Below are positions 1 through 46,108 of a stretch of 46,108 nt of DNA, piece by piece. The position numbers were made by a program, and so were the translations under genes. The first letter of the stretch is position 1. Each line of letters begins with the position of its first letter. Location: positions 1-46,108 of the forward strand of contig NZ_JAOARH010000020.1 in NCBI RefSeq assembly GCF_025210595.1. Reading direction: 5' to 3'. The notes beneath the pieces are model-generated. The model saw nothing but the letters and a program-made list of their open reading frames with translations, was not told the DNA's origin and made no database searches. This stretch comes from Winogradskyella sp. (GTDB lineage: Bacteria > Bacteroidota > Bacteroidia > Flavobacteriales > Flavobacteriaceae).

Positions 1-372
1 AATACAACATTACCTGTATTCTTTTATGGTAGAGTTGATAGAAATGTTTTACATAAAGAATTGCTAAAGTATGATGTTGCTATTATCCCTTTATTAAATA
101 GAATTTACGGCTCTGTGCCCTCTAAAATCTTTGAGTATGCTAAATTAGGCATGCCTATGTTATACTTTGGTGGAGGAGAAGGCGAAATAATTATTAAAGA
201 TTATAAATTAGGCTGGATTGCGGAAGCAGGTAATTACAGTAATTTAAATTCGATTATAAATTCTATTGATAAAACTGAAGTAAAACAGGAAAGAAAACAA
301 GCAATTCAAAGAGTTGCGTATGAAAATTTTGACTTTAAAAACCAACTAAATAGTCTTAATAAAAAGCTTTAA
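1..372 (+). CDS. Glycosyltransferase, C-terminal part (cut by window edge)
   Basis: The reading frame is open from the first base, so this is the 3' end of a larger gene and no start codon is visible. The visible 123 residues resemble the C-terminal nucleotide-sugar-binding half of a GT-B glycosyltransferase: an SVPSKIFEYAKLGMPML stretch (the usual 'P.K.fEYma.G.Pvi' donor-binding helix) followed by GWIAEAGNYSNL, the usual place where such enzymes describe chain degradation of the donor site. It probably adds one sugar to the polysaccharide made by the adjoining locus. It is the only glycan gene on the plus strand here and runs head-on into the initiating transferase, with the two stop codons overlapping by 4 bp. 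Donor and acceptor cannot be told. Confidence 0.8.
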   Translation, partial: NTTLPVFFYGRVDRNVLHKELLKYDVAIIPLLNRIYGSVPSKIFEYAKLGMPMLYFGGGEGEIIIKDYKLGWIAEAGNYSNLNSIINSIDKTEVKQERKQAIQRVAYENFDFKNQLNSLNKKL

Positions 373-1724
373 TAAGCTTTGTCGTCGCCTTTTACAGAGC
401 GTATAAAGGTTTGAATTATAATTTTTATATCTAGCAATAAAGACCAGTTTTCAATATAGAAAATATCGTATTTTACTCTACCAATAATATCTTTATCTGT
501 TTCTACTTCGCCTCTAAAACCACTGACTTGAGCTAAACCAGTAATTCCTGGTTTTACAAAGTGCCTCACCATAAACTTATCTATTTTTTTTGCATACATG
601 TTTGTATGGCTTACCATATGAGGTCTTGGACCTACAACACTCATATCTCCAAAAAGCACATTGAAAAATTGAGGAAGCTCATCTAAACTTGTTTTTCTTA
701 AAAACTTCCCTACTTTAGTTACACGTTGATCACCTCTTGTCACCTGATGCAAATGAGCATTTTTATTTGGTGTCATTGAGCGAAACTTAAAACAATCAAA
801 TTCTTTGTAATTAAACCCATTTCTAGATTGTTTAAAGAAAACAGGTCCTTTAGACTCAAGCTTAATAAATATTGCTATTATAGGAGTTATCCATGATAAA
901 ACAAATAAAATTACAAAACTTGAAAACAATATATCAAAAGTGCGCTTTATAATTGTATTCGCAGAATCTTCTAACGGAATAGTCCTCAATGTTAAGATTG
1001 GTATATAATCGTAATATTCATAACGGAGTTTTTTTGAATAAATCTCCTTACTATCTGGTATAAATTTTAAGATTTTAAGATTATTATCTGCAAAATCTAC
1101 AATATCAGCAATTTGAGAGTTTGTTAATTCTGAAATGGAACAATAGATCTCATCAACACCTTCACCGATAACATATTCAAAACACTCTTCTAATGCTTGT
1201 TTTTTATTCTTAAAATCATAAGTTTTTTTATGAGAATAACCATATTCTGGGCTTTTATTGAAGAAATTTTCTAAAGCTATCGTTTTTTTATTTAATCCCA
1301 AAATAACTGTAGACCTATAATTTCCTCCTAACGAAACCCTATATCTTTGAAGTAAATAATAAATTGCAAATTTTAGAATTGTAATTAACACAAAACAAAA
1401 TAACGTGTATTTTACTATTGGCCGAGGGTAAATTTTAAATTCATGGTATAAACCCGCAAAAGCAAATACAAAAAGTAAAAATAAAATAGACTGCTTTAAA
1501 ATTAATGAAAAAATATTGACAGGTCTCGTATATCTATAAACCTCATAAAATTTAGAATAAATAGATAAAAGTATCCAACCTATAGATATAAACGAAGTAA
1601 AAATGACAGGGTCTTTATCCTGTAAAAGGTATAATACACCTAAACCATTAATAATACTTAAATCTATTAAGTATGAAATTGGCCTTAAATAGCCTGAATA
1701 TCTGCCTTGTTTAAATAGACTCAA
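369..1724 (-). CDS. Polyprenyl-phosphate glycosyl-1-phosphate transferase (WbaP/WcaJ type)
   Basis: Starts polysaccharide repeat-unit synthesis by moving a sugar-1-phosphate from a UDP-sugar to undecaprenyl phosphate on the inner membrane. Residues 1-125 hold about four membrane segments, 135-245 a soluble CoA-binding-like domain, and 255-451 the bacterial sugar transferase domain with its re-entrant hydrophobic helix (about 262-288). Seen motifs: KFRSM at 313-317, TSLDELPQ at 345-352, DMSVVGPRP at 360-368 and PGITGLAQVSG at 392-402. Length (451) is normal for the family. The frame opens with TTG (1722-1724); an in-frame TAG lies two codons upstream and no other Met occurs before the catalytic domain, so TTG is the best start. 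The sugar (glucose, galactose or other) cannot be decided from sequence. Confidence 0.93.
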   Translation of the reverse strand: MSLFKQGRYSGYLRPISYLIDLSIINGLGVLYLLQDKDPVIFTSFISIGWILLSIYSKFYEVYRYTRPVNIFSLILKQSILFLLFVFAFAGLYHEFKIYPRPIVKYTLFCFVLITILKFAIYYLLQRYRVSLGGNYRSTVILGLNKKTIALENFFNKSPEYGYSHKKTYDFKNKKQALEECFEYVIGEGVDEIYCSISELTNSQIADIVDFADNNLKILKFIPDSKEIYSKKLRYEYYDYIPILTLRTIPLEDSANTIIKRTFDILFSSFVILFVLSWITPIIAIFIKLESKGPVFFKQSRNGFNYKEFDCFKFRSMTPNKNAHLHQVTRGDQRVTKVGKFLRKTSLDELPQFFNVLFGDMSVVGPRPHMVSHTNMYAKKIDKFMVRHFVKPGITGLAQVSGFRGEVETDKDIIGRVKYDIFYIENWSLLLDIKIIIQTFIRSVKGDDKAY

Positions 1725-1921
1725 TTTCTAACTAGTTTTTGCTCTTAAACACAAAACACTTTTTAAAACCTAGCGCTCTAAAATGTTTAATTTTCTTAAA
1801 CTTTGTAATTTTTTAAATAAAAACCACAATAATTCAGCAAGACAAAAAAAGCTAATCACATGATCGAGAGACGCTTATTTATATTAATAAATTAACACCT
1901 TACTCATTTATTGGTTTTTAT

Positions 1922-1929
1922 CAAATATA
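1922..1929 (-). promoter_or_regulatory. Candidate -7 box for the initiating transferase gene
   Basis: On the minus strand this reads TATATTTG, a full match to the Bacteroidota -7 consensus TANNTTTG. No TTG -33 box occurs at the usual 17-23 nt upstream. The leader to the TTG start would be about 190 nt, so the assignment is weak. Confidence 0.3.
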
Positions 1930-2020
1930 GTATGATTTCTCGTTGAAATTTGGTTTTTTAAAAAAAAATGTGAAAATCTTCATTCAGTTGTCAAATAACA
2001 CTTTATAATGACCTTATTAT

Positions 2021-2049
2021 CCGTAAATTAAGAAAAATAGATTTTACGG
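2021..2049 (-). terminator. Inverted repeat after the Wzy-like gene, possible weak terminator
   Basis: CCGTAAA (2021-2027) and TTTACGG (2043-2049) can pair with a 15-nt loop, just 18 bp past the stop codon of the gene ending at 2067. There is no T-run after it on the minus strand, so an intrinsic terminator is uncertain. Confidence 0.3.
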
Positions 2050-2066
2050 TTAACCAGATTTGGTAT

Positions 2067-3233
2067 TTACAAAGAGTTACTCTTTTCTATTTGCTTATCA
2101 GCACCTAACACCTTTTCGTTTAGACAAAATAATGTTAAAATAAGCAGCAACGAAGCTAAGGGCAAATAAAATAAATTTCCTGTAAAAAAAGATGTAGTGA
2201 GTGCAGTTACAAGCAAGATAATTGCCAAATAATTTTTTCTTATAATTTTATATAGATTGAAAACAAAATACGTGTAAACCATTAAACCAATAACCCCAAA
2301 AAACAAAACAATATCAACTAACTGAAGCTCTAGTCTTATTTTAAGCAATCTCGTTGCGCCAATCAAAACATTAAAATTCTCTTTAGTCAATTCTGAAATT
2401 AGCAAAACGAGATTATCTGTTCTATATGAAAAAATTGCTGTAAGAAGCTCTCCAGATTTTATCAATTCCTTAAAAGGGGACATACTTAGAGTAACCAAAG
2501 TCACCAATATAAAAACAAAGAACAGCACAAATATTGACTTAACTTTAAAGGTTCTATCTAGTGTTTTGTCGCAAAATACAATTAATGTCATAGCCATAAA
2601 CTCAGCCATATAAACCCCTTTTATACCAGAAACTAACGCAATTAAGGCTATAATTAAAAGCATTAATTTATCTTTTAGATGCCAAAACATTATGCTTGCA
2701 CACAAATAAACAAAAGGAGTAAAGCCTTGACTTAAAAGGATTCCATTAAAGCCAAACCTGTTCGCATTATATGTCTTAAAAATTTGTATATCAAATAATA
2801 TTCCCAATAATATAAGTGCCGCATTTAGAATAATAATATACTTTAAAAAACTATAAAACAACGTAGTAATACTGATTTTACTGTACGATACTACATAAAA
2901 CAAAAGAGGGAATGAAATAAATAAAATAATATATCTTAGAAACTCCACTTTATAGAGATTATAATTTTCTCCTTTTAAAAAAAACACAATCGATAGAATT
3001 AATAATGAAATCATTACAAATTTTATCTTTTTAAAAATGAATTTATAGTATGTAATACAAAAACCTATAGAATAAATCAAAAAAACAATTTTTAATAATC
3101 TATTTAACTTAATAAAATCTATCTTATAAAAGATACAAACCTTGTCAATAAAATCGGTAAAAAAACTTAATATTAAGAATAAAAAAAGCGCCAAAGGGTG
3201 GCTATAATTTACACTCTTAAGATTTAATCTCAT
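2067..3233 (-). CDS. Wzy-like O-antigen/capsule polymerase or related membrane protein
   Basis: A very hydrophobic protein of 388 residues with about ten membrane segments over its whole length. The pattern SGIKGVYMAEFMA near residue 205 and the ELQLVDIVLFFGVIGL stretch near 300 resemble the conserved charged loop and final helices of Wzy-type polymerases, which join lipid-linked repeat units at the periplasmic face. It is the last gene of the long minus-strand series. Its ATG overlaps the stop of the next gene upstream as ATGA, indicating translational coupling. Wzy proteins diverge strongly, so function rests on topology and context. Two other proteins of the same broad class are encoded nearby (4311-6029 and 7132-8502), and which one polymerises is unknown. 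Confidence 0.65.
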   Translation of the reverse strand: MRLNLKSVNYSHPLALFLFLILSFFTDFIDKVCIFYKIDFIKLNRLLKIVFLIYSIGFCITYYKFIFKKIKFVMISLLILSIVFFLKGENYNLYKVEFLRYIILFISFPLLFYVVSYSKISITTLFYSFLKYIIILNAALILLGILFDIQIFKTYNANRFGFNGILLSQGFTPFVYLCASIMFWHLKDKLMLLIIALIALVSGIKGVYMAEFMAMTLIVFCDKTLDRTFKVKSIFVLFFVFILVTLVTLSMSPFKELIKSGELLTAIFSYRTDNLVLLISELTKENFNVLIGATRLLKIRLELQLVDIVLFFGVIGLMVYTYFVFNLYKIIRKNYLAIILLVTALTTSFFTGNLFYLPLASLLLILTLFCLNEKVLGADKQIEKSNSL

Positions 3234-4336
3234 TTTTTCTTTTTATTGGTTCTTATCCTCTGAACTATAAATTGTTCGTATTTAAAATTTATTAAATCCC
3301 AATTATAAAAGTTACGAACCTTGTTAATATTTGCATTAGAAAAATCATCTTTTAAATTAAATAAACTATCCTCATTTAATAGCTCTTCTATATCTTTAGA
3401 ATCATTGAAGTACAACGCATCTTTTTCTAAAATATTTTTATTAAAAACATTATCGTTTGCAATAATCAATGTGTTTGATGCCATTGCTTCTAACAACGAA
3501 GGATTAGTACCGCCTACTGAATGGCCATGAAAATAATACCTTGAAAAATATCTTAAATTGTTTAATTGATCCTGATTATAATTAGCACCAACAAACCGTA
3601 TTCTAGAATCATTAGAATAGGTTTTTTTTAATCTTTTGCCATACTCGTTTAATCCTCCAAAAATAATTAAAGGAAATGTTATTTTTGACTTTATGTAGCC
3701 ACGTACAATGGTTTCGATATTGTTTTCTGGCTCTAACCTTGCAATAATTATACAATATTGATTTTTCACCACCTTGTACTCCGACAAAACAGCATCATTG
3801 GGTGCATTAAATACTGAAGCCCCATAGGCAATAAATTCTGAAGGTTTTTTATACGTTTTTGTTAAATAATCCTGAACACCAATAGAGTCTGCAATTAAAT
3901 AATCACTACTTTTTACCGCTAAGCGTTCCGCCACTTTTAAAAACCTTCTTACCGTTTTAGAATATTTAGAACGCTTCCATTCCATACCATCCATATTAGT
4001 GATAATAATAGACTTTTTAGGCAACAACTTATACCAAATAGAATTTGAAGTATAGCCCAATTGCAATATGACATCGAAATTTCTTTTTCTGGAGTCTTTA
4101 ATGCAATTATAGTCGTAAATAAACTGACCAGTAGTTCCTATTTTATATTCAGGGTCATAACAATGAATTATATGTACTCCATTATATTTTTTACTCTGAT
4201 AAGGATGATCGTGGGAGTTATATACATAAACATCATGGTCTTTTGAAGCTAAATACACCGAAAAATATTCTGCAAACTGCTCAAAGCCTCCATGATTATT
4301 TGGCACTCCCCTAGTCCCTAATATGGCTATTTTCAT
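3230..4336 (-). CDS. Glycosyltransferase with N-terminal DUF1972 (rhamnosyltransferase-like)
   Basis: Cytoplasmic GT-B glycosyltransferase of 368 residues. The N-terminus MKIAILGTRGVPNNHGG is the signature of DUF1972 proteins, a group that includes beta-rhamnosyltransferases such as the pneumococcal Cps2T type. The C-terminal half has the GT4-like IIARLEPENNIETIV (about 198-212) and HGHSVGGTNPSLLEAMA (about 273-289) motifs. Together with the rfb genes at 22.2-25.5 kb, this suggests that it adds L-rhamnose; the donor is inferred. The ATG lies inside the preceding ligase-like gene with a 26-bp overlap, and its stop overlaps the next ATG by 4 bp, so it sits within a tightly coupled run. Confidence 0.85.
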   Translation of the reverse strand: MKIAILGTRGVPNNHGGFEQFAEYFSVYLASKDHDVYVYNSHDHPYQSKKYNGVHIIHCYDPEYKIGTTGQFIYDYNCIKDSRKRNFDVILQLGYTSNSIWYKLLPKKSIIITNMDGMEWKRSKYSKTVRRFLKVAERLAVKSSDYLIADSIGVQDYLTKTYKKPSEFIAYGASVFNAPNDAVLSEYKVVKNQYCIIIARLEPENNIETIVRGYIKSKITFPLIIFGGLNEYGKRLKKTYSNDSRIRFVGANYNQDQLNNLRYFSRYYFHGHSVGGTNPSLLEAMASNTLIIANDNVFNKNILEKDALYFNDSKDIEELLNEDSLFNLKDDFSNANINKVRNFYNWDLINFKYEQFIVQRIRTNKKKK

Positions 4337-6029
4337 TGATTGTATTTGAATTCATAAGTATTAAAAGCACTGTGGTAAAAAAATAGATCCCGTTTACTCT
4401 ACCAAAAACAGATTCTGACCACATTACAGCAAACATAAATAATGAAAACTGAACTAATAATTTATTTTTATTTTTAAGCCCTATTATAAAACTATAAGCA
4501 GGAATTAAAATCAGCAAAATTAGCCCAATAATTCCTGTTCTCCAAAACGTATCGACATACTGATTATGAGGATTAAAGCTTTTATGCTCTAGCAATCCTA
4601 AATTAAATATTCTTTTTTCTAAAAGCATATCCGTTTGTTTAGTTACCCCTTTACCAATAATATAATCTATTCCACTCATGGTCGCTAGTGCTTCTTTCCA
4701 TAAAATTAACCGCAACGTTAAACCGTTAATCCTAGGATCGTTTTCATTTTCTATGTGCTCCTCCTTCAGAATCGTTAAATCTTCTTTATTTAAAATGTCT
4801 TTAAACCTACGCTTTAGAGGAGAGAACAGCAGAGTAATTAGTATTAGCGGAATAGCAACAAAGATTGTTTTTTTGTTCTTTAAAAGCCCTATTAAAACTA
4901 CTAACAATGAAAATACAAACACCATTTTAGACCCGCTAAATATTAAAAAAACAAAAAGAATAAATTCTATAATATATTTTAACCAACCTTTCATATATGC
5001 ATCAATATAGCAAATTGAAAAAAACAATAGGTATGAAAAGTATACTGGATGCAAATACTTGGTATAATTTTCAAAAGATAAAAATTCAATATTTTTATAC
5101 ACATATACATCATAAATTGATGTTATAAGAAAACCAAAACCAATTACAATAGCAGATGATGGTAAAAAATTCAACAATTTTCTATTGGATACTCTATGCA
5201 AGGCTATAGGTAATATTAAAAACGGCAAAAACCTTTCAATTGTCCTCATACTTGCATAACCTTCTTGTGAAACAAATAAGTTGTTAAATAAATAAATAAA
5301 AAAAAACACAACTACTAGTATGTTATTTTTATTTGCTAATAATATGCTAACCTTAAAGTTTTTTACACTAAGAATAACTGCTAATATTAAAGCAATATTA
5401 TAAATTGGTGGTGGTAAAAATATACTCGTCAACAAAAAAACTATTGACAACTCATGTAAGTCTCGTATTTTAAAAGATACCCAAAATTTTATTTTAGCTA
5501 AAATAAAAGCAATTATTACCAAGGGTATTAGAAGTAAGTAAATAGCTTTAAAATCTGAAGTATACAACATTGACTTTGAAGCTTCTATATAAGCATTGGA
5601 TTTATGAATCTCTAATTTTAATTTATCCCTTTTTATTATTTGCTTTAAGTGCTCTGATTTGTTTAGCTTTTCTACTGCTAATATGTGTTTTTGTTTATCA
5701 GTTATAATTGTGAAATTAGATATTGTAACTTGCTCATTGGGGTATTCAAAATACAATCTGAATTTTCTTAATATTATCGGATCTTCAAAACTTACAATAT
5801 AAACACTGTCTCTAAGCCTATTAAATCGAAAAACCTTTGAATAATCTAACTTAGATTGTTTCGATTCCGATATATACATAATAGGGAGTCCTTTCTTAGT
5901 AACATCCTTATTAAAAGTGACTTCAATAGCGTTAACATGAGTATTAAAAAAGAAATAGTTATAATAGCTATAACTTAATATAAGACCAGTCATAGCAAGA
6001 AATATTAATATATAAAAGTGTTTTCTCAA
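4311..6029 (-). CDS. O-antigen ligase (WaaL/Wzy_C) family protein with extra N-terminal exported domain
   Basis: A 572-residue membrane protein. After a first helix (about 5-27) comes a soluble, strand-rich stretch (about 32-160) predicted outside the cytoplasm, then about ten membrane helices. The O-antigen ligase signature lies near the C-terminus: a long loop with GKGVTKQTD, then NPHNQYVD at 486-493 and RTGIIGL. Family members move a finished glycan from undecaprenyl diphosphate to an acceptor (ligase) or polymerise it. The start is TTG, and its TTGA overlaps the stop of the preceding glycosyltransferase, which supports that start. The N-terminal domain is unusual for plain WaaL and may bind glycan or acceptor. 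Ligase versus polymerase is not decided. Confidence 0.78.
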   Translation of the reverse strand: MRKHFYILIFLAMTGLILSYSYYNYFFFNTHVNAIEVTFNKDVTKKGLPIMYISESKQSKLDYSKVFRFNRLRDSVYIVSFEDPIILRKFRLYFEYPNEQVTISNFTIITDKQKHILAVEKLNKSEHLKQIIKRDKLKLEIHKSNAYIEASKSMLYTSDFKAIYLLLIPLVIIAFILAKIKFWVSFKIRDLHELSIVFLLTSIFLPPPIYNIALILAVILSVKNFKVSILLANKNNILVVVFFFIYLFNNLFVSQEGYASMRTIERFLPFLILPIALHRVSNRKLLNFLPSSAIVIGFGFLITSIYDVYVYKNIEFLSFENYTKYLHPVYFSYLLFFSICYIDAYMKGWLKYIIEFILFVFLIFSGSKMVFVFSLLVVLIGLLKNKKTIFVAIPLILITLLFSPLKRRFKDILNKEDLTILKEEHIENENDPRINGLTLRLILWKEALATMSGIDYIIGKGVTKQTDMLLEKRIFNLGLLEHKSFNPHNQYVDTFWRTGIIGLILLILIPAYSFIIGLKNKNKLLVQFSLFMFAVMWSESVFGRVNGIYFFTTVLLILMNSNTINENSHIRD

Positions 6030-7135
6030 TTTTTGATGTTTTTGCTATGTTCTATCAAAAGATGATAATATTCTTTTGATATTATTTTCCAATTATATCT
6101 AGAAAGGATTTTCTTATAATCTTCTTTTAAACTAAATGAACTTCTCAACTGGATTTCAATTTTTTGCTTTAGTTCATTCACATCTTCAGGGTCAAATGTT
6201 ATTGTGTTTGGTAATTTAAAATCTTCCATTGCCGTGTTTTTTGAACACAGTATTTTTTTATTATAAGTCATTGCTTCTAAAGGGGGAATTCCAAAACCTT
6301 CTGCAAAAGAAGGAAATACAAAAAGTTCACAATTTCTATAATACATTTTCAACATATCATTTGAAACATTTTCTAACCATAATATAGATTCTTTTTCTTT
6401 CGGATGAATTTTATCGACATACTCTTCCAACTTAGAAAATGATATATCTTTTTTGCCAATAAAAATAATCTTATATCCTTTTGAGGCTAGTTTTAATTCA
6501 ACAAATGCCTTTAATAAGTTTAAATGATTCTTTCTTGGTTCTACTCTTGAAACGTATAATAAATATTTTCCTAATCTATTTTTAACCAACAAATCTTTAG
6601 AGCTTTCTTCTTCATAAATCAAATTTACAGCGTTAGGTGTTATTTTAATTTTTTCTTCAGGAATCTTATATATTTCGGAAATCTTTTTCTTAGAATAATT
6701 AGAAACCGTTAATAAAACATCCGCCCTTTTAGCAGACCATTTAAATAAAATACCGTTAATAATTCTATATTTTAATGGAAAAAAAAGCTTGTATTCTTTT
6801 TGTTCAAAAAGAATATCATGAGTTGTTATTATTACTTTACAGTTTTTAAATGGTGGGCATATGTATTGATAATGTGCATAGTCAATTTTATTCTTTTTTA
6901 TGATTTGGGGTAATTCTATTAACAAACGATAAAATTTGTTTTGGCTTTTTAAAGGTATATATGTTACATTTTCGTGTTCTCCAAATTCATTTTTTAAATT
7001 ATTTATATCTCTTGCAGCCATAAAAAAATGAATCTTTCTGGAAACAAGAAAAAGTTGAGAATAAAGCCCTTTTAAATATGTTCTTGTACCTTGAAATTTA
7101 TCATCAAACACATGTGCATCAATTAATAAATTCAT
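6026..7135 (-). CDS. Glycosyltransferase family 4 protein
   Basis: A 369-residue retaining GT-B enzyme, probably acting at the cytoplasmic face to extend the lipid-linked repeat unit. Seen features: N-terminal acceptor domain with NLLIDAHVFDDKFQGTRTY; HDILFEQK near 107; the donor-domain start LLYVSRVEPRKNHLNLLKA (about 188-206), including the conserved Arg/Lys pair that binds the donor phosphates; and FVFPSFAEGFGIPPLEAM (about 270-287), the GT4 EX7E-type region. It overlaps the Wzy-like gene on one side and the ligase-like gene on the other by 4 bp each. The sugar is unknown; mannosyl- or glucosyltransferases of this type are common. Confidence 0.9.
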   Translation of the reverse strand: MNLLIDAHVFDDKFQGTRTYLKGLYSQLFLVSRKIHFFMAARDINNLKNEFGEHENVTYIPLKSQNKFYRLLIELPQIIKKNKIDYAHYQYICPPFKNCKVIITTHDILFEQKEYKLFFPLKYRIINGILFKWSAKRADVLLTVSNYSKKKISEIYKIPEEKIKITPNAVNLIYEEESSKDLLVKNRLGKYLLYVSRVEPRKNHLNLLKAFVELKLASKGYKIIFIGKKDISFSKLEEYVDKIHPKEKESILWLENVSNDMLKMYYRNCELFVFPSFAEGFGIPPLEAMTYNKKILCSKNTAMEDFKLPNTITFDPEDVNELKQKIEIQLRSSFSLKEDYKKILSRYNWKIISKEYYHLLIEHSKNIKN

Positions 7136-8502
7136 AACGTTTTAGGTTTTATATTATTAGTACTAAGCCCATAATATACCATTATTAACACAAAATAATA
7201 AAACCCTTGTTTTGGGATATCTGTTCCTATTATATTAAGATAAAACGCGATTAAGAAAAAGAGTGATAATCTATTTTTATTATGAAAAAACAACTCTGAA
7301 AATGAAAGCAGCATTAGTACAAAACCTATAACCCCCTTTTCAGCTAAAGACATTAGTAAATAGGCATCTGTAACCTTAAAATAAAAGACTTTATCTGGTA
7401 TTTCTTTGTGTAAATTTGTAATACCTGCGTAAATTTTGTTATTTGCATTAGTTGAAGACAGCGCACCAATACCATTTCCTAATGGGTTTTCATAAAACTT
7501 ATTTAATGAATAATTTGTAAATGCTGATCGCTGTGAAAACACGTTTTTCTCTGTAAATGGATTAAAAGTTGCAACGTATTTTTGAAGATTATTATCATTA
7601 ATAATATAAATAATACTACTAACTAACAAAATAAATAATACGCCTACAATTAACAATAGCTTCTTTGTTATTCTGATTTTTTTTGGCAAATAAACAGCCA
7701 TCAGCAACAACACCAAGATTGTCAATGGCCCTCTAGAAAATGTTAAAACAGCCACTACACTAAGCAATATTACATCTCTATAACTTTTAGTCTTACCTAA
7801 ATAATATAAGATTATTAAATACAAACAGGCTAATTGACCCATAATTCTGAAATCAAAAACAAAACCTGTATTTCTTGGAATAGACCGATTAATTCTTAAT
7901 GCTATTGTGTAAGATGGCTCTTTAAAAATAATAGCGCCTGAGAACAAATGGCGCATTTGATCGTAAAAATATGGTGACAAATAAATTAAGATACTAGCTA
8001 TAAATGTGTATCTAAAAAACTTTAGCAGATAAGTGTAATTTATTTTATTTTCACCATTAGAGAATATTACTAGTAGAAAAAATAACAATGGAAGTATTTC
8101 TTTTGCAAATTCAGTTATTGCAAAAGAAATATGCAAAAAACTAAATAACATCATGAACAATAAAAATAAAATTGTCCATTTTAAAGACTTTATTTTCTCA
8201 ACATTTACAGTTTTAGTTTCACTAAAATTATAGAATAATATTATTAATATTGGTATATAATTACACACTAAATTAAGAATATTAAAAGAGACATTATTAT
8301 TAATAATAAATGGTCCCATTATAAGTCGTGCAGAAAGCATCAATATTAAGACCGTAGTAATGTCTCTTTTAATAATAATTCTATAATACGAAATACTTAA
8401 AACAGGTAAAATGAGTATAAACGCATATTCAGGAGCTTTAAATACGACTATTATAAGTAAAAGAATTATAAAGAGATAATAATCAACTTTTAAATGTTTC
8501 AA
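7132..8502 (-). CDS. Wzy-like polysaccharide polymerase
   Basis: A 456-residue integral membrane protein with about eleven hydrophobic segments. One large exported loop, about residues 290-370, contains NPLGNGIGALS and is followed by a VTDAYLLMSLAEKGVIGF helix, the arrangement typical of Wzy polymerases and O-antigen ligases. RGPLTILVL near 258 matches the conserved Arg of the loop before the middle helices. It likely polymerises the repeat units flipped by the Wzx encoded at 9887-11125. The frame begins with TTG (8500-8502) and stop codons close upstream leave no better start. Of the three Wzy/WaaL-like proteins here, I judge this the best polymerase candidate, by inference from topology. 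Confidence 0.75.
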   Translation of the reverse strand: MKHLKVDYYLFIILLLIIVVFKAPEYAFILILPVLSISYYRIIIKRDITTVLILMLSARLIMGPFIINNNVSFNILNLVCNYIPILIILFYNFSETKTVNVEKIKSLKWTILFLLFMMLFSFLHISFAITEFAKEILPLLFFLLVIFSNGENKINYTYLLKFFRYTFIASILIYLSPYFYDQMRHLFSGAIIFKEPSYTIALRINRSIPRNTGFVFDFRIMGQLACLYLIILYYLGKTKSYRDVILLSVVAVLTFSRGPLTILVLLLMAVYLPKKIRITKKLLLIVGVLFILLVSSIIYIINDNNLQKYVATFNPFTEKNVFSQRSAFTNYSLNKFYENPLGNGIGALSSTNANNKIYAGITNLHKEIPDKVFYFKVTDAYLLMSLAEKGVIGFVLMLLSFSELFFHNKNRLSLFFLIAFYLNIIGTDIPKQGFYYFVLIMVYYGLSTNNIKPKTL

Positions 8503-8507
8503 AATAT

Positions 8508-9860
8508 TTATTTAATAACTGTTAAAAATGCACTACTTAAAGCTTTAATATTTTCTACTTGCATACATCGTGGGTCACCATACGCATCAGACATGATGCC
8601 TTCGAACGAATTTTTTAATAACCAATTAGAAAACTCATTAACAGCTATACCACTACTATTGTTTTCTATTAAAGTCGTCAATGAATTATTCTTAAAGTCT
8701 TTCCAGGTTATCTCTATACACCCTTGCATTTTATTAAAGAAAACAGGGGCAAAAGTAAAAGCTTTTTTTTCTTTTAATGCAGCTTCATAAGCTATAGTCC
8801 CTGAAACTGTAAAAACAGCTTCAACCTCATCTAACAATTTATGCGAATCTGACTTATTATCAATTAGATAGGTGTTACGTAAGCTTTTTACTGATTTATA
8901 AAAACTCACCCCTCTATCTCCAATAGCATTAGAGTGCTCTTTAACTAAAAGAATATAATTCTGAGGTAATATTCTCCAAATATTTGTAATCAATTCTAAT
9001 TGACTCTCATAGTATCGGCCAATAACATCAATTGAAGCTTCTGGTTGCTTATGTAACGTAAAAAGAACTGCTTTTTTATTTTCAGGTAAGTCTTTAATTA
9101 ATGTTTCGTCAACAAATCTTTTAAATAAAAATCGATTATAAACTTCTACAATTCTAATTTTAAATTGAGTAAGTGGTTTTGTATATAATGTTGGGTCGTT
9201 AACATCTTGATTCGTTCTTAAAACAAAGTTTTTTAATAGAGTTAAATTGTGTTTAAATGTACCTTTCTTTGCTATTAATTTATCATTTATTTCAAGATAT
9301 GAAGGTTTTTCAAGTTTAATCTGAGAATTTTCAATAGATGGTGAATTAAAAACTTCTTTAATATTTGATTGAAATTCATCAGTAAAAAATGTAAACCTCC
9401 CATTTGGCATTCTAATTGTGTGAGGGTTTAAAAACTGACAATCAAGCTCATTTACTGCTTTAGTTAATCTATGTATAATTAATTCGTGAGCCCATGTTAC
9501 TTCTCCAAAAACAAATTTTATATTATTAGTTTTAATAAAATGATGCACTAAACTCTGAAGTTTTAACAAATACTTAAACGTCCATGACTTAGGTTCTTCT
9601 CTTAAGACTCTATCCCCAAAAATAAGCTCGTTAATTTTTAAATCAATACTTAATTCATCAATACTTGACGCTAGCACTTCTTTTTTCCCAATATATAATA
9701 ATTGATTTTTTGAAAATTTTGTCTTTAAACTTTCATATTGTTTTCTATTTGGAATTATCCAATAGCTAATTATATTATGCTTTTTTAAGTTTTTAGCAAT
9801 TTCAACAAAAACATCTGTTTTGTAATAGTTTGCGATAAAACATACACTCTTCATATCCAT
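8508..9860 (-). CDS. Capsule polysaccharide synthesis-type transferase (KpsC/KpsS-like)
   Basis: A 450-residue soluble protein. The C-terminal part looks like the Capsule_synth fold of KpsS/KpsC and CDP-glycerol transferase relatives: LLVKEHSNAIGDRG (about 304-317) and VSGTIAYEAAL (352-362), the usual Lys-Glu-His and 'sGTaglEal' donor-site motifs. The N-terminal part has a Rossmann-like start, SVCFIANYYKTD. Proteins of this fold transfer CMP-activated acids such as Kdo, so it is a reasonable candidate for attaching the CMP-nonulosonic acid made by the pse genes; this is inference from fold and position. Two in-frame ATGs exist (9860 and 9854) and either may be used. Identity to a characterised enzyme is uncertain. 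Confidence 0.6.
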   Translation of the reverse strand: MDMKSVCFIANYYKTDVFVEIAKNLKKHNIISYWIIPNRKQYESLKTKFSKNQLLYIGKKEVLASSIDELSIDLKINELIFGDRVLREEPKSWTFKYLLKLQSLVHHFIKTNNIKFVFGEVTWAHELIIHRLTKAVNELDCQFLNPHTIRMPNGRFTFFTDEFQSNIKEVFNSPSIENSQIKLEKPSYLEINDKLIAKKGTFKHNLTLLKNFVLRTNQDVNDPTLYTKPLTQFKIRIVEVYNRFLFKRFVDETLIKDLPENKKAVLFTLHKQPEASIDVIGRYYESQLELITNIWRILPQNYILLVKEHSNAIGDRGVSFYKSVKSLRNTYLIDNKSDSHKLLDEVEAVFTVSGTIAYEAALKEKKAFTFAPVFFNKMQGCIEITWKDFKNNSLTTLIENNSSGIAVNEFSNWLLKNSFEGIMSDAYGDPRCMQVENIKALSSAFLTVIK

Positions 9861-9886
9861 TCCATGTTGGGTATATAATACTTACG

Positions 9887-11125
9887 TTATGCTATTTTAT
9901 AATTTCTCTTATAAAGAATAAAGATACTTACCAATAAAGACAAAAAAGTACTAACAAACATCGCTATTGATATTTTTTCTAAAAAATTCATGTCTAAAAC
10001 GATTAAAATAAAAAGAAATACAAAAGCGCTAAACAATGCTAAATATAACTTAATAATATTTTTATTTTCTCTACCATAATGCACTTCTAAATAAGCATAT
10101 ACACACGCTAAAAATGTTTGGCCTATTATTAAAATAGAAATATAAGATACTCTAAATAAATCATTATAATTATTTGCAAGATATATTTCTGTTACAAAAA
10201 TTACAAAACTTAAAGCAAGTGTTAAAAACGCTAAGTATTTATACAATAAATTCCGTCTTATAATCAATACATTTTTTTCCACATAAAGATCTTTTAAAAC
10301 AAAAGCCCATATAGATGAATGTGTTAAAAAAATGACCATAGAAAAACGTTGAACTAAAGATAGCAAGACGCCATCATCCAAAGACATTTTGGTTAAAACA
10401 TTTATTTTACCAAAATTTGTAATAAACATCATAATAAAAACTTGCATTATTGATGGCCAAGAAAATAATAATGCTTTTAAAAATATTTTCTTTATCTGCT
10501 CTTGATAAGATTTTGTATTATTTTTTAATAAAACATCTATAATACATTTAAAAAAATAGATAATAGAAAATAAAATCTGACCAATAAATATTAGCCATAA
10601 TGAAAACTCTAAACTTAAAAAGAAATATCCAAAAAGAAATGACAATGATATAATATTTGAAGCAAGTGTAATATATACAGCCTTTTCTGGCCTATTGGTA
10701 AGTCGATAATAAGATGCAAAAAAAACAGTAGCTAAAACAAACAGTAATCTAGAAACTATAAAAACTATAAATGACTCAAACTCAAAACTAAAATAATTTA
10801 AAGCAATTAAACCTAAACCGATAAAACAAACTATTATATATAGCCGTTGAAAAGATTTAACAAAAATATTTACAGTGAATTCCTTATCATCACTATTTCT
10901 ATACGCATAAAAGAAATATCCCGACAACCCTAAATCTATTAAAGGAATAACGACTGTTGTTATTGAATATATATATTCAATTGATATGTATATTTTTTGA
11001 TCTTTAAAAAGTTGAAAAACCAATAGAGGAAGCAAAAAAACAATAGCTTTATCTAGATAGCTTAAAGCCATGAACCTAAATAAGTCTTTATTGCTTATAA
11101 AAAGTTTTTTTGCTCTTTTCAACAT
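9887..11125 (-). CDS. wzx: Wzx-type polysaccharide flippase (MATE/MOP superfamily)
   Basis: A 412-residue polytopic membrane protein with about twelve predicted helices spread evenly along the chain and short loops, the usual layout of Wzx/RfbX lipid-linked repeat-unit exporters. The N-terminal region FMALSYLDKAIVFLLPLLVF matches the typical first helix with its conserved polar and proline positions. It would move undecaprenyl-diphosphate-linked repeat units across the inner membrane for the Wzy-type polymerase. It lies between pseI and the capsule-type transferase, with 26 bp to the latter and 19 bp to pseI, so it is probably in the same transcript. The gene symbol is given by role; no residue-level signature proves it. 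Confidence 0.82.
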   Translation of the reverse strand: MLKRAKKLFISNKDLFRFMALSYLDKAIVFLLPLLVFQLFKDQKIYISIEYIYSITTVVIPLIDLGLSGYFFYAYRNSDDKEFTVNIFVKSFQRLYIIVCFIGLGLIALNYFSFEFESFIVFIVSRLLFVLATVFFASYYRLTNRPEKAVYITLASNIISLSFLFGYFFLSLEFSLWLIFIGQILFSIIYFFKCIIDVLLKNNTKSYQEQIKKIFLKALLFSWPSIMQVFIMMFITNFGKINVLTKMSLDDGVLLSLVQRFSMVIFLTHSSIWAFVLKDLYVEKNVLIIRRNLLYKYLAFLTLALSFVIFVTEIYLANNYNDLFRVSYISILIIGQTFLACVYAYLEVHYGRENKNIIKLYLALFSAFVFLFILIVLDMNFLEKISIAMFVSTFLSLLVSIFILYKRNYKIA

Positions 11126-11144
11126 AAATTAATACTGAAAAACA

Positions 11145-12203
11145 TTAAAATTCTACATCGAAATTTTCGATAAATTGCAAATTTAAAGGAGTCCCCTTAA
11201 CTATATTATTAGAAAATGATTTTCCAAGTATTTGATTATAATACTTAGGGTGCAACCCATAACCAGGACGTATTGATCTCACATTCTCGGAAGTAATAAT
11301 TTCTCCGGCTTTAACATCTTTAACCACAAATAATGATCTTGCAAATTTTCTGTTCTTTTTTACTTTTTCAGAAACTTCGTAAGACACTTTTCCTAATAAC
11401 TTTTCAGCATCTCTTACTTGATCTACCATTTCTTTAAATTCATTAACATCAAGAGAAAAATCAGCATCAGGACCGCCAATATTTTTATCTAATATAAAAT
11501 GTTTCTCTATAACTTTTGCACCAAGAGTAACAGCTATAGTTGGAGCCAAACTACCATAAGTATGATCACTAAATCCAACTTCTACATCAAAACGTGTTTT
11601 TAGGTCTGGTATTGTATTAAGATTAGCCAACTCTAATGGGGCTGGATAACTTGATGTGCATTTTAACAATATAATATCATTATTCCCTACTTTTCTACAT
11701 GTTTCTACCGCCAATTGAATATCTTCTTCCGTAGCAATACCTGTAGACATTATTATTGGCTTCCCCTTTGAAGCTGCATATTCAATTAATGGAATATCTT
11801 GTATCTCAAAAGAAGCTATTTTATAAGCAGGCATATCATATTTCTCAAGAAAATCTACAGCTGTTAAATCAAATGGTGATGAGAAACAAATTAAACCTTC
11901 TTTCTCTGCTGCTTCAAATAACTGATCGTGCCATTCCCAAGGAGTATATGCTTCACCATATAATTCATGTAAAGTTTTACCATCCCATAAAGTACCTTCA
12001 TTAATTTGAAAATACTTGTTATCTACATCTATTGTCATAGTGTCGGGAGTATACGTTTGAAGCTTTATTGCATCTGCTCCACATCTTTTTGCTGCTTTTA
12101 TTGTTTCTATGGCAACATCCAAATTTCCATTATGATTTGCTGATAATTCTGCGATAATAAAAGATGGATAATCTTTTCCTATATTTTTATTTCCTATTTT
12201 CAT
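11145..12203 (-). CDS. pseI: Pseudaminic acid synthase
   Basis: Condenses a 2,4-diamido-2,4,6-trideoxy-L-altrose with phosphoenolpyruvate to give a pseudaminic acid. The 352 residues divide into a NeuB-type TIM barrel (about 1-275) and a C-terminal SAF/antifreeze-like domain (about 290-345, with KDVKAGEIITSENVRSIRPG). Seen: SANHNGN at 21-27, LKCTSSYPAP, GFSDHTYG and IEKHFILDK; the His of SDHT and of EKHF match the Mn-binding His residues of NeuB. PseI rather than sialic acid synthase is chosen because pseB, pseC, pseF and pseG lie directly upstream and no NeuC/NeuA equivalents are present. There are 3 bp between it and the PIG-L gene, so it is in the same operon. Confidence 0.92.
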   Translation of the reverse strand: MKIGNKNIGKDYPSFIIAELSANHNGNLDVAIETIKAAKRCGADAIKLQTYTPDTMTIDVDNKYFQINEGTLWDGKTLHELYGEAYTPWEWHDQLFEAAEKEGLICFSSPFDLTAVDFLEKYDMPAYKIASFEIQDIPLIEYAASKGKPIIMSTGIATEEDIQLAVETCRKVGNNDIILLKCTSSYPAPLELANLNTIPDLKTRFDVEVGFSDHTYGSLAPTIAVTLGAKVIEKHFILDKNIGGPDADFSLDVNEFKEMVDQVRDAEKLLGKVSYEVSEKVKKNRKFARSLFVVKDVKAGEIITSENVRSIRPGYGLHPKYYNQILGKSFSNNIVKGTPLNLQFIENFDVEF

Positions 12204-12206
12204 TTC

Positions 12207-12917
12207 TTAAGCTATTATTCTAACAATATTAAATGCTTCCGCATATGGCTTTCCTACCATTACACCTCTTTGTTTTGCTAATATAGTTAAGGCTTCTGGT
12301 GATCTTGGATGCGGATAGTTTCTTTTTTCAAATTCATAACTTTCCATCCCTTTTATTTTCGCATCAATGTCCTTTTGAGATACTTCTATAAACATATTTG
12401 GAATAAAGTGTCTTGGATCTGTACTGGCACGCCATTCAGTTCCTGAAGGAGTTTCAAAGGTTATGATAGTCGACACTTTTTCATGCTCCATTGGTCTAGT
12501 AGCAGTTATTACAGCTTCAAACGTGCGTTGATGATCTATATTTACATCTCCTCCGTGATGTGTAAATATAACTTCGGGTTGAAACTGTGTTTTTTCTGCT
12601 TCTATAACTTTTATAATATCTAATAGGTTAACCGCATCAAATCTATTATCTGGAAAATCATAAACTCCCACAGATTCATATCCTATTGCTAATCTTGCAC
12701 TTTCAATATTTTTTTTGTGCTCCTCCAGTTGTTCTTTCCATAATTCTGGATCTCTTTTATCTGATCTAGATGTTATTCCTTCTCCAAGTATAATGGTTCT
12801 AACAATAGCATTATGTTCATGTATTAATTTATGCATAGTAGCACCTAAGCCTAATAATTCATCATCTGGGTGCGCTACGACTACAAGTATTCTTTTATTT
12901 TTTAGTAATTCTAACAT
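12207..12917 (-). CDS. PIG-L family N-deacetylase in the pseudaminic acid module
   Basis: A 236-residue LmbE/PIG-L protein, a zinc-dependent family that removes acetyl groups from N-acetylated sugars. The zinc and catalytic motif HPDDE is at 16-20 and the second motif, HHGG(D)VNIDHQ, at 120-130, so the active site looks intact. The frame could open at TTG 12923, but ATG at 12917 (two codons later) is preferred. It overlaps the end of the formyltransferase gene upstream by 23 bp and is followed by pseI after 3 bp. In this setting it may remove an N-acetyl from the altrose intermediate or from the nonulosonic acid so that a formyl group can replace it; this is inference. BshB/MshB-type thiol synthesis is less likely here. 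Confidence 0.85.
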   Translation of the reverse strand: MLELLKNKRILVVVAHPDDELLGLGATMHKLIHEHNAIVRTIILGEGITSRSDKRDPELWKEQLEEHKKNIESARLAIGYESVGVYDFPDNRFDAVNLLDIIKVIEAEKTQFQPEVIFTHHGGDVNIDHQRTFEAVITATRPMEHEKVSTIITFETPSGTEWRASTDPRHFIPNMFIEVSQKDIDAKIKGMESYEFEKRNYPHPRSPEALTILAKQRGVMVGKPYAEAFNIVRIIA

Positions 12918-13581
12918 CTGCAATTATAGATTGATTAGCTTTTAGAGAAGCTCTTGTAAATTCAATTTTAAAATGATTTGTTTCTAAATATGCATGAGGA
13001 TATCCTTCAGCATCCAGCATTCTAATATGATCAAATAAAGACTCTAAGTCTATTATTTGATCTGTAGCAATATTACTCATTTCAGGAGTTCTTCTTACAA
13101 ATAAGGTAGATTCTCCTTCTTGAGGAACAGGTTGCATTCCTTTTTCTATTATTTCAGTAATAGCAATCGCCACTACTTTATTGGCTCTTAAAAAAACTTC
13201 TTCAGCAGTTCCATTCAAGTTAAGGTCTTTCTTTAAATAAATATCTCCTGCATCTATCTCCTCTGTTACTTTAATAGCACTTATTTTTGTAGTTTCAATA
13301 TCTCTTGCTATCAAATTTTGAAGTGGACTACCTCCTCTACCAAAAGGCAAATCAGTCATATGAAATACTATACACTCAAAGTTTGAATAAATTTGTTCTG
13401 GTATATAATATGACCAATGTGGAATAAAAATATACTGAGGGTTTATTTCTTTTACCAACTCATAATTAAAATCATTCTTATCGTTAATAAAAGACCAAGT
13501 ATCATTAGGGAAAAGGCTCTTCATCATATTAGGTAATGAAGCATTCCAACTTTTATGTGATAATATCAGATAATTATTCAT
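12895..13581 (-). CDS. Formyltransferase-like protein 1 (sugar N-formyltransferase candidate)
   Basis: A 228-residue protein with the Formyl_trans_N fold of methionyl-tRNA and sugar N-formyltransferases, which use N10-formyl-tetrahydrofolate. Seen: a Rossmann-like N-terminus, IFIPHWSYYIP at 51-61, then FHMTDLPFGRGGSP at 73-86 with the catalytic His at 74, and EEIDAGDI with the catalytic Asp at 110. The Asn two residues before His in the classic Asn-His-Asp triad appears as Val here. It lacks the tRNA-binding C-terminal domain of Fmt, which fits a small-molecule substrate. It overlaps the second formyltransferase gene by 8 bp. Its likely target is an amino group of a pseudaminic-acid precursor. 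Confidence 0.82.
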   Translation of the reverse strand: MNNYLILSHKSWNASLPNMMKSLFPNDTWSFINDKNDFNYELVKEINPQYIFIPHWSYYIPEQIYSNFECIVFHMTDLPFGRGGSPLQNLIARDIETTKISAIKVTEEIDAGDIYLKKDLNLNGTAEEVFLRANKVVAIAITEIIEKGMQPVPQEGESTLFVRRTPEMSNIATDQIIDLESLFDHIRMLDAEGYPHAYLETNHFKIEFTRASLKANQSIIADVRITKK

Positions 13582-14209
13582 CTTCCTTATATATTTTTAA
13601 AAAGTACTTTTGCCCATTATAATTAAAAAATGCAGGATACCTTTCGTTATCGCATATTCTAAGCAAATTAAACTGATCTTTAATTGTTTGATTTATATCT
13701 AACTCACTATCCTTATTAGTTCTTCTAGGGTAGAAACTCTCTTCCCCTTCTTGTTCTTTACCTTCAACAGGAAAGTTTCTTAAAAACTCTAAGATTAATT
13801 CTTGTGTTTTTATACCTTGTTGGTGTTTAATTTCAGTTAACAATTCATGACCTTCCAATTCCATGTACTGCTTTCCATAAATTCTTCCCGAATCTACTTT
13901 TTCTGCAGCCTCAAATAGTGTTACAGGAATTCTTGACACTCCTTCTAACACTTGCCAACTTACAGGTGACCAACCTTTTCCTTTTGGAAGATCACTTTCA
14001 TGAACAACCAAATTATAATTGTTATAAGATAAATGTTTAAATATTTTTTCACAAGAAAGCAAGCACAAAACATCACCTCTCTTTACATCTTTATGCTCAT
14101 TAATAAACACAACGTCATATCCAAATTCTTTTTCAATCTGTTGCTTTAGTTCTTCTGCATATGGAATAATCCATGATGTAGGATTATCTACAAGTATTTG
14201 AATTAACAT
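13574..14209 (-). CDS. Formyltransferase-like protein 2 (sugar N-formyltransferase candidate)
   Basis: A 211-residue relative of its downstream neighbour. Seen: VVHESDLPKGKGWSP at 68-82 with the likely catalytic His at 70, and EKVDSGRI with Asp at 106. The Asn of the Asn-His-Asp triad is again Val. Both copies end in a shared pattern: E(G)ES/xF(Y/V)xRRTxxxS near 157-165, then a block with R(I/M)xDxExYP, so they are paralogues rather than unrelated enzymes, though diverged. It overlaps pseG by 7 bp and the first formyltransferase by 8 bp. The position directly after pseG, where pseH is often found, suggests that formylation of the 4-amino group takes the place of acetylation. That is inference. 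Confidence 0.82.
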   Translation of the reverse strand: MLIQILVDNPTSWIIPYAEELKQQIEKEFGYDVVFINEHKDVKRGDVLCLLSCEKIFKHLSYNNYNLVVHESDLPKGKGWSPVSWQVLEGVSRIPVTLFEAAEKVDSGRIYGKQYMELEGHELLTEIKHQQGIKTQELILEFLRNFPVEGKEQEGEESFYPRRTNKDSELDINQTIKDQFNLLRICDNERYPAFFNYNGQKYFLKIYKEDE

Positions 14210-15219
14210 ATGGCTTGTTGTATTAGTTCTAAAAAGTGCGTTTTTTGCTTTCCGTCAAATAGTTTTTGTTGTTGGTTTATTTTTAGGTGGTAATTATTCT
14301 TGTCATCATTCAATATCATATCAACCTGGCTTTTAAAATCATCTGGTGTATATTCATTAAAATCTTCCGCTGCATATATCAACTCGTTTTCTACAAACCC
14401 TTTGTATATATTATATTGATTATCGATATAATATCCTCCTAATACAACCATTTTTACAGCGCATATTTCATAACTTATCGTACTAGTTGGCACTATTGCT
14501 AATTGGCAATTCTTCATTAACTTAATCATGTCCTGTTCTGATAAGCTCTTATGAATTGTTATTTTATCTTTATTGTCTTTTTCTAGATCAAAAATTTCTT
14601 TGTGCTTATAGGCGCTTCCAACAACTACAGATATTTTATCTATGGTTTTCAATTTCAACAAACCTTTAACACATTTCTCTGTAAGATTATAGAAATCAGC
14701 TCCTCCAAAACACACAAAAATATTCTTAATACTATTAATTTCTCTTTTTTGAGATGCTTCTTGCAAAAAGGAAGGTCTTAAAACTGCATATTTAGCACCA
14801 AGCGCATAAATAGTATCCTTTGAACCTTCAAAATCACTAGGGGTTAATGTTAATGAGTGATTTACAACAATATCAGCATACATCTTTTCTTTTGCTAAAT
14901 CATCGATATACATTAGCTTATACCCCATGTTTTTTAATGCTAATTGATAATTACTATTAAAATGATATCCATCAGCTATAATGAAATACTCATTAGAAGT
15001 GAAATTCTCCTCAAGCCAAATTGGCTCCTCATTTATTTCTATGGATTCTGGAATAACTTGTAAGTTGTACTCTTTAGGAATAACATCAAGTGTAGAATTG
15101 CTTCTTGTGATAAAAATATAATCATAATTGTCTTTATATATTTCAACCAAAGCAAATAATCTAAACATATGGCCTAAGCCTGTTTCTGAATTACCATCTG
15201 CTCTAAAAATTAGTTTCAT
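14203..15219 (-). CDS. pseG: PseG, UDP-sugar hydrolase of pseudaminic acid synthesis
   Basis: Releases UDP from the UDP-2,4-diamido-2,4,6-trideoxy-beta-L-altrose intermediate to give the free sugar used by PseI. It is a GT-B-like protein of 338 residues. The N-terminal FRADGNSETGLGHMFR (5-20) contains the GxGH motif with the catalytic His at 17, and the C-terminal AIVPTSTISYEICAVK stretch matches the nucleotide-binding motif of PseG. A TTG at 15225 opens the frame two codons earlier, but ATG at 15219 fits the family start. It overlaps pseF by 17 bp. Whether its natural substrate is diacetamido or formamido cannot be told from sequence. Confidence 0.93.
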   Translation of the reverse strand: MKLIFRADGNSETGLGHMFRLFALVEIYKDNYDYIFITRSNSTLDVIPKEYNLQVIPESIEINEEPIWLEENFTSNEYFIIADGYHFNSNYQLALKNMGYKLMYIDDLAKEKMYADIVVNHSLTLTPSDFEGSKDTIYALGAKYAVLRPSFLQEASQKREINSIKNIFVCFGGADFYNLTEKCVKGLLKLKTIDKISVVVGSAYKHKEIFDLEKDNKDKITIHKSLSEQDMIKLMKNCQLAIVPTSTISYEICAVKMVVLGGYYIDNQYNIYKGFVENELIYAAEDFNEYTPDDFKSQVDMILNDDKNNYHLKINQQQKLFDGKQKTHFLELIQQAIC

Positions 15220-15907
15220 TATCAACTAACAATTTATATTTTAACTCAGCAAGTTTCCAATCCATAAGCGTATCTATATCTTGCCCTTTAAGTTCATCAA
15301 TTTCAATAACTCCAGTATTATCGGTCCATAATACTTGTTTTTTTATAATAGTTTCTGGTTTAAAAAAATAAAACTGACCTGCATCATGAAATGCTTTTTC
15401 TAAATCTTGAGATCTTGAAGATTGATGTTCTGGATAGAACATTGTCATTTTTCCAAAAGAATTTTTTCTTACCGCTCTTTGTATTGGAAAAGAAAAAGGT
15501 AACACAGGAAATACACAATCGAAATTATTATTGTCTAATAAATTGCTCGCTTGATTTAATATTTCTGATGTAACAAAAGGAGCCGTAGGATAAATACAAC
15601 ATGCTCTTTTAATAATTTTTCCTTCTCTCTTATAAAACTCTATAATTTCTTTGATAACATCAAAAGTTGTAGCAAAATCATCTGAGTTTTTTTTACTTCT
15701 CAAAAATGGTACTTTCGCGCCATATTGTTTAGCTACTTCAGCAATCTCATCATCATCTGTAGAGACCATTACCTCATTAAACAAATTACTATTTAAAGCT
15801 GTCTCTATTGAATATGCTATTATTGGTTTTCCTAAAAAAGATTTTATGTTTTTTCTAGGAATTCTTTTACTTCCACCTCGTGCAGGTATGACAGCTAAAT
15901 TAGTCAT
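15203..15907 (-). CDS. pseF: Pseudaminic acid cytidylyltransferase
   Basis: Activates pseudaminic acid with CTP to CMP-Pse, the donor for the final glycosyltransferase. The 234 residues show the CMP-sugar synthetase signature IPARGGSKRIPRKNIKSFLG (7-26, nucleotide and phosphate binding), followed by STDDDEIAEVAKQYGA (49-64) and the DDFATT stretch near 81. Length fits PseF/NeuA single-domain enzymes. The ATG lies 8 bp inside pseC, and the 3' end overlaps pseG. NeuA or LegF are the alternatives; the surrounding pseB-C-G-I genes favour PseF. Confidence 0.92.
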   Translation of the reverse strand: MTNLAVIPARGGSKRIPRKNIKSFLGKPIIAYSIETALNSNLFNEVMVSTDDDEIAEVAKQYGAKVPFLRSKKNSDDFATTFDVIKEIIEFYKREGKIIKRACCIYPTAPFVTSEILNQASNLLDNNNFDCVFPVLPFSFPIQRAVRKNSFGKMTMFYPEHQSSRSQDLEKAFHDAGQFYFFKPETIIKKQVLWTDNTGVIEIDELKGQDIDTLMDWKLAELKYKLLVDNETNF

Positions 15908-17051
15908 TTAAAAATTTAAATATTCTTTCTATGACAAACTCTTGTTCATCATCGGTTAAAGTTGGATACATTGGTAAACTAATACACTTAGAATAATAAA
16001 CCTCAGAATTACTTAAATCAGCATTGCCATAACCTATGGTCTTGTAATAAGGTAAGGTGTGAACTGGTATATAGTGTATTTGAGCAAATACACCTGCTTG
16101 TCTTAAATAATCATAAAGCCCTTTACGGTTTTCAACCTCAATAACAAATAGATGGTGTGCATTATAAACTCCTTGTGGTAAACTTTGAAACTTAATTTTA
16201 CCATCAAATGCTTGCTTATAGTTTTGAGCTATTTCATTTCTACGCTTAACACCAGCATCGTTTTTCTCTAATTGAGTTATTCCTAAAGCCGATTGGATAT
16301 CTGTAAGCCTATAGTTAAAACCTAACTCTTGCATTTCGTAATACCAACCTCCATGATTTTCACTCATATTTTCTTTTGTGATGCCATGAGTCCTAAGCTT
16401 AGATAATTTGTTATACAATACCTCATCATTGGTTGTAACCATACCGCCTTCACCACAGGCTATATGTTTAACTGGGTGAAATGAAAAAATACCAATATTG
16501 GCATACATGCCATTTCCACATAATTGCTTATCTCCTTTTGAATCCGTAAAATATCCACCTGGTGCATGGCAAGCGTCTTCTATAATCCACAAATTATACT
16601 CATCTGCAAGGCTTCTAAATGCTTCTAGGTTTACTGGTAAACCAGCAAAATCTACAGGAATAATTCCTTTAAAAAAACCTTTAGGCTTACTTTCTATAAG
16701 TTGTTTAGTACTTTCTAAAGAAAGCGTATAAGTATCTGGATCTATATCTGCAAACCATACTTCACCACCACAGTATCTTACACAATTTGCAGATGCTGCA
16801 AAAGTTATTGGTGTGGTTATTACTCTTTCGCCTGGTTTTAGCCCTAAAGCCATAACAGCAATATGCAATCCTGCTGTAGCATTAGATACAGCTACGGCAT
16901 ACTTACTACCAACATAACTTGCAAATTTTTCTTCAAACTCTTTAACTTTTGGTCCTTGTGTTAAAAAATCTGCTTTTAGTGTCTCTATTACAGTTTCTAT
17001 ATCTTTTTGGTCAATATATTGACGTCCGTATGGAATAATAGAATTTTTCAT
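15900..17051 (-). CDS. pseC: PseC, UDP-4-amino-4,6-dideoxy-N-acetyl-beta-L-altrosamine transaminase
   Basis: PLP-dependent DegT/DnrJ/EryC1 aminotransferase of 383 residues that installs the 4-amino group on the keto-sugar made by PseB. Seen: SNATAGLHIA at 56-65, the PLP-ring-stacking region IIEDACHAPGG at 156-166, and IFSFHPVKHIACGEGG with the PLP Lys at 195. The N-terminus (YGRQYIDQKDI) and full length match PseC. The amine it makes is normally acetylated by PseH; no GNAT acetyltransferase is encoded in this window. The start ATG overlaps the stop of pseB by 1 bp. In-frame and intact. Confidence 0.93.
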   Translation of the reverse strand: MKNSIIPYGRQYIDQKDIETVIETLKADFLTQGPKVKEFEEKFASYVGSKYAVAVSNATAGLHIAVMALGLKPGERVITTPITFAASANCVRYCGGEVWFADIDPDTYTLSLESTKQLIESKPKGFFKGIIPVDFAGLPVNLEAFRSLADEYNLWIIEDACHAPGGYFTDSKGDKQLCGNGMYANIGIFSFHPVKHIACGEGGMVTTNDEVLYNKLSKLRTHGITKENMSENHGGWYYEMQELGFNYRLTDIQSALGITQLEKNDAGVKRRNEIAQNYKQAFDGKIKFQSLPQGVYNAHHLFVIEVENRKGLYDYLRQAGVFAQIHYIPVHTLPYYKTIGYGNADLSNSEVYYSKCISLPMYPTLTDDEQEFVIERIFKFLND

Positions 17052-18070
17052 TATACTTCAAAGGTTGGGTCTACGTGCTCTTTTATTAGCGTTCTTAAAC
17101 TTTGTATTGTTTCCCAATCTTCATTCCCACCAGAGTTATAACTAAAACCTAAAGGTACTTTTTTAGCATTGAATGTTTCTATATATTCTTGTAAACTCCA
17201 TTGATGAGTTGCTGGTAAAATAGTATAATATTTTCCTAAATCATAAGTATAAAAAGAATCTGAAGCCGTTATCATTTCTTCGTGTACTTTTTCACCAGGT
17301 CTTATACCTATTACTGGTTTTTCGCAATTAGGTCCTATAGCCTCAGCTACATCTAAAATCTTATATGAAGGAATTTTAGGAACAAATAATTCTCCTCCCC
17401 AAGCATGTTCTAAAGCGTGCATTACCATATCTACACCTCCTTGTAAAGATATGTTAAACCTTGTCATATTAGGATCTGTGATAGGTAATTTGTTTTCTTC
17501 TTTTTTCTTGTTAATAAAAAACGGAATTACCGAGCCGTTTGACCCCATTACATTGCCATATCTTACCACAGAAAATCTAATTGGGTTTTGCCCTTTTATA
17601 TTATTTGCAGCGATAAACAACTTATCTGATGTTAGTTTGGTTGCTCCATATAAATTTATTGGTGCACAAGCTTTATCTGTAGATAAAGCTACTACGCGCT
17701 CTACATTAGTTCTAAGGCAAGCATCAACAACATTTTCGGCACCATTTATATTTGTTTTTATACACTCATCTGGGTTATACTCAGCTATATGTACATGCTT
17801 CATTGCTGCTGCGTGAATAACGTAATCTATATGCTGAAAAGCTCTTACCAATCGCTCTCTATCTCTTACATCACCAATAAAAAATCTAATTTGTGGGTAC
17901 TTCTCTATAGGAAACTCTTGAGCCATTTGAAATTGCTTTTGCTCATCTCTAGAAAATATCACTAACTTTTTAATATTTGGGTGATTTTTAAGTATATGAC
18001 TTGTAAGTGCCTTTCCTAAAGAGCCTGTTCCTCCAGTAATTAAGATTGATTTGTTATTTAATGTAAACAT
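17051..18070 (-). CDS. pseB: PseB, UDP-N-acetylglucosamine 4,6-dehydratase (inverting)
   Basis: Extended short-chain dehydrogenase of 339 residues starting pseudaminic-acid synthesis from UDP-GlcNAc, with C5 inversion. Seen: the NADP-binding GGTGSLG at 13-19, ALSTDKACAPINLYGATK around 128-145 with Asp132, Lys133, Tyr141 and Lys145 (the Asp-Lys dehydratase pair and the YxxxK pair), and RYGNVMGSNGSVIPFF. It lacks the membrane-anchored N-terminus of FlaA1/CapD-type dehydratases such as WbpM, so the soluble PseB form is favoured. It is the first gene of the pse set. A consensus promoter lies in the end of cysN just upstream, and a dyad symmetry precedes the start. Confidence 0.94.
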   Translation of the reverse strand: MFTLNNKSILITGGTGSLGKALTSHILKNHPNIKKLVIFSRDEQKQFQMAQEFPIEKYPQIRFFIGDVRDRERLVRAFQHIDYVIHAAAMKHVHIAEYNPDECIKTNINGAENVVDACLRTNVERVVALSTDKACAPINLYGATKLTSDKLFIAANNIKGQNPIRFSVVRYGNVMGSNGSVIPFFINKKKEENKLPITDPNMTRFNISLQGGVDMVMHALEHAWGGELFVPKIPSYKILDVAEAIGPNCEKPVIGIRPGEKVHEEMITASDSFYTYDLGKYYTILPATHQWSLQEYIETFNAKKVPLGFSYNSGGNEDWETIQSLRTLIKEHVDPTFEV

Positions 18071-18082
18071 ATTTATTTCTTT

Positions 18083-18094
18083 AACTTATAAGTT
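18083..18094. promoter_or_regulatory. Perfect 12-bp dyad AACTTATAAGTT in the pse leader
   Basis: A perfect palindrome lies between the predicted pseB promoter and the pseB start. It has no loop, so it suits a protein-binding dyad better than a hairpin. In such AT-rich DNA it may be chance. Confidence 0.25.
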
Positions 18095-18106
18095 TATATT
18101 TTATTT

Positions 18107-18137
18107 CAAAATTATTACACAACCATTCCTGCTGCAA
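18107..18137 (-). promoter_or_regulatory. Candidate promoter of the pse genes
   Basis: On the minus strand, TTG (18137-18135) is followed after 20 nt by TAATTTTG (18114-18107), matching the Bacteroidota pattern TTG-N17-23-TANNTTTG on both boxes. Transcription would start near 18101, giving a leader of about 30 nt before the pseB ATG. The -33 part lies within the final codons of cysN, so pse genes could be expressed both from this site and by read-through. Confidence 0.5.
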
Positions 18138-19371
18138 CCGTTTCATTCGTAGTATCATCAACTAAAATAATACTGCCTGTTGTCCGATTTTCTCGGTAAG
18201 TATCAGTCATTAAAGGCTTAGTGGTTCTAATTTTCACCTTAGAGATATCATTCATTTTTAATTCTTTATCCTCACTATTTCGATCCAAAGTGTTAATATC
18301 TATTTTATAGACAATTTCTTTAATCATTGCCTTTTGATCGTTTGAAGTATGTTTTATGGTATATTTTGCTCTAGGTTTAGCCGGACTATTATTTAGCCAA
18401 CATAACATAACTTCAATATCTTGAGAAGTATCTGGTTTATTGTTAGAACGTACAATCATATCACCACGACTTATATCAATATCATCTTCTAAAGTTATAG
18501 ATACAGACATAGGCGCAAATGCTTCCTTAACTTCACCAGCATAGGTTTCAATAGTTTTAATCTTACTTGTAAAACCAGATGGTAGAACTGTAACCTCATC
18601 TTCAGGCCTCAATACACCACTTGCTATACGTCCTGCATAACCTCTATAGTCTCTGTTATTATCATTACTTTGTGGCCTTAACACTGTTTGCACAGGAAAA
18701 CGTGCATCTACTTTATTAATATCACTACTAATGTGCATGGTCTCTAATGTGTGTAATAAGGGAGCTCCTTGATACCAACTCATTGCTGTAGATCTGTTTA
18801 CTACATTATCTCCTTTTAATGCGCTAATTGGAATAAAACGAACATCTTTTACCAACATTTTTGACGAAAATTCTTCAAATTGGTTAATAACTTTGTTATA
18901 TGCTTCTTCACTATAATCCACCAAATCCATTTTGTTGACACAAACAATAATATGTGGAATTTGTAAAAGTGAAGCTATAAAAGCATGACGTCTAGTTTGC
19001 TCAATAACACCATATCTAGCATCTACTAAAATAATAGCTGCATTTGCCGTAGAAGCACCTGTTACCATGTTTCTTGTGTATTGAATATGACCAGGTGTAT
19101 CTGCAATAATAAATTTACGCTTAGGTGTTGTAAAGTATCTATAGGCAACATCTATTGTAATACCTTGTTCTCTTTCATCTCTTAATCCGTCAGTAAACAA
19201 AGCTAAATCAACTCCTTCATGACCTTTCTTCTTACTTGTATTTTCTATGGCTTGTAATTGGTCTTCAAAAATAGATTTAGAATCATAAAGCAACCTTCCT
19301 ATGAGAGTGCTCTTACCATCATCTACACTACCTGCTGTGGTAAACCTTAAAAGCTGATTGTTATCTAACAT
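18115..19371 (-). CDS. cysN: Sulfate adenylyltransferase subunit 1 (GTPase)
   Basis: Regulatory GTPase subunit of ATP sulfurylase, making adenosine 5'-phosphosulfate from sulfate and ATP together with CysD. The 418 residues show an EF-Tu-like GTPase: P-loop GSVDDGKST at 14-22, DTPGHIQYTRNM near 93-104, NKMDL near 147-151, then two beta-barrel domains. The length fits a stand-alone CysN with no fused APS kinase. It follows cysD after 62 bp. The short hairpin in that gap may affect message processing. No sulfite-producing PAPS reductase gene is nearby, so the product is more likely used for sulfation. Confidence 0.95.
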   Translation of the reverse strand: MLDNNQLLRFTTAGSVDDGKSTLIGRLLYDSKSIFEDQLQAIENTSKKKGHEGVDLALFTDGLRDEREQGITIDVAYRYFTTPKRKFIIADTPGHIQYTRNMVTGASTANAAIILVDARYGVIEQTRRHAFIASLLQIPHIIVCVNKMDLVDYSEEAYNKVINQFEEFSSKMLVKDVRFIPISALKGDNVVNRSTAMSWYQGAPLLHTLETMHISSDINKVDARFPVQTVLRPQSNDNNRDYRGYAGRIASGVLRPEDEVTVLPSGFTSKIKTIETYAGEVKEAFAPMSVSITLEDDIDISRGDMIVRSNNKPDTSQDIEVMLCWLNNSPAKPRAKYTIKHTSNDQKAMIKEIVYKIDINTLDRNSEDKELKMNDISKVKIRTTKPLMTDTYRENRTTGSIILVDDTTNETVAAGMVV

Positions 19372-19391
19372 GTGTTTTATATATGAAATGT

Positions 19392-19409
19392 TTCCGATAG
19401 TAATCGGAA
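19392..19409 (-). repeat. Small hairpin between cysD and cysN
   Basis: TTCCGAT (19392-19398), loop AGTA, ATCGGAA (19403-19409): a 7-bp perfect stem in the 62-bp gap between two genes that should be co-transcribed. There is no T-run after it on the minus strand, so it may be an RNA stability or processing element, or a copy of a small dispersed palindrome, rather than a terminator. Confidence 0.45.
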
Positions 19410-19433
19410 CAACATTAAAATTTTTACTTTAAA

Positions 19434-20339
19434 TTAAAAATATCCTTGACGCTTACGATCTTCCATGGCAGATTCAGAACGTTTATCATCACTACGGTTT
19501 CCGCGTTCTGTTTGACGCATTCCAGAGACCTCAAGTGCAATTTTTTCTATGGTATCTGCATCAGATTCAATTCCGCCTGTTATTGTAATATCACCTAAAG
19601 TTCTAAAGCGTACTTTTTTTGTTACAATTTCTTCGGAATCTTCTAATATTAGGAATTCAGAATTTGGAATCCAGGAATCTTGTCTTCTAACTACTTCGCG
19701 CTCATGTGCAAAATAAAGTGAAGGTATTGCTATGTTTTCTCTTTTTATATAATTCCAAACGTCCATTTCTGTCCAATTACTAATAGGAAAGGCTCTAAAG
19801 TGTTCTCCTTCAAAATGTTTTCCGTTAAAAATATTCCAAAGCTCTGGCCTTTGGTTTTTTGGATCCCATTGCCCAAAATCATCTCTATGTGAAAAGAAAC
19901 GTTCTTTAGCTCTTGCTTTTTCTTCATCTCTTCGTCCTCCTCCAATAGCGCAATCTATTTTATTATGCTCTATAGCATCTAAAAGTGTAGTAATTTGAAG
20001 TGCATTTCGTGTGGCATTTTTTCCTTTTTCTTCTGCTACTCTACCTTCATCTATAGACTCTTGTACAGACCCAACAATAAGTTTAACACCAAGTTCTTCA
20101 ATGATATCGTCTCTAAACTTAATAGTTTCAGGAAAATTGTGTCCTGTATCTACATGCATTAAAGAAAAAGGAATTTTACATGGATGAAACGCCTTCTTGG
20201 CTAAATGAGTTACAACAATAGAATCTTTACCACCCGAAAATAATATGACTGGATTGTCAAATTGTGCCCAAACTTCTCGTAAAACATATATCGCTTCACT
20301 CTCTAACTCGTCAAGGTAATTTAAATAATATTTACTCAT
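19434..20339 (-). CDS. cysD: Sulfate adenylyltransferase subunit 2
   Basis: Catalytic ATP-pyrophosphatase-type subunit of ATP sulfurylase. The 301 residues begin with the helical CysD N-terminus (YLNYLDELESEAI), followed by the PP-loop SGGKDS at 35-40, MHVDTGHNFPET, the GGGRRDEEKARAKER stretch (binding the phosphosulfate) and the C-terminal GNRSDDKRSESAMEDRKRQG, typical of CysD. Full length. The start overlaps the end of cysC by 8 bp, so the two are translationally coupled. Confidence 0.96.
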   Translation of the reverse strand: MSKYYLNYLDELESEAIYVLREVWAQFDNPVILFSGGKDSIVVTHLAKKAFHPCKIPFSLMHVDTGHNFPETIKFRDDIIEELGVKLIVGSVQESIDEGRVAEEKGKNATRNALQITTLLDAIEHNKIDCAIGGGRRDEEKARAKERFFSHRDDFGQWDPKNQRPELWNIFNGKHFEGEHFRAFPISNWTEMDVWNYIKRENIAIPSLYFAHEREVVRRQDSWIPNSEFLILEDSEEIVTKKVRFRTLGDITITGGIESDADTIEKIALEVSGMRQTERGNRSDDKRSESAMEDRKRQGYF

Positions 20340-20934
20340 CGTTGAGTTTTAATTTTAATGTTATAAAATCTACAATCCGTTGAGCGGCTGCTTCAACAGA
20401 CTCTTCTTCTGTTTTTATTTCTATATCAGGATTTTCTGGCGCCTCATAAGGTGCTGAAATACCTGTCATATTTTTTATTTCTCCTGCTCTTGCTTTTTTA
20501 TAAAGCCCTTTCACATCTCTACGTTCACACTCTTCAATACTTGTGTTGACATAAACCTCAACAAAGTTAACATCTTTAACTATAGTTCTTATATTATCTC
20601 TGTCTTTTTTATAGGGAGAAACAAAAGCAGCTAGTGTTACTAAACCTGCATCAATCATTAAATTAGACACCTCTGCAATTCTCCTAATATTCTCTGTTCT
20701 ATCCTTAGGTGAAAACGATAAATCATTATTTATACCATTTCTAATATTATCACCATCAAGCGAATAGGTTTTTATTCCTTTTTGATACAACTTTTGCTCT
20801 ACTACATTTGCTATTGTAGATTTTCCAGAACCTGAAAGACCTGTAAACCATAACAAAAAAGAATTGTGATTATTACGTTGTCTTCTATCGTTTTTAGATA
20901 TTTGATAATTATGAGGTACGATGTTATCTTTCAT
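20332..20934 (-). CDS. cysC: Adenylylsulfate kinase
   Basis: Phosphorylates APS to PAPS, the universal sulfuryl donor. The 200 residues contain the P-loop GLSGSGKST at 32-40, LDGDNIRNG at 59-67 and FVSPYKKDRDNIR around 104-116, whose Ser106 is the usual phospho-acceptor serine of the family. APYEAPENPD near 160-170 is the conserved C-terminal APS-binding part. The ATG overlaps the stop of the DUF2061 gene as ATGA, and the 3' end overlaps cysD. Making PAPS without PAPS reductase genes nearby points to sulfotransferase use. Confidence 0.95.
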   Translation of the reverse strand: MKDNIVPHNYQISKNDRRQRNNHNSFLLWFTGLSGSGKSTIANVVEQKLYQKGIKTYSLDGDNIRNGINNDLSFSPKDRTENIRRIAEVSNLMIDAGLVTLAAFVSPYKKDRDNIRTIVKDVNFVEVYVNTSIEECERRDVKGLYKKARAGEIKNMTGISAPYEAPENPDIEIKTEEESVEAAAQRIVDFITLKLKLNDE

Positions 20935-21365
20935 TTTAATCTTCTTTTTCTTTTAGACAACCCAAAGTTTATTTTATACCAAGCACGTTCATGTAAATAA
21001 TACAGAATCATTTTTGTAACCACTTCTACAAAACTTATTTGTAGCGCTACAAATGAATCTCCTGAAATAATCCAAGCTAAAGTCATTGTATCTAATGTAC
21101 CTATAAAACGCCAAGTAATCGTTTTTGCTATATGACGCTTTCTGCTTTCTAGTTTTATTCCATTCTTAGAAAAATTTATTTTATACCATACACGCTCGTG
21201 CAAATAGTATAATACAGTTTTGGTTGTTACTTCAGCTAAGCCAATCTTTAAACCTGCTAATGGATTTCCTATGATAATCCAAGAAAGCATAATAGTGTCT
21301 AAGGTTCCTAATATGCGCCAAGTAATTGTTTTTGCTATATGTCTTTTGTACGAAACATCTGCCAT
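20931..21365 (-). CDS. Small membrane protein with two tandem DUF2061 repeats
   Basis: A 144-residue protein made of two near-identical units, each starting KRHIAKTITWR(I/F)(L/I)GTLDT and ending YYLHER(V/A)WYKINF, separated by a short linker (NGIKLESR). Each unit is about 57-60 residues with one or two hydrophobic helices, so it is probably an inner-membrane protein. The frame can be extended to 21437, but ATG at 21365 leaves just 1 bp after cysQ and removes a 72-bp overlap, so I use it. Its stop overlaps cysC as ATGA. DUF2061 function is unknown. Its place among sulfate-activation genes hints at a role in sulfate supply or PAPS use, and it is repeatedly seen in such neighbourhoods to my recollection. 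The duplication is seen directly. Confidence 0.85.
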   Translation of the reverse strand: MADVSYKRHIAKTITWRILGTLDTIMLSWIIIGNPLAGLKIGLAEVTTKTVLYYLHERVWYKINFSKNGIKLESRKRHIAKTITWRFIGTLDTMTLAWIISGDSFVALQISFVEVVTKMILYYLHERAWYKINFGLSKRKRRLK

Positions 21366-21366
21366 A

Positions 21367-22173
21367 TTACTTGCTGACAATAAAATAGCTATTAAGTAAA
21401 TTTTCTTTGTTATATTGTAATGTTTCGTTGGTTTCATTAGAAATTACCTTTACACCAACGGCTTCGCAAATAGATTGACCTGCTGCCGTATCCCATTCCA
21501 TTGTTGGTGCAAAACGCGGATAAATGTCTGCTTTGCCTTCTGCTACTAAACAAAATTTTAATGAACTTCCTTTAGAAACTATACTCACTTTTTTCCCAGA
21601 AGATTTTAAACTTTCTATAAAATCTAATGTTGCTTGACTCATGTGCGACCTACTACCTACAACTTCAATGTTATTTGAAGCCCTTTTGGGTTGAAGTTCA
21701 ATGGTATTATTAAAAATACTTTCTAATGATGCCTTATGTGAAAGTAACTCAGCTTTGTAAGCTCGTTTTTTTGTGACGTCTGCAAAATATAAGGTTTGGG
21801 TTGCTGGTACGTAAATAACACCTAACCTTGGCTTACCTTGCTCTACAAGCGCAATATTAACGGTAAACTCACCATTTCGTTTTATAAATTCTTTTGTACC
21901 ATCAACTGGGTCTACAATCCAACATGTACCCCATGATTTTCTAATAGCATAATCAATTTGTTTATTTTCTTCGCTAATTATAGGAATATGAGTTGGTTTC
22001 AAGCAGCTATTTATTACGTCATTTGCTTCTTTATCTGCCTGAGTTAATGGTGACTTATCATCTTTATATTCTACCTCTATTACTGAGTTATAAACATCCA
22101 TTATTGCTTCACCTGCTTTAAGAGATGCTTCAATAGCTATAGTTAAGTTTTTATCTATGCTTAGTTCTTTCAC
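21367..22173 (-). CDS. cysQ: 3'(2'),5'-bisphosphate nucleotidase
   Basis: Inositol-monophosphatase-superfamily phosphatase of 268 residues that converts PAP, the by-product of sulfotransferases and PAPS reductases, to AMP. Seen: SPLTQADKEAND (41-52), IISEE with metal-binding Glu68 and Glu69, WIVDPVDGTKEF (85-96) with Asp88 and Asp91, and the C-terminal WDTAAGQSICEAVG. The start is GTG at 22173; no ATG is available until residue 25, which would cut into the conserved region. It leads the cys group after 23 bp of spacer from rfbD. It fits a locus that generates PAP by sulfation. Confidence 0.93.
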   Translation of the reverse strand: MKELSIDKNLTIAIEASLKAGEAIMDVYNSVIEVEYKDDKSPLTQADKEANDVINSCLKPTHIPIISEENKQIDYAIRKSWGTCWIVDPVDGTKEFIKRNGEFTVNIALVEQGKPRLGVIYVPATQTLYFADVTKKRAYKAELLSHKASLESIFNNTIELQPKRASNNIEVVGSRSHMSQATLDFIESLKSSGKKVSIVSKGSSLKFCLVAEGKADIYPRFAPTMEWDTAAGQSICEAVGVKVISNETNETLQYNKENLLNSYFIVSK

Positions 22174-22196
22174 GGAAAGATTGTTTTGGGTATTGA

Positions 22197-23060
22197 TTAT
22201 GAAAGTTTATTTAAATTTAAAATGGCTTTCCTGAGACTTTTTCTCCAATGCGGAATAGTAATATCTAAACTTGCTTTTATTTTTGTCTTATCTAGTACAC
22301 TAAAATTTGGTCTCGTAGCAGGTGTAGGATAATTTTTTGTTTTAATAGGTGAAACTTTAATATCTGTTTTAGTTTCTTCAAAAATAGCAACTGTAAAATC
22401 GTACCAACTAGCAACACCTTCGTTACTGAAATGATATAATCCAAAAGCATTATTATTTTTATTTATAATTTCTAATAATATTTGAGCTAAATCTTTAGCA
22501 TAAGTTGGTGTACCTATTTGATCTGAAACCACGCTAATCTCATCTCTAGTATTCGCCAAACGAAGCATGGTTTTTAAAAAGTTATGATTATACTCTGAAT
22601 ACAACCAAGAGGTTCTAATAATAAAATACTGACTACATGTTTCTTGTATTGCTATTTCACCTTTTAACTTACTAAGACCATAAATACTAAGTGGGTTGGT
22701 TTCATATGTTTCGTTATAAGGCTTTGAAGCATTTCCATCGAACACAAAATCTGTTGAAATATGAATTAAAACCACATTATATTCTGAACAGATTTTAGCC
22801 AAATGTTTTACTCCTATTTCATTTACTTTATAGGCAGCATCTGTATCTTCTTCAGCCTTATCAACCGAAGTATAAGCAGCACAATTAATACACCAATTGA
22901 TGTTATTAGATTTAAAAAAATCATCTAACTCTGATGTGTTAGTAATATCTAAAAAAGATTTATCAGCAAATAAAAACTTAATATTTGAGTACTTATCTTG
23001 AATAGACTTAATGCATGTTCCTAATTGACCTTTTGAACCAGTAACTAATACATTTGTCAT
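22197..23060 (-). CDS. rfbD: dTDP-4-dehydrorhamnose reductase
   Basis: Last step of dTDP-L-rhamnose synthesis, an NAD(P)H-dependent reduction at C4. The 287 residues show the N-terminal SKGQLGT nucleotide motif (9-15), CINCAAYTSVDKAEED, HISTDFVFDG, and YGLSKLKGE with the catalytic Tyr/Lys pair. Length is normal. It overlaps rfbC by 4 bp. With the neighbouring rfb genes it supplies the rhamnose donor for the polysaccharide. Codon and base use look like its neighbours. Confidence 0.95.
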   Translation of the reverse strand: MTNVLVTGSKGQLGTCIKSIQDKYSNIKFLFADKSFLDITNTSELDDFFKSNNINWCINCAAYTSVDKAEEDTDAAYKVNEIGVKHLAKICSEYNVVLIHISTDFVFDGNASKPYNETYETNPLSIYGLSKLKGEIAIQETCSQYFIIRTSWLYSEYNHNFLKTMLRLANTRDEISVVSDQIGTPTYAKDLAQILLEIINKNNNAFGLYHFSNEGVASWYDFTVAIFEETKTDIKVSPIKTKNYPTPATRPNFSVLDKTKIKASLDITIPHWRKSLRKAILNLNKLS

Positions 23061-23602
23061 AGTTTAGCATCATTAAAGTTAGGAAATAATGTGTCTTTTT
23101 CTGAAATTATTAAATCTACATCTTTAAAATTCCAATCAATATTAAGCGTTTTATCATTATAAATAATACCACCTTCTGAAGCTTTATTATAATAATTATC
23201 ACATTTGTACGAAAAGATAGCTGTATCACTTAATACTAAAAAACCATGAGCAAAACCTTTAGGTATAAATAATTGCTTTTTATTATCTTCAGATAATTCA
23301 ATTGAAAAATGCTCTCCAAAGGTTTTAGAGTTTTCTCTAATATCTACAACAACATCTAACACGCACCCTTTAACAACTCTTACAAGCTTAGCTTGTGCAA
23401 ACTCACCTTTTTGATAATGTAGTCCTCTAATTACGCCTTTTGAAGAAAAAGACTCGTTATCTTGAACAAAGTTAACCTTTAGTTTTAAACTATCATTAAA
23501 TGTGTTTTGATTAAAGCTTTCAAAAAAATAACCTCTACTATCTCCAAAAACCTTTGGTTCTATAATAAAACAGCCTTTTAATTTAGTTTCTATAATATTC
23601 AT
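23057..23602 (-). CDS. rfbC: dTDP-4-dehydrorhamnose 3,5-epimerase
   Basis: Cupin-fold epimerase of 181 residues inverting C3 and C5 of dTDP-4-keto-6-deoxyglucose. Seen: [12 protein letters not shown] (20-31), [11 protein letters not shown] (56-66) with the catalytic His at 62, [12 protein letters not shown], and YKCDNYYNK with the catalytic Tyr region. Complete, with the usual length. Coupled by 4-bp overlaps to rfbA upstream and rfbD downstream. Confidence 0.95.
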
Positions 23603-24468
23603 GTTCTACCTTTAAGTAATCCTAGCAAGTTTTTGCCATAACCACTCTTCATAAGTGGTTCTGCTAAAGCTCGAAATTGATTTTCATTAATAAACCCCAT
23701 TTCGTAAGCTGCAGCTTCAATAGAGCCTACTTTTAAACCTTGGCGTTCCTCAATAACTTCAACAAATTGTGAAGCTTGCATTAAAGATTGAAAGGTTCCT
23801 GTATCTAACCAAGCTGTGCCTCTATCTAATATGCTTACGTTAAGTTTATTTTGCTCTAAATAAGCTTTATTGACATCTGTAATCTCTAATTCTCCTCTGT
23901 GGCTTGGCGCTATGTTTCTTGCAATTTCAACCACAGAATTATCGTAAAAATAAATACCAGGAACTGCAAAATTAGATTTTGGAACTTTAGGTTTTTCTTC
24001 TATAGATATGGCTTGTCCATTTTCGTCAAATTCAACTACGCCATAGCGTTCAGGATCGTGAACTCTATAAGCATAAATAATACCCCCATTAGGATTATTA
24101 TTTGCTTGAAGTAATTTTGAAAGTCCAGAGCCATAAAATATGTTATCACCTAAAATAAGTGCAACCTTATCGTTTCCTATAAAATCAGCACCTATAATAA
24201 AGGCTTCGGCTAAACCATTTGGGTGCTCTTGGATTGCATATTCAAACTGGCAACCAAATTTTCCCCCATCTCCTAATAAACCTTTAAAAAACAATAAATC
24301 TTTAGGCGTAGAAATAATTAATATCTCTTTGATACCTGCATACATTAATGTAGACAAAGGATAATAAATCATGGGCTTATCATAAACAGGCATAAGTTGT
24401 TTACTGATAGTCAAGGTTAATGGATGTAGTCTAGTCCCTGAACCCCCAGCTAAAATAATTCCTTTCAT
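23599..24468 (-). CDS. rfbA: Glucose-1-phosphate thymidylyltransferase
   Basis: First step of dTDP-rhamnose synthesis, dTTP plus glucose-1-phosphate. The 289 residues begin [18 protein letters not shown] with the nucleotidyl-transfer signature at 8-14, then [18 protein letters not shown] (23-40), GDNIFYGSG near 108-116 and the regulatory C-terminus ending in ..[13 protein letters not shown]. Complete and of normal length. It is separated from rfbB by 2 bp and overlaps rfbC by 4 bp. Confidence 0.97.
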
Positions 24469-24470
24469 TG

Positions 24471-25526
24471 TTATCCGTACTGTTTTTGATAATAAGCTTG
24501 ATATGCACCATTAATAATATTAGCTAACCATCTTTTGTTATTTAAATACCAATCTATCGTTAATTCTAAACCTTGTTCAAAAGTTACAGATGGCTCCCAA
24601 CTTAATTCATTTTTAATTTTTGAAGCATCAATTGCATATCTTAAGTCATGACCTGGTCTATCTTTAACAAAAGTGATTAATTGTTCTGATGCTTTTGATG
24701 CTCTATTGAGTTTTTGATCCATCTGCTTACACAACAACTTTACTAAATCAATGTTTTTCCACTCATTAAATCCACCAATATTATAGGTTTCACCTTGTTT
24801 TCCTTTATGAAATATTAAATCTATAGCAATGGCATGATCTTTAACATACAGCCAATCTCTTGTATAATTTCCATCTCCATAAACAGGTAATGGTTTATTA
24901 TTAATGATGTTATTGATAAACAACGGTATTAATTTTTCTGGAAACTGATTTTGTCCATAATTATTTGAGCAATTAGAAATAACATAGGGCAACTTATAAG
25001 TTTCACCATAAGCTCTTACAAAATGATCTGAACTTGCCTTTGAAGCAGAATAAGGCGAATTAGGGTCATAAGGTGTAGTTTCAATAAACAATCCTGTTTC
25101 ACCTAAAGTCCCATAAACCTCATCCGTACTAATATGGTAAAACAATTTATCTTCAAAATCATCTTTCCAACAATCCTTAAATGCATTTAACAACACAATT
25201 GTTCCTATAACATTTGTTTTTACAAATGCTAATGGATCTGTAATTGAGCGATCAACATGAGATTCAGCTGCTAAATGAATTACACCTTCAAACTTATAAG
25301 TATCGAAAAGTTCTTGTATAAATAATTCGTCTGTAATATCTCCTTTTATAAAAGTATAATTAGGTTGATTTTCTAAATCGCTCAAATTTTCTAGATTCCC
25401 AGCATAAGTTAATGCATCTAGATTATAAATATGATAATTAGGATATTTTTGGACAAATAGTCTAACTACATGAGAACCTATAAAACCTGCACCACCTGTA
25501 ATTAGTATTGTCTTACTTCTACTCAT
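24471..25526 (-). CDS. rfbB: dTDP-glucose 4,6-dehydratase
   Basis: NAD-dependent extended SDR of 351 residues. Seen: GGAGFIGS at 11-18, SHVDRSI near 89-95, STDEVYG at 133-139 (the Thr-Asp-Glu catalytic group) and YSASKASSD at 159-167 with catalytic Tyr and Lys. Full length. Gene order along transcription is rfbB-A-C-D. Its ATG overlaps the stop of the Wzz-like gene by 8 bp, which links chain-length control and rhamnose supply in one transcript. Confidence 0.97.
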
Positions 25527-26571
25527 AATCTTTGATATAATTAAAGACTTTTACAAAAATAAATGTGAAAACAATTATAGCTAAAGCTACGATAGGAAAT
25601 AATACCGAGTACCTCTTCATAAAATTCTTTTGAGGTGTTCCCATCTCTTCAAAACTAGACAAAACATCATAATATTCACTTTCTATAATCATTTGCTGAT
25701 CTATGTCTCTTATTGAATCCCTTAACCTTACTTCTTGACTAAACAAATCGTACTCCCTTGTTATAGGCTTTTCGTTAGTTAAAGGAAGAAGTCCTTCAAC
25801 ACCTATTTTATAACCTTCTTCTTTTGACTGTTCTTTTAAAACTTCTAAATAAATTTTCTGTAAACTATCATTTCGTTCTAACTGCTTAGAAAATGTCTTT
25901 CTTTTAATCTCAAAAAATCTATCTCTTAAGTTTTTTTGCTTTTCAGAGTGCTTGTTTTTAAATGTCTTTTCAAAGCCTTTCTCTAGACTCGTAAAAATAT
26001 CTTTTTTATAAGATGATGCGGTAATAGAAAACGTAGTTCCAGATAAAATATTTCTATTTTCTATATAAATTTCAAATGTAACATCTTTAGCAATAGTACT
26101 ATCGATATTCTTTAAATAGGAATCATACTCCACAAGAATATCATTAGGTGTTTCAGGCCCCACTTCTATCTCAAAAGAAATTAATTCTTTAGCATCTAAA
26201 GTATCAAGTTCAAATATTTTAGATAGCTGATTATAATCATTGGATGATATTAAGGCATTAAAGTAATCGACATTATTTGCTAATTGATATTTTGAATCAA
26301 AATAAGGTTTAACCAACATATCAGATGCATAAACAGGCTTATTAAATTTTTCTAAAACAAATCCTATTACTGCTGCAACCATTAGAATTACCGCAATTAA
26401 TTTAAAATTATTTACAATTGGTTTTAGTGCATAAATTATAATTTTAAAAACACCTAATAAAATCTGCTTTATAAATGAAAAGAATTTTTCAAATAACCGT
26501 CCTATTGCATTAAATAATTGCCCTAAATCTACTTCTTCGTTTTGAGTATTTTCTGGTAATTTATCACTCAT
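25519..26571 (-). CDS. Wzz-like chain-length/co-polymerase membrane protein
   Basis: A 350-residue protein with an N-terminal cytoplasmic stretch, a first membrane helix (about 57-74, LIAVILMVAAVIGFVLE), a large exported alpha/beta then coiled-coil-rich region (about 80-315), and a second helix near the C-terminus (about 323-343). This two-helix layout is that of polysaccharide co-polymerases (Wzz/Wzc without kinase), which set chain length with Wzy. No Walker kinase part or tyrosine-rich tail follows. The MGTPQKNFMKRYSVLFP turn before the second helix resembles the Pro-rich segment of Wzz. Sequence recognition is weak and the call rests on topology and its place next to rfbB. Confidence 0.6.
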   Translation of the reverse strand: MSDKLPENTQNEEVDLGQLFNAIGRLFEKFFSFIKQILLGVFKIIIYALKPIVNNFKLIAVILMVAAVIGFVLEKFNKPVYASDMLVKPYFDSKYQLANNVDYFNALISSNDYNQLSKIFELDTLDAKELISFEIEVGPETPNDILVEYDSYLKNIDSTIAKDVTFEIYIENRNILSGTTFSITASSYKKDIFTSLEKGFEKTFKNKHSEKQKNLRDRFFEIKRKTFSKQLERNDSLQKIYLEVLKEQSKEEGYKIGVEGLLPLTNEKPITREYDLFSQEVRLRDSIRDIDQQMIIESEYYDVLSSFEEMGTPQKNFMKRYSVLFPIVALAIIVFTFIFVKVFNYIKDYE

Positions 26572-26574
26572 ATA

Positions 26575-28266
26575 TTATGAATTAAATATTTGTTCAAGTA
26601 TTTTTTTTGTTATTACATAGGTTGGTTTCACACCTGAAGTGCCTAATCCTCCAGAAGCTAAAGTGCTTCCTGTTTCTAAAGGGTTGTCACTTGCATAATA
26701 CGCATATCTAACTTTTACATCTTCGTTAATGCTGCTTCTTACTTTAGATGCAGCTTGAATTGCTTTTTGATAATGCGCACCTTCCATCTCAAGACCTATG
26801 ACATTCCATGTAGAATTTTTAAAAAACTTTAAAATCTCCTTATTCTGTAAAGATGTGCCTAAAACGGTTATCATAGTGCCTTCATAAACGTCAACTCCAC
26901 AATCTAATAAATCGCTTTTGTTTAACTCATTTTTAAATGGGTAATTATCTGCTGTGCCTTCAAAAATATGAGCTGATGGTATCATTACATCTCCTTTTCC
27001 TCCTTCAAGAATACCTGCTTTACCCATAATAGATATTGATTTAACATCTAAATGGATCTTTTGATCATCTATTATAACAGGTTTTAAAAACTCATCTAAG
27101 GTTTCATAAGCTTGTTCTCCAAAAGCATAATCCATTACAAAAATAACGGCTTTGTTATCCTTGTCTGATTCCTTGTAATCAAAATCTGTCTTAGAAAAAT
27201 CTATTTTATCTGTATCAAAAATTTGTACATCAATGTTGGTTCCAGAAGTGTCTTTTATATAGATCATTCCGTTTTGCAACGCTGATTTTTCTACTTTATT
27301 GCGCATTGAGACACTTTTAGAATCACTAAGTGTTTCGTATATCTCAAAAATGTTCTTTTCAGACTCTGTTCCTTTTAAAGTTCCTTTTACAAACAATGAG
27401 TTCATAACACTATGCATATTGGCGCTTATGATATGAATAGGTCTTTGTAATAAACCTTGCTTATGCAATACAGACTTTATATTATCTGCCCAAATTTCTC
27501 CGTGAATATGATGTCCTAAACGCTCTCTTAATACAGGGCTAAAAGTTATTGTTCTTTTATTGCTATTAACCACCTCTTCTATAGCCAATTTACCTAACCA
27601 ATAAACAATATGCAGTAAACGTTCTGGTTGGTTTTCGGTGGCAAATTTCGGGTAGGCTTCTGTTAATTCATTAAAGGTTCTGCCTAAAATATTTGCCGTA
27701 TGCGTTATGGCTATTTCGCGTTCTTTTTGAGTTAGTTTTTTCTTTGTTGTAACGGCCGTTTCTAACTTTTGCCAATCTCTTACTGTATCTCCCTCTTCAT
27801 TGATTAGTACGCGCTTACTAATTTTATGAGACTCAACAAACAAAAAGGTTAAATGGGTTAAAATGTCATAAATCTCTGAGCGTCCTCTAGTGATTTCAAT
27901 ATTCATCTGCTCATCGTCTATACGATAACAGTTACGTCTTCGTTTTGGAGGAATTATAGGCTTAAAATGAGAATTAGCATAACCTTCATCACTAGTTAGG
28001 TTTATGAATGTACATTCTTCAATGCCTTGAGGTAAACGATCTATAACATATAGCAATCCATCTAATTCTGCCTTCTCATCTGCTATTGAGCCATAGATTT
28101 CTGGTCGTAATAATAATAAAGCTTCTCTTAGAGTTTCTCCAGAAACTCCCATGGGTTTATAAAATCCACGATTAAATAAATGACGCATGGTAATGTACAT
28201 GCGCTCAATAGCGTTTGAGCTTTCTTGAGCCCTTGTTCTTTCGTGTCTTTTTTTAGTTGTACCCAT
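26575..28266 (-). CDS. Uncharacterised 563-residue protein with nucleoside-phosphorylase-like C-terminus (DUF6909-like)
   Basis: I recognise this as a conserved Bacteroidota protein of unknown function, probably the DUF6909 group. No signal peptide or membrane helix is seen. The N-terminal two thirds (1-360) are helical and charged. The last 195 residues resemble the PNP/MTAN nucleoside phosphorylase fold: SISIMGKAGILEGGKGDVMIPS (a G-x-A-G...GD-V pattern), then VDVYEGTMITVLGTSLQNK, then the strand-and-helix VIGLEMEGAHYQKAIQAA, where the classic 'MEgaA' nucleoside-binding motif sits. The function, perhaps nucleotide or nucleoside binding or hydrolysis, is inference. It starts 26 bp after the GH3 gene, inside the same directon as the glycan genes. 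Confidence 0.75.
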   Translation of the reverse strand: MGTTKKRHERTRAQESSNAIERMYITMRHLFNRGFYKPMGVSGETLREALLLLRPEIYGSIADEKAELDGLLYVIDRLPQGIEECTFINLTSDEGYANSHFKPIIPPKRRRNCYRIDDEQMNIEITRGRSEIYDILTHLTFLFVESHKISKRVLINEEGDTVRDWQKLETAVTTKKKLTQKEREIAITHTANILGRTFNELTEAYPKFATENQPERLLHIVYWLGKLAIEEVVNSNKRTITFSPVLRERLGHHIHGEIWADNIKSVLHKQGLLQRPIHIISANMHSVMNSLFVKGTLKGTESEKNIFEIYETLSDSKSVSMRNKVEKSALQNGMIYIKDTSGTNIDVQIFDTDKIDFSKTDFDYKESDKDNKAVIFVMDYAFGEQAYETLDEFLKPVIIDDQKIHLDVKSISIMGKAGILEGGKGDVMIPSAHIFEGTADNYPFKNELNKSDLLDCGVDVYEGTMITVLGTSLQNKEILKFFKNSTWNVIGLEMEGAHYQKAIQAASKVRSSINEDVKVRYAYYASDNPLETGSTLASGGLGTSGVKPTYVITKKILEQIFNS

Positions 28267-28292
28267 ACCCTATTTTAACCTACAAATATACT

Positions 28293-29795
28293 TTATTTAG
28301 TTAATTTAAACTCATACATTTTATCTGCTATTTTTCTATCGTTAGACAATCTTGGAATTTTATTTTGACCGCCTAATTTTCCTATAGATTTCATATAAAC
28401 CTGAAACCCATCTTTTTTTATTCTAGTTATCATTAAAGGTCGCAATACTTTCCCTTCAATTAAATCAAAATAATAGCTGTTTTGGTTTTGAAGCGATTGC
28501 TCTAAATCGTTAATAAACGTCAACTCATCTTCTGGTTCATTTTCAAATTCTATAAACCATTCATGATATGGCAAACCTTCCTCTGGACTAATTTGAGGTG
28601 CCACAGTAAACTCATTAACTGATATATTAGTATTTTCTGTCGCTTCTTTTAAAGCTTGTTCCACTTCTTTTCCTATAACGTGTTCTCCAAAAGCGGAAAT
28701 AAAATGTTTTATTCTTCCACTAACAATAACTCTATAAGGTTTAAGTGAAGTAAACTGAACCGTATCGCCAATATTATATGCCCAAAGACCTGCTGTAGTA
28801 GAAATAATCATTACATAATTAACACCTAGTTTTACATCCTTAATAGTAATACGTTCTGGATGGTCTTTAAAAAAGTGTTCTGCTTCTATAAACTCATAAA
28901 AAATACCTGAATTTAACTGCAACAACATGCCTTTTTCGTTCTGCTTATCTTGAAAAGCAAAAAAGCCTTCACTGGCAGGATACAGTTCTATACTATCTAC
29001 GCGTCTTCCTATTAAGTTTTCAAATTTTGCTCTATAAGGTTCATAATTTACTCCACCAAAAATGAATAGATTAAAGTTTTTAAAGATTTCACCAACCTTC
29101 TTGTTTTTCTTTTCAATTAGCTTTTCAAAATACATCTGAACCCAAGACGGAATGCCAGAAATAATTGACATATCTTCTTCTATTGTCTCATCAACAATAG
29201 CATTTACTTTGGTTTCCCAATCCTCTATACAATTAGTTTTAAGGCTAGGCATTCTGTTTTTTTGAAGATATTTTGGCACATAATGCGCTACAATGCCAGA
29301 AAGTCGCCCAAGTTTTATACCGTTTTTTTCTTCGAGAATAGGACTTCCTTGAAGAAAAATCATTTTACCATCTACAAATTTTGAATTTCCTGTTTCGTGA
29401 ATGTATAACAAAATTGCATTTCTTGCAGCTTCAACATGTGTTGGCATACTTTCCTTTGTTATTGGAATGTATTTTGCTCCAGAAGTTGTTCCTGATGTTT
29501 TAGCAAAATATATTGGTTTTCCTTTCCAAAGTATATTTTCTTCTCCATCAACAACACGCTCCACATAAGGTCTAAGTGCTTCATAATCTCTTACAGGAAC
29601 GTTAGATTTAAAATCTTCATAAGTTGTTATGTCTCTAAAATTATGATCCTTACCAAAAACAGTGTTTCGGGCTTCTTTTATAAGATTTTGAAACACTTTG
29701 TCTTGGGTTTCAATTGGTTTTAAAGCCCATTTTTTAATACGTTTTGCTATGAGCTTAGCAAATGGTTTTGAGAGTGCTGCTTTAACCGATGCCAT
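28293..29795 (-). CDS. GH3 (auxin-responsive promoter) family acyl-adenylating protein
   Basis: A 500-residue soluble protein of the GH3 superfamily, named after plant acyl-acid amido synthetases. These adenylate a carboxylic acid and often join it to an amine; bacterial members have no settled role. Seen: the ATP-binding TSGTTSG at 100-106, SELYPASEGFFAFQ-like region near 285 (acyl and AMP binding), YVMIISTTAGLWAYNIGD near 345-362 and RVIVSGRIKHFISAFGEH near 375-392. It is full length. The start overlaps the stop of the M23 gene by 1 bp. Neighbours suggest an envelope-related job. Confidence 0.9.
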   Translation of the reverse strand: MASVKAALSKPFAKLIAKRIKKWALKPIETQDKVFQNLIKEARNTVFGKDHNFRDITTYEDFKSNVPVRDYEALRPYVERVVDGEENILWKGKPIYFAKTSGTTSGAKYIPITKESMPTHVEAARNAILLYIHETGNSKFVDGKMIFLQGSPILEEKNGIKLGRLSGIVAHYVPKYLQKNRMPSLKTNCIEDWETKVNAIVDETIEEDMSIISGIPSWVQMYFEKLIEKKNKKVGEIFKNFNLFIFGGVNYEPYRAKFENLIGRRVDSIELYPASEGFFAFQDKQNEKGMLLQLNSGIFYEFIEAEHFFKDHPERITIKDVKLGVNYVMIISTTAGLWAYNIGDTVQFTSLKPYRVIVSGRIKHFISAFGEHVIGKEVEQALKEATENTNISVNEFTVAPQISPEEGLPYHEWFIEFENEPEDELTFINDLEQSLQNQNSYYFDLIEGKVLRPLMITRIKKDGFQVYMKSIGKLGGQNKIPRLSNDRKIADKMYEFKLTK

Positions 29796-30664
29796 TACTG
29801 AAAATCAATAAAATTAGTTGGATTAACAGGATAACCTTTGCTCCAAAGTTCGAAATGAAGATGTGGCCCTGTACTTAATTCGCCAGCATTGCCAGACATA
29901 GCAATAACTTCGCCTGCTTTAACCAAATCTCCTTGAGCTTTAGTAATTGCAGAATTGTGTTTATATACTGATATTAATTCTTGATTGTGCTCTATAATAA
30001 CCACATAACCTGTTTCAATGGTCCATTCTGCAAAAATAACCGTTCCGTCTGCCGTGGCTTTAACTGGAGTATTAGCTGCTACAACAACGTCTACAGCAAA
30101 ATGCTTATCTTCAATACTATAGCCTTCTGAAATTGTTCCGTTTACAGGCGGAAAAAGCACAAAGTTGTTTTGGTCTATAGATTCTTCAAACAAATTGTAT
30201 TTATCTTCTTTTTCTACTTTAGCTCTTAGTAAAGAGTCTTCTTTATTTGTGGCTACCTGCAATAAATCTAAATCGTTTTTTGCGACTTCTAAAACAGAAT
30301 CTCTATTAAATTCTACCATAGTAACGTCTCCTGTTAAAACCTTTCGGATTGAAGCATAGTAACGCTTATTTAGCTCTAATTCTTGTACAAGTGAATCTGT
30401 TTTGTAATTTAAAATTGAAGCTTCTTTTTTAAGCTTTGCTGAAGAATAACCAGGTATATATTCTCGTAAGGGAGTAAATGCAATTAAAAGTATCGTTAAG
30501 ACAATTAGAAAAATTGCAGATATAGATGTTAATACAAACACATTGAGGCGTGTTAGCTTTATTGCAAAACGCTCTTCAAAAGTATCTTCATTTAGTATAA
30601 CCAAACGGTACTGATGAAGTAACTTTTTAGTAAATTTCTTTTCCTTTTTTTTATCTCTCGCCAT
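29795..30664 (-). CDS. M23 family peptidoglycan endopeptidase, membrane-anchored
   Basis: A 289-residue protein with a basic N-terminus, one membrane helix (about 43-63), a coiled-coil linker (about 75-165) and a LytM/M23 domain (about 170-285). All zinc and catalytic residues are seen: His188 and Asp192 (HFAVD), His236 (YKHNS), and His268 and His270 (HLHFE). It should cleave peptide crosslinks in the cell wall in the periplasm, or activate other hydrolases. It heads the minus-strand series and is divergent from tatA. Of the ~28 kb downstream, all genes lie on the same strand. Confidence 0.93.
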   Translation of the reverse strand: MARDKKKEKKFTKKLLHQYRLVILNEDTFEERFAIKLTRLNVFVLTSISAIFLIVLTILLIAFTPLREYIPGYSSAKLKKEASILNYKTDSLVQELELNKRYYASIRKVLTGDVTMVEFNRDSVLEVAKNDLDLLQVATNKEDSLLRAKVEKEDKYNLFEESIDQNNFVLFPPVNGTISEGYSIEDKHFAVDVVVAANTPVKATADGTVIFAEWTIETGYVVIIEHNQELISVYKHNSAITKAQGDLVKAGEVIAMSGNAGELSTGPHLHFELWSKGYPVNPTNFIDFQ

Positions 30665-30777
30665 TAAAACAAAATTAGTTAAAATAGTGAAATACCACTA
30701 CCAATACCTACTAAAGTTAGCTTTACAACGTAATAATTAAAGTATAATTACTAACTTTGCAGTCTAAATTAAAAATT
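30665..30777. promoter_or_regulatory. Divergent promoter region between M23 gene and tatA
   Basis: This 113-bp AT-rich spacer separates divergent genes. TAACTTTG (30752-30759) on the plus strand is a consensus -7 box for tatA, giving a leader of about 13 nt, but no TTG -33 box is in range. On the minus strand TAATTTTG (30677-30670) ends only 5 nt before the M23 ATG, with TTG at a 24-nt spacing, slightly too long. Confidence 0.4.
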
Positions 30778-30966
30778 ATGATTTCATCGAGTATATTTTT
30801 AGGTGCAATTGGTCCTGGTTCTTGGGTTTTAATTGCTTTAGCGATTTTGTTATTATTTGGTGGTAAAAAAATCCCTGAATTAATGAGAGGTCTAGGTAGT
30901 GGAATTAAAGAGTTTAAAGACGCAAGCAAAGAAGAGTCTTCTGAAAACAATAAGGACAAAGAATAA
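30778..30966 (+). CDS. tatA: Twin-arginine translocase subunit TatA
   Basis: A 62-residue TatA/Hcf106-type protein. A membrane helix (about 9-27, [20 protein letters not shown]) leads into the hinge Gly-Gly and [20 protein letters not shown], the amphipathic helix, with a short acidic tail. TatA oligomers form the translocation pore for folded proteins at the inner membrane. ATG at 30778 is used; the frame also opens at TTG 30757, but the shorter start matches the family. It is the only plus-strand gene in the middle region and is followed by a strong hairpin terminator. Confidence 0.93.
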
Positions 30967-30984
30967 AAATATTTTATCAAACAC

Positions 30985-31015
30985 AAAAAAGCCAACTGTT
31001 TCAGTTGGCTTTTTT
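30985..31015. terminator. Bidirectional intrinsic terminator (tatA / DUF4837 gene)
   Basis: AAAAAAGCCAACTG (30985-30998), loop TTT, CAGTTGGCTTTTTT (31002-31015): a perfect 14-bp stem with T-runs in both directions, so it can end transcription from both convergent genes. Confidence 0.93.
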
Positions 31016-31016
31016 G

Positions 31017-31997
31017 TTATTTAATTGCTATAGATTTAATAATAGATTCGAGCTCAAAAACATACTCGCTTTTATTAAGTGATGGCGCATAAACATAACC
31101 ATCTGCAATAAGGAAACGTTTATTAACTTTATCTTCTATTGCGTAGGTAATAAAAGGACCTGCCATAGTAAAGCCTTTCATTTCCCATATACCTCTTACT
31201 TCATAAGCTTGCTTGTTATCAATTATGGTTTTAAACATTGATGGAGCAAAGGCATCTTCTACAGCCATGTATATACCATCTTCTCCAGGAATTTTTGTTT
31301 TGGTAATCGCATTCCTCATTTTTATAATATCTACTATAGTACTATCTCCTTTTGAAATGGTTTCTAACGGTACTTCATAAAACATAACTTCAATGGTTTT
31401 GGAGTTACTCAAGTTTTTTCTTAACCAGAAAAAATCATCTTCTGCTTTTGATATTCTATAGGCTGATGGAATGTTTAGCGTAAAGCCCATTTTCTTCTCT
31501 ATATCGCTAACATTTAATAAATCTAATTTTATACGTCTTTGCTTTTCTTTTACCTCTTCTTTATTAAAAGCATCAATAATCTTAGCTTTATTTTCTTTTA
31601 ATTGGGCAATAATATCCTTATTTGTTTTTCCGCCAACTACAGCAACTGTTTGTGGTTTAGCAAAAGGATTGTTGGCTATTTTAGTAGTAGATTCAACATT
31701 TCCTTTTTCAATTTTTAAAACAATTCGGCTTCGTGTTGCAAAACCATCAAATACTTGAGGTGGAATTTGACGCAATTTAAACATTGGTTCATCTACTGGT
31801 AAGCCATTAAGTGGAGCAGCAAAAATAGCTCTAATACTCTCGCCAACACTCCCATCCCAAAGAGAATTATCTACTACAACCGAAATACTATTTAAATTAC
31901 CATTAGAAGCTGGAAGATAAGCTGTTTTATCTCCTTTTTTTTCATTTCCACATGCTGTTAAAAACACGCAAAATAATAATGCATATAATGTTCTCAT
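31017..31997 (-). CDS. DUF4837 family lipoprotein
   Basis: A 326-residue exported lipoprotein: signal sequence with lipobox LTAC, lipidated Cys at 16, and no membrane helix after it. The body matches the Bacteroidota DUF4837 pattern: SLWDGSVGESIRAIFA near 48-63, PMFKLRQIPP, an FDGFATRSRIV-type stretch, and SAYRISKAEDDFFWLRK around 200-216. Function is unknown; it is probably outer-membrane attached. Its start lies 23 bp after the lytic transglycosylase gene, so the two are probably one operon, which suggests a cell-wall or envelope link. Confidence 0.9.
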   Translation of the reverse strand: MRTLYALLFCVFLTACGNEKKGDKTAYLPASNGNLNSISVVVDNSLWDGSVGESIRAIFAAPLNGLPVDEPMFKLRQIPPQVFDGFATRSRIVLKIEKGNVESTTKIANNPFAKPQTVAVVGGKTNKDIIAQLKENKAKIIDAFNKEEVKEKQRRIKLDLLNVSDIEKKMGFTLNIPSAYRISKAEDDFFWLRKNLSNSKTIEVMFYEVPLETISKGDSTIVDIIKMRNAITKTKIPGEDGIYMAVEDAFAPSMFKTIIDNKQAYEVRGIWEMKGFTMAGPFITYAIEDKVNKRFLIADGYVYAPSLNKSEYVFELESIIKSIAIK

Positions 31998-32020
31998 AAA
32001 TCCTTGTTTTTGTTGGTTTA

Positions 32021-33667
32021 TTACTCAGACACAATAAGCGTCATTCCTATTTTGAGTTTGTTACCACTAATATCGTTCCAATCTTTAAGATTTTGAACAG
32101 AAACTCCAGAAAATTTTTGAGCAATACTCCAAAATGAATCTCCCGACTTTACTTTATAAGTCTTTTTACCTTTAGAACTTACCGTTTTTTTAGTGGTTTT
32201 AGGCTTTGACACATTCATAACTGGTTTACGTGGATAAATGGTTAAACGTTGCCCAATTTTAAGATTATTGCTTCTAAGTCCATTCCAACGTTTTATCTGG
32301 CTAACCCTTACTCCATATCGTCTTGCTATTTTACCTAAATAATCTCCACTCTTAACACGATATCTTACCTTATCATCTGCATTAAAAAGTTGTGGCAATG
32401 GCTTTTCTCTTTTATCAAATTCAGCTTTAGCAAAGGCGTAAATTTTATCTTCGTTTGAAGTGAAAATTCCTATGGCTTCTCTCGGTAAACGTAAAGCATA
32501 AGTTTTACCTTCTATTTTAGGAATAATATCTAATTTATACGAAGGATTTAGAAACTGTAGTTCTTCTATATTAACACCTGTGGTTTCCGCAACCTGATCT
32601 AAAGTAATCATTTGCTTTACATGCACTGTATCGGTTTGAATATGCTGAAAAAGTGGTCGCTCTGGTTTAAATCCGTGTTCTTCGGCAAATTCAAAAATAT
32701 ACATGGTTGCTAAAAACGCTGGCACATAACCTGCTGTTTCACGTGGAAGGTTTTGACGAATATTCCAATAGTTTTTATAGCCTCCTGAACGTCTAATAGC
32801 TTTATTTACATTTCCAGGTCCAGAATTATAAGCTGCCAATGCTAAATCCCAATCTCCAAAAATTTTATACAATCTGGCAAGATATTTTGCGGCTGCATTG
32901 GTAGAGCTTATTGGGTCGATACGCTCATCTACATAACTACTAACATCAAGCCCATATTCTTTACCTGTACCAAACATAAACTGCCATAAACCTGTTGCTC
33001 CAACTCTAGATCTTGCTTTAGGTTTTAACGCAGATTCTACTATAGATAAATACTTCATCTCTAGTGGAATGTTATAATTATCAAACTCTTGCTCAAACAT
33101 TGGAAAGTAGAAATGGCTTAGACCCATAAGTCTTTCCATTGAAACTCTTCTATGTTTTAAATAACGTTTTATAACACTTTCTAAAGATGGATTGTATTCA
33201 ACATTAAAAGGAGTTCTGGCATTTAACCGTTTTAGTCTTGCTTTTAAAGTATCTGTTGTTAACTCTGGATAATCAATTGGTTCATAAGTTAACTCGGTTA
33301 CAGATTTGTAAATGGTATCATATAATGCATTGCTATACAATTCTTCTAGCCATTTTTGATCTAATTCTACTACTTCTGGTAAATCTTCAAGTGTTTTTAT
33401 TCCTAGTGAATCTATCTCAGCAGGAATAGATTTTTGGTTACCTATCTGTTCACCATCTATTTTTAGGTTAGCTGTTACAGGTTTTGATGAGTTATCAACG
33501 GATTCTTTATAATAAATAACACCATTAATAATTGTATCTTTAGCATAAGTTTTACCTGGAACAAAATTCTCTTTTGTAATTCTTTTATTTGAAGTTTTTA
33601 AGGTCTCTTTTTGAGCCCAACCTAAACTTACAATACACGATACTATTAAACTGTAAACTATCCGCAT
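32021..33667 (-). CDS. MltD-like lytic transglycosylase with LysM repeats
   Basis: A 548-residue exported peptidoglycan lyase. From ATG 33667 the N-terminus is a signal peptide (MRIVYSLIVSCIVSLGWAQ); a Met 9 codons earlier would spoil it. The goose-lysozyme/SLT domain is at about 160-350: YLSIVESALKPKARS with the catalytic Glu, GATGLWQFM, and LALAAYNSGPGNVNKA. After it come one degenerate LysM (about 370-415) and two good LysM motifs, YRVKSGDYLGKIARRYGV and YKVKSGDSFWSIAQKF, which hold the enzyme on peptidoglycan. A parS-like 16-mer lies within the coding sequence at 32735-32750, in the LPRETAGYVP codons. Confidence 0.93.
   Translation of the reverse strand: MRIVYSLIVSCIVSLGWAQKETLKTSNKRITKENFVPGKTYAKDTIINGVIYYKESVDNSSKPVTANLKIDGEQIGNQKSIPAEIDSLGIKTLEDLPEVVELDQKWLEELYSNALYDTIYKSVTELTYEPIDYPELTTDTLKARLKRLNARTPFNVEYNPSLESVIKRYLKHRRVSMERLMGLSHFYFPMFEQEFDNYNIPLEMKYLSIVESALKPKARSRVGATGLWQFMFGTGKEYGLDVSSYVDERIDPISSTNAAAKYLARLYKIFGDWDLALAAYNSGPGNVNKAIRRSGGYKNYWNIRQNLPRETAGYVPAFLATMYIFEFAEEHGFKPERPLFQHIQTDTVHVKQMITLDQVAETTGVNIEELQFLNPSYKLDIIPKIEGKTYALRLPREAIGIFTSNEDKIYAFAKAEFDKREKPLPQLFNADDKVRYRVKSGDYLGKIARRYGVRVSQIKRWNGLRSNNLKIGQRLTIYPRKPVMNVSKPKTTKKTVSSKGKKTYKVKSGDSFWSIAQKFSGVSVQNLKDWNDISGNKLKIGMTLIVSE
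32735..32750 (+). promoter_or_regulatory. parS-like 16-mer inside the lytic transglycosylase gene
   Basis: TGTTTCACGTGGAAGG matches 14 of 16 bases of the common parS form TGTTTCACGTGGAACA, including the CACGTG core. It codes for the conserved LPRETA of the transglycosylase, so it may be chance. Confidence 0.3.
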
Positions 33668-33789
33668 GGTGCCGAATTTATAAAAAAAACGCAAATTCTT
33701 AAATTATGGTATCTTTTTTATAGATTTTTAAACCTCTTTATTTAACTGATTTTGTTATTAAAAACCATAGTGCTCTTAAACACAACTAT

Positions 33790-34479
33790 ATGAGATTTTT
33801 TTTATTTTTATTTAGCTTTTCATTTTTAAGTTACGGACAAGAAATAAACCTAAACCCATTTTTTGTTTGGGCAGAAAATGGCTTGTCATTAAGATCTGAG
33901 CCAAGGGTTGATTCCGAAAAAATCACTACTATTCCCTTTGGCAGTTCACTTCAATTTATCAGTTATGATAGTAACACTTATACAACCGAAGAGTTTAAAG
34001 GTTTTAAACACACGTCTAAATGGATGAAAGTGGCATACAAATCCTTTCAAGGTTATGTGGTTTCAGACTATACATCTATGCTAAAAACACCAAGTACCGA
34101 ATTACAAAATGCCTCATTATTAAACTATCTAAAAAACACATTTAAACTACTAGATACTAAAATTATTACAACATATAGCGATGATTGCCAAGAGCAGGAT
34201 TGTGCTAAAGAGTACATACTCACTTTCGAAAACGGTATTGTTCATACTTACTGGGAAGAAGAAGGAGGTGGAACAGAAACTTTATCGTTACCAAAATCTA
34301 ATATGCTTCATGGTTTTTTATTAGCGGCTAAATATTGTGATATGTATAAAGAATTTGAAACGGTGTATTCAAAAGAACCTTTGCCCTATATTCGTGTTTT
34401 AAGAAATGACATAGGTTGTGATTTTAGTATTACCAGTCTTGATGAACTCGTTATTATTGTTTGGTCTGGCGGCTGCTAA
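33790..34479 (+). CDS. Secreted SH3-domain-like protein
   Basis: A 229-residue protein with a signal peptide (about 1-16, MRFFLFLFSFSFLSYG), then a bacterial SH3-type domain (about 28-100): GLSLRSEPRVDSEKITTIPFG followed by KWMKVAYKSFQGYVVSDY. The second half (about 105-229) is not recognised and has four or more Cys residues that could form disulfides in the periplasm. It could bind peptidoglycan. It is divergent from the lytic transglycosylase gene, which supports a cell-envelope setting, and its stop is 1 bp from the stop of the convergent 792-residue protein gene. Confidence 0.7.
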   Translation: MRFFLFLFSFSFLSYGQEINLNPFFVWAENGLSLRSEPRVDSEKITTIPFGSSLQFISYDSNTYTTEEFKGFKHTSKWMKVAYKSFQGYVVSDYTSMLKTPSTELQNASLLNYLKNTFKLLDTKIITTYSDDCQEQDCAKEYILTFENGIVHTYWEEEGGGTETLSLPKSNMLHGFLLAAKYCDMYKEFETVYSKEPLPYIRVLRNDIGCDFSITSLDELVIIVWSGGC

Positions 34480-34480
34480 C

Positions 34481-36859
34481 TTAATAGTTATTATTATACC
34501 ATCTAAGCCAACTACATTCTTTTAAAACCTCTTTATAGTAATTGGTTTTTGAATAATTTTCTCTTAGATTTTTAAAGTAGTCTTTGTGATTTTCACAGAG
34601 ATCAAAATCATATGTATTATTAGTATTATTCCAACTTAAATCAAAACAACTAATAGTTTTAGCAAGCATAAATGTAAGTTTTGCTTTTACCTCATTATCA
34701 CCTTTAGAGCTCAAGCCTTCATTAAAATATTGCTCTGCCCAAAGCATAGCATGATCTGGCGCTTCAATATTATTTTCTGAATATGTATCCCACAAATTAT
34801 TTCTACTATCGTTGCTTATATAGTAAAGATTATTTACAAACCAACCGGAAGCACTCATGTTATACCAAGCATTACCCAACATATAATAATATTCTGCAGC
34901 ATTATCTTTATTCTTTTTAGCTAAAGTTTTAAGCTTCATTAGAATTTTTATAAGCTTTATTTTATTGTCATTATAATTTTCTCTAAAAAGCTGTGGGTCT
35001 TCTTTTAGGTTAGGAACCTGATTTAATCCTAATTCTTCGGTATAATCCAGATGAATTTTATCTGAAATACTTTCAAAATCAACATTCATCCATTCTTTTA
35101 TTGAACCTGAAAAAATTTCGGAACGAACTTCCTCTTCCCAAAACTCTGATGGATTTTTAATTGCTTCATATGCTTTTAATGCTTTACTCAATTCATTTTG
35201 ACCTAAATAATACGTGCCTCGTAATTCGTTTACAAAATCAGCTGCGTTAATCTGAATACGATCTAATATAGTTTGCTCAAAAGCATTGTGAATTGGTAAC
35301 TTTAAAAATTTATCAAAACTATTAATAACATTAATATCTAAGAATGGGTATTTAGTTTCTAAGCTATAATTGTAAGCATAACTTTTATTTATGGTGTTCC
35401 AATTAAAAGTTTTATTTGGAGTATAACTGTCATAATCTGTAGCAATAAAAGCACTTAAAATCGGGTTTTCTTGAGAATACAATGCACTAATATGATTAAA
35501 AAACACTGCTACTGTTGGCTTGTAAGAATTAAGCTCTTTATCTTTATCTATTTTGTTAAAAATAGAGTTTATTTGATTAGAATTTGGTGTTTTAATAGCC
35601 ATAACATCTATAGCAAAATGCAATCTTTTTTTATGCGCTTTATTGGTTAACCACTTGCCTGGAGCATTTAATATTACTTTAGCTTCATTATATTTCCCTA
35701 TACTTATTTTGGCAATTGCTTTTAAAAGTAAAAGTGCAGATTTATCTTGTAAATCTTCATTTAAAAGAATGGTGTTTGTTGTTTTTAAAATAGAATTAAC
35801 AACCTCTTTGTTAATGGTTTTGTTGTTATCAAAGTAATAACTATTATATCCATGTTGAAAAATATTAGCCTGAAGCTCATCAATTTGCCTAGCTATTAAT
35901 ACTTTTAAATATGGAGAATTAGGATTAACATTTGCAATATTTTGCATTTCCTTAAGTAAATCTCCTCGACCATAATAGGCCTTAAAAAATGAAAATATTA
36001 TTTTATGAACAGGGCTTTTAAATTGTCTTTTTGTTTCAGTAAACTGTGACCAATCTATATATCGTAAACTTAGTGCACAGCTCTCTCTTCTGTCTGGTAA
36101 TTTGTCAAAAATGTTTATATAATTTTTTGCGGCTATTGTATGCTTTCCTATATTAAAGTAAGCACCTGAAACTTGTTCTAAAGCTCTATAATAAATATAC
36201 TTAGAATTGTTCTTTAACTTTAAATACTTATTAAATACTTCAATAGCTAATGCATTATCTTGCTTATAATGCGCTAGTTTTACAATTTGAAATCCAACAC
36301 GGTTTTTAAAAAACTGATTGGGTGCATCTTTCATTAAAAGAAAAGCTTTTTCTATCCAATAAGATTTATCATTTGAACTATGAACTTCTCCTTGATACCA
36401 TCCTTCAGCATATCCTTTATCACTAGATAGATGCTCTGTACTTTTTGCTAACAATAAATAACGCTTAAAATATGCATACTTTTTTTGGTTTATTTTTTGA
36501 AACAACAGTTTCTCTCTTGTATTAATTGTTTCTTCTCCCTGTATCCACGCTACTGTTTTTTTATAGATAAGCTGTAATATTTCATCTTGAGAAAAACTTC
36601 CTTTAAAATAATTATGCCATTCTTCTATATTACTATCGTAAGCACTGTCTGGAATAAATTCGCAGAACACAACATTAGGGCAGTTTAAAAAAGCCCAATA
36701 TGGTTCATCTACTAAATCGTATTGATTAATTATAGGATAATACACATCTTCCCAAGCAGGATCCCAACCACAAAACGATGGTAATCTATTATTTGCATTA
36801 CTATTTATAACAAATAGCAACCCAAAAAGATTAGTAATAACAATACGTTTTAAGTTCAT
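34481..36859 (-). CDS. Exported helical-repeat protein of unknown function
   Basis: A 792-residue protein with a signal peptide (about 1-22, cleavage near SNA-NN) and no membrane helix. After a Trp/Cys-rich segment (CGWDPAWEDVYYP, FLNCPNVVFCE), most of the chain is alpha-helical with TPR-like stretches, e.g. YYRALEQVSGAYFNIGKHTIAA and ELSKALKAYEAIKNP, and C-terminal AAEYYYMLGNAWYNM. I do not recognise a family. The gene overlaps the preceding lipoprotein gene by 29 bp, so the two are coupled. The proteins are probably a periplasmic or surface pair. Nothing indicates a specific substrate. Confidence 0.65.
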   Translation of the reverse strand: MNLKRIVITNLFGLLFVINSNANNRLPSFCGWDPAWEDVYYPIINQYDLVDEPYWAFLNCPNVVFCEFIPDSAYDSNIEEWHNYFKGSFSQDEILQLIYKKTVAWIQGEETINTREKLLFQKINQKKYAYFKRYLLLAKSTEHLSSDKGYAEGWYQGEVHSSNDKSYWIEKAFLLMKDAPNQFFKNRVGFQIVKLAHYKQDNALAIEVFNKYLKLKNNSKYIYYRALEQVSGAYFNIGKHTIAAKNYINIFDKLPDRRESCALSLRYIDWSQFTETKRQFKSPVHKIIFSFFKAYYGRGDLLKEMQNIANVNPNSPYLKVLIARQIDELQANIFQHGYNSYYFDNNKTINKEVVNSILKTTNTILLNEDLQDKSALLLLKAIAKISIGKYNEAKVILNAPGKWLTNKAHKKRLHFAIDVMAIKTPNSNQINSIFNKIDKDKELNSYKPTVAVFFNHISALYSQENPILSAFIATDYDSYTPNKTFNWNTINKSYAYNYSLETKYPFLDINVINSFDKFLKLPIHNAFEQTILDRIQINAADFVNELRGTYYLGQNELSKALKAYEAIKNPSEFWEEEVRSEIFSGSIKEWMNVDFESISDKIHLDYTEELGLNQVPNLKEDPQLFRENYNDNKIKLIKILMKLKTLAKKNKDNAAEYYYMLGNAWYNMSASGWFVNNLYYISNDSRNNLWDTYSENNIEAPDHAMLWAEQYFNEGLSSKGDNEVKAKLTFMLAKTISCFDLSWNNTNNTYDFDLCENHKDYFKNLRENYSKTNYYKEVLKECSWLRWYNNNY

Positions 36860-37859
36860 TGTTTGAAAATTGTTTTATTAAAGGCGAACTAATATGATAA
36901 AAAATTGTTTCGTAAGGATGCTGTGAAGCCTTTCGAATAATATCTGAAAGAACTTTAAGATCATTTTTAGATACCGTTTCTGTTCTTAATAAATCTGATT
37001 GGTATATAAATGTACCATTAATATAACAATCGTGTTTTGCCTTATAGATGTTTTCTGTATTTGTCTTTTTAAAGTTCACCTTTAAGTCTTCTGAATTATA
37101 CTGGTTTAAAATTGCTACAACTTTACCTCTTCTATATAAAACTGCCCATTCAAATACAGGTAATGCAACGTCATAAGGTAAAGGATAATCACTTAAACGC
37201 TCTAAATATTTTGCAGTAATAGAAGCACTAATAATTGAATTTTCTTCTTCAATATTTTCAATATTTCCTACATTATAAGCCATTAGTACTGCAGAATCTA
37301 CTGGAGGAATACCTGTTTCTTCTCTATATTTTACTTGATGCAAACGTAAAGTTGCAGAAAGCTTATAAGCTTTAAAATATGTTTTTAATTGTTGTAAAAA
37401 ACTGAAATATTTATGCTTTGTGGATCTTGACCAATCGCAATCTATCTGAATTTCGCTACATGAATTACCATTTTTTAAATGAGTCTTTAGCAAACGTTTT
37501 ATTTTATACGAAACCTGTTTGGCTAAATCATTACAAGCAGATTCATCTAAGGTATTAAACACCTCGTTGGTTATAAAAACTACTGGAATTATATCTTTAG
37601 CAACATCATCTATTTTTATTTTAAACTGTGTTGTAGCAATTGGCAAAGCTTTATTTTGCTTAGCATTATAGTAGATATCAAAAAAACGGAGATACAATTT
37701 ATTTGCACCTCCGTTCTTAATTATTAATTTATCTTCTTTAGATAGATTGAAATCTGTTTTCCAATGGTAGAAGCTATATGTTACTACTTTATTGTTTTCA
37801 CAAGAAATCAATCCCAGAAATAGGACAAAAACAAGATGTATACATTTATTTTTAATCAT
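36831..37859 (-). CDS. Lipoprotein with TIM-barrel glycoside-hydrolase-like fold (DUF3142-like)
   Basis: A 342-residue lipoprotein, lipobox LISC, lipidated Cys at 20. The pattern of strands looks like a GH18-type barrel: KLYLRFFDI (55-63), IIPVVFITNEVF (90-101), EIQIDCDWS (136-144) with Asp140 and Asp142 in the position of the barrel's catalytic strand, SATLRLHQV, VLMAYNVGN, and DVALPVFEWAVLYR. This resembles DUF3142-like proteins, whose role is unclear. The frame ends in a Cys/Tyr-rich tail. It is coupled to pgk (8-bp overlap at 37852) and to the 792-residue protein (29-bp overlap). Whether it hydrolyses a glycan is unproven: I cannot identify the usual GH18 DxxDxDxE motif. Confidence 0.6.
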   Translation of the reverse strand: MIKNKCIHLVFVLFLGLISCENNKVVTYSFYHWKTDFNLSKEDKLIIKNGGANKLYLRFFDIYYNAKQNKALPIATTQFKIKIDDVAKDIIPVVFITNEVFNTLDESACNDLAKQVSYKIKRLLKTHLKNGNSCSEIQIDCDWSRSTKHKYFSFLQQLKTYFKAYKLSATLRLHQVKYREETGIPPVDSAVLMAYNVGNIENIEEENSIISASITAKYLERLSDYPLPYDVALPVFEWAVLYRRGKVVAILNQYNSEDLKVNFKKTNTENIYKAKHDCYINGTFIYQSDLLRTETVSKNDLKVLSDIIRKASQHPYETIFYHISSPLIKQFSNNELKTYCYY

Positions 37860-39042
37860 TTATAATAGCCGCAATTCCTGGTAAAGTTTTACCCTCTAGA
37901 CTTTCTAGCATAGCTCCTCCTCCAGTACTTACATAGCTTACTTTATCTTGAAAACCAAATTGTTTCACTGCTGCAACAGAGTCTCCTCCTCCAACAAGTG
38001 AAAATGCACCATTTTTAGTAGCATTGGCTATAGAATTACCCAATTCAATAGTAGCGTTAGCAAAAGATTCTAATTCAAAAACACCTAATGGTCCATTCCA
38101 AAGAATCGTTTTACATGCACTAACCACATCATCAAAATTTGCTACAGATTTTGGTCCACAATCTAATCCTTGCCATCCTTCAGGGATTGCATTAACATCC
38201 ACGATTTGCGTTTCAGCATCATTACTAAATGCATTTGCAGCAACGACATCTACAGGTAAATGTACTTTGACATTTTTAGCTTCAGCTTGTTTTAAAATCT
38301 CTAAAGCCAATTCCATTTTATCATCCTCACAAATAGAGTCACCAATGTTTCCACCTTGTGCTTTGATAAATGTAAAAGTCATTCCTCCACCAACAATTAG
38401 GTGATCGATTTTATCTAAAATGTTCTCGATAATGGTAATTTTTGAAGATACTTTAGCGCCTCCCAAAATAGCTAGAACAGGTTTTTCTCCTGTATTCATC
38501 ACTTTATTAATGCTTTCTATTTCTTTAGCTAATAACGTCCCAAAACACTTGTTATCTTCAAAATATTGCGCTACAACAGTTGTAGATGCATGTGCTCTAT
38601 GCGCAGTACCAAAAGCATCATTAACATAGATATCTCCATGTTTAGATAAGGCTTGAGCAAAAGCTTCATCTCCTTTTTTCTCTTCTTCATGGAAACGTAA
38701 ATTTTCTAACAATAAAATTTGTCCTGCTTCCAAATTAGCAGCAGCTTGTTCTGCTTCTTCTCCAACACAATTAGAAGCAAATTTTACTTCTACACCAATG
38801 ATTTCTTCAACCTTACTAACAATATGTTGTAATGAAAACTCTTCTTGAACACCTTTTGGTCGTCCCAAATGCGACATTAAAATACAGCTTCCTCCATCTT
38901 CCAAAATCTTAATGATTGTAGGCTTTGCAGAAAGAATTCTTGTAGCATCTGTAACTTCAAATTTGTCATTTAAAGGCACATTAAAATCTACTCTAATTAG
39001 TGCTTTTTTGTTTTCGAAATTGAAGTCGTTTAAGGTTTTCAT
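37852..39042 (-). CDS. pgk: Phosphoglycerate kinase
   Basis: Glycolytic and gluconeogenic enzyme, 1,3-bisphosphoglycerate plus ADP giving 3-phosphoglycerate plus ATP, in the cytosol. The 396 residues show the signature RVDFNVPLN (17-25), SHLGRPKG (59-66), NDAFGTAHRAHAS, GGAKVSSKI and the C-terminal GGGDSVAAVKQFG and STGGGAMLE that bind nucleotide and phosphate. Full length. It is the first gene of a three-gene run; a -7 box lies just upstream (39073-39080). Its coupling to two exported proteins of unknown function is odd. Confidence 0.97.
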   Translation of the reverse strand: MKTLNDFNFENKKALIRVDFNVPLNDKFEVTDATRILSAKPTIIKILEDGGSCILMSHLGRPKGVQEEFSLQHIVSKVEEIIGVEVKFASNCVGEEAEQAAANLEAGQILLLENLRFHEEEKKGDEAFAQALSKHGDIYVNDAFGTAHRAHASTTVVAQYFEDNKCFGTLLAKEIESINKVMNTGEKPVLAILGGAKVSSKITIIENILDKIDHLIVGGGMTFTFIKAQGGNIGDSICEDDKMELALEILKQAEAKNVKVHLPVDVVAANAFSNDAETQIVDVNAIPEGWQGLDCGPKSVANFDDVVSACKTILWNGPLGVFELESFANATIELGNSIANATKNGAFSLVGGGDSVAAVKQFGFQDKVSYVSTGGGAMLESLEGKTLPGIAAIIND

Positions 39043-39348
39043 ATCTAGTCTTTATTTTTGAAGATTGAGACACAAAAGTAGTTAATAAAACTAACGGATA
39101 AAAACTGTTTTTTTATGAAGTAATGTTCTAAAATTTTTCACTTTTAAAAAACTCAATTTTATCAAATTTTGTCAATATAAAATCTAATGGTCTTTTTTCA
39201 ATTTTGCAAAAACAACACCCTTTAAAATTTAAAGTTATACATGTGTTTCATTATGATAGAATTAGTAATTTAGCGCAGATTAAAACGTGGAGACGAAGTT
39301 GTAGAGGCTGAGGTAACGTTTTAATAACTGTTTAGTCGTCAAGCACTA
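39043..39348. other. Divergent intergenic region, 306 bp
   Basis: AT-rich spacer between divergent pgk and the AraC-type regulator. It holds the pgk -7 box near its left end. The right end is less AT-rich and purine-rich (about 39288-39318). I find no confident promoter for the regulator: TAATTTAG near 39267 differs by one base from the -7 consensus and has no -33 partner. No small gene or RNA is recognised. Confidence 0.55.
39073..39080 (-). promoter_or_regulatory. Candidate -7 box of the pgk transcript
   Basis: On the minus strand this reads TACTTTTG, a full TANNTTTG match, 30 bp before the pgk ATG, giving a leader of about 25 nt. No TTG -33 box is seen in range. Confidence 0.5.
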
Positions 39349-40428
39349 ATGGCTTTATCTACATTTACGTTTAACCTCTTTAATAGTATAATCCTTGCAG
39401 GTGTTTTGCAGGGATTTATCTTTTCATTGGTTGTTTTAATCAATAAAAGGTATAAAACGACAAGTACAATATTTTTAGTGTGTTTAATTTTAGTATTCTC
39501 ATTAAGTAACCTTCAGTTTTATGTATTGGACATTAATTTGATTGAGACTTATGCACAGTTTTATAAAACAATTTACCTTAATTGGTCTTTGTTAATACCA
39601 ACTTTTCTTTGGTTATATGCGGTTTCATTTATCAAGCCCAATTTTAAGTTTAAGTCCAAGTATCTATTACTTTTTTCTCTTTTTATAGTTAGCAGTGTTG
39701 GCTTAGTAGCGTACAAAATTATGAGCTATACAGGCCAAAGCAATGCAATTATAATTGGTTTTGCGGAGCTTTTAGTTGCTTATGGAGAATATGCTGCCAT
39801 GCTGTTTAATTTAGCTGTTGTTGTCTATGCATATAAAGTTTTAAGCAAAACACAAAACATATATAAAAAGCAGTGGTTACAATATGCTTTAACAGCAATA
39901 ACATTGGCAACAGTCTTATGGTTTGTTTCGGTTGTTTTTGATGAAAATTATTATTTCCTATGGATTTTGGTTTCTGTAATTATTTATTGGTTAGGTCATG
40001 TGGGAATATATAAATATGGCATACTAAAAGAGGCAGATCAAATTCATGTTTTAAAATACCAGTCGGAAAAAAAGGAGTTTAAATCAAAGTCAAAAAACAA
40101 AAAAATCATGGCTTTTGAAGCTCTAGTCAAAGGAGAAAAAAAGTATTTAGATCCATTAGCTAGTCAAAGAAATATTGCTGAAAATTTAGATTTAAGCCCA
40201 GAACACCTTTCTACATTAATTAATCAAGAATTAGGAAAATCATTCAATACCTATATTAACGAATTACGAATAGAGGAAGTAAAAATGATGCTTAAAAACC
40301 CCGAATTTGATAATTATAGTTTAATGGCTATTGGACTAGAATCTGGCTTTAATAGTAAATCGTCTTTCTATGCATCATTTAAAAAACATACAGGACAAAC
40401 ACCTTCGCAATACAAACAATCCCTATAA
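39349..40428 (+). CDS. Membrane-anchored AraC-family transcriptional regulator
   Basis: A 359-residue protein with about seven membrane helices (residues 10-225) followed by a cytoplasmic linker and an AraC-type double helix-turn-helix (about 255-357). Seen in the DNA-binding part: RNIAENLDLSPEHLSTLIN (first HTH), SFNTYINELRIEEVKMML and the family signature IGLESGFNSKSSFYASFKKHTGQTPSQYK. This 7TM-AraC layout is common in Flavobacteriia; the membrane part is thought to sense an envelope or small-molecule signal. The nearest candidate target is the T9SS protein gene 102 bp downstream; this is guesswork. Confidence 0.9.
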   Translation: MALSTFTFNLFNSIILAGVLQGFIFSLVVLINKRYKTTSTIFLVCLILVFSLSNLQFYVLDINLIETYAQFYKTIYLNWSLLIPTFLWLYAVSFIKPNFKFKSKYLLLFSLFIVSSVGLVAYKIMSYTGQSNAIIIGFAELLVAYGEYAAMLFNLAVVVYAYKVLSKTQNIYKKQWLQYALTAITLATVLWFVSVVFDENYYFLWILVSVIIYWLGHVGIYKYGILKEADQIHVLKYQSEKKEFKSKSKNKKIMAFEALVKGEKKYLDPLASQRNIAENLDLSPEHLSTLINQELGKSFNTYINELRIEEVKMMLKNPEFDNYSLMAIGLESGFNSKSSFYASFKKHTGQTPSQYKQSL

Positions 40429-40434
40429 AAAAGA

Positions 40435-40467
40435 GTCTTAAAATTTAAGATGCTTAGTTTTTAAGAC
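40435..40467 (+). terminator. Inverted repeat after the AraC-type gene
   Basis: GTCTTAAAA (40435-40443) pairs with TTTTAAGAC (40459-40467) over a 15-nt loop, 6 bp after the stop codon. No T-run follows, so termination is possible but not certain. Confidence 0.45.
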
Positions 40468-40487
40468 CGTAAAGAATAAGAGGTATA

Positions 40488-40495
40488 TAGTTTTG
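40488..40495 (+). promoter_or_regulatory. Candidate -7 box for the T9SS protein gene
   Basis: TAGTTTTG fits TANNTTTG and lies 35 bp before the ATG. A -33 TTG is not seen in range. Confidence 0.4.
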
Positions 40496-40530
40496 ACAAC
40501 GAATTAAAAATCAAAACTCATATCCAGAAA

Positions 40531-41730
40531 ATGCACATCACTAAAAGCACCTACATTTTAATTGTATTATTTTTTATAAACTATTCTTTTCAAGTTTATG
40601 CTCAAGATTGTTCAGCACTTATACAAGACGCACCTACACATACCATTTATTTCTCAAAAAACAGTTCTGATGGAGAAGTAGGTATATATGGTATGGATAG
40701 CAGTGGCAGTTTATTGGGAGAATGTGGCTTTATGCTTGGTGCTAATAGCTATCCAAGTTTTTCATTTTTTGAGTATGATTTATATGCTGCAGGAACGCAA
40801 GGTTTTACAGTTGGTGTTTTAAATTCAGATAGTTATGGATTAGAATTATTAGACGAAAATATCAGCACACTTGGCACAACATTTTACAGTACTTATGCTA
40901 TTGAGGTATTGGATGGATATATGTTATACAATCAAGGCGGACAGTTGTTTATTCATGATCCATTTGAAGCGGATATTATGCTATCGGATTTCACTTTTGA
41001 TATTAAAGGAATTACAGGCTATGTTTCTGAGACAGATAGTTCGTTAAATATGTTTGTAACCACAGGAGATCATATTTATAAAATATCTTATGACCCAGCA
41101 ATTGGGTTGTCTTCGTTAGCACAAACCTTAGTATATACAGGCACTAATTTGGGTGCAATAGAATGGTTAGATGCAAAACTTTATGTTGTTGAAGATGTTA
41201 TGATGCTAAGACGAATGGAGGATAACGGAAATAACTCAACACTCATTTATTCGCATATAGAAGGTTTGGTGTCAGGTATTTTGGATATAACCGTAAGTAA
41301 GGAAGACGAGGCTGTATTTTTCTCTACGAGAACACAATATACACCTTCTGGATCTACTTGGGATATTTCAATAAAAAAATTAGATGCCTCAGAGAGTGTT
41401 GTTGATATTGTTGCTAAAGATCAAGATAGTCCTAATTACTATTACGAATCTTTTGATGCTATTGAGGTGAATTTGTCAAATCCATCGTCATTGAGTGTTT
41501 CTGAAATACCAAAAATGAATAGCTATACATTGTATCCAAATCCAGCGAAAACTACGTTAAATGTACAAGGAATGCTTAATGATGAGGTCTATAACGTTTA
41601 CACTTTACAAGGACAACTTATAAAGCAAGGAAAAACATTGCATAAGCAGTTAGAGGTTGAAGACTTAAAACCAGGAGTATATTTAATTCAAATAGGAAAA
41701 AAATCAACCTTAAAGTTTGTTAAGCATTAA
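40531..41730 (+). CDS. Secreted protein with type IX sorting domain
   Basis: A 399-residue protein with a Sec signal peptide (1-24, ending VYA-Q) and a C-terminal type A T9SS sorting domain (about 330-399): SYTLYPNPAKTTLNVQG, a LQGQLIKQGK strand and the final DLKPGVYLIQIGKKSTLKFVKH-type end, so it should be exported across the outer membrane and attached to the surface or released. The middle is strand-rich with repeats of the form Y(D/G)LYAAGTQGF and MLYNQGGQLFI, possibly a beta-propeller. No catalytic motif is recognised. Its substrate or ligand is unknown. Confidence 0.88.
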   Translation: MHITKSTYILIVLFFINYSFQVYAQDCSALIQDAPTHTIYFSKNSSDGEVGIYGMDSSGSLLGECGFMLGANSYPSFSFFEYDLYAAGTQGFTVGVLNSDSYGLELLDENISTLGTTFYSTYAIEVLDGYMLYNQGGQLFIHDPFEADIMLSDFTFDIKGITGYVSETDSSLNMFVTTGDHIYKISYDPAIGLSSLAQTLVYTGTNLGAIEWLDAKLYVVEDVMMLRRMEDNGNNSTLIYSHIEGLVSGILDITVSKEDEAVFFSTRTQYTPSGSTWDISIKKLDASESVVDIVAKDQDSPNYYYESFDAIEVNLSNPSSLSVSEIPKMNSYTLYPNPAKTTLNVQGMLNDEVYNVYTLQGQLIKQGKTLHKQLEVEDLKPGVYLIQIGKKSTLKFVKH

Positions 41731-41934
41731 TCCTTTAAACTAAAAAACTTAAGTAACGTGAATTAAATATGAAGTGTTCTAAAAAAGTTATACTATATTT
41801 TTGGGTCTTCTGCAAAATCTAAAAGGTTTTGGCTTTTAAAAATTTCAATAAAACCCCTGTTTTTATTAGCCTTCATACCATAAAATTATCTTCTGAGCTA
41901 AATGAATATTTTCATTTTATAATAAAAAAATACG

Positions 41935-41942
41935 TAGGTTTG
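41935..41942 (+). promoter_or_regulatory. -7 box just before holB
   Basis: TAGGTTTG fits TANNTTTG and ends 4 nt before the ATG, which would leave an almost leaderless mRNA. No -33 TTG is in range. Confidence 0.4.
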
Positions 41943-41946
41943 CTAC

Positions 41947-43104
41947 ATGCTATTCTCTGATATTTTAGGGCAATCCCACATAAAAAATCATCTTACCAAA
42001 AGTGTAGATGAAGGTAGAATTGCTCATGCACAGTTATTTGTTGGACCAGAAGGCTCTGGCACATTACCAATGGCTTTAGCTTATGCTCAGTATCTACTTT
42101 GCAGCAATAAAAATGGTGAAAATAATGGCGGAAACGACGCTTGTAATTTAAAGTTTAAGAATTTTTCGCATCCCGATTTACATTTTGCTTTTCCAGTAAC
42201 TACAAGCGATAAAGTAAAAAGCAAACCTGTTTCTAATTTTTACTTAGAAGAATGGAGACAACTCTTAGAACAACAACCTTATGGTAACTTATTTGATTGG
42301 TACAAATTACTTGGTGTTGACAATAAACAAGGGCAAATTGGTGTTGATGAAGCTCACGAAATTGTAAAATCATTAACATTAAAATCTTATGAAGGTGGTT
42401 ATAAAGTTATGATTATATGGATGGCAGAAAAAATGAATATTGCTGCAGCAAATAAATTGTTGAAACTTATTGAAGAGCCACCAGAAAAAACCATTTTTAT
42501 TTTAATTGCTGAAGACGAAGAGCAAATTATAAACACCATTCGTTCTCGTTGTCAAATCCTTAGTTTTCCACCTTTAGCAGAGGAAGCCATTTCCGAAGCT
42601 TTGATTAAAAATTACCAAGTTGAAAATACAGTTGCCACAAAAATTGCGCATCAAGCCAATGGTAATTACAATAAAGCTTGTGATTTAATTTATCAAGATA
42701 GTGAAGATATTCAGTTTGAAAAGTGGTTTATCCTTTGGGTACGCTCAGCATTTAAAGCTAAAGGCAATAAAAGTGCTATACACGATTTAATTTCCTGGTC
42801 AGAGGAAATAGCGAAAACAGGTCGCGAAACTCAAAAGAAGTTTTTAGCCTTTTGTTTGAACTATTTTAGACAAGCTTTACTTCTAAATTATAGGGCTAAC
42901 GAATTGGTTTATTTAGAACCTAAAGCTGAAAATTTTAAATTAGAAAATTTTGCGCCATTTGTACACGATGCTAATATTCTTGAAATTTCTGATCAATTAC
43001 AAGATGCTATTTATCATATAGAGCGTAATGGCAATTCTAAGATAATTCTTACAGATTTATCAATTAAATTGACTAGATTATTGCATAAAAAAAGCCAAGC
43101 ATAA
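41947..43104 (+). CDS. holB: DNA polymerase III subunit delta' (clamp loader)
   Basis: A 385-residue clamp-loader AAA+ protein. Seen: FSDILGQSHIKNHLTKSVD (3-21), HAQLFVGPEGSGTLPMALAYAQ (27-48), EAHEIVKSLTLKSYEGGYKVMII near 138-160, AANKLLKLIEEPPEKTIFIL near 170-190 and RSRCQILSFPPL near 200. The Walker A Lys is replaced (GPEGSGTL), as expected for delta', which does not bind ATP. The N-terminal Cys cluster is reduced to two Cys residues. It follows a 216-bp spacer with no recognised gene and ends within a hairpin terminator. Confidence 0.93.
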   Translation: MLFSDILGQSHIKNHLTKSVDEGRIAHAQLFVGPEGSGTLPMALAYAQYLLCSNKNGENNGGNDACNLKFKNFSHPDLHFAFPVTTSDKVKSKPVSNFYLEEWRQLLEQQPYGNLFDWYKLLGVDNKQGQIGVDEAHEIVKSLTLKSYEGGYKVMIIWMAEKMNIAAANKLLKLIEEPPEKTIFILIAEDEEQIINTIRSRCQILSFPPLAEEAISEALIKNYQVENTVATKIAHQANGNYNKACDLIYQDSEDIQFEKWFILWVRSAFKAKGNKSAIHDLISWSEEIAKTGRETQKKFLAFCLNYFRQALLLNYRANELVYLEPKAENFKLENFAPFVHDANILEISDQLQDAIYHIERNGNSKIILTDLSIKLTRLLHKKSQA

Positions 43105-43115
43105 GCTCGGCTTTT
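43090..43115. terminator. Terminator hairpin overlapping the holB stop codon
   Basis: AAAAGCCAAGC (43090-43100) and GCTCGGCTTTT (43105-43115) pair with one A-C mismatch; the stop codon lies in the 4-nt loop and a TTTT run follows. It can serve holB, and, read the other way, the OmpH-like gene. Confidence 0.7.
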
Positions 43116-43138
43116 ATATAGTTCTGTATAACTAAGTC

Positions 43139-43717
43139 TTACTCTTTAGTTTCAGGTTTAGCTTCAGATTTTTCTTCTGTAGGTTCAACTGCTTTTTCTT
43201 CAGATTTGCTAGTAAACTCACTATTTAAAGCTTTGGTTACACTTTCTGTAATATCCTTACTATCAATACCATACATTACACTGCCTGCCTGATTTTTACC
43301 AAAAATAAACGTGTAACCGTTTTTCTTACCATAATCTTCAATAAACTTATTTACTTTAGAAATTACAGAATCTATTTCGGTATTAAATTCTTGTTGCATT
43401 ATTTGTTGCTCGTACTGAAATTGTTGCTGGAGCACTTGTTGTTTTTGTCCTAATTCTTGATATTTCTTTTGTTGTGCACTTTTAGACATTTTAGCTGCTG
43501 CCATTTGAAAAGCTTGTGCTTCTATCTGAAAAGCCTGCCCTATACTATCAGTTTTCTTTTTAAAAGCTTCATCTTTTAGTTTGAAACGTTCTTCAATATC
43601 AATTTTCATTTGAAAATCGTTAATCACTTTAGAATTATCTATAAATGCAACTTTATCTTGTTCTTGACAAGAAGATAATAATGCCAAAACGACTAATGCT
43701 CCAATTATTTTTTTCAT
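43139..43717 (-). CDS. OmpH/Skp-like lipoprotein
   Basis: A 192-residue lipoprotein with a coiled-coil OmpH/Skp-like body. ATG at 43717 is chosen because it gives a clean lipoprotein signal, MKKIIGALVVLALLSSC, lipidated Cys at 17; the frame opens 22 codons earlier. The body has the KVAFIDNSKVINDF start of Skp-type chaperones, a long Gln/Lys-rich coiled coil (about 45-130) and the KKNGYTFIFGKNQAGSVMYG end of the family. A charged tail, rich in Lys, Glu and Pro, follows. Skp is normally soluble in the periplasm; lipid anchoring makes this one different. A -7 box lies 25 bp upstream. Confidence 0.85.
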   Translation of the reverse strand: MKKIIGALVVLALLSSCQEQDKVAFIDNSKVINDFQMKIDIEERFKLKDEAFKKKTDSIGQAFQIEAQAFQMAAAKMSKSAQQKKYQELGQKQQVLQQQFQYEQQIMQQEFNTEIDSVISKVNKFIEDYGKKNGYTFIFGKNQAGSVMYGIDSKDITESVTKALNSEFTSKSEEKAVEPTEEKSEAKPETKE

Positions 43718-43741
43718 GATATTTTTAAAATTAAATTTTTG

Positions 43742-43749
43742 CAAATGTA
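43742..43749 (-). promoter_or_regulatory. Candidate -7 box of the OmpH-like lipoprotein gene
   Basis: On the minus strand this reads TACATTTG, a TANNTTTG match, 25 bp before the chosen ATG, which supports that start over the upstream one. No -33 TTG is seen in range. Confidence 0.45.
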
Positions 43750-43928
43750 TAAAAGTTAGATTGCGATTTATAGAAATCTTCATCTATAAATAAAAACTAT
43801 AATAAAACTATTACACATTCAATACATCAATTAAAAACAACTTTAAATAAGCCTTTTTAAGCGCATTTTATTTTTTAGGCTTACGATATTGCAATTTGTA
43901 AATAGATGGTTAAACAAGCTAGCTTAAA

Positions 43929-44786
43929 TTAAGAATTCTCGTGTTTTAACACATAAATATGAGAAGAATACTCTTTTGAACGCTTTGCTTTTAAATTAGA
44001 ACGCATTCCAACCCAAAAAGCTTTGAATGGGTTCATCCAGCCAGATTTATACTTTTCAGAAAGTAGACTTACATAATATGCATCAAAAACCATAGGTAAA
44101 GTTGTAATCAACTTTATATTTTCTTTTTTAAATAATTCAGCAATTGATGTTTTTGAAAAGTGCCAAAGGTGTCTAGGTACGTCATAAGCAGCCCAGAAAT
44201 TTTTATAATGTTTAGCATCATAACTTTTAAAATTTGGAACAGCAATCACTAAAGTTCCATTTGGTTTTAAAAGATGCTTTAATAACTTAATGTGCAATTC
44301 TAATTCTGGTAAATGCTCTAACACATGCCAAAGCGTAATCACATCAAAACTATTTTCTTCTAAAGTTTCTAAGTATTCTATTTCAAAAACAGAGTTGCTA
44401 GTTTTAGAATTAGCTATTTGCCTTGCATTTTTATTAGGTTCAATTCCTGTGATTTTCCAATTGTCGTTTTGTGCTGTTGCTAAAAAATCTCCTGTTCCAC
44501 AACCAATATCTAAAAGTGTTTTTGATTCGGATTGAAATGAATTAATCAGTTTTAATTTTCGTTTTAAAGAAATAGTCCTCACTATATGGTAAACTTTTTC
44601 TAGCAGGTTTCGTTTAGTATCTGTATGCGAAATATAGTCTTCACTTTTATAATATTCTGAAAGATTTTCTGCTTTTGGCTGTGGAAAAGTTTCTAGCATA
44701 TCTAATACTTCACTATACAACAATTGGAAATCTTCTCCTGAAACAGAATGATCTTTTACGGTTAGGTATGTAGGTTTTTTATTCAA
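43929..44786 (-). CDS. Class I SAM-dependent methyltransferase
   Basis: A 285-residue soluble methyltransferase of the Methyltransf_11/23 type. Seen: LLDIGCGTGDF at 91-101 (SAM motif I), GIEPNKNARQIA near 114-125 (motif II acidic residue), FDVITLWHVLEHLPE near 154-168 and NGTLVIAVPNF near 185-195. The residues before 85 (EYYKSEDYISHTDTKRNLLEK) resemble enzymes acting on surface or lipid substrates in the family, but the substrate is unknown. It overlaps the upstream 187-residue protein gene by 8 bp, so they are co-translated, which hints at a shared lipid or envelope target. Confidence 0.85.
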   Translation of the reverse strand: MNKKPTYLTVKDHSVSGEDFQLLYSEVLDMLETFPQPKAENLSEYYKSEDYISHTDTKRNLLEKVYHIVRTISLKRKLKLINSFQSESKTLLDIGCGTGDFLATAQNDNWKITGIEPNKNARQIANSKTSNSVFEIEYLETLEENSFDVITLWHVLEHLPELELHIKLLKHLLKPNGTLVIAVPNFKSYDAKHYKNFWAAYDVPRHLWHFSKTSIAELFKKENIKLITTLPMVFDAYYVSLLSEKYKSGWMNPFKAFWVGMRSNLKAKRSKEYSSHIYVLKHENS

Positions 44787-45342
44787 GGTTTTTTCTTAAC
44801 TCTATGATTGAAATTAATTGCAAATAACGCGGTCTATTATAGCGTTGAACAAAAACGGGATAAAGGTGAAATAATACATTTAAAAACAATAACCAAAACA
44901 CATTATATGTTTGACAAAAAAACAAAGCAATAACAATAAAATGAAAGACCAAAATAATATGAGCCAATTCCGCTTCTCGTGTATGCTTTTCTCTTTTTTT
45001 AAGTCGAGTTAAATCATATTTTATTTTCCCATTGGCAGAATTACTAAATCGTTCCCATTGGATTATTTTTAAAAACTTTCTAAAAACATTCACCCCAAAA
45101 CAACTATAAATTAAACCCTTTTTTTCAAACGATTTTGGCTCATAGTAAAAACTATTGTATTGCAATTTTAATTTAGGTAATGAAAAAGCATACCATGCCA
45201 TTAATAAAAAATGCAGCTCAAAAGCAAAAAGAAAACTTTCAACAGGAAAATATTTCGGCAGCATCTTTAATAAATAAACCACAATTACAGTAACAGTAAT
45301 TGTAGCAACGAACCATAAAGACAGCTTTATTTTAATATTCAA
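44779..45342 (-). CDS. Small membrane protein, unknown function (CrtO-acyltransferase-like ending)
   Basis: A 187-residue protein with four or so membrane helices (about 8-24, 35-52, 126-142, 146-163) and a basic loop between them, WERFSNSANGKIKYDLTRLKKREKHTREAE. The C-terminal LYPVFVQRYNRPRYLQL is reminiscent of the end of the CrtO-type glycosyl-carotenoid acyltransferases, where a YNRPR motif sits; this is a weak resemblance. It is coupled to the methyltransferase gene and starts 87 bp from mnmG, with the parS-like palindrome between them. Identity is uncertain. Confidence 0.55.
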   Translation of the reverse strand: MNIKIKLSLWFVATITVTVIVVYLLKMLPKYFPVESFLFAFELHFLLMAWYAFSLPKLKLQYNSFYYEPKSFEKKGLIYSCFGVNVFRKFLKIIQWERFSNSANGKIKYDLTRLKKREKHTREAELAHIILVFHFIVIALFFCQTYNVFWLLFLNVLFHLYPVFVQRYNRPRYLQLISIIELRKNLE

Positions 45343-45372
45343 TTTACAGTTAAAATTATATTCCTTAGAAAT

Positions 45373-45388
45373 CGTTCCACGTGGAACA
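45373..45388. promoter_or_regulatory. parS-like palindrome beside mnmG
   Basis: CGTTCCACGTGGAACA contains the perfect 14-bp palindrome GTTCCACGTGGAAC (45374-45387) with the CACGTG core of ParB-binding parS sites; it differs from TGTTCCACGTGGAACA at the first base. It sits in the 87-bp gap after the mnmG stop. parS sites usually lie near the origin, and mnmG (gidA) is a common origin neighbour. Confidence 0.7.
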
Positions 45389-45429
45389 CATACTTTAATT
45401 CATAAGACTCCTACTAAAGCAGAAATTTG

Positions 45430-46108
45430 TTATCTCCCTAAATACACCAATAAAACCGAAATATCATTTGGCGAAACCCCACTAATTCTAGAGGCTTGTG
45501 ATATGGTTACGGGTTGTATTTCAGTTAACTTCAATCTAGCTTCCATGCTCATAGATTTCAGTTTTGAATAATCGAAATTAGATGGAATCTTTACGTTTTC
45601 TAGGCGGTTCAACTTATCAGCATTATTCTTTTCCTTTTCAATATAACCAGCATATTTCACCTGAATTTCTGTTTGCTCAATCACCTCAGCATCTAAATCA
45701 TTATCTAAAATATAACTACCAACAGAAGCTACTTTTCGCATATCATCTATTGTAATATTTGGTCGCGCATATAGCTTAAACATCTTATCTTGTTGCTTAA
45801 CTTTTGCTGATTTTTTTGATTCTAAAACAGGGTTTATCTCATCTGGTTTTACGCTTGTGTCTTTAAAAAATTGAACAAAAGCATCAGATTTTAATTGCTT
45901 TTCTTCCATTCTTCTTAAACGTTTTTCAGAAGCCAAACCTAAATCATAGCCTTTTGGTGTTAACCTAAAATCTGCATTATCTTGCCGTAAAAGTGTTCTG
46001 TATTCTGCTCTTGAAGTAAACATACGATAAGGCTCTTCTGTACCCTTAGTAATAAGATCATCAATTAAAACACCAATATAAGCTTCATCTCTTTTTAAAG
46101 TAAACGGA
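45430..46108 (-). CDS. mnmG: MnmG (GidA), tRNA uridine 5-carboxymethylaminomethyl modification, C-terminal part
   Basis: The 3' end of the gene; the rest lies beyond the right edge. MnmG with MnmE modifies the wobble uridine of certain tRNAs using FAD and tetrahydrofolate. The visible 226 residues begin with EAYIGVLIDDLITKGTEEPY, then MFTSRAEYR, both conserved in MnmG, then a helical C-terminal part with SYSKLKSMSMEARLKLTEIQP-like and SQASRISGVSPNDISVLLVYL sequences, the usual MnmE-binding end. The frame matches up to its stop with no break. The Met at 46023 is internal, not the start. Confidence 0.96.
   Translation of the reverse strand, partial: PFTLKRDEAYIGVLIDDLITKGTEEPYRMFTSRAEYRTLLRQDNADFRLTPKGYDLGLASEKRLRRMEEKQLKSDAFVQFFKDTSVKPDEINPVLESKKSAKVKQQDKMFKLYARPNITIDDMRKVASVGSYILDNDLDAEVIEQTEIQVKYAGYIEKEKNNADKLNRLENVKIPSNFDYSKLKSMSMEARLKLTEIQPVTISQASRISGVSPNDISVLLVYLGR

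Follow-up and report, generated by a model that had tools for sequence, protein, structure and literature searches.

The canonical pseudaminic acid (Pse) pathway of Helicobacter and Campylobacter runs through PseB, PseC, PseH, PseG, PseI and PseF, and PseB and PseC together yield UDP-4-amino-4,6-dideoxy-L-AltNAc. Formylated nonulosonic acids have been described in several organisms, here as given in the available excerpts of the sources. Pseudoalteromonas distincta KMM 638 makes Pse5Ac7Fo (PMC7281560, PMC3210612) and the pilin glycan of P. aeruginosa 1244 contains N7-formyl Pse (PMC6222762). N7-formyl Pse is thus already known chemically and the sugar class is not new. The flagellin islands of Geobacillus carry pse genes without pseH, and the type III island carries fmt2 (PMC5109656). 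In Halorubrum sp. PV6, 5-N-formyl-legionaminic acid is accompanied by a candidate formyltransferase gene, HrrPV6_1050, of 953 bp (PMC6137143). Finally, a GlcNAc-PI de-N-acetylase and deacetylases are noted in Aeromonas pse islands in the excerpted text (PMC7874193).

The window analysed here is a 46,108-nt stretch of Winogradskyella sp. (GCF_025210595.1, contig NZ_JAOARH010000020.1, forward positions 1 to 46,108). An ORF check of positions 11145..18070 gave the minus-strand gene order pseB-pseC-pseF-pseG-FT1-FT2-PIG-L-pseI, where FT1 and FT2 are formyltransferase-fold proteins. These genes and the two ORFs that follow are as listed.

17051..18070, minus strand: PseB, UDP-GlcNAc 4,6-dehydratase (inverting); TIGR03589 502 bits, cut-off 407.75
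15900..17051, minus strand: PseC, aminotransferase producing the free 4-amine; TIGR03588 464 bits, cut-off 423.5
15203..15907, minus strand: PseF, CMP-pseudaminic acid synthetase; TIGR03584 311 bits, cut-off 205.7
14203..15225, minus strand: PseG, UDP-sugar hydrolase; TIGR03590 176 bits, cut-off 153.55
13574..14209, minus strand: FT1, formyltransferase-fold protein, PseH slot; Formyl_trans_N 25.9 bits, cut-off 26.1
12895..13581, minus strand: FT2, formyltransferase-fold protein, PIG-L partner; Formyl_trans_N 20.3 bits, cut-off 26.1; Formyl_trans_C_2 87.7 bits, cut-off 27
12207..12923, minus strand: PIG-L/LmbE-type deacetylase; PF02585 70.7 bits, cut-off 28.2
11145..12203, minus strand: PseI, pseudaminic acid synthase; TIGR03586 528 bits, cut-off 340.25
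9887..11125, minus strand: membrane-protein-like ORF immediately 3' of pseI, probably a flippase; no Pfam match
8508..9860, minus strand: 450-aa protein between the flippase-like and Wzy_C genes, by its position a candidate Pse glycosyltransferase; no Pfam match

All eight operon ORFs, from pseB to pseI, lie where the earlier note had placed them and are free of internal stops. Its description of pseB, pseC, pseF, pseG and pseI as intact was borne out, each scoring above its NCBIfam equivalog cut-off, as was that of two tandem formyltransferase-fold proteins and an intact PIG-L, with FT1 and FT2 slightly below the Formyl_trans_N cut-off. The proposed coupling by short overlaps holds for PseG/FT1, FT1/FT2 and FT2/PIG-L; PIG-L and pseI are instead separated by 3 bases. 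The listed starts of PseG and PIG-L are both TTG. The next in-frame Met codon of PseG is at 15219, and the in-frame Met codon of PIG-L at 12917 would give the overlap found in 12 of the 44 named FT2 loci. At locus L012, which belongs to Aquimarina litoralis CCMR20 and shares the window's gene order, an ORF 45% identical to that at 9887..11125 lies about 2 kb after pseI. Other glycan genes are present in the same locus of the window.

The window thus resembles the canonical pathway in its PseB, PseC, PseG, PseI and PseF, but it lacks PseH, has FT1 instead, and carries PIG-L and FT2 in addition. It shares with the Geobacillus islands, likened here by description and not by fmt2 sequence, a set of Pse genes without PseH plus a formyltransferase gene; the available text on those islands, however, does not propose N7 formylation and does not mention a deacetylase (PMC5109656). 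Halorubrum sp. PV6 likewise has both a nonulosonic acid bearing N-formyl and a candidate formyltransferase gene, but the sugar is Leg instead of Pse, and the excerpt names LegH and makes no mention of PIG-L (PMC6137143). We somewhat favour the view that this is a Pse operon in which a formyl cassette determines the N-acyl groups, FT1 acting at N7 and PIG-L with FT2 at N5, to give a di-N-formyl product.

The earlier note had found no GNAT acetyltransferase in the window, and GNAT profiles indeed gave 0 matches in its 259 stop-to-stop frames. A Pfam scan of 30 further window ORFs, all outside the four at 22197-25526, detected neither a GNAT nor a hexapeptide domain. CrtO, an O-acyltransferase-family protein, is encoded at 44779-45342, distant from the operon. 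Across the whole genome (completeness 96.9%), no protein scored above the cut-off of the PseH profile TIGR03585 (best 47.1 against 93.1 bits). This is weak evidence, the cut-off being so strict that it admits only 1 of 20 control genomes whose pse slot holds a GNAT. Among the 12 other FT1 genomes, none passed it. Since the TIGR03585 cut-off was too strict to carry weight, a second search was made with a slot-GNAT profile built from 15 slot GNATs, one of them from control genome G417. The best match in the genome reached 58.1 bits, against at least 83 bits in 19 of the 20 GNAT-slot controls; in nine other FT1/FT3 genomes (FT3 is described below), 64 bits was exceeded in G367 only. The 58.1-bit GNAT adjoins dapF-like and mltG-like genes. 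The genome thus shows no slot-type GNAT, and a PseH elsewhere in it, which the earlier note had named as a refuting case, was not found. Ordinary Pse5Ac7Ac could still be made by an acetyltransferase encoded elsewhere, with FT1 and FT2 as accessory proteins. The genome has several GNATs, seven of them weak PseH-profile matches, and it is 96.9% complete; against this, the best five of the seven TIGR03585 matches adjoin housekeeping-like genes or stand alone, and the slot-GNAT score falls short of the controls. We regard this route as extremely unlikely.

The neighbourhoods of FT1 support its placement in the PseH slot. Besides the window there are 12 FT1 loci, and PseG adjoins, overlaps or is fused to FT1 in 9 of the 10 with upstream sequence. 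L041 encodes a PseG-GNAT-FT1 fusion in which the GNAT is degenerate and sub-threshold, a 57-bit remnant, and L053 a PseG-FT1 fusion with no GNAT detected; together they point to erosion of the GNAT. L090 has the order PseG-FT1-PseI, with neither FT2, PIG-L nor GNAT within 8.5 kb. Genome G038 has the order PseG-PseH(118.6 bits)-FT2-PseI-PIG-L, PseH standing where the window has FT1. In L087, PseG and FT1 are 583 bases apart, with a small unrelated-looking ORF between them, and GNAT relics were sought in this interval and none found. There are exceptions: L088 combines FT1 with an adjacent PseG-GNAT (148 bits) whose loop looks intact, L038 has, 7.4 kb upstream of its FT1, a PseC fragment directly followed by a GNAT, and in L041 the GNAT remnant persists.

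FT1 and FT3 alternate with GNAT in one slot, defined as the 3 kb 5' of PseI or a fusion to PseG. FT3 is a canonical formyltransferase (Asn-His-Asp) that fills the slot at 5 of the 55 PseI loci; three of these five have a PseI that falls into a single clade (SH-aLRT 98) together with the window and L012 proteins. Across the phylum's 55 PseI loci, a slot GNAT accompanies FT1/FT3 in 2 of 7 loci and is present in 40 of the 48 others (p 0.006). This count includes L120 and L131, whose GNATs by their listed starts overlap PseI, and takes L112 and L119 (PseI of G331 and G397) as having neither FT1 nor FT3, their FT1 lying on other contigs (L087 and L089). Before L120 and L131 were restored, 38 of the 48 had a slot GNAT (p 0.013). 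Within 8.5 kb, a GNAT was present in 4 of 7 FT1/FT3 loci and 41 of 48 others, which is not significant (p 0.10). These p-values are guides only, because the loci are related, and the definitions were applied in the order 8.5 kb, slot, slot plus overlap, the later ones being picked after the earlier results. A slot without GNAT was also seen in 8 of the 48 loci lacking FT1/FT3, and L106 is an exception with GNAT and FT3 together.

FT2 aligns nearly end to end with PDB 1zgh (E 8.5e-72), a PF21553 (Formyl_trans_C_2) protein deposited as a methionyl-tRNA formyltransferase. The neighbourhoods of FT2 are, however, unlike those of a Met-tRNA enzyme, and with TIGR00460, the Met-tRNA formyltransferase profile, FT1 scored 41 bits and FT2 32 bits, far below the cut-off of 201.5. 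PIG-L is present in 42 of the 44 named FT2 loci, at most 60 bases from FT2 in 36; the profile had no match in L017 (contig-cut) and L051. The family assignment of PIG-L agrees with an AHPDDE motif and a downstream His, presumably with a role in zinc binding, and residues H18, D20, D21, H122 and H131 are invariant in 43 of 43 aligned proteins. A GNAT lies within 8.5 kb of FT2 in 29 of the 44 loci, and L047 contains a single GNAT-FT2 fusion. FT2 fits re-acylation of the amine freed by PIG-L, because it is linked to PIG-L and a GNAT is often near. PseI is found at the same locus as FT2 in 40 of the 44, and the remaining four lie on short contigs or at contig edges. By record title the FT2 hosts span several phyla, and the FT2/PIG-L linkage extends across them. 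Plasmid searches for a link to a chemically characterised strain gave an FT2-LmbE cluster on a Synechococcus plasmid, with no described glycan. An obligate FT1-FT2 heterodimer was considered and rejected: 36 of the 44 FT2 loci, some of them contig-cut, lack FT1, and L090 has FT1 without FT2.

Two other assignments of these proteins bear on the same neighbourhoods. As FT1 and FT2 are both of the formyltransferase fold and in tandem, their roles could be swapped, FT2 acting on the 4-amine and FT1 re-acylating the N5 amine after PIG-L; the near-constant company of PIG-L and frequent nearby GNAT at FT2 loci, FT1 without PIG-L in L090 and its position next to PseG at the PseH/GNAT place make this very improbable. 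PIG-L and FT2 might instead act on a different sugar of the same glycan. GlcNAc units are frequent substrates of PIG-L enzymes and the locus has further glycan genes, but the sharing of loci by FT2 and PseI in several phyla, together with the Synechococcus plasmid, renders this quite unlikely.

Fold membership of FT1 and FT2 was assessed from sequence. FT2 exceeds the PF21553 cut-off, and both fall slightly below that of PF00551. In a sequence search of the PDB, FT1 matched 1zgh (E 1.7e-14) and ArnA (E 5.8e-9). Both proteins thus belong by sequence to the fold family of the sugar N-formyltransferases (ArnA, VioF and others in the PDB matches) and keep the catalytic His and Asp: H70 and D106 in FT1, H74 and D110 in FT2, and the same pair in 63 of 63 FT1/FT2 domains. 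They differ from those enzymes at the Asn of NxH, which is V68 in FT1 and V72 in FT2, and at the His of TxH, which is F99 and I103. The Asn is found in 0 of 63 FT1/FT2 domains, the position being Val in all 13 FT1 and V/C/I/L/M in all 50 FT2, and the TxH His is replaced by F, I or L throughout; FT3 of the related clusters keeps both in 5 of 5. FT1 and FT2 are also shorter, at 211 and 228 aa against 288-295. The length of HrrPV6_1050, as given in the excerpt, fits FT3 and not FT1 or FT2.

Loss of the Asn and TxH His makes it uncertain that the chemistry is canonical. FT1 and FT2 might keep the fold but attach a small acyl group other than formyl, or draw on a different donor, at the same N7 and N5 positions, as these losses and the shorter chains would allow. 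However, the His and Asp are invariant, and members of one PseI clade are accompanied by FT1 or by canonical FT3. Moreover, in the available text on PvdF, the Asp variant was inactive and the Asn and His variants had some activity, the enzyme with a changed Asn still formylating at a lower level in vivo (PMC7926923). We consider another acyl group rather unlikely. FT1 and FT2 may be formyltransferase-like enzymes that putatively work without the textbook Asn.

The earlier note proposed two parts, a formyltransferase standing in for PseH and a deacetylase with the other formyltransferase to replace the N-acetyl, and this logic has the support of the gene neighbourhoods. They split the roles, FT1 being in the PseH slot, also without PIG-L (L090), and FT2 with PIG-L. 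FT1, replacing PseH, would formylate the 4-amine, later N7. PIG-L would strip the 2-N-acetyl (later N5), and FT2 would formylate the amine so exposed, on the UDP-sugar, the free sugar or Pse itself. PseG, PseI and PseF would then finish CMP-Pse, with 5,7-di-N-formyl-pseudaminic acid as the predicted product. We infer the formyl group, the substrates and the use of N10-formyl-THF. The N7 formyl in the glycan structures from KMM 638 and P. aeruginosa 1244, as given in the excerpts available, corresponds to the step proposed for FT1; in KMM 638, unlike the predicted product, N5 carries acetyl.

The combination is not unique to the window, as FT1 occurs at 12 other loci and FT2 at 44 named ones. 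A Mariluticola plasmid cluster reads pseB-C-F-PIG-L-pseG-NeuB-FT, with PseH absent from an incomplete gene table and no described glycan; its FT scores 77.5 bits with the FT1 profile, below the threshold of 100. In the open-access literature we found no report of an FT1/FT2/PIG-L cassette and no paper combining 'PIG-L' and 'pseudaminic acid', and glycan chemistry was sought for any FT1 or FT2 organism and none found. More broadly, we give an even chance to FT1, FT2 and PIG-L being a modular cassette for acyl swapping on nonulosonic acids (NulO), in which two unnamed formyltransferase subfamilies, rewired without the Asn and TxH His, formylate N7 and N5 to give 5,7-di-N-formyl-Pse here and the single-formyl forms 5Ac7Fo and 5Fo7Ac elsewhere.

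Knowledge of NulO-modifying enzymes is called scarce in the excerpted text of PMC6388019. The present loci suggest a gene-level rule for the N-acyl groups of Pse: a GNAT, FT1 or FT3 would set N7, and PIG-L with its partner N5. These groups can determine recognition, as with a Campylobacter phage protein that, according to the available excerpt, binds acetamidino-Pse. The analysis also suggests what the family behind structure 1zgh, labelled a Met-tRNA enzyme, may do, and offers formyltransferase-like enzymes that may function without the textbook Asn.

The operon is a real and intact variant of the Pse pathway. It is carried by the minus strand and includes two formyltransferase-fold proteins, FT1 and FT2, and a PIG-L deacetylase. 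In operon order:

Features of the pse operon
17051-18070, minus strand: pseB, over the NCBIfam equivalog cut-off
15900-17051, minus strand: pseC, over the NCBIfam equivalog cut-off
15203-15907, minus strand: pseF, over the NCBIfam equivalog cut-off
14203-15225, minus strand: pseG, over the NCBIfam equivalog cut-off
13574-14209, minus strand: FT1, Formyl_trans_N just under cut-off, PDB sequence matches
12895-13581, minus strand: FT2, Formyl_trans_N just under cut-off, PDB 1zgh match
12207-12923, minus strand: PIG-L, over cut-off
11145-12203, minus strand: pseI, over the NCBIfam equivalog cut-off
9887-11125, minus strand: membrane-protein-like ORF, directly after pseI

The gene content described in the earlier note is confirmed: the pse genes pass their cut-offs, no PseH was found, and FT1, FT2 and PIG-L are present. 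PDB sequence searches matched FT2 to 1zgh (E 8.5e-72), and FT1 to 1zgh (E 1.7e-14) and ArnA (E 5.8e-9). The two proteins are only 24% identical and therefore do not result from a recent duplication. PseI is single-copy in the source genome at E 1e-90. This genome probably belongs to Bacteroidota, judging by its closest named relatives and by a Por secretion tail. Beside the operon, positions 18115-22173 hold sulphate-activation genes encoding GTP_EFTU-type CysN-like, PAPS_reduct-domain CysD-like, APS kinase, DUF2061 and inositol-phosphatase family proteins, followed by rmlDCAB-like ORFs recognized by eye. This vicinity points to a surface glycan that carries sulphate, or to a locus shared by two functions.

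Profile searches of 259 window frames revealed no GNAT, and no GNAT or hexapeptide domain was found in 30 further window ORFs, as the earlier note had claimed for PseH. The source genome (157 contigs totalling 3.12 Mb, completeness 96.9%) contains no PseH over the cut-off of TIGR03585, the NCBIfam PseH profile (best match 47.1 bits versus 93.1). This alone tells little, because of 20 control genomes whose pse slot (the 3 kb 5′ of PseI, or a fusion to PseG) holds a GNAT, one passed the cut-off and 19 missed it; PseH is therefore probably under-annotated in the phylum. The same strict cut-off was passed by none of 12 other FT1 genomes. A second profile, built from 15 slot GNATs, scored at least 83 bits in 19 of the 20 controls (exception: G142), and detected no slot-type GNAT in the source genome (best score 58.1 bits, for a GNAT adjoining dapF-like and mltG-like genes). 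Among nine genomes with FT1 or FT3, a canonical formyltransferase occupying the slot of some related clusters, G367 alone exceeded 64 bits (148 bits). G011, of the same genus, scored 60.8 bits, close to the source genome, and has several GNATs ahead of PseI. Its congener G008 has the order PseG-PseH-MaoC-like-PseI. None of the 36 remaining genomes in the genus has FT2; the cassette is thus a local variant.

To compare slots, we used 55 PseI loci, namely all those with PseI over cut-off in 395 genomes of the phylum, our own excluded. A GNAT occupied the slot in 2/7 loci with FT1 or FT3 versus 40/48 without (p 0.006), and lay within 8.5 kb in 4/7 versus 41/48 (p 0.10). The exceptions are L106, whose slot GNAT is not among the slot-GNAT profile matches, and L088, whose intact-looking GNAT ends where FT1 begins. 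There, at L088:10443-10500 (minus strand), a 14-C run lies at the end of the PseG-GNAT reading frame. Homopolymers of such length are known as phase-variation sites; the run may be one of them or else an assembly error. Separately, L099, L101, L106, L116, L016, L055, L013 and L026 have no PseG by a profile built for this analysis, and carry two GNAT domains (GNAT and FT3 in L106) before PseI or FT2.

FT1 is rare (5/395 genomes, source included; 8/44 FT2 loci). PseG abuts, overlaps or is fused to it in 9 of 12 loci besides the window; in L087 they lie 583 bases apart with a small ORF between, and L045 and L089 begin at a contig edge. L041 encodes a single PseG-GNAT-FT1 chain, whose GNAT scores 57 bits to the GNAT profile built for this analysis and 14.5 bits in Pfam (cut-off 25.4), and has lost the G-x-G/A motif of the acetyl-CoA loop. 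L053 has a PseG-FT1 chain in which no GNAT was detected, and L090 has PseG-FT1-PseI with FT2, PIG-L and GNAT all absent within 8.5 kb. That FT1 would act at N7, the former 4-amine, is well supported by this gene context.

When the species-genome collection was scanned from a pattern seed, 44 loci with FT2 relatives (42-59% identity) came up, in Bacteroidota, Bacillota, Pseudomonadota, Planctomycetota, Myxococcota, Gemmatimonadota, Campylobacterota and others, phyla being assigned from organism names. PIG-L was found in 42 (at most 60 bases from FT2 in 36), PseI in 40 and a GNAT within 8.5 kb in 29. A Synechococcus plasmid also has the order FT2-LmbE-NeuB, preceded by a separate transferase gene; in G038 it is PseG-PseH-FT2-PseI-PIG-L. 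Of the 29 FT2 loci whose flanks cover 5 kb or more upstream and 3 kb or more downstream, 20 had GNAT without FT1, four FT1 without GNAT, three both (L038, L041, L053) and two neither (L040, L044). Because FT2 loci nearly always carry PIG-L, often a GNAT, and in L047 a GNAT-FT2 fusion, FT2 seems to act with PIG-L on top of N7 acylation. In the 55 PseI loci, FT2 occurs in two, each with PIG-L, and PIG-L in 4 of the 53 others. Of these four clusters, L125 also has a GNAT from a different family, L144 a hexapeptide protein, L145 genes for ATP-grasp and phosphoesterase proteins, and L132 a carbamoyltransferase. These associations fit PIG-L as an amine-freeing step, with FT2 as one possible partner. 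The L132 carbamoyltransferase (PF02543/PF16861), possibly for O-carbamoylated Pse, is one of the ~560-aa proteins near PseI (L132:7187-8866, L122:10046-11728, L118:6997-8682). A calcineurin-like phosphoesterase lies between PseG and PseI at L137:7322-8964, with an ATP-grasp neighbour, and at L128:10977-11675; these clusters possibly make aminoacylated Pse.

The catalytic His and Asp are invariant in 13 FT1 and 50 FT2 domains, all of which have lost the Asn and the TxH His; FT3 keeps all catalytic residues (5/5). In GART the Asn is stated to stabilise the oxyanion, and in PvdF its variant has reduced activity, the Asp variant being dead (PMC7926923). HypX is described with a slightly modified catalytic set (PMC6802093). 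Activity of FT1 and FT2 is a plausible prediction. N66 of FT1, four residues ahead of the catalytic His, is invariant (13/13), is not found at that column in FT2 or FT3, and could substitute for the lost Asn.

FT3 (288-295 aa; L094, L097, L104, L106, L113) has canonical NxH, TxH and Asp and directly precedes PseI, with PIG-L absent from these five loci. A tree of 93 PseI proteins groups the PseI of the window and that of Aquimarina litoralis (L012, same gene order) in one clade with those of L094, L097 and L104 (SH-aLRT 98). Because their loci share this clade, FT1 and FT3 look interchangeable around one PseI lineage. This is the best sequence evidence that FT1 would also write formyl, although linkage alone could yield the clade.

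Formyl at N7 of Pse is described in the P. aeruginosa 1244 pilin glycan (PMC6222762), and Pseudoalteromonas distincta KMM 638 is cited as having Pse with 7-formamido and 5-acetamido groups (PMC7281560, PMC3210612). Halorubrum PV6 is reported with 5-N-formyl-Leg (PMC6137143), and Aeromonas pse islands with PseG-PseH chimeras and deacetylase genes (PMC7874193). Geobacillus islands lack PseH, one type having a formyltransferase gene; the passages of PMC5109656 on them propose no N7 formylation. The division of labour in the earlier note, with one formyltransferase at N7 and the other working with the deacetylase, is supported by the gene neighbourhoods, which point to FT1 for the former and FT2 for the latter. 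Action of PIG-L/FT2 at N5, the former 2-N-acetyl amine, and formyl as the group transferred are both moderately supported, and the balance tips slightly towards 5,7-di-N-formyl-Pse as the predicted product. Over the whole PseI tree, the FT1/FT3 label requires 11 changes (shuffled mean 14.1; 11 or fewer in 5/500 shuffles). For the FT2 label 17 are required (shuffled mean 30.3; 0/500 shuffles this low). These modules are therefore mobile.
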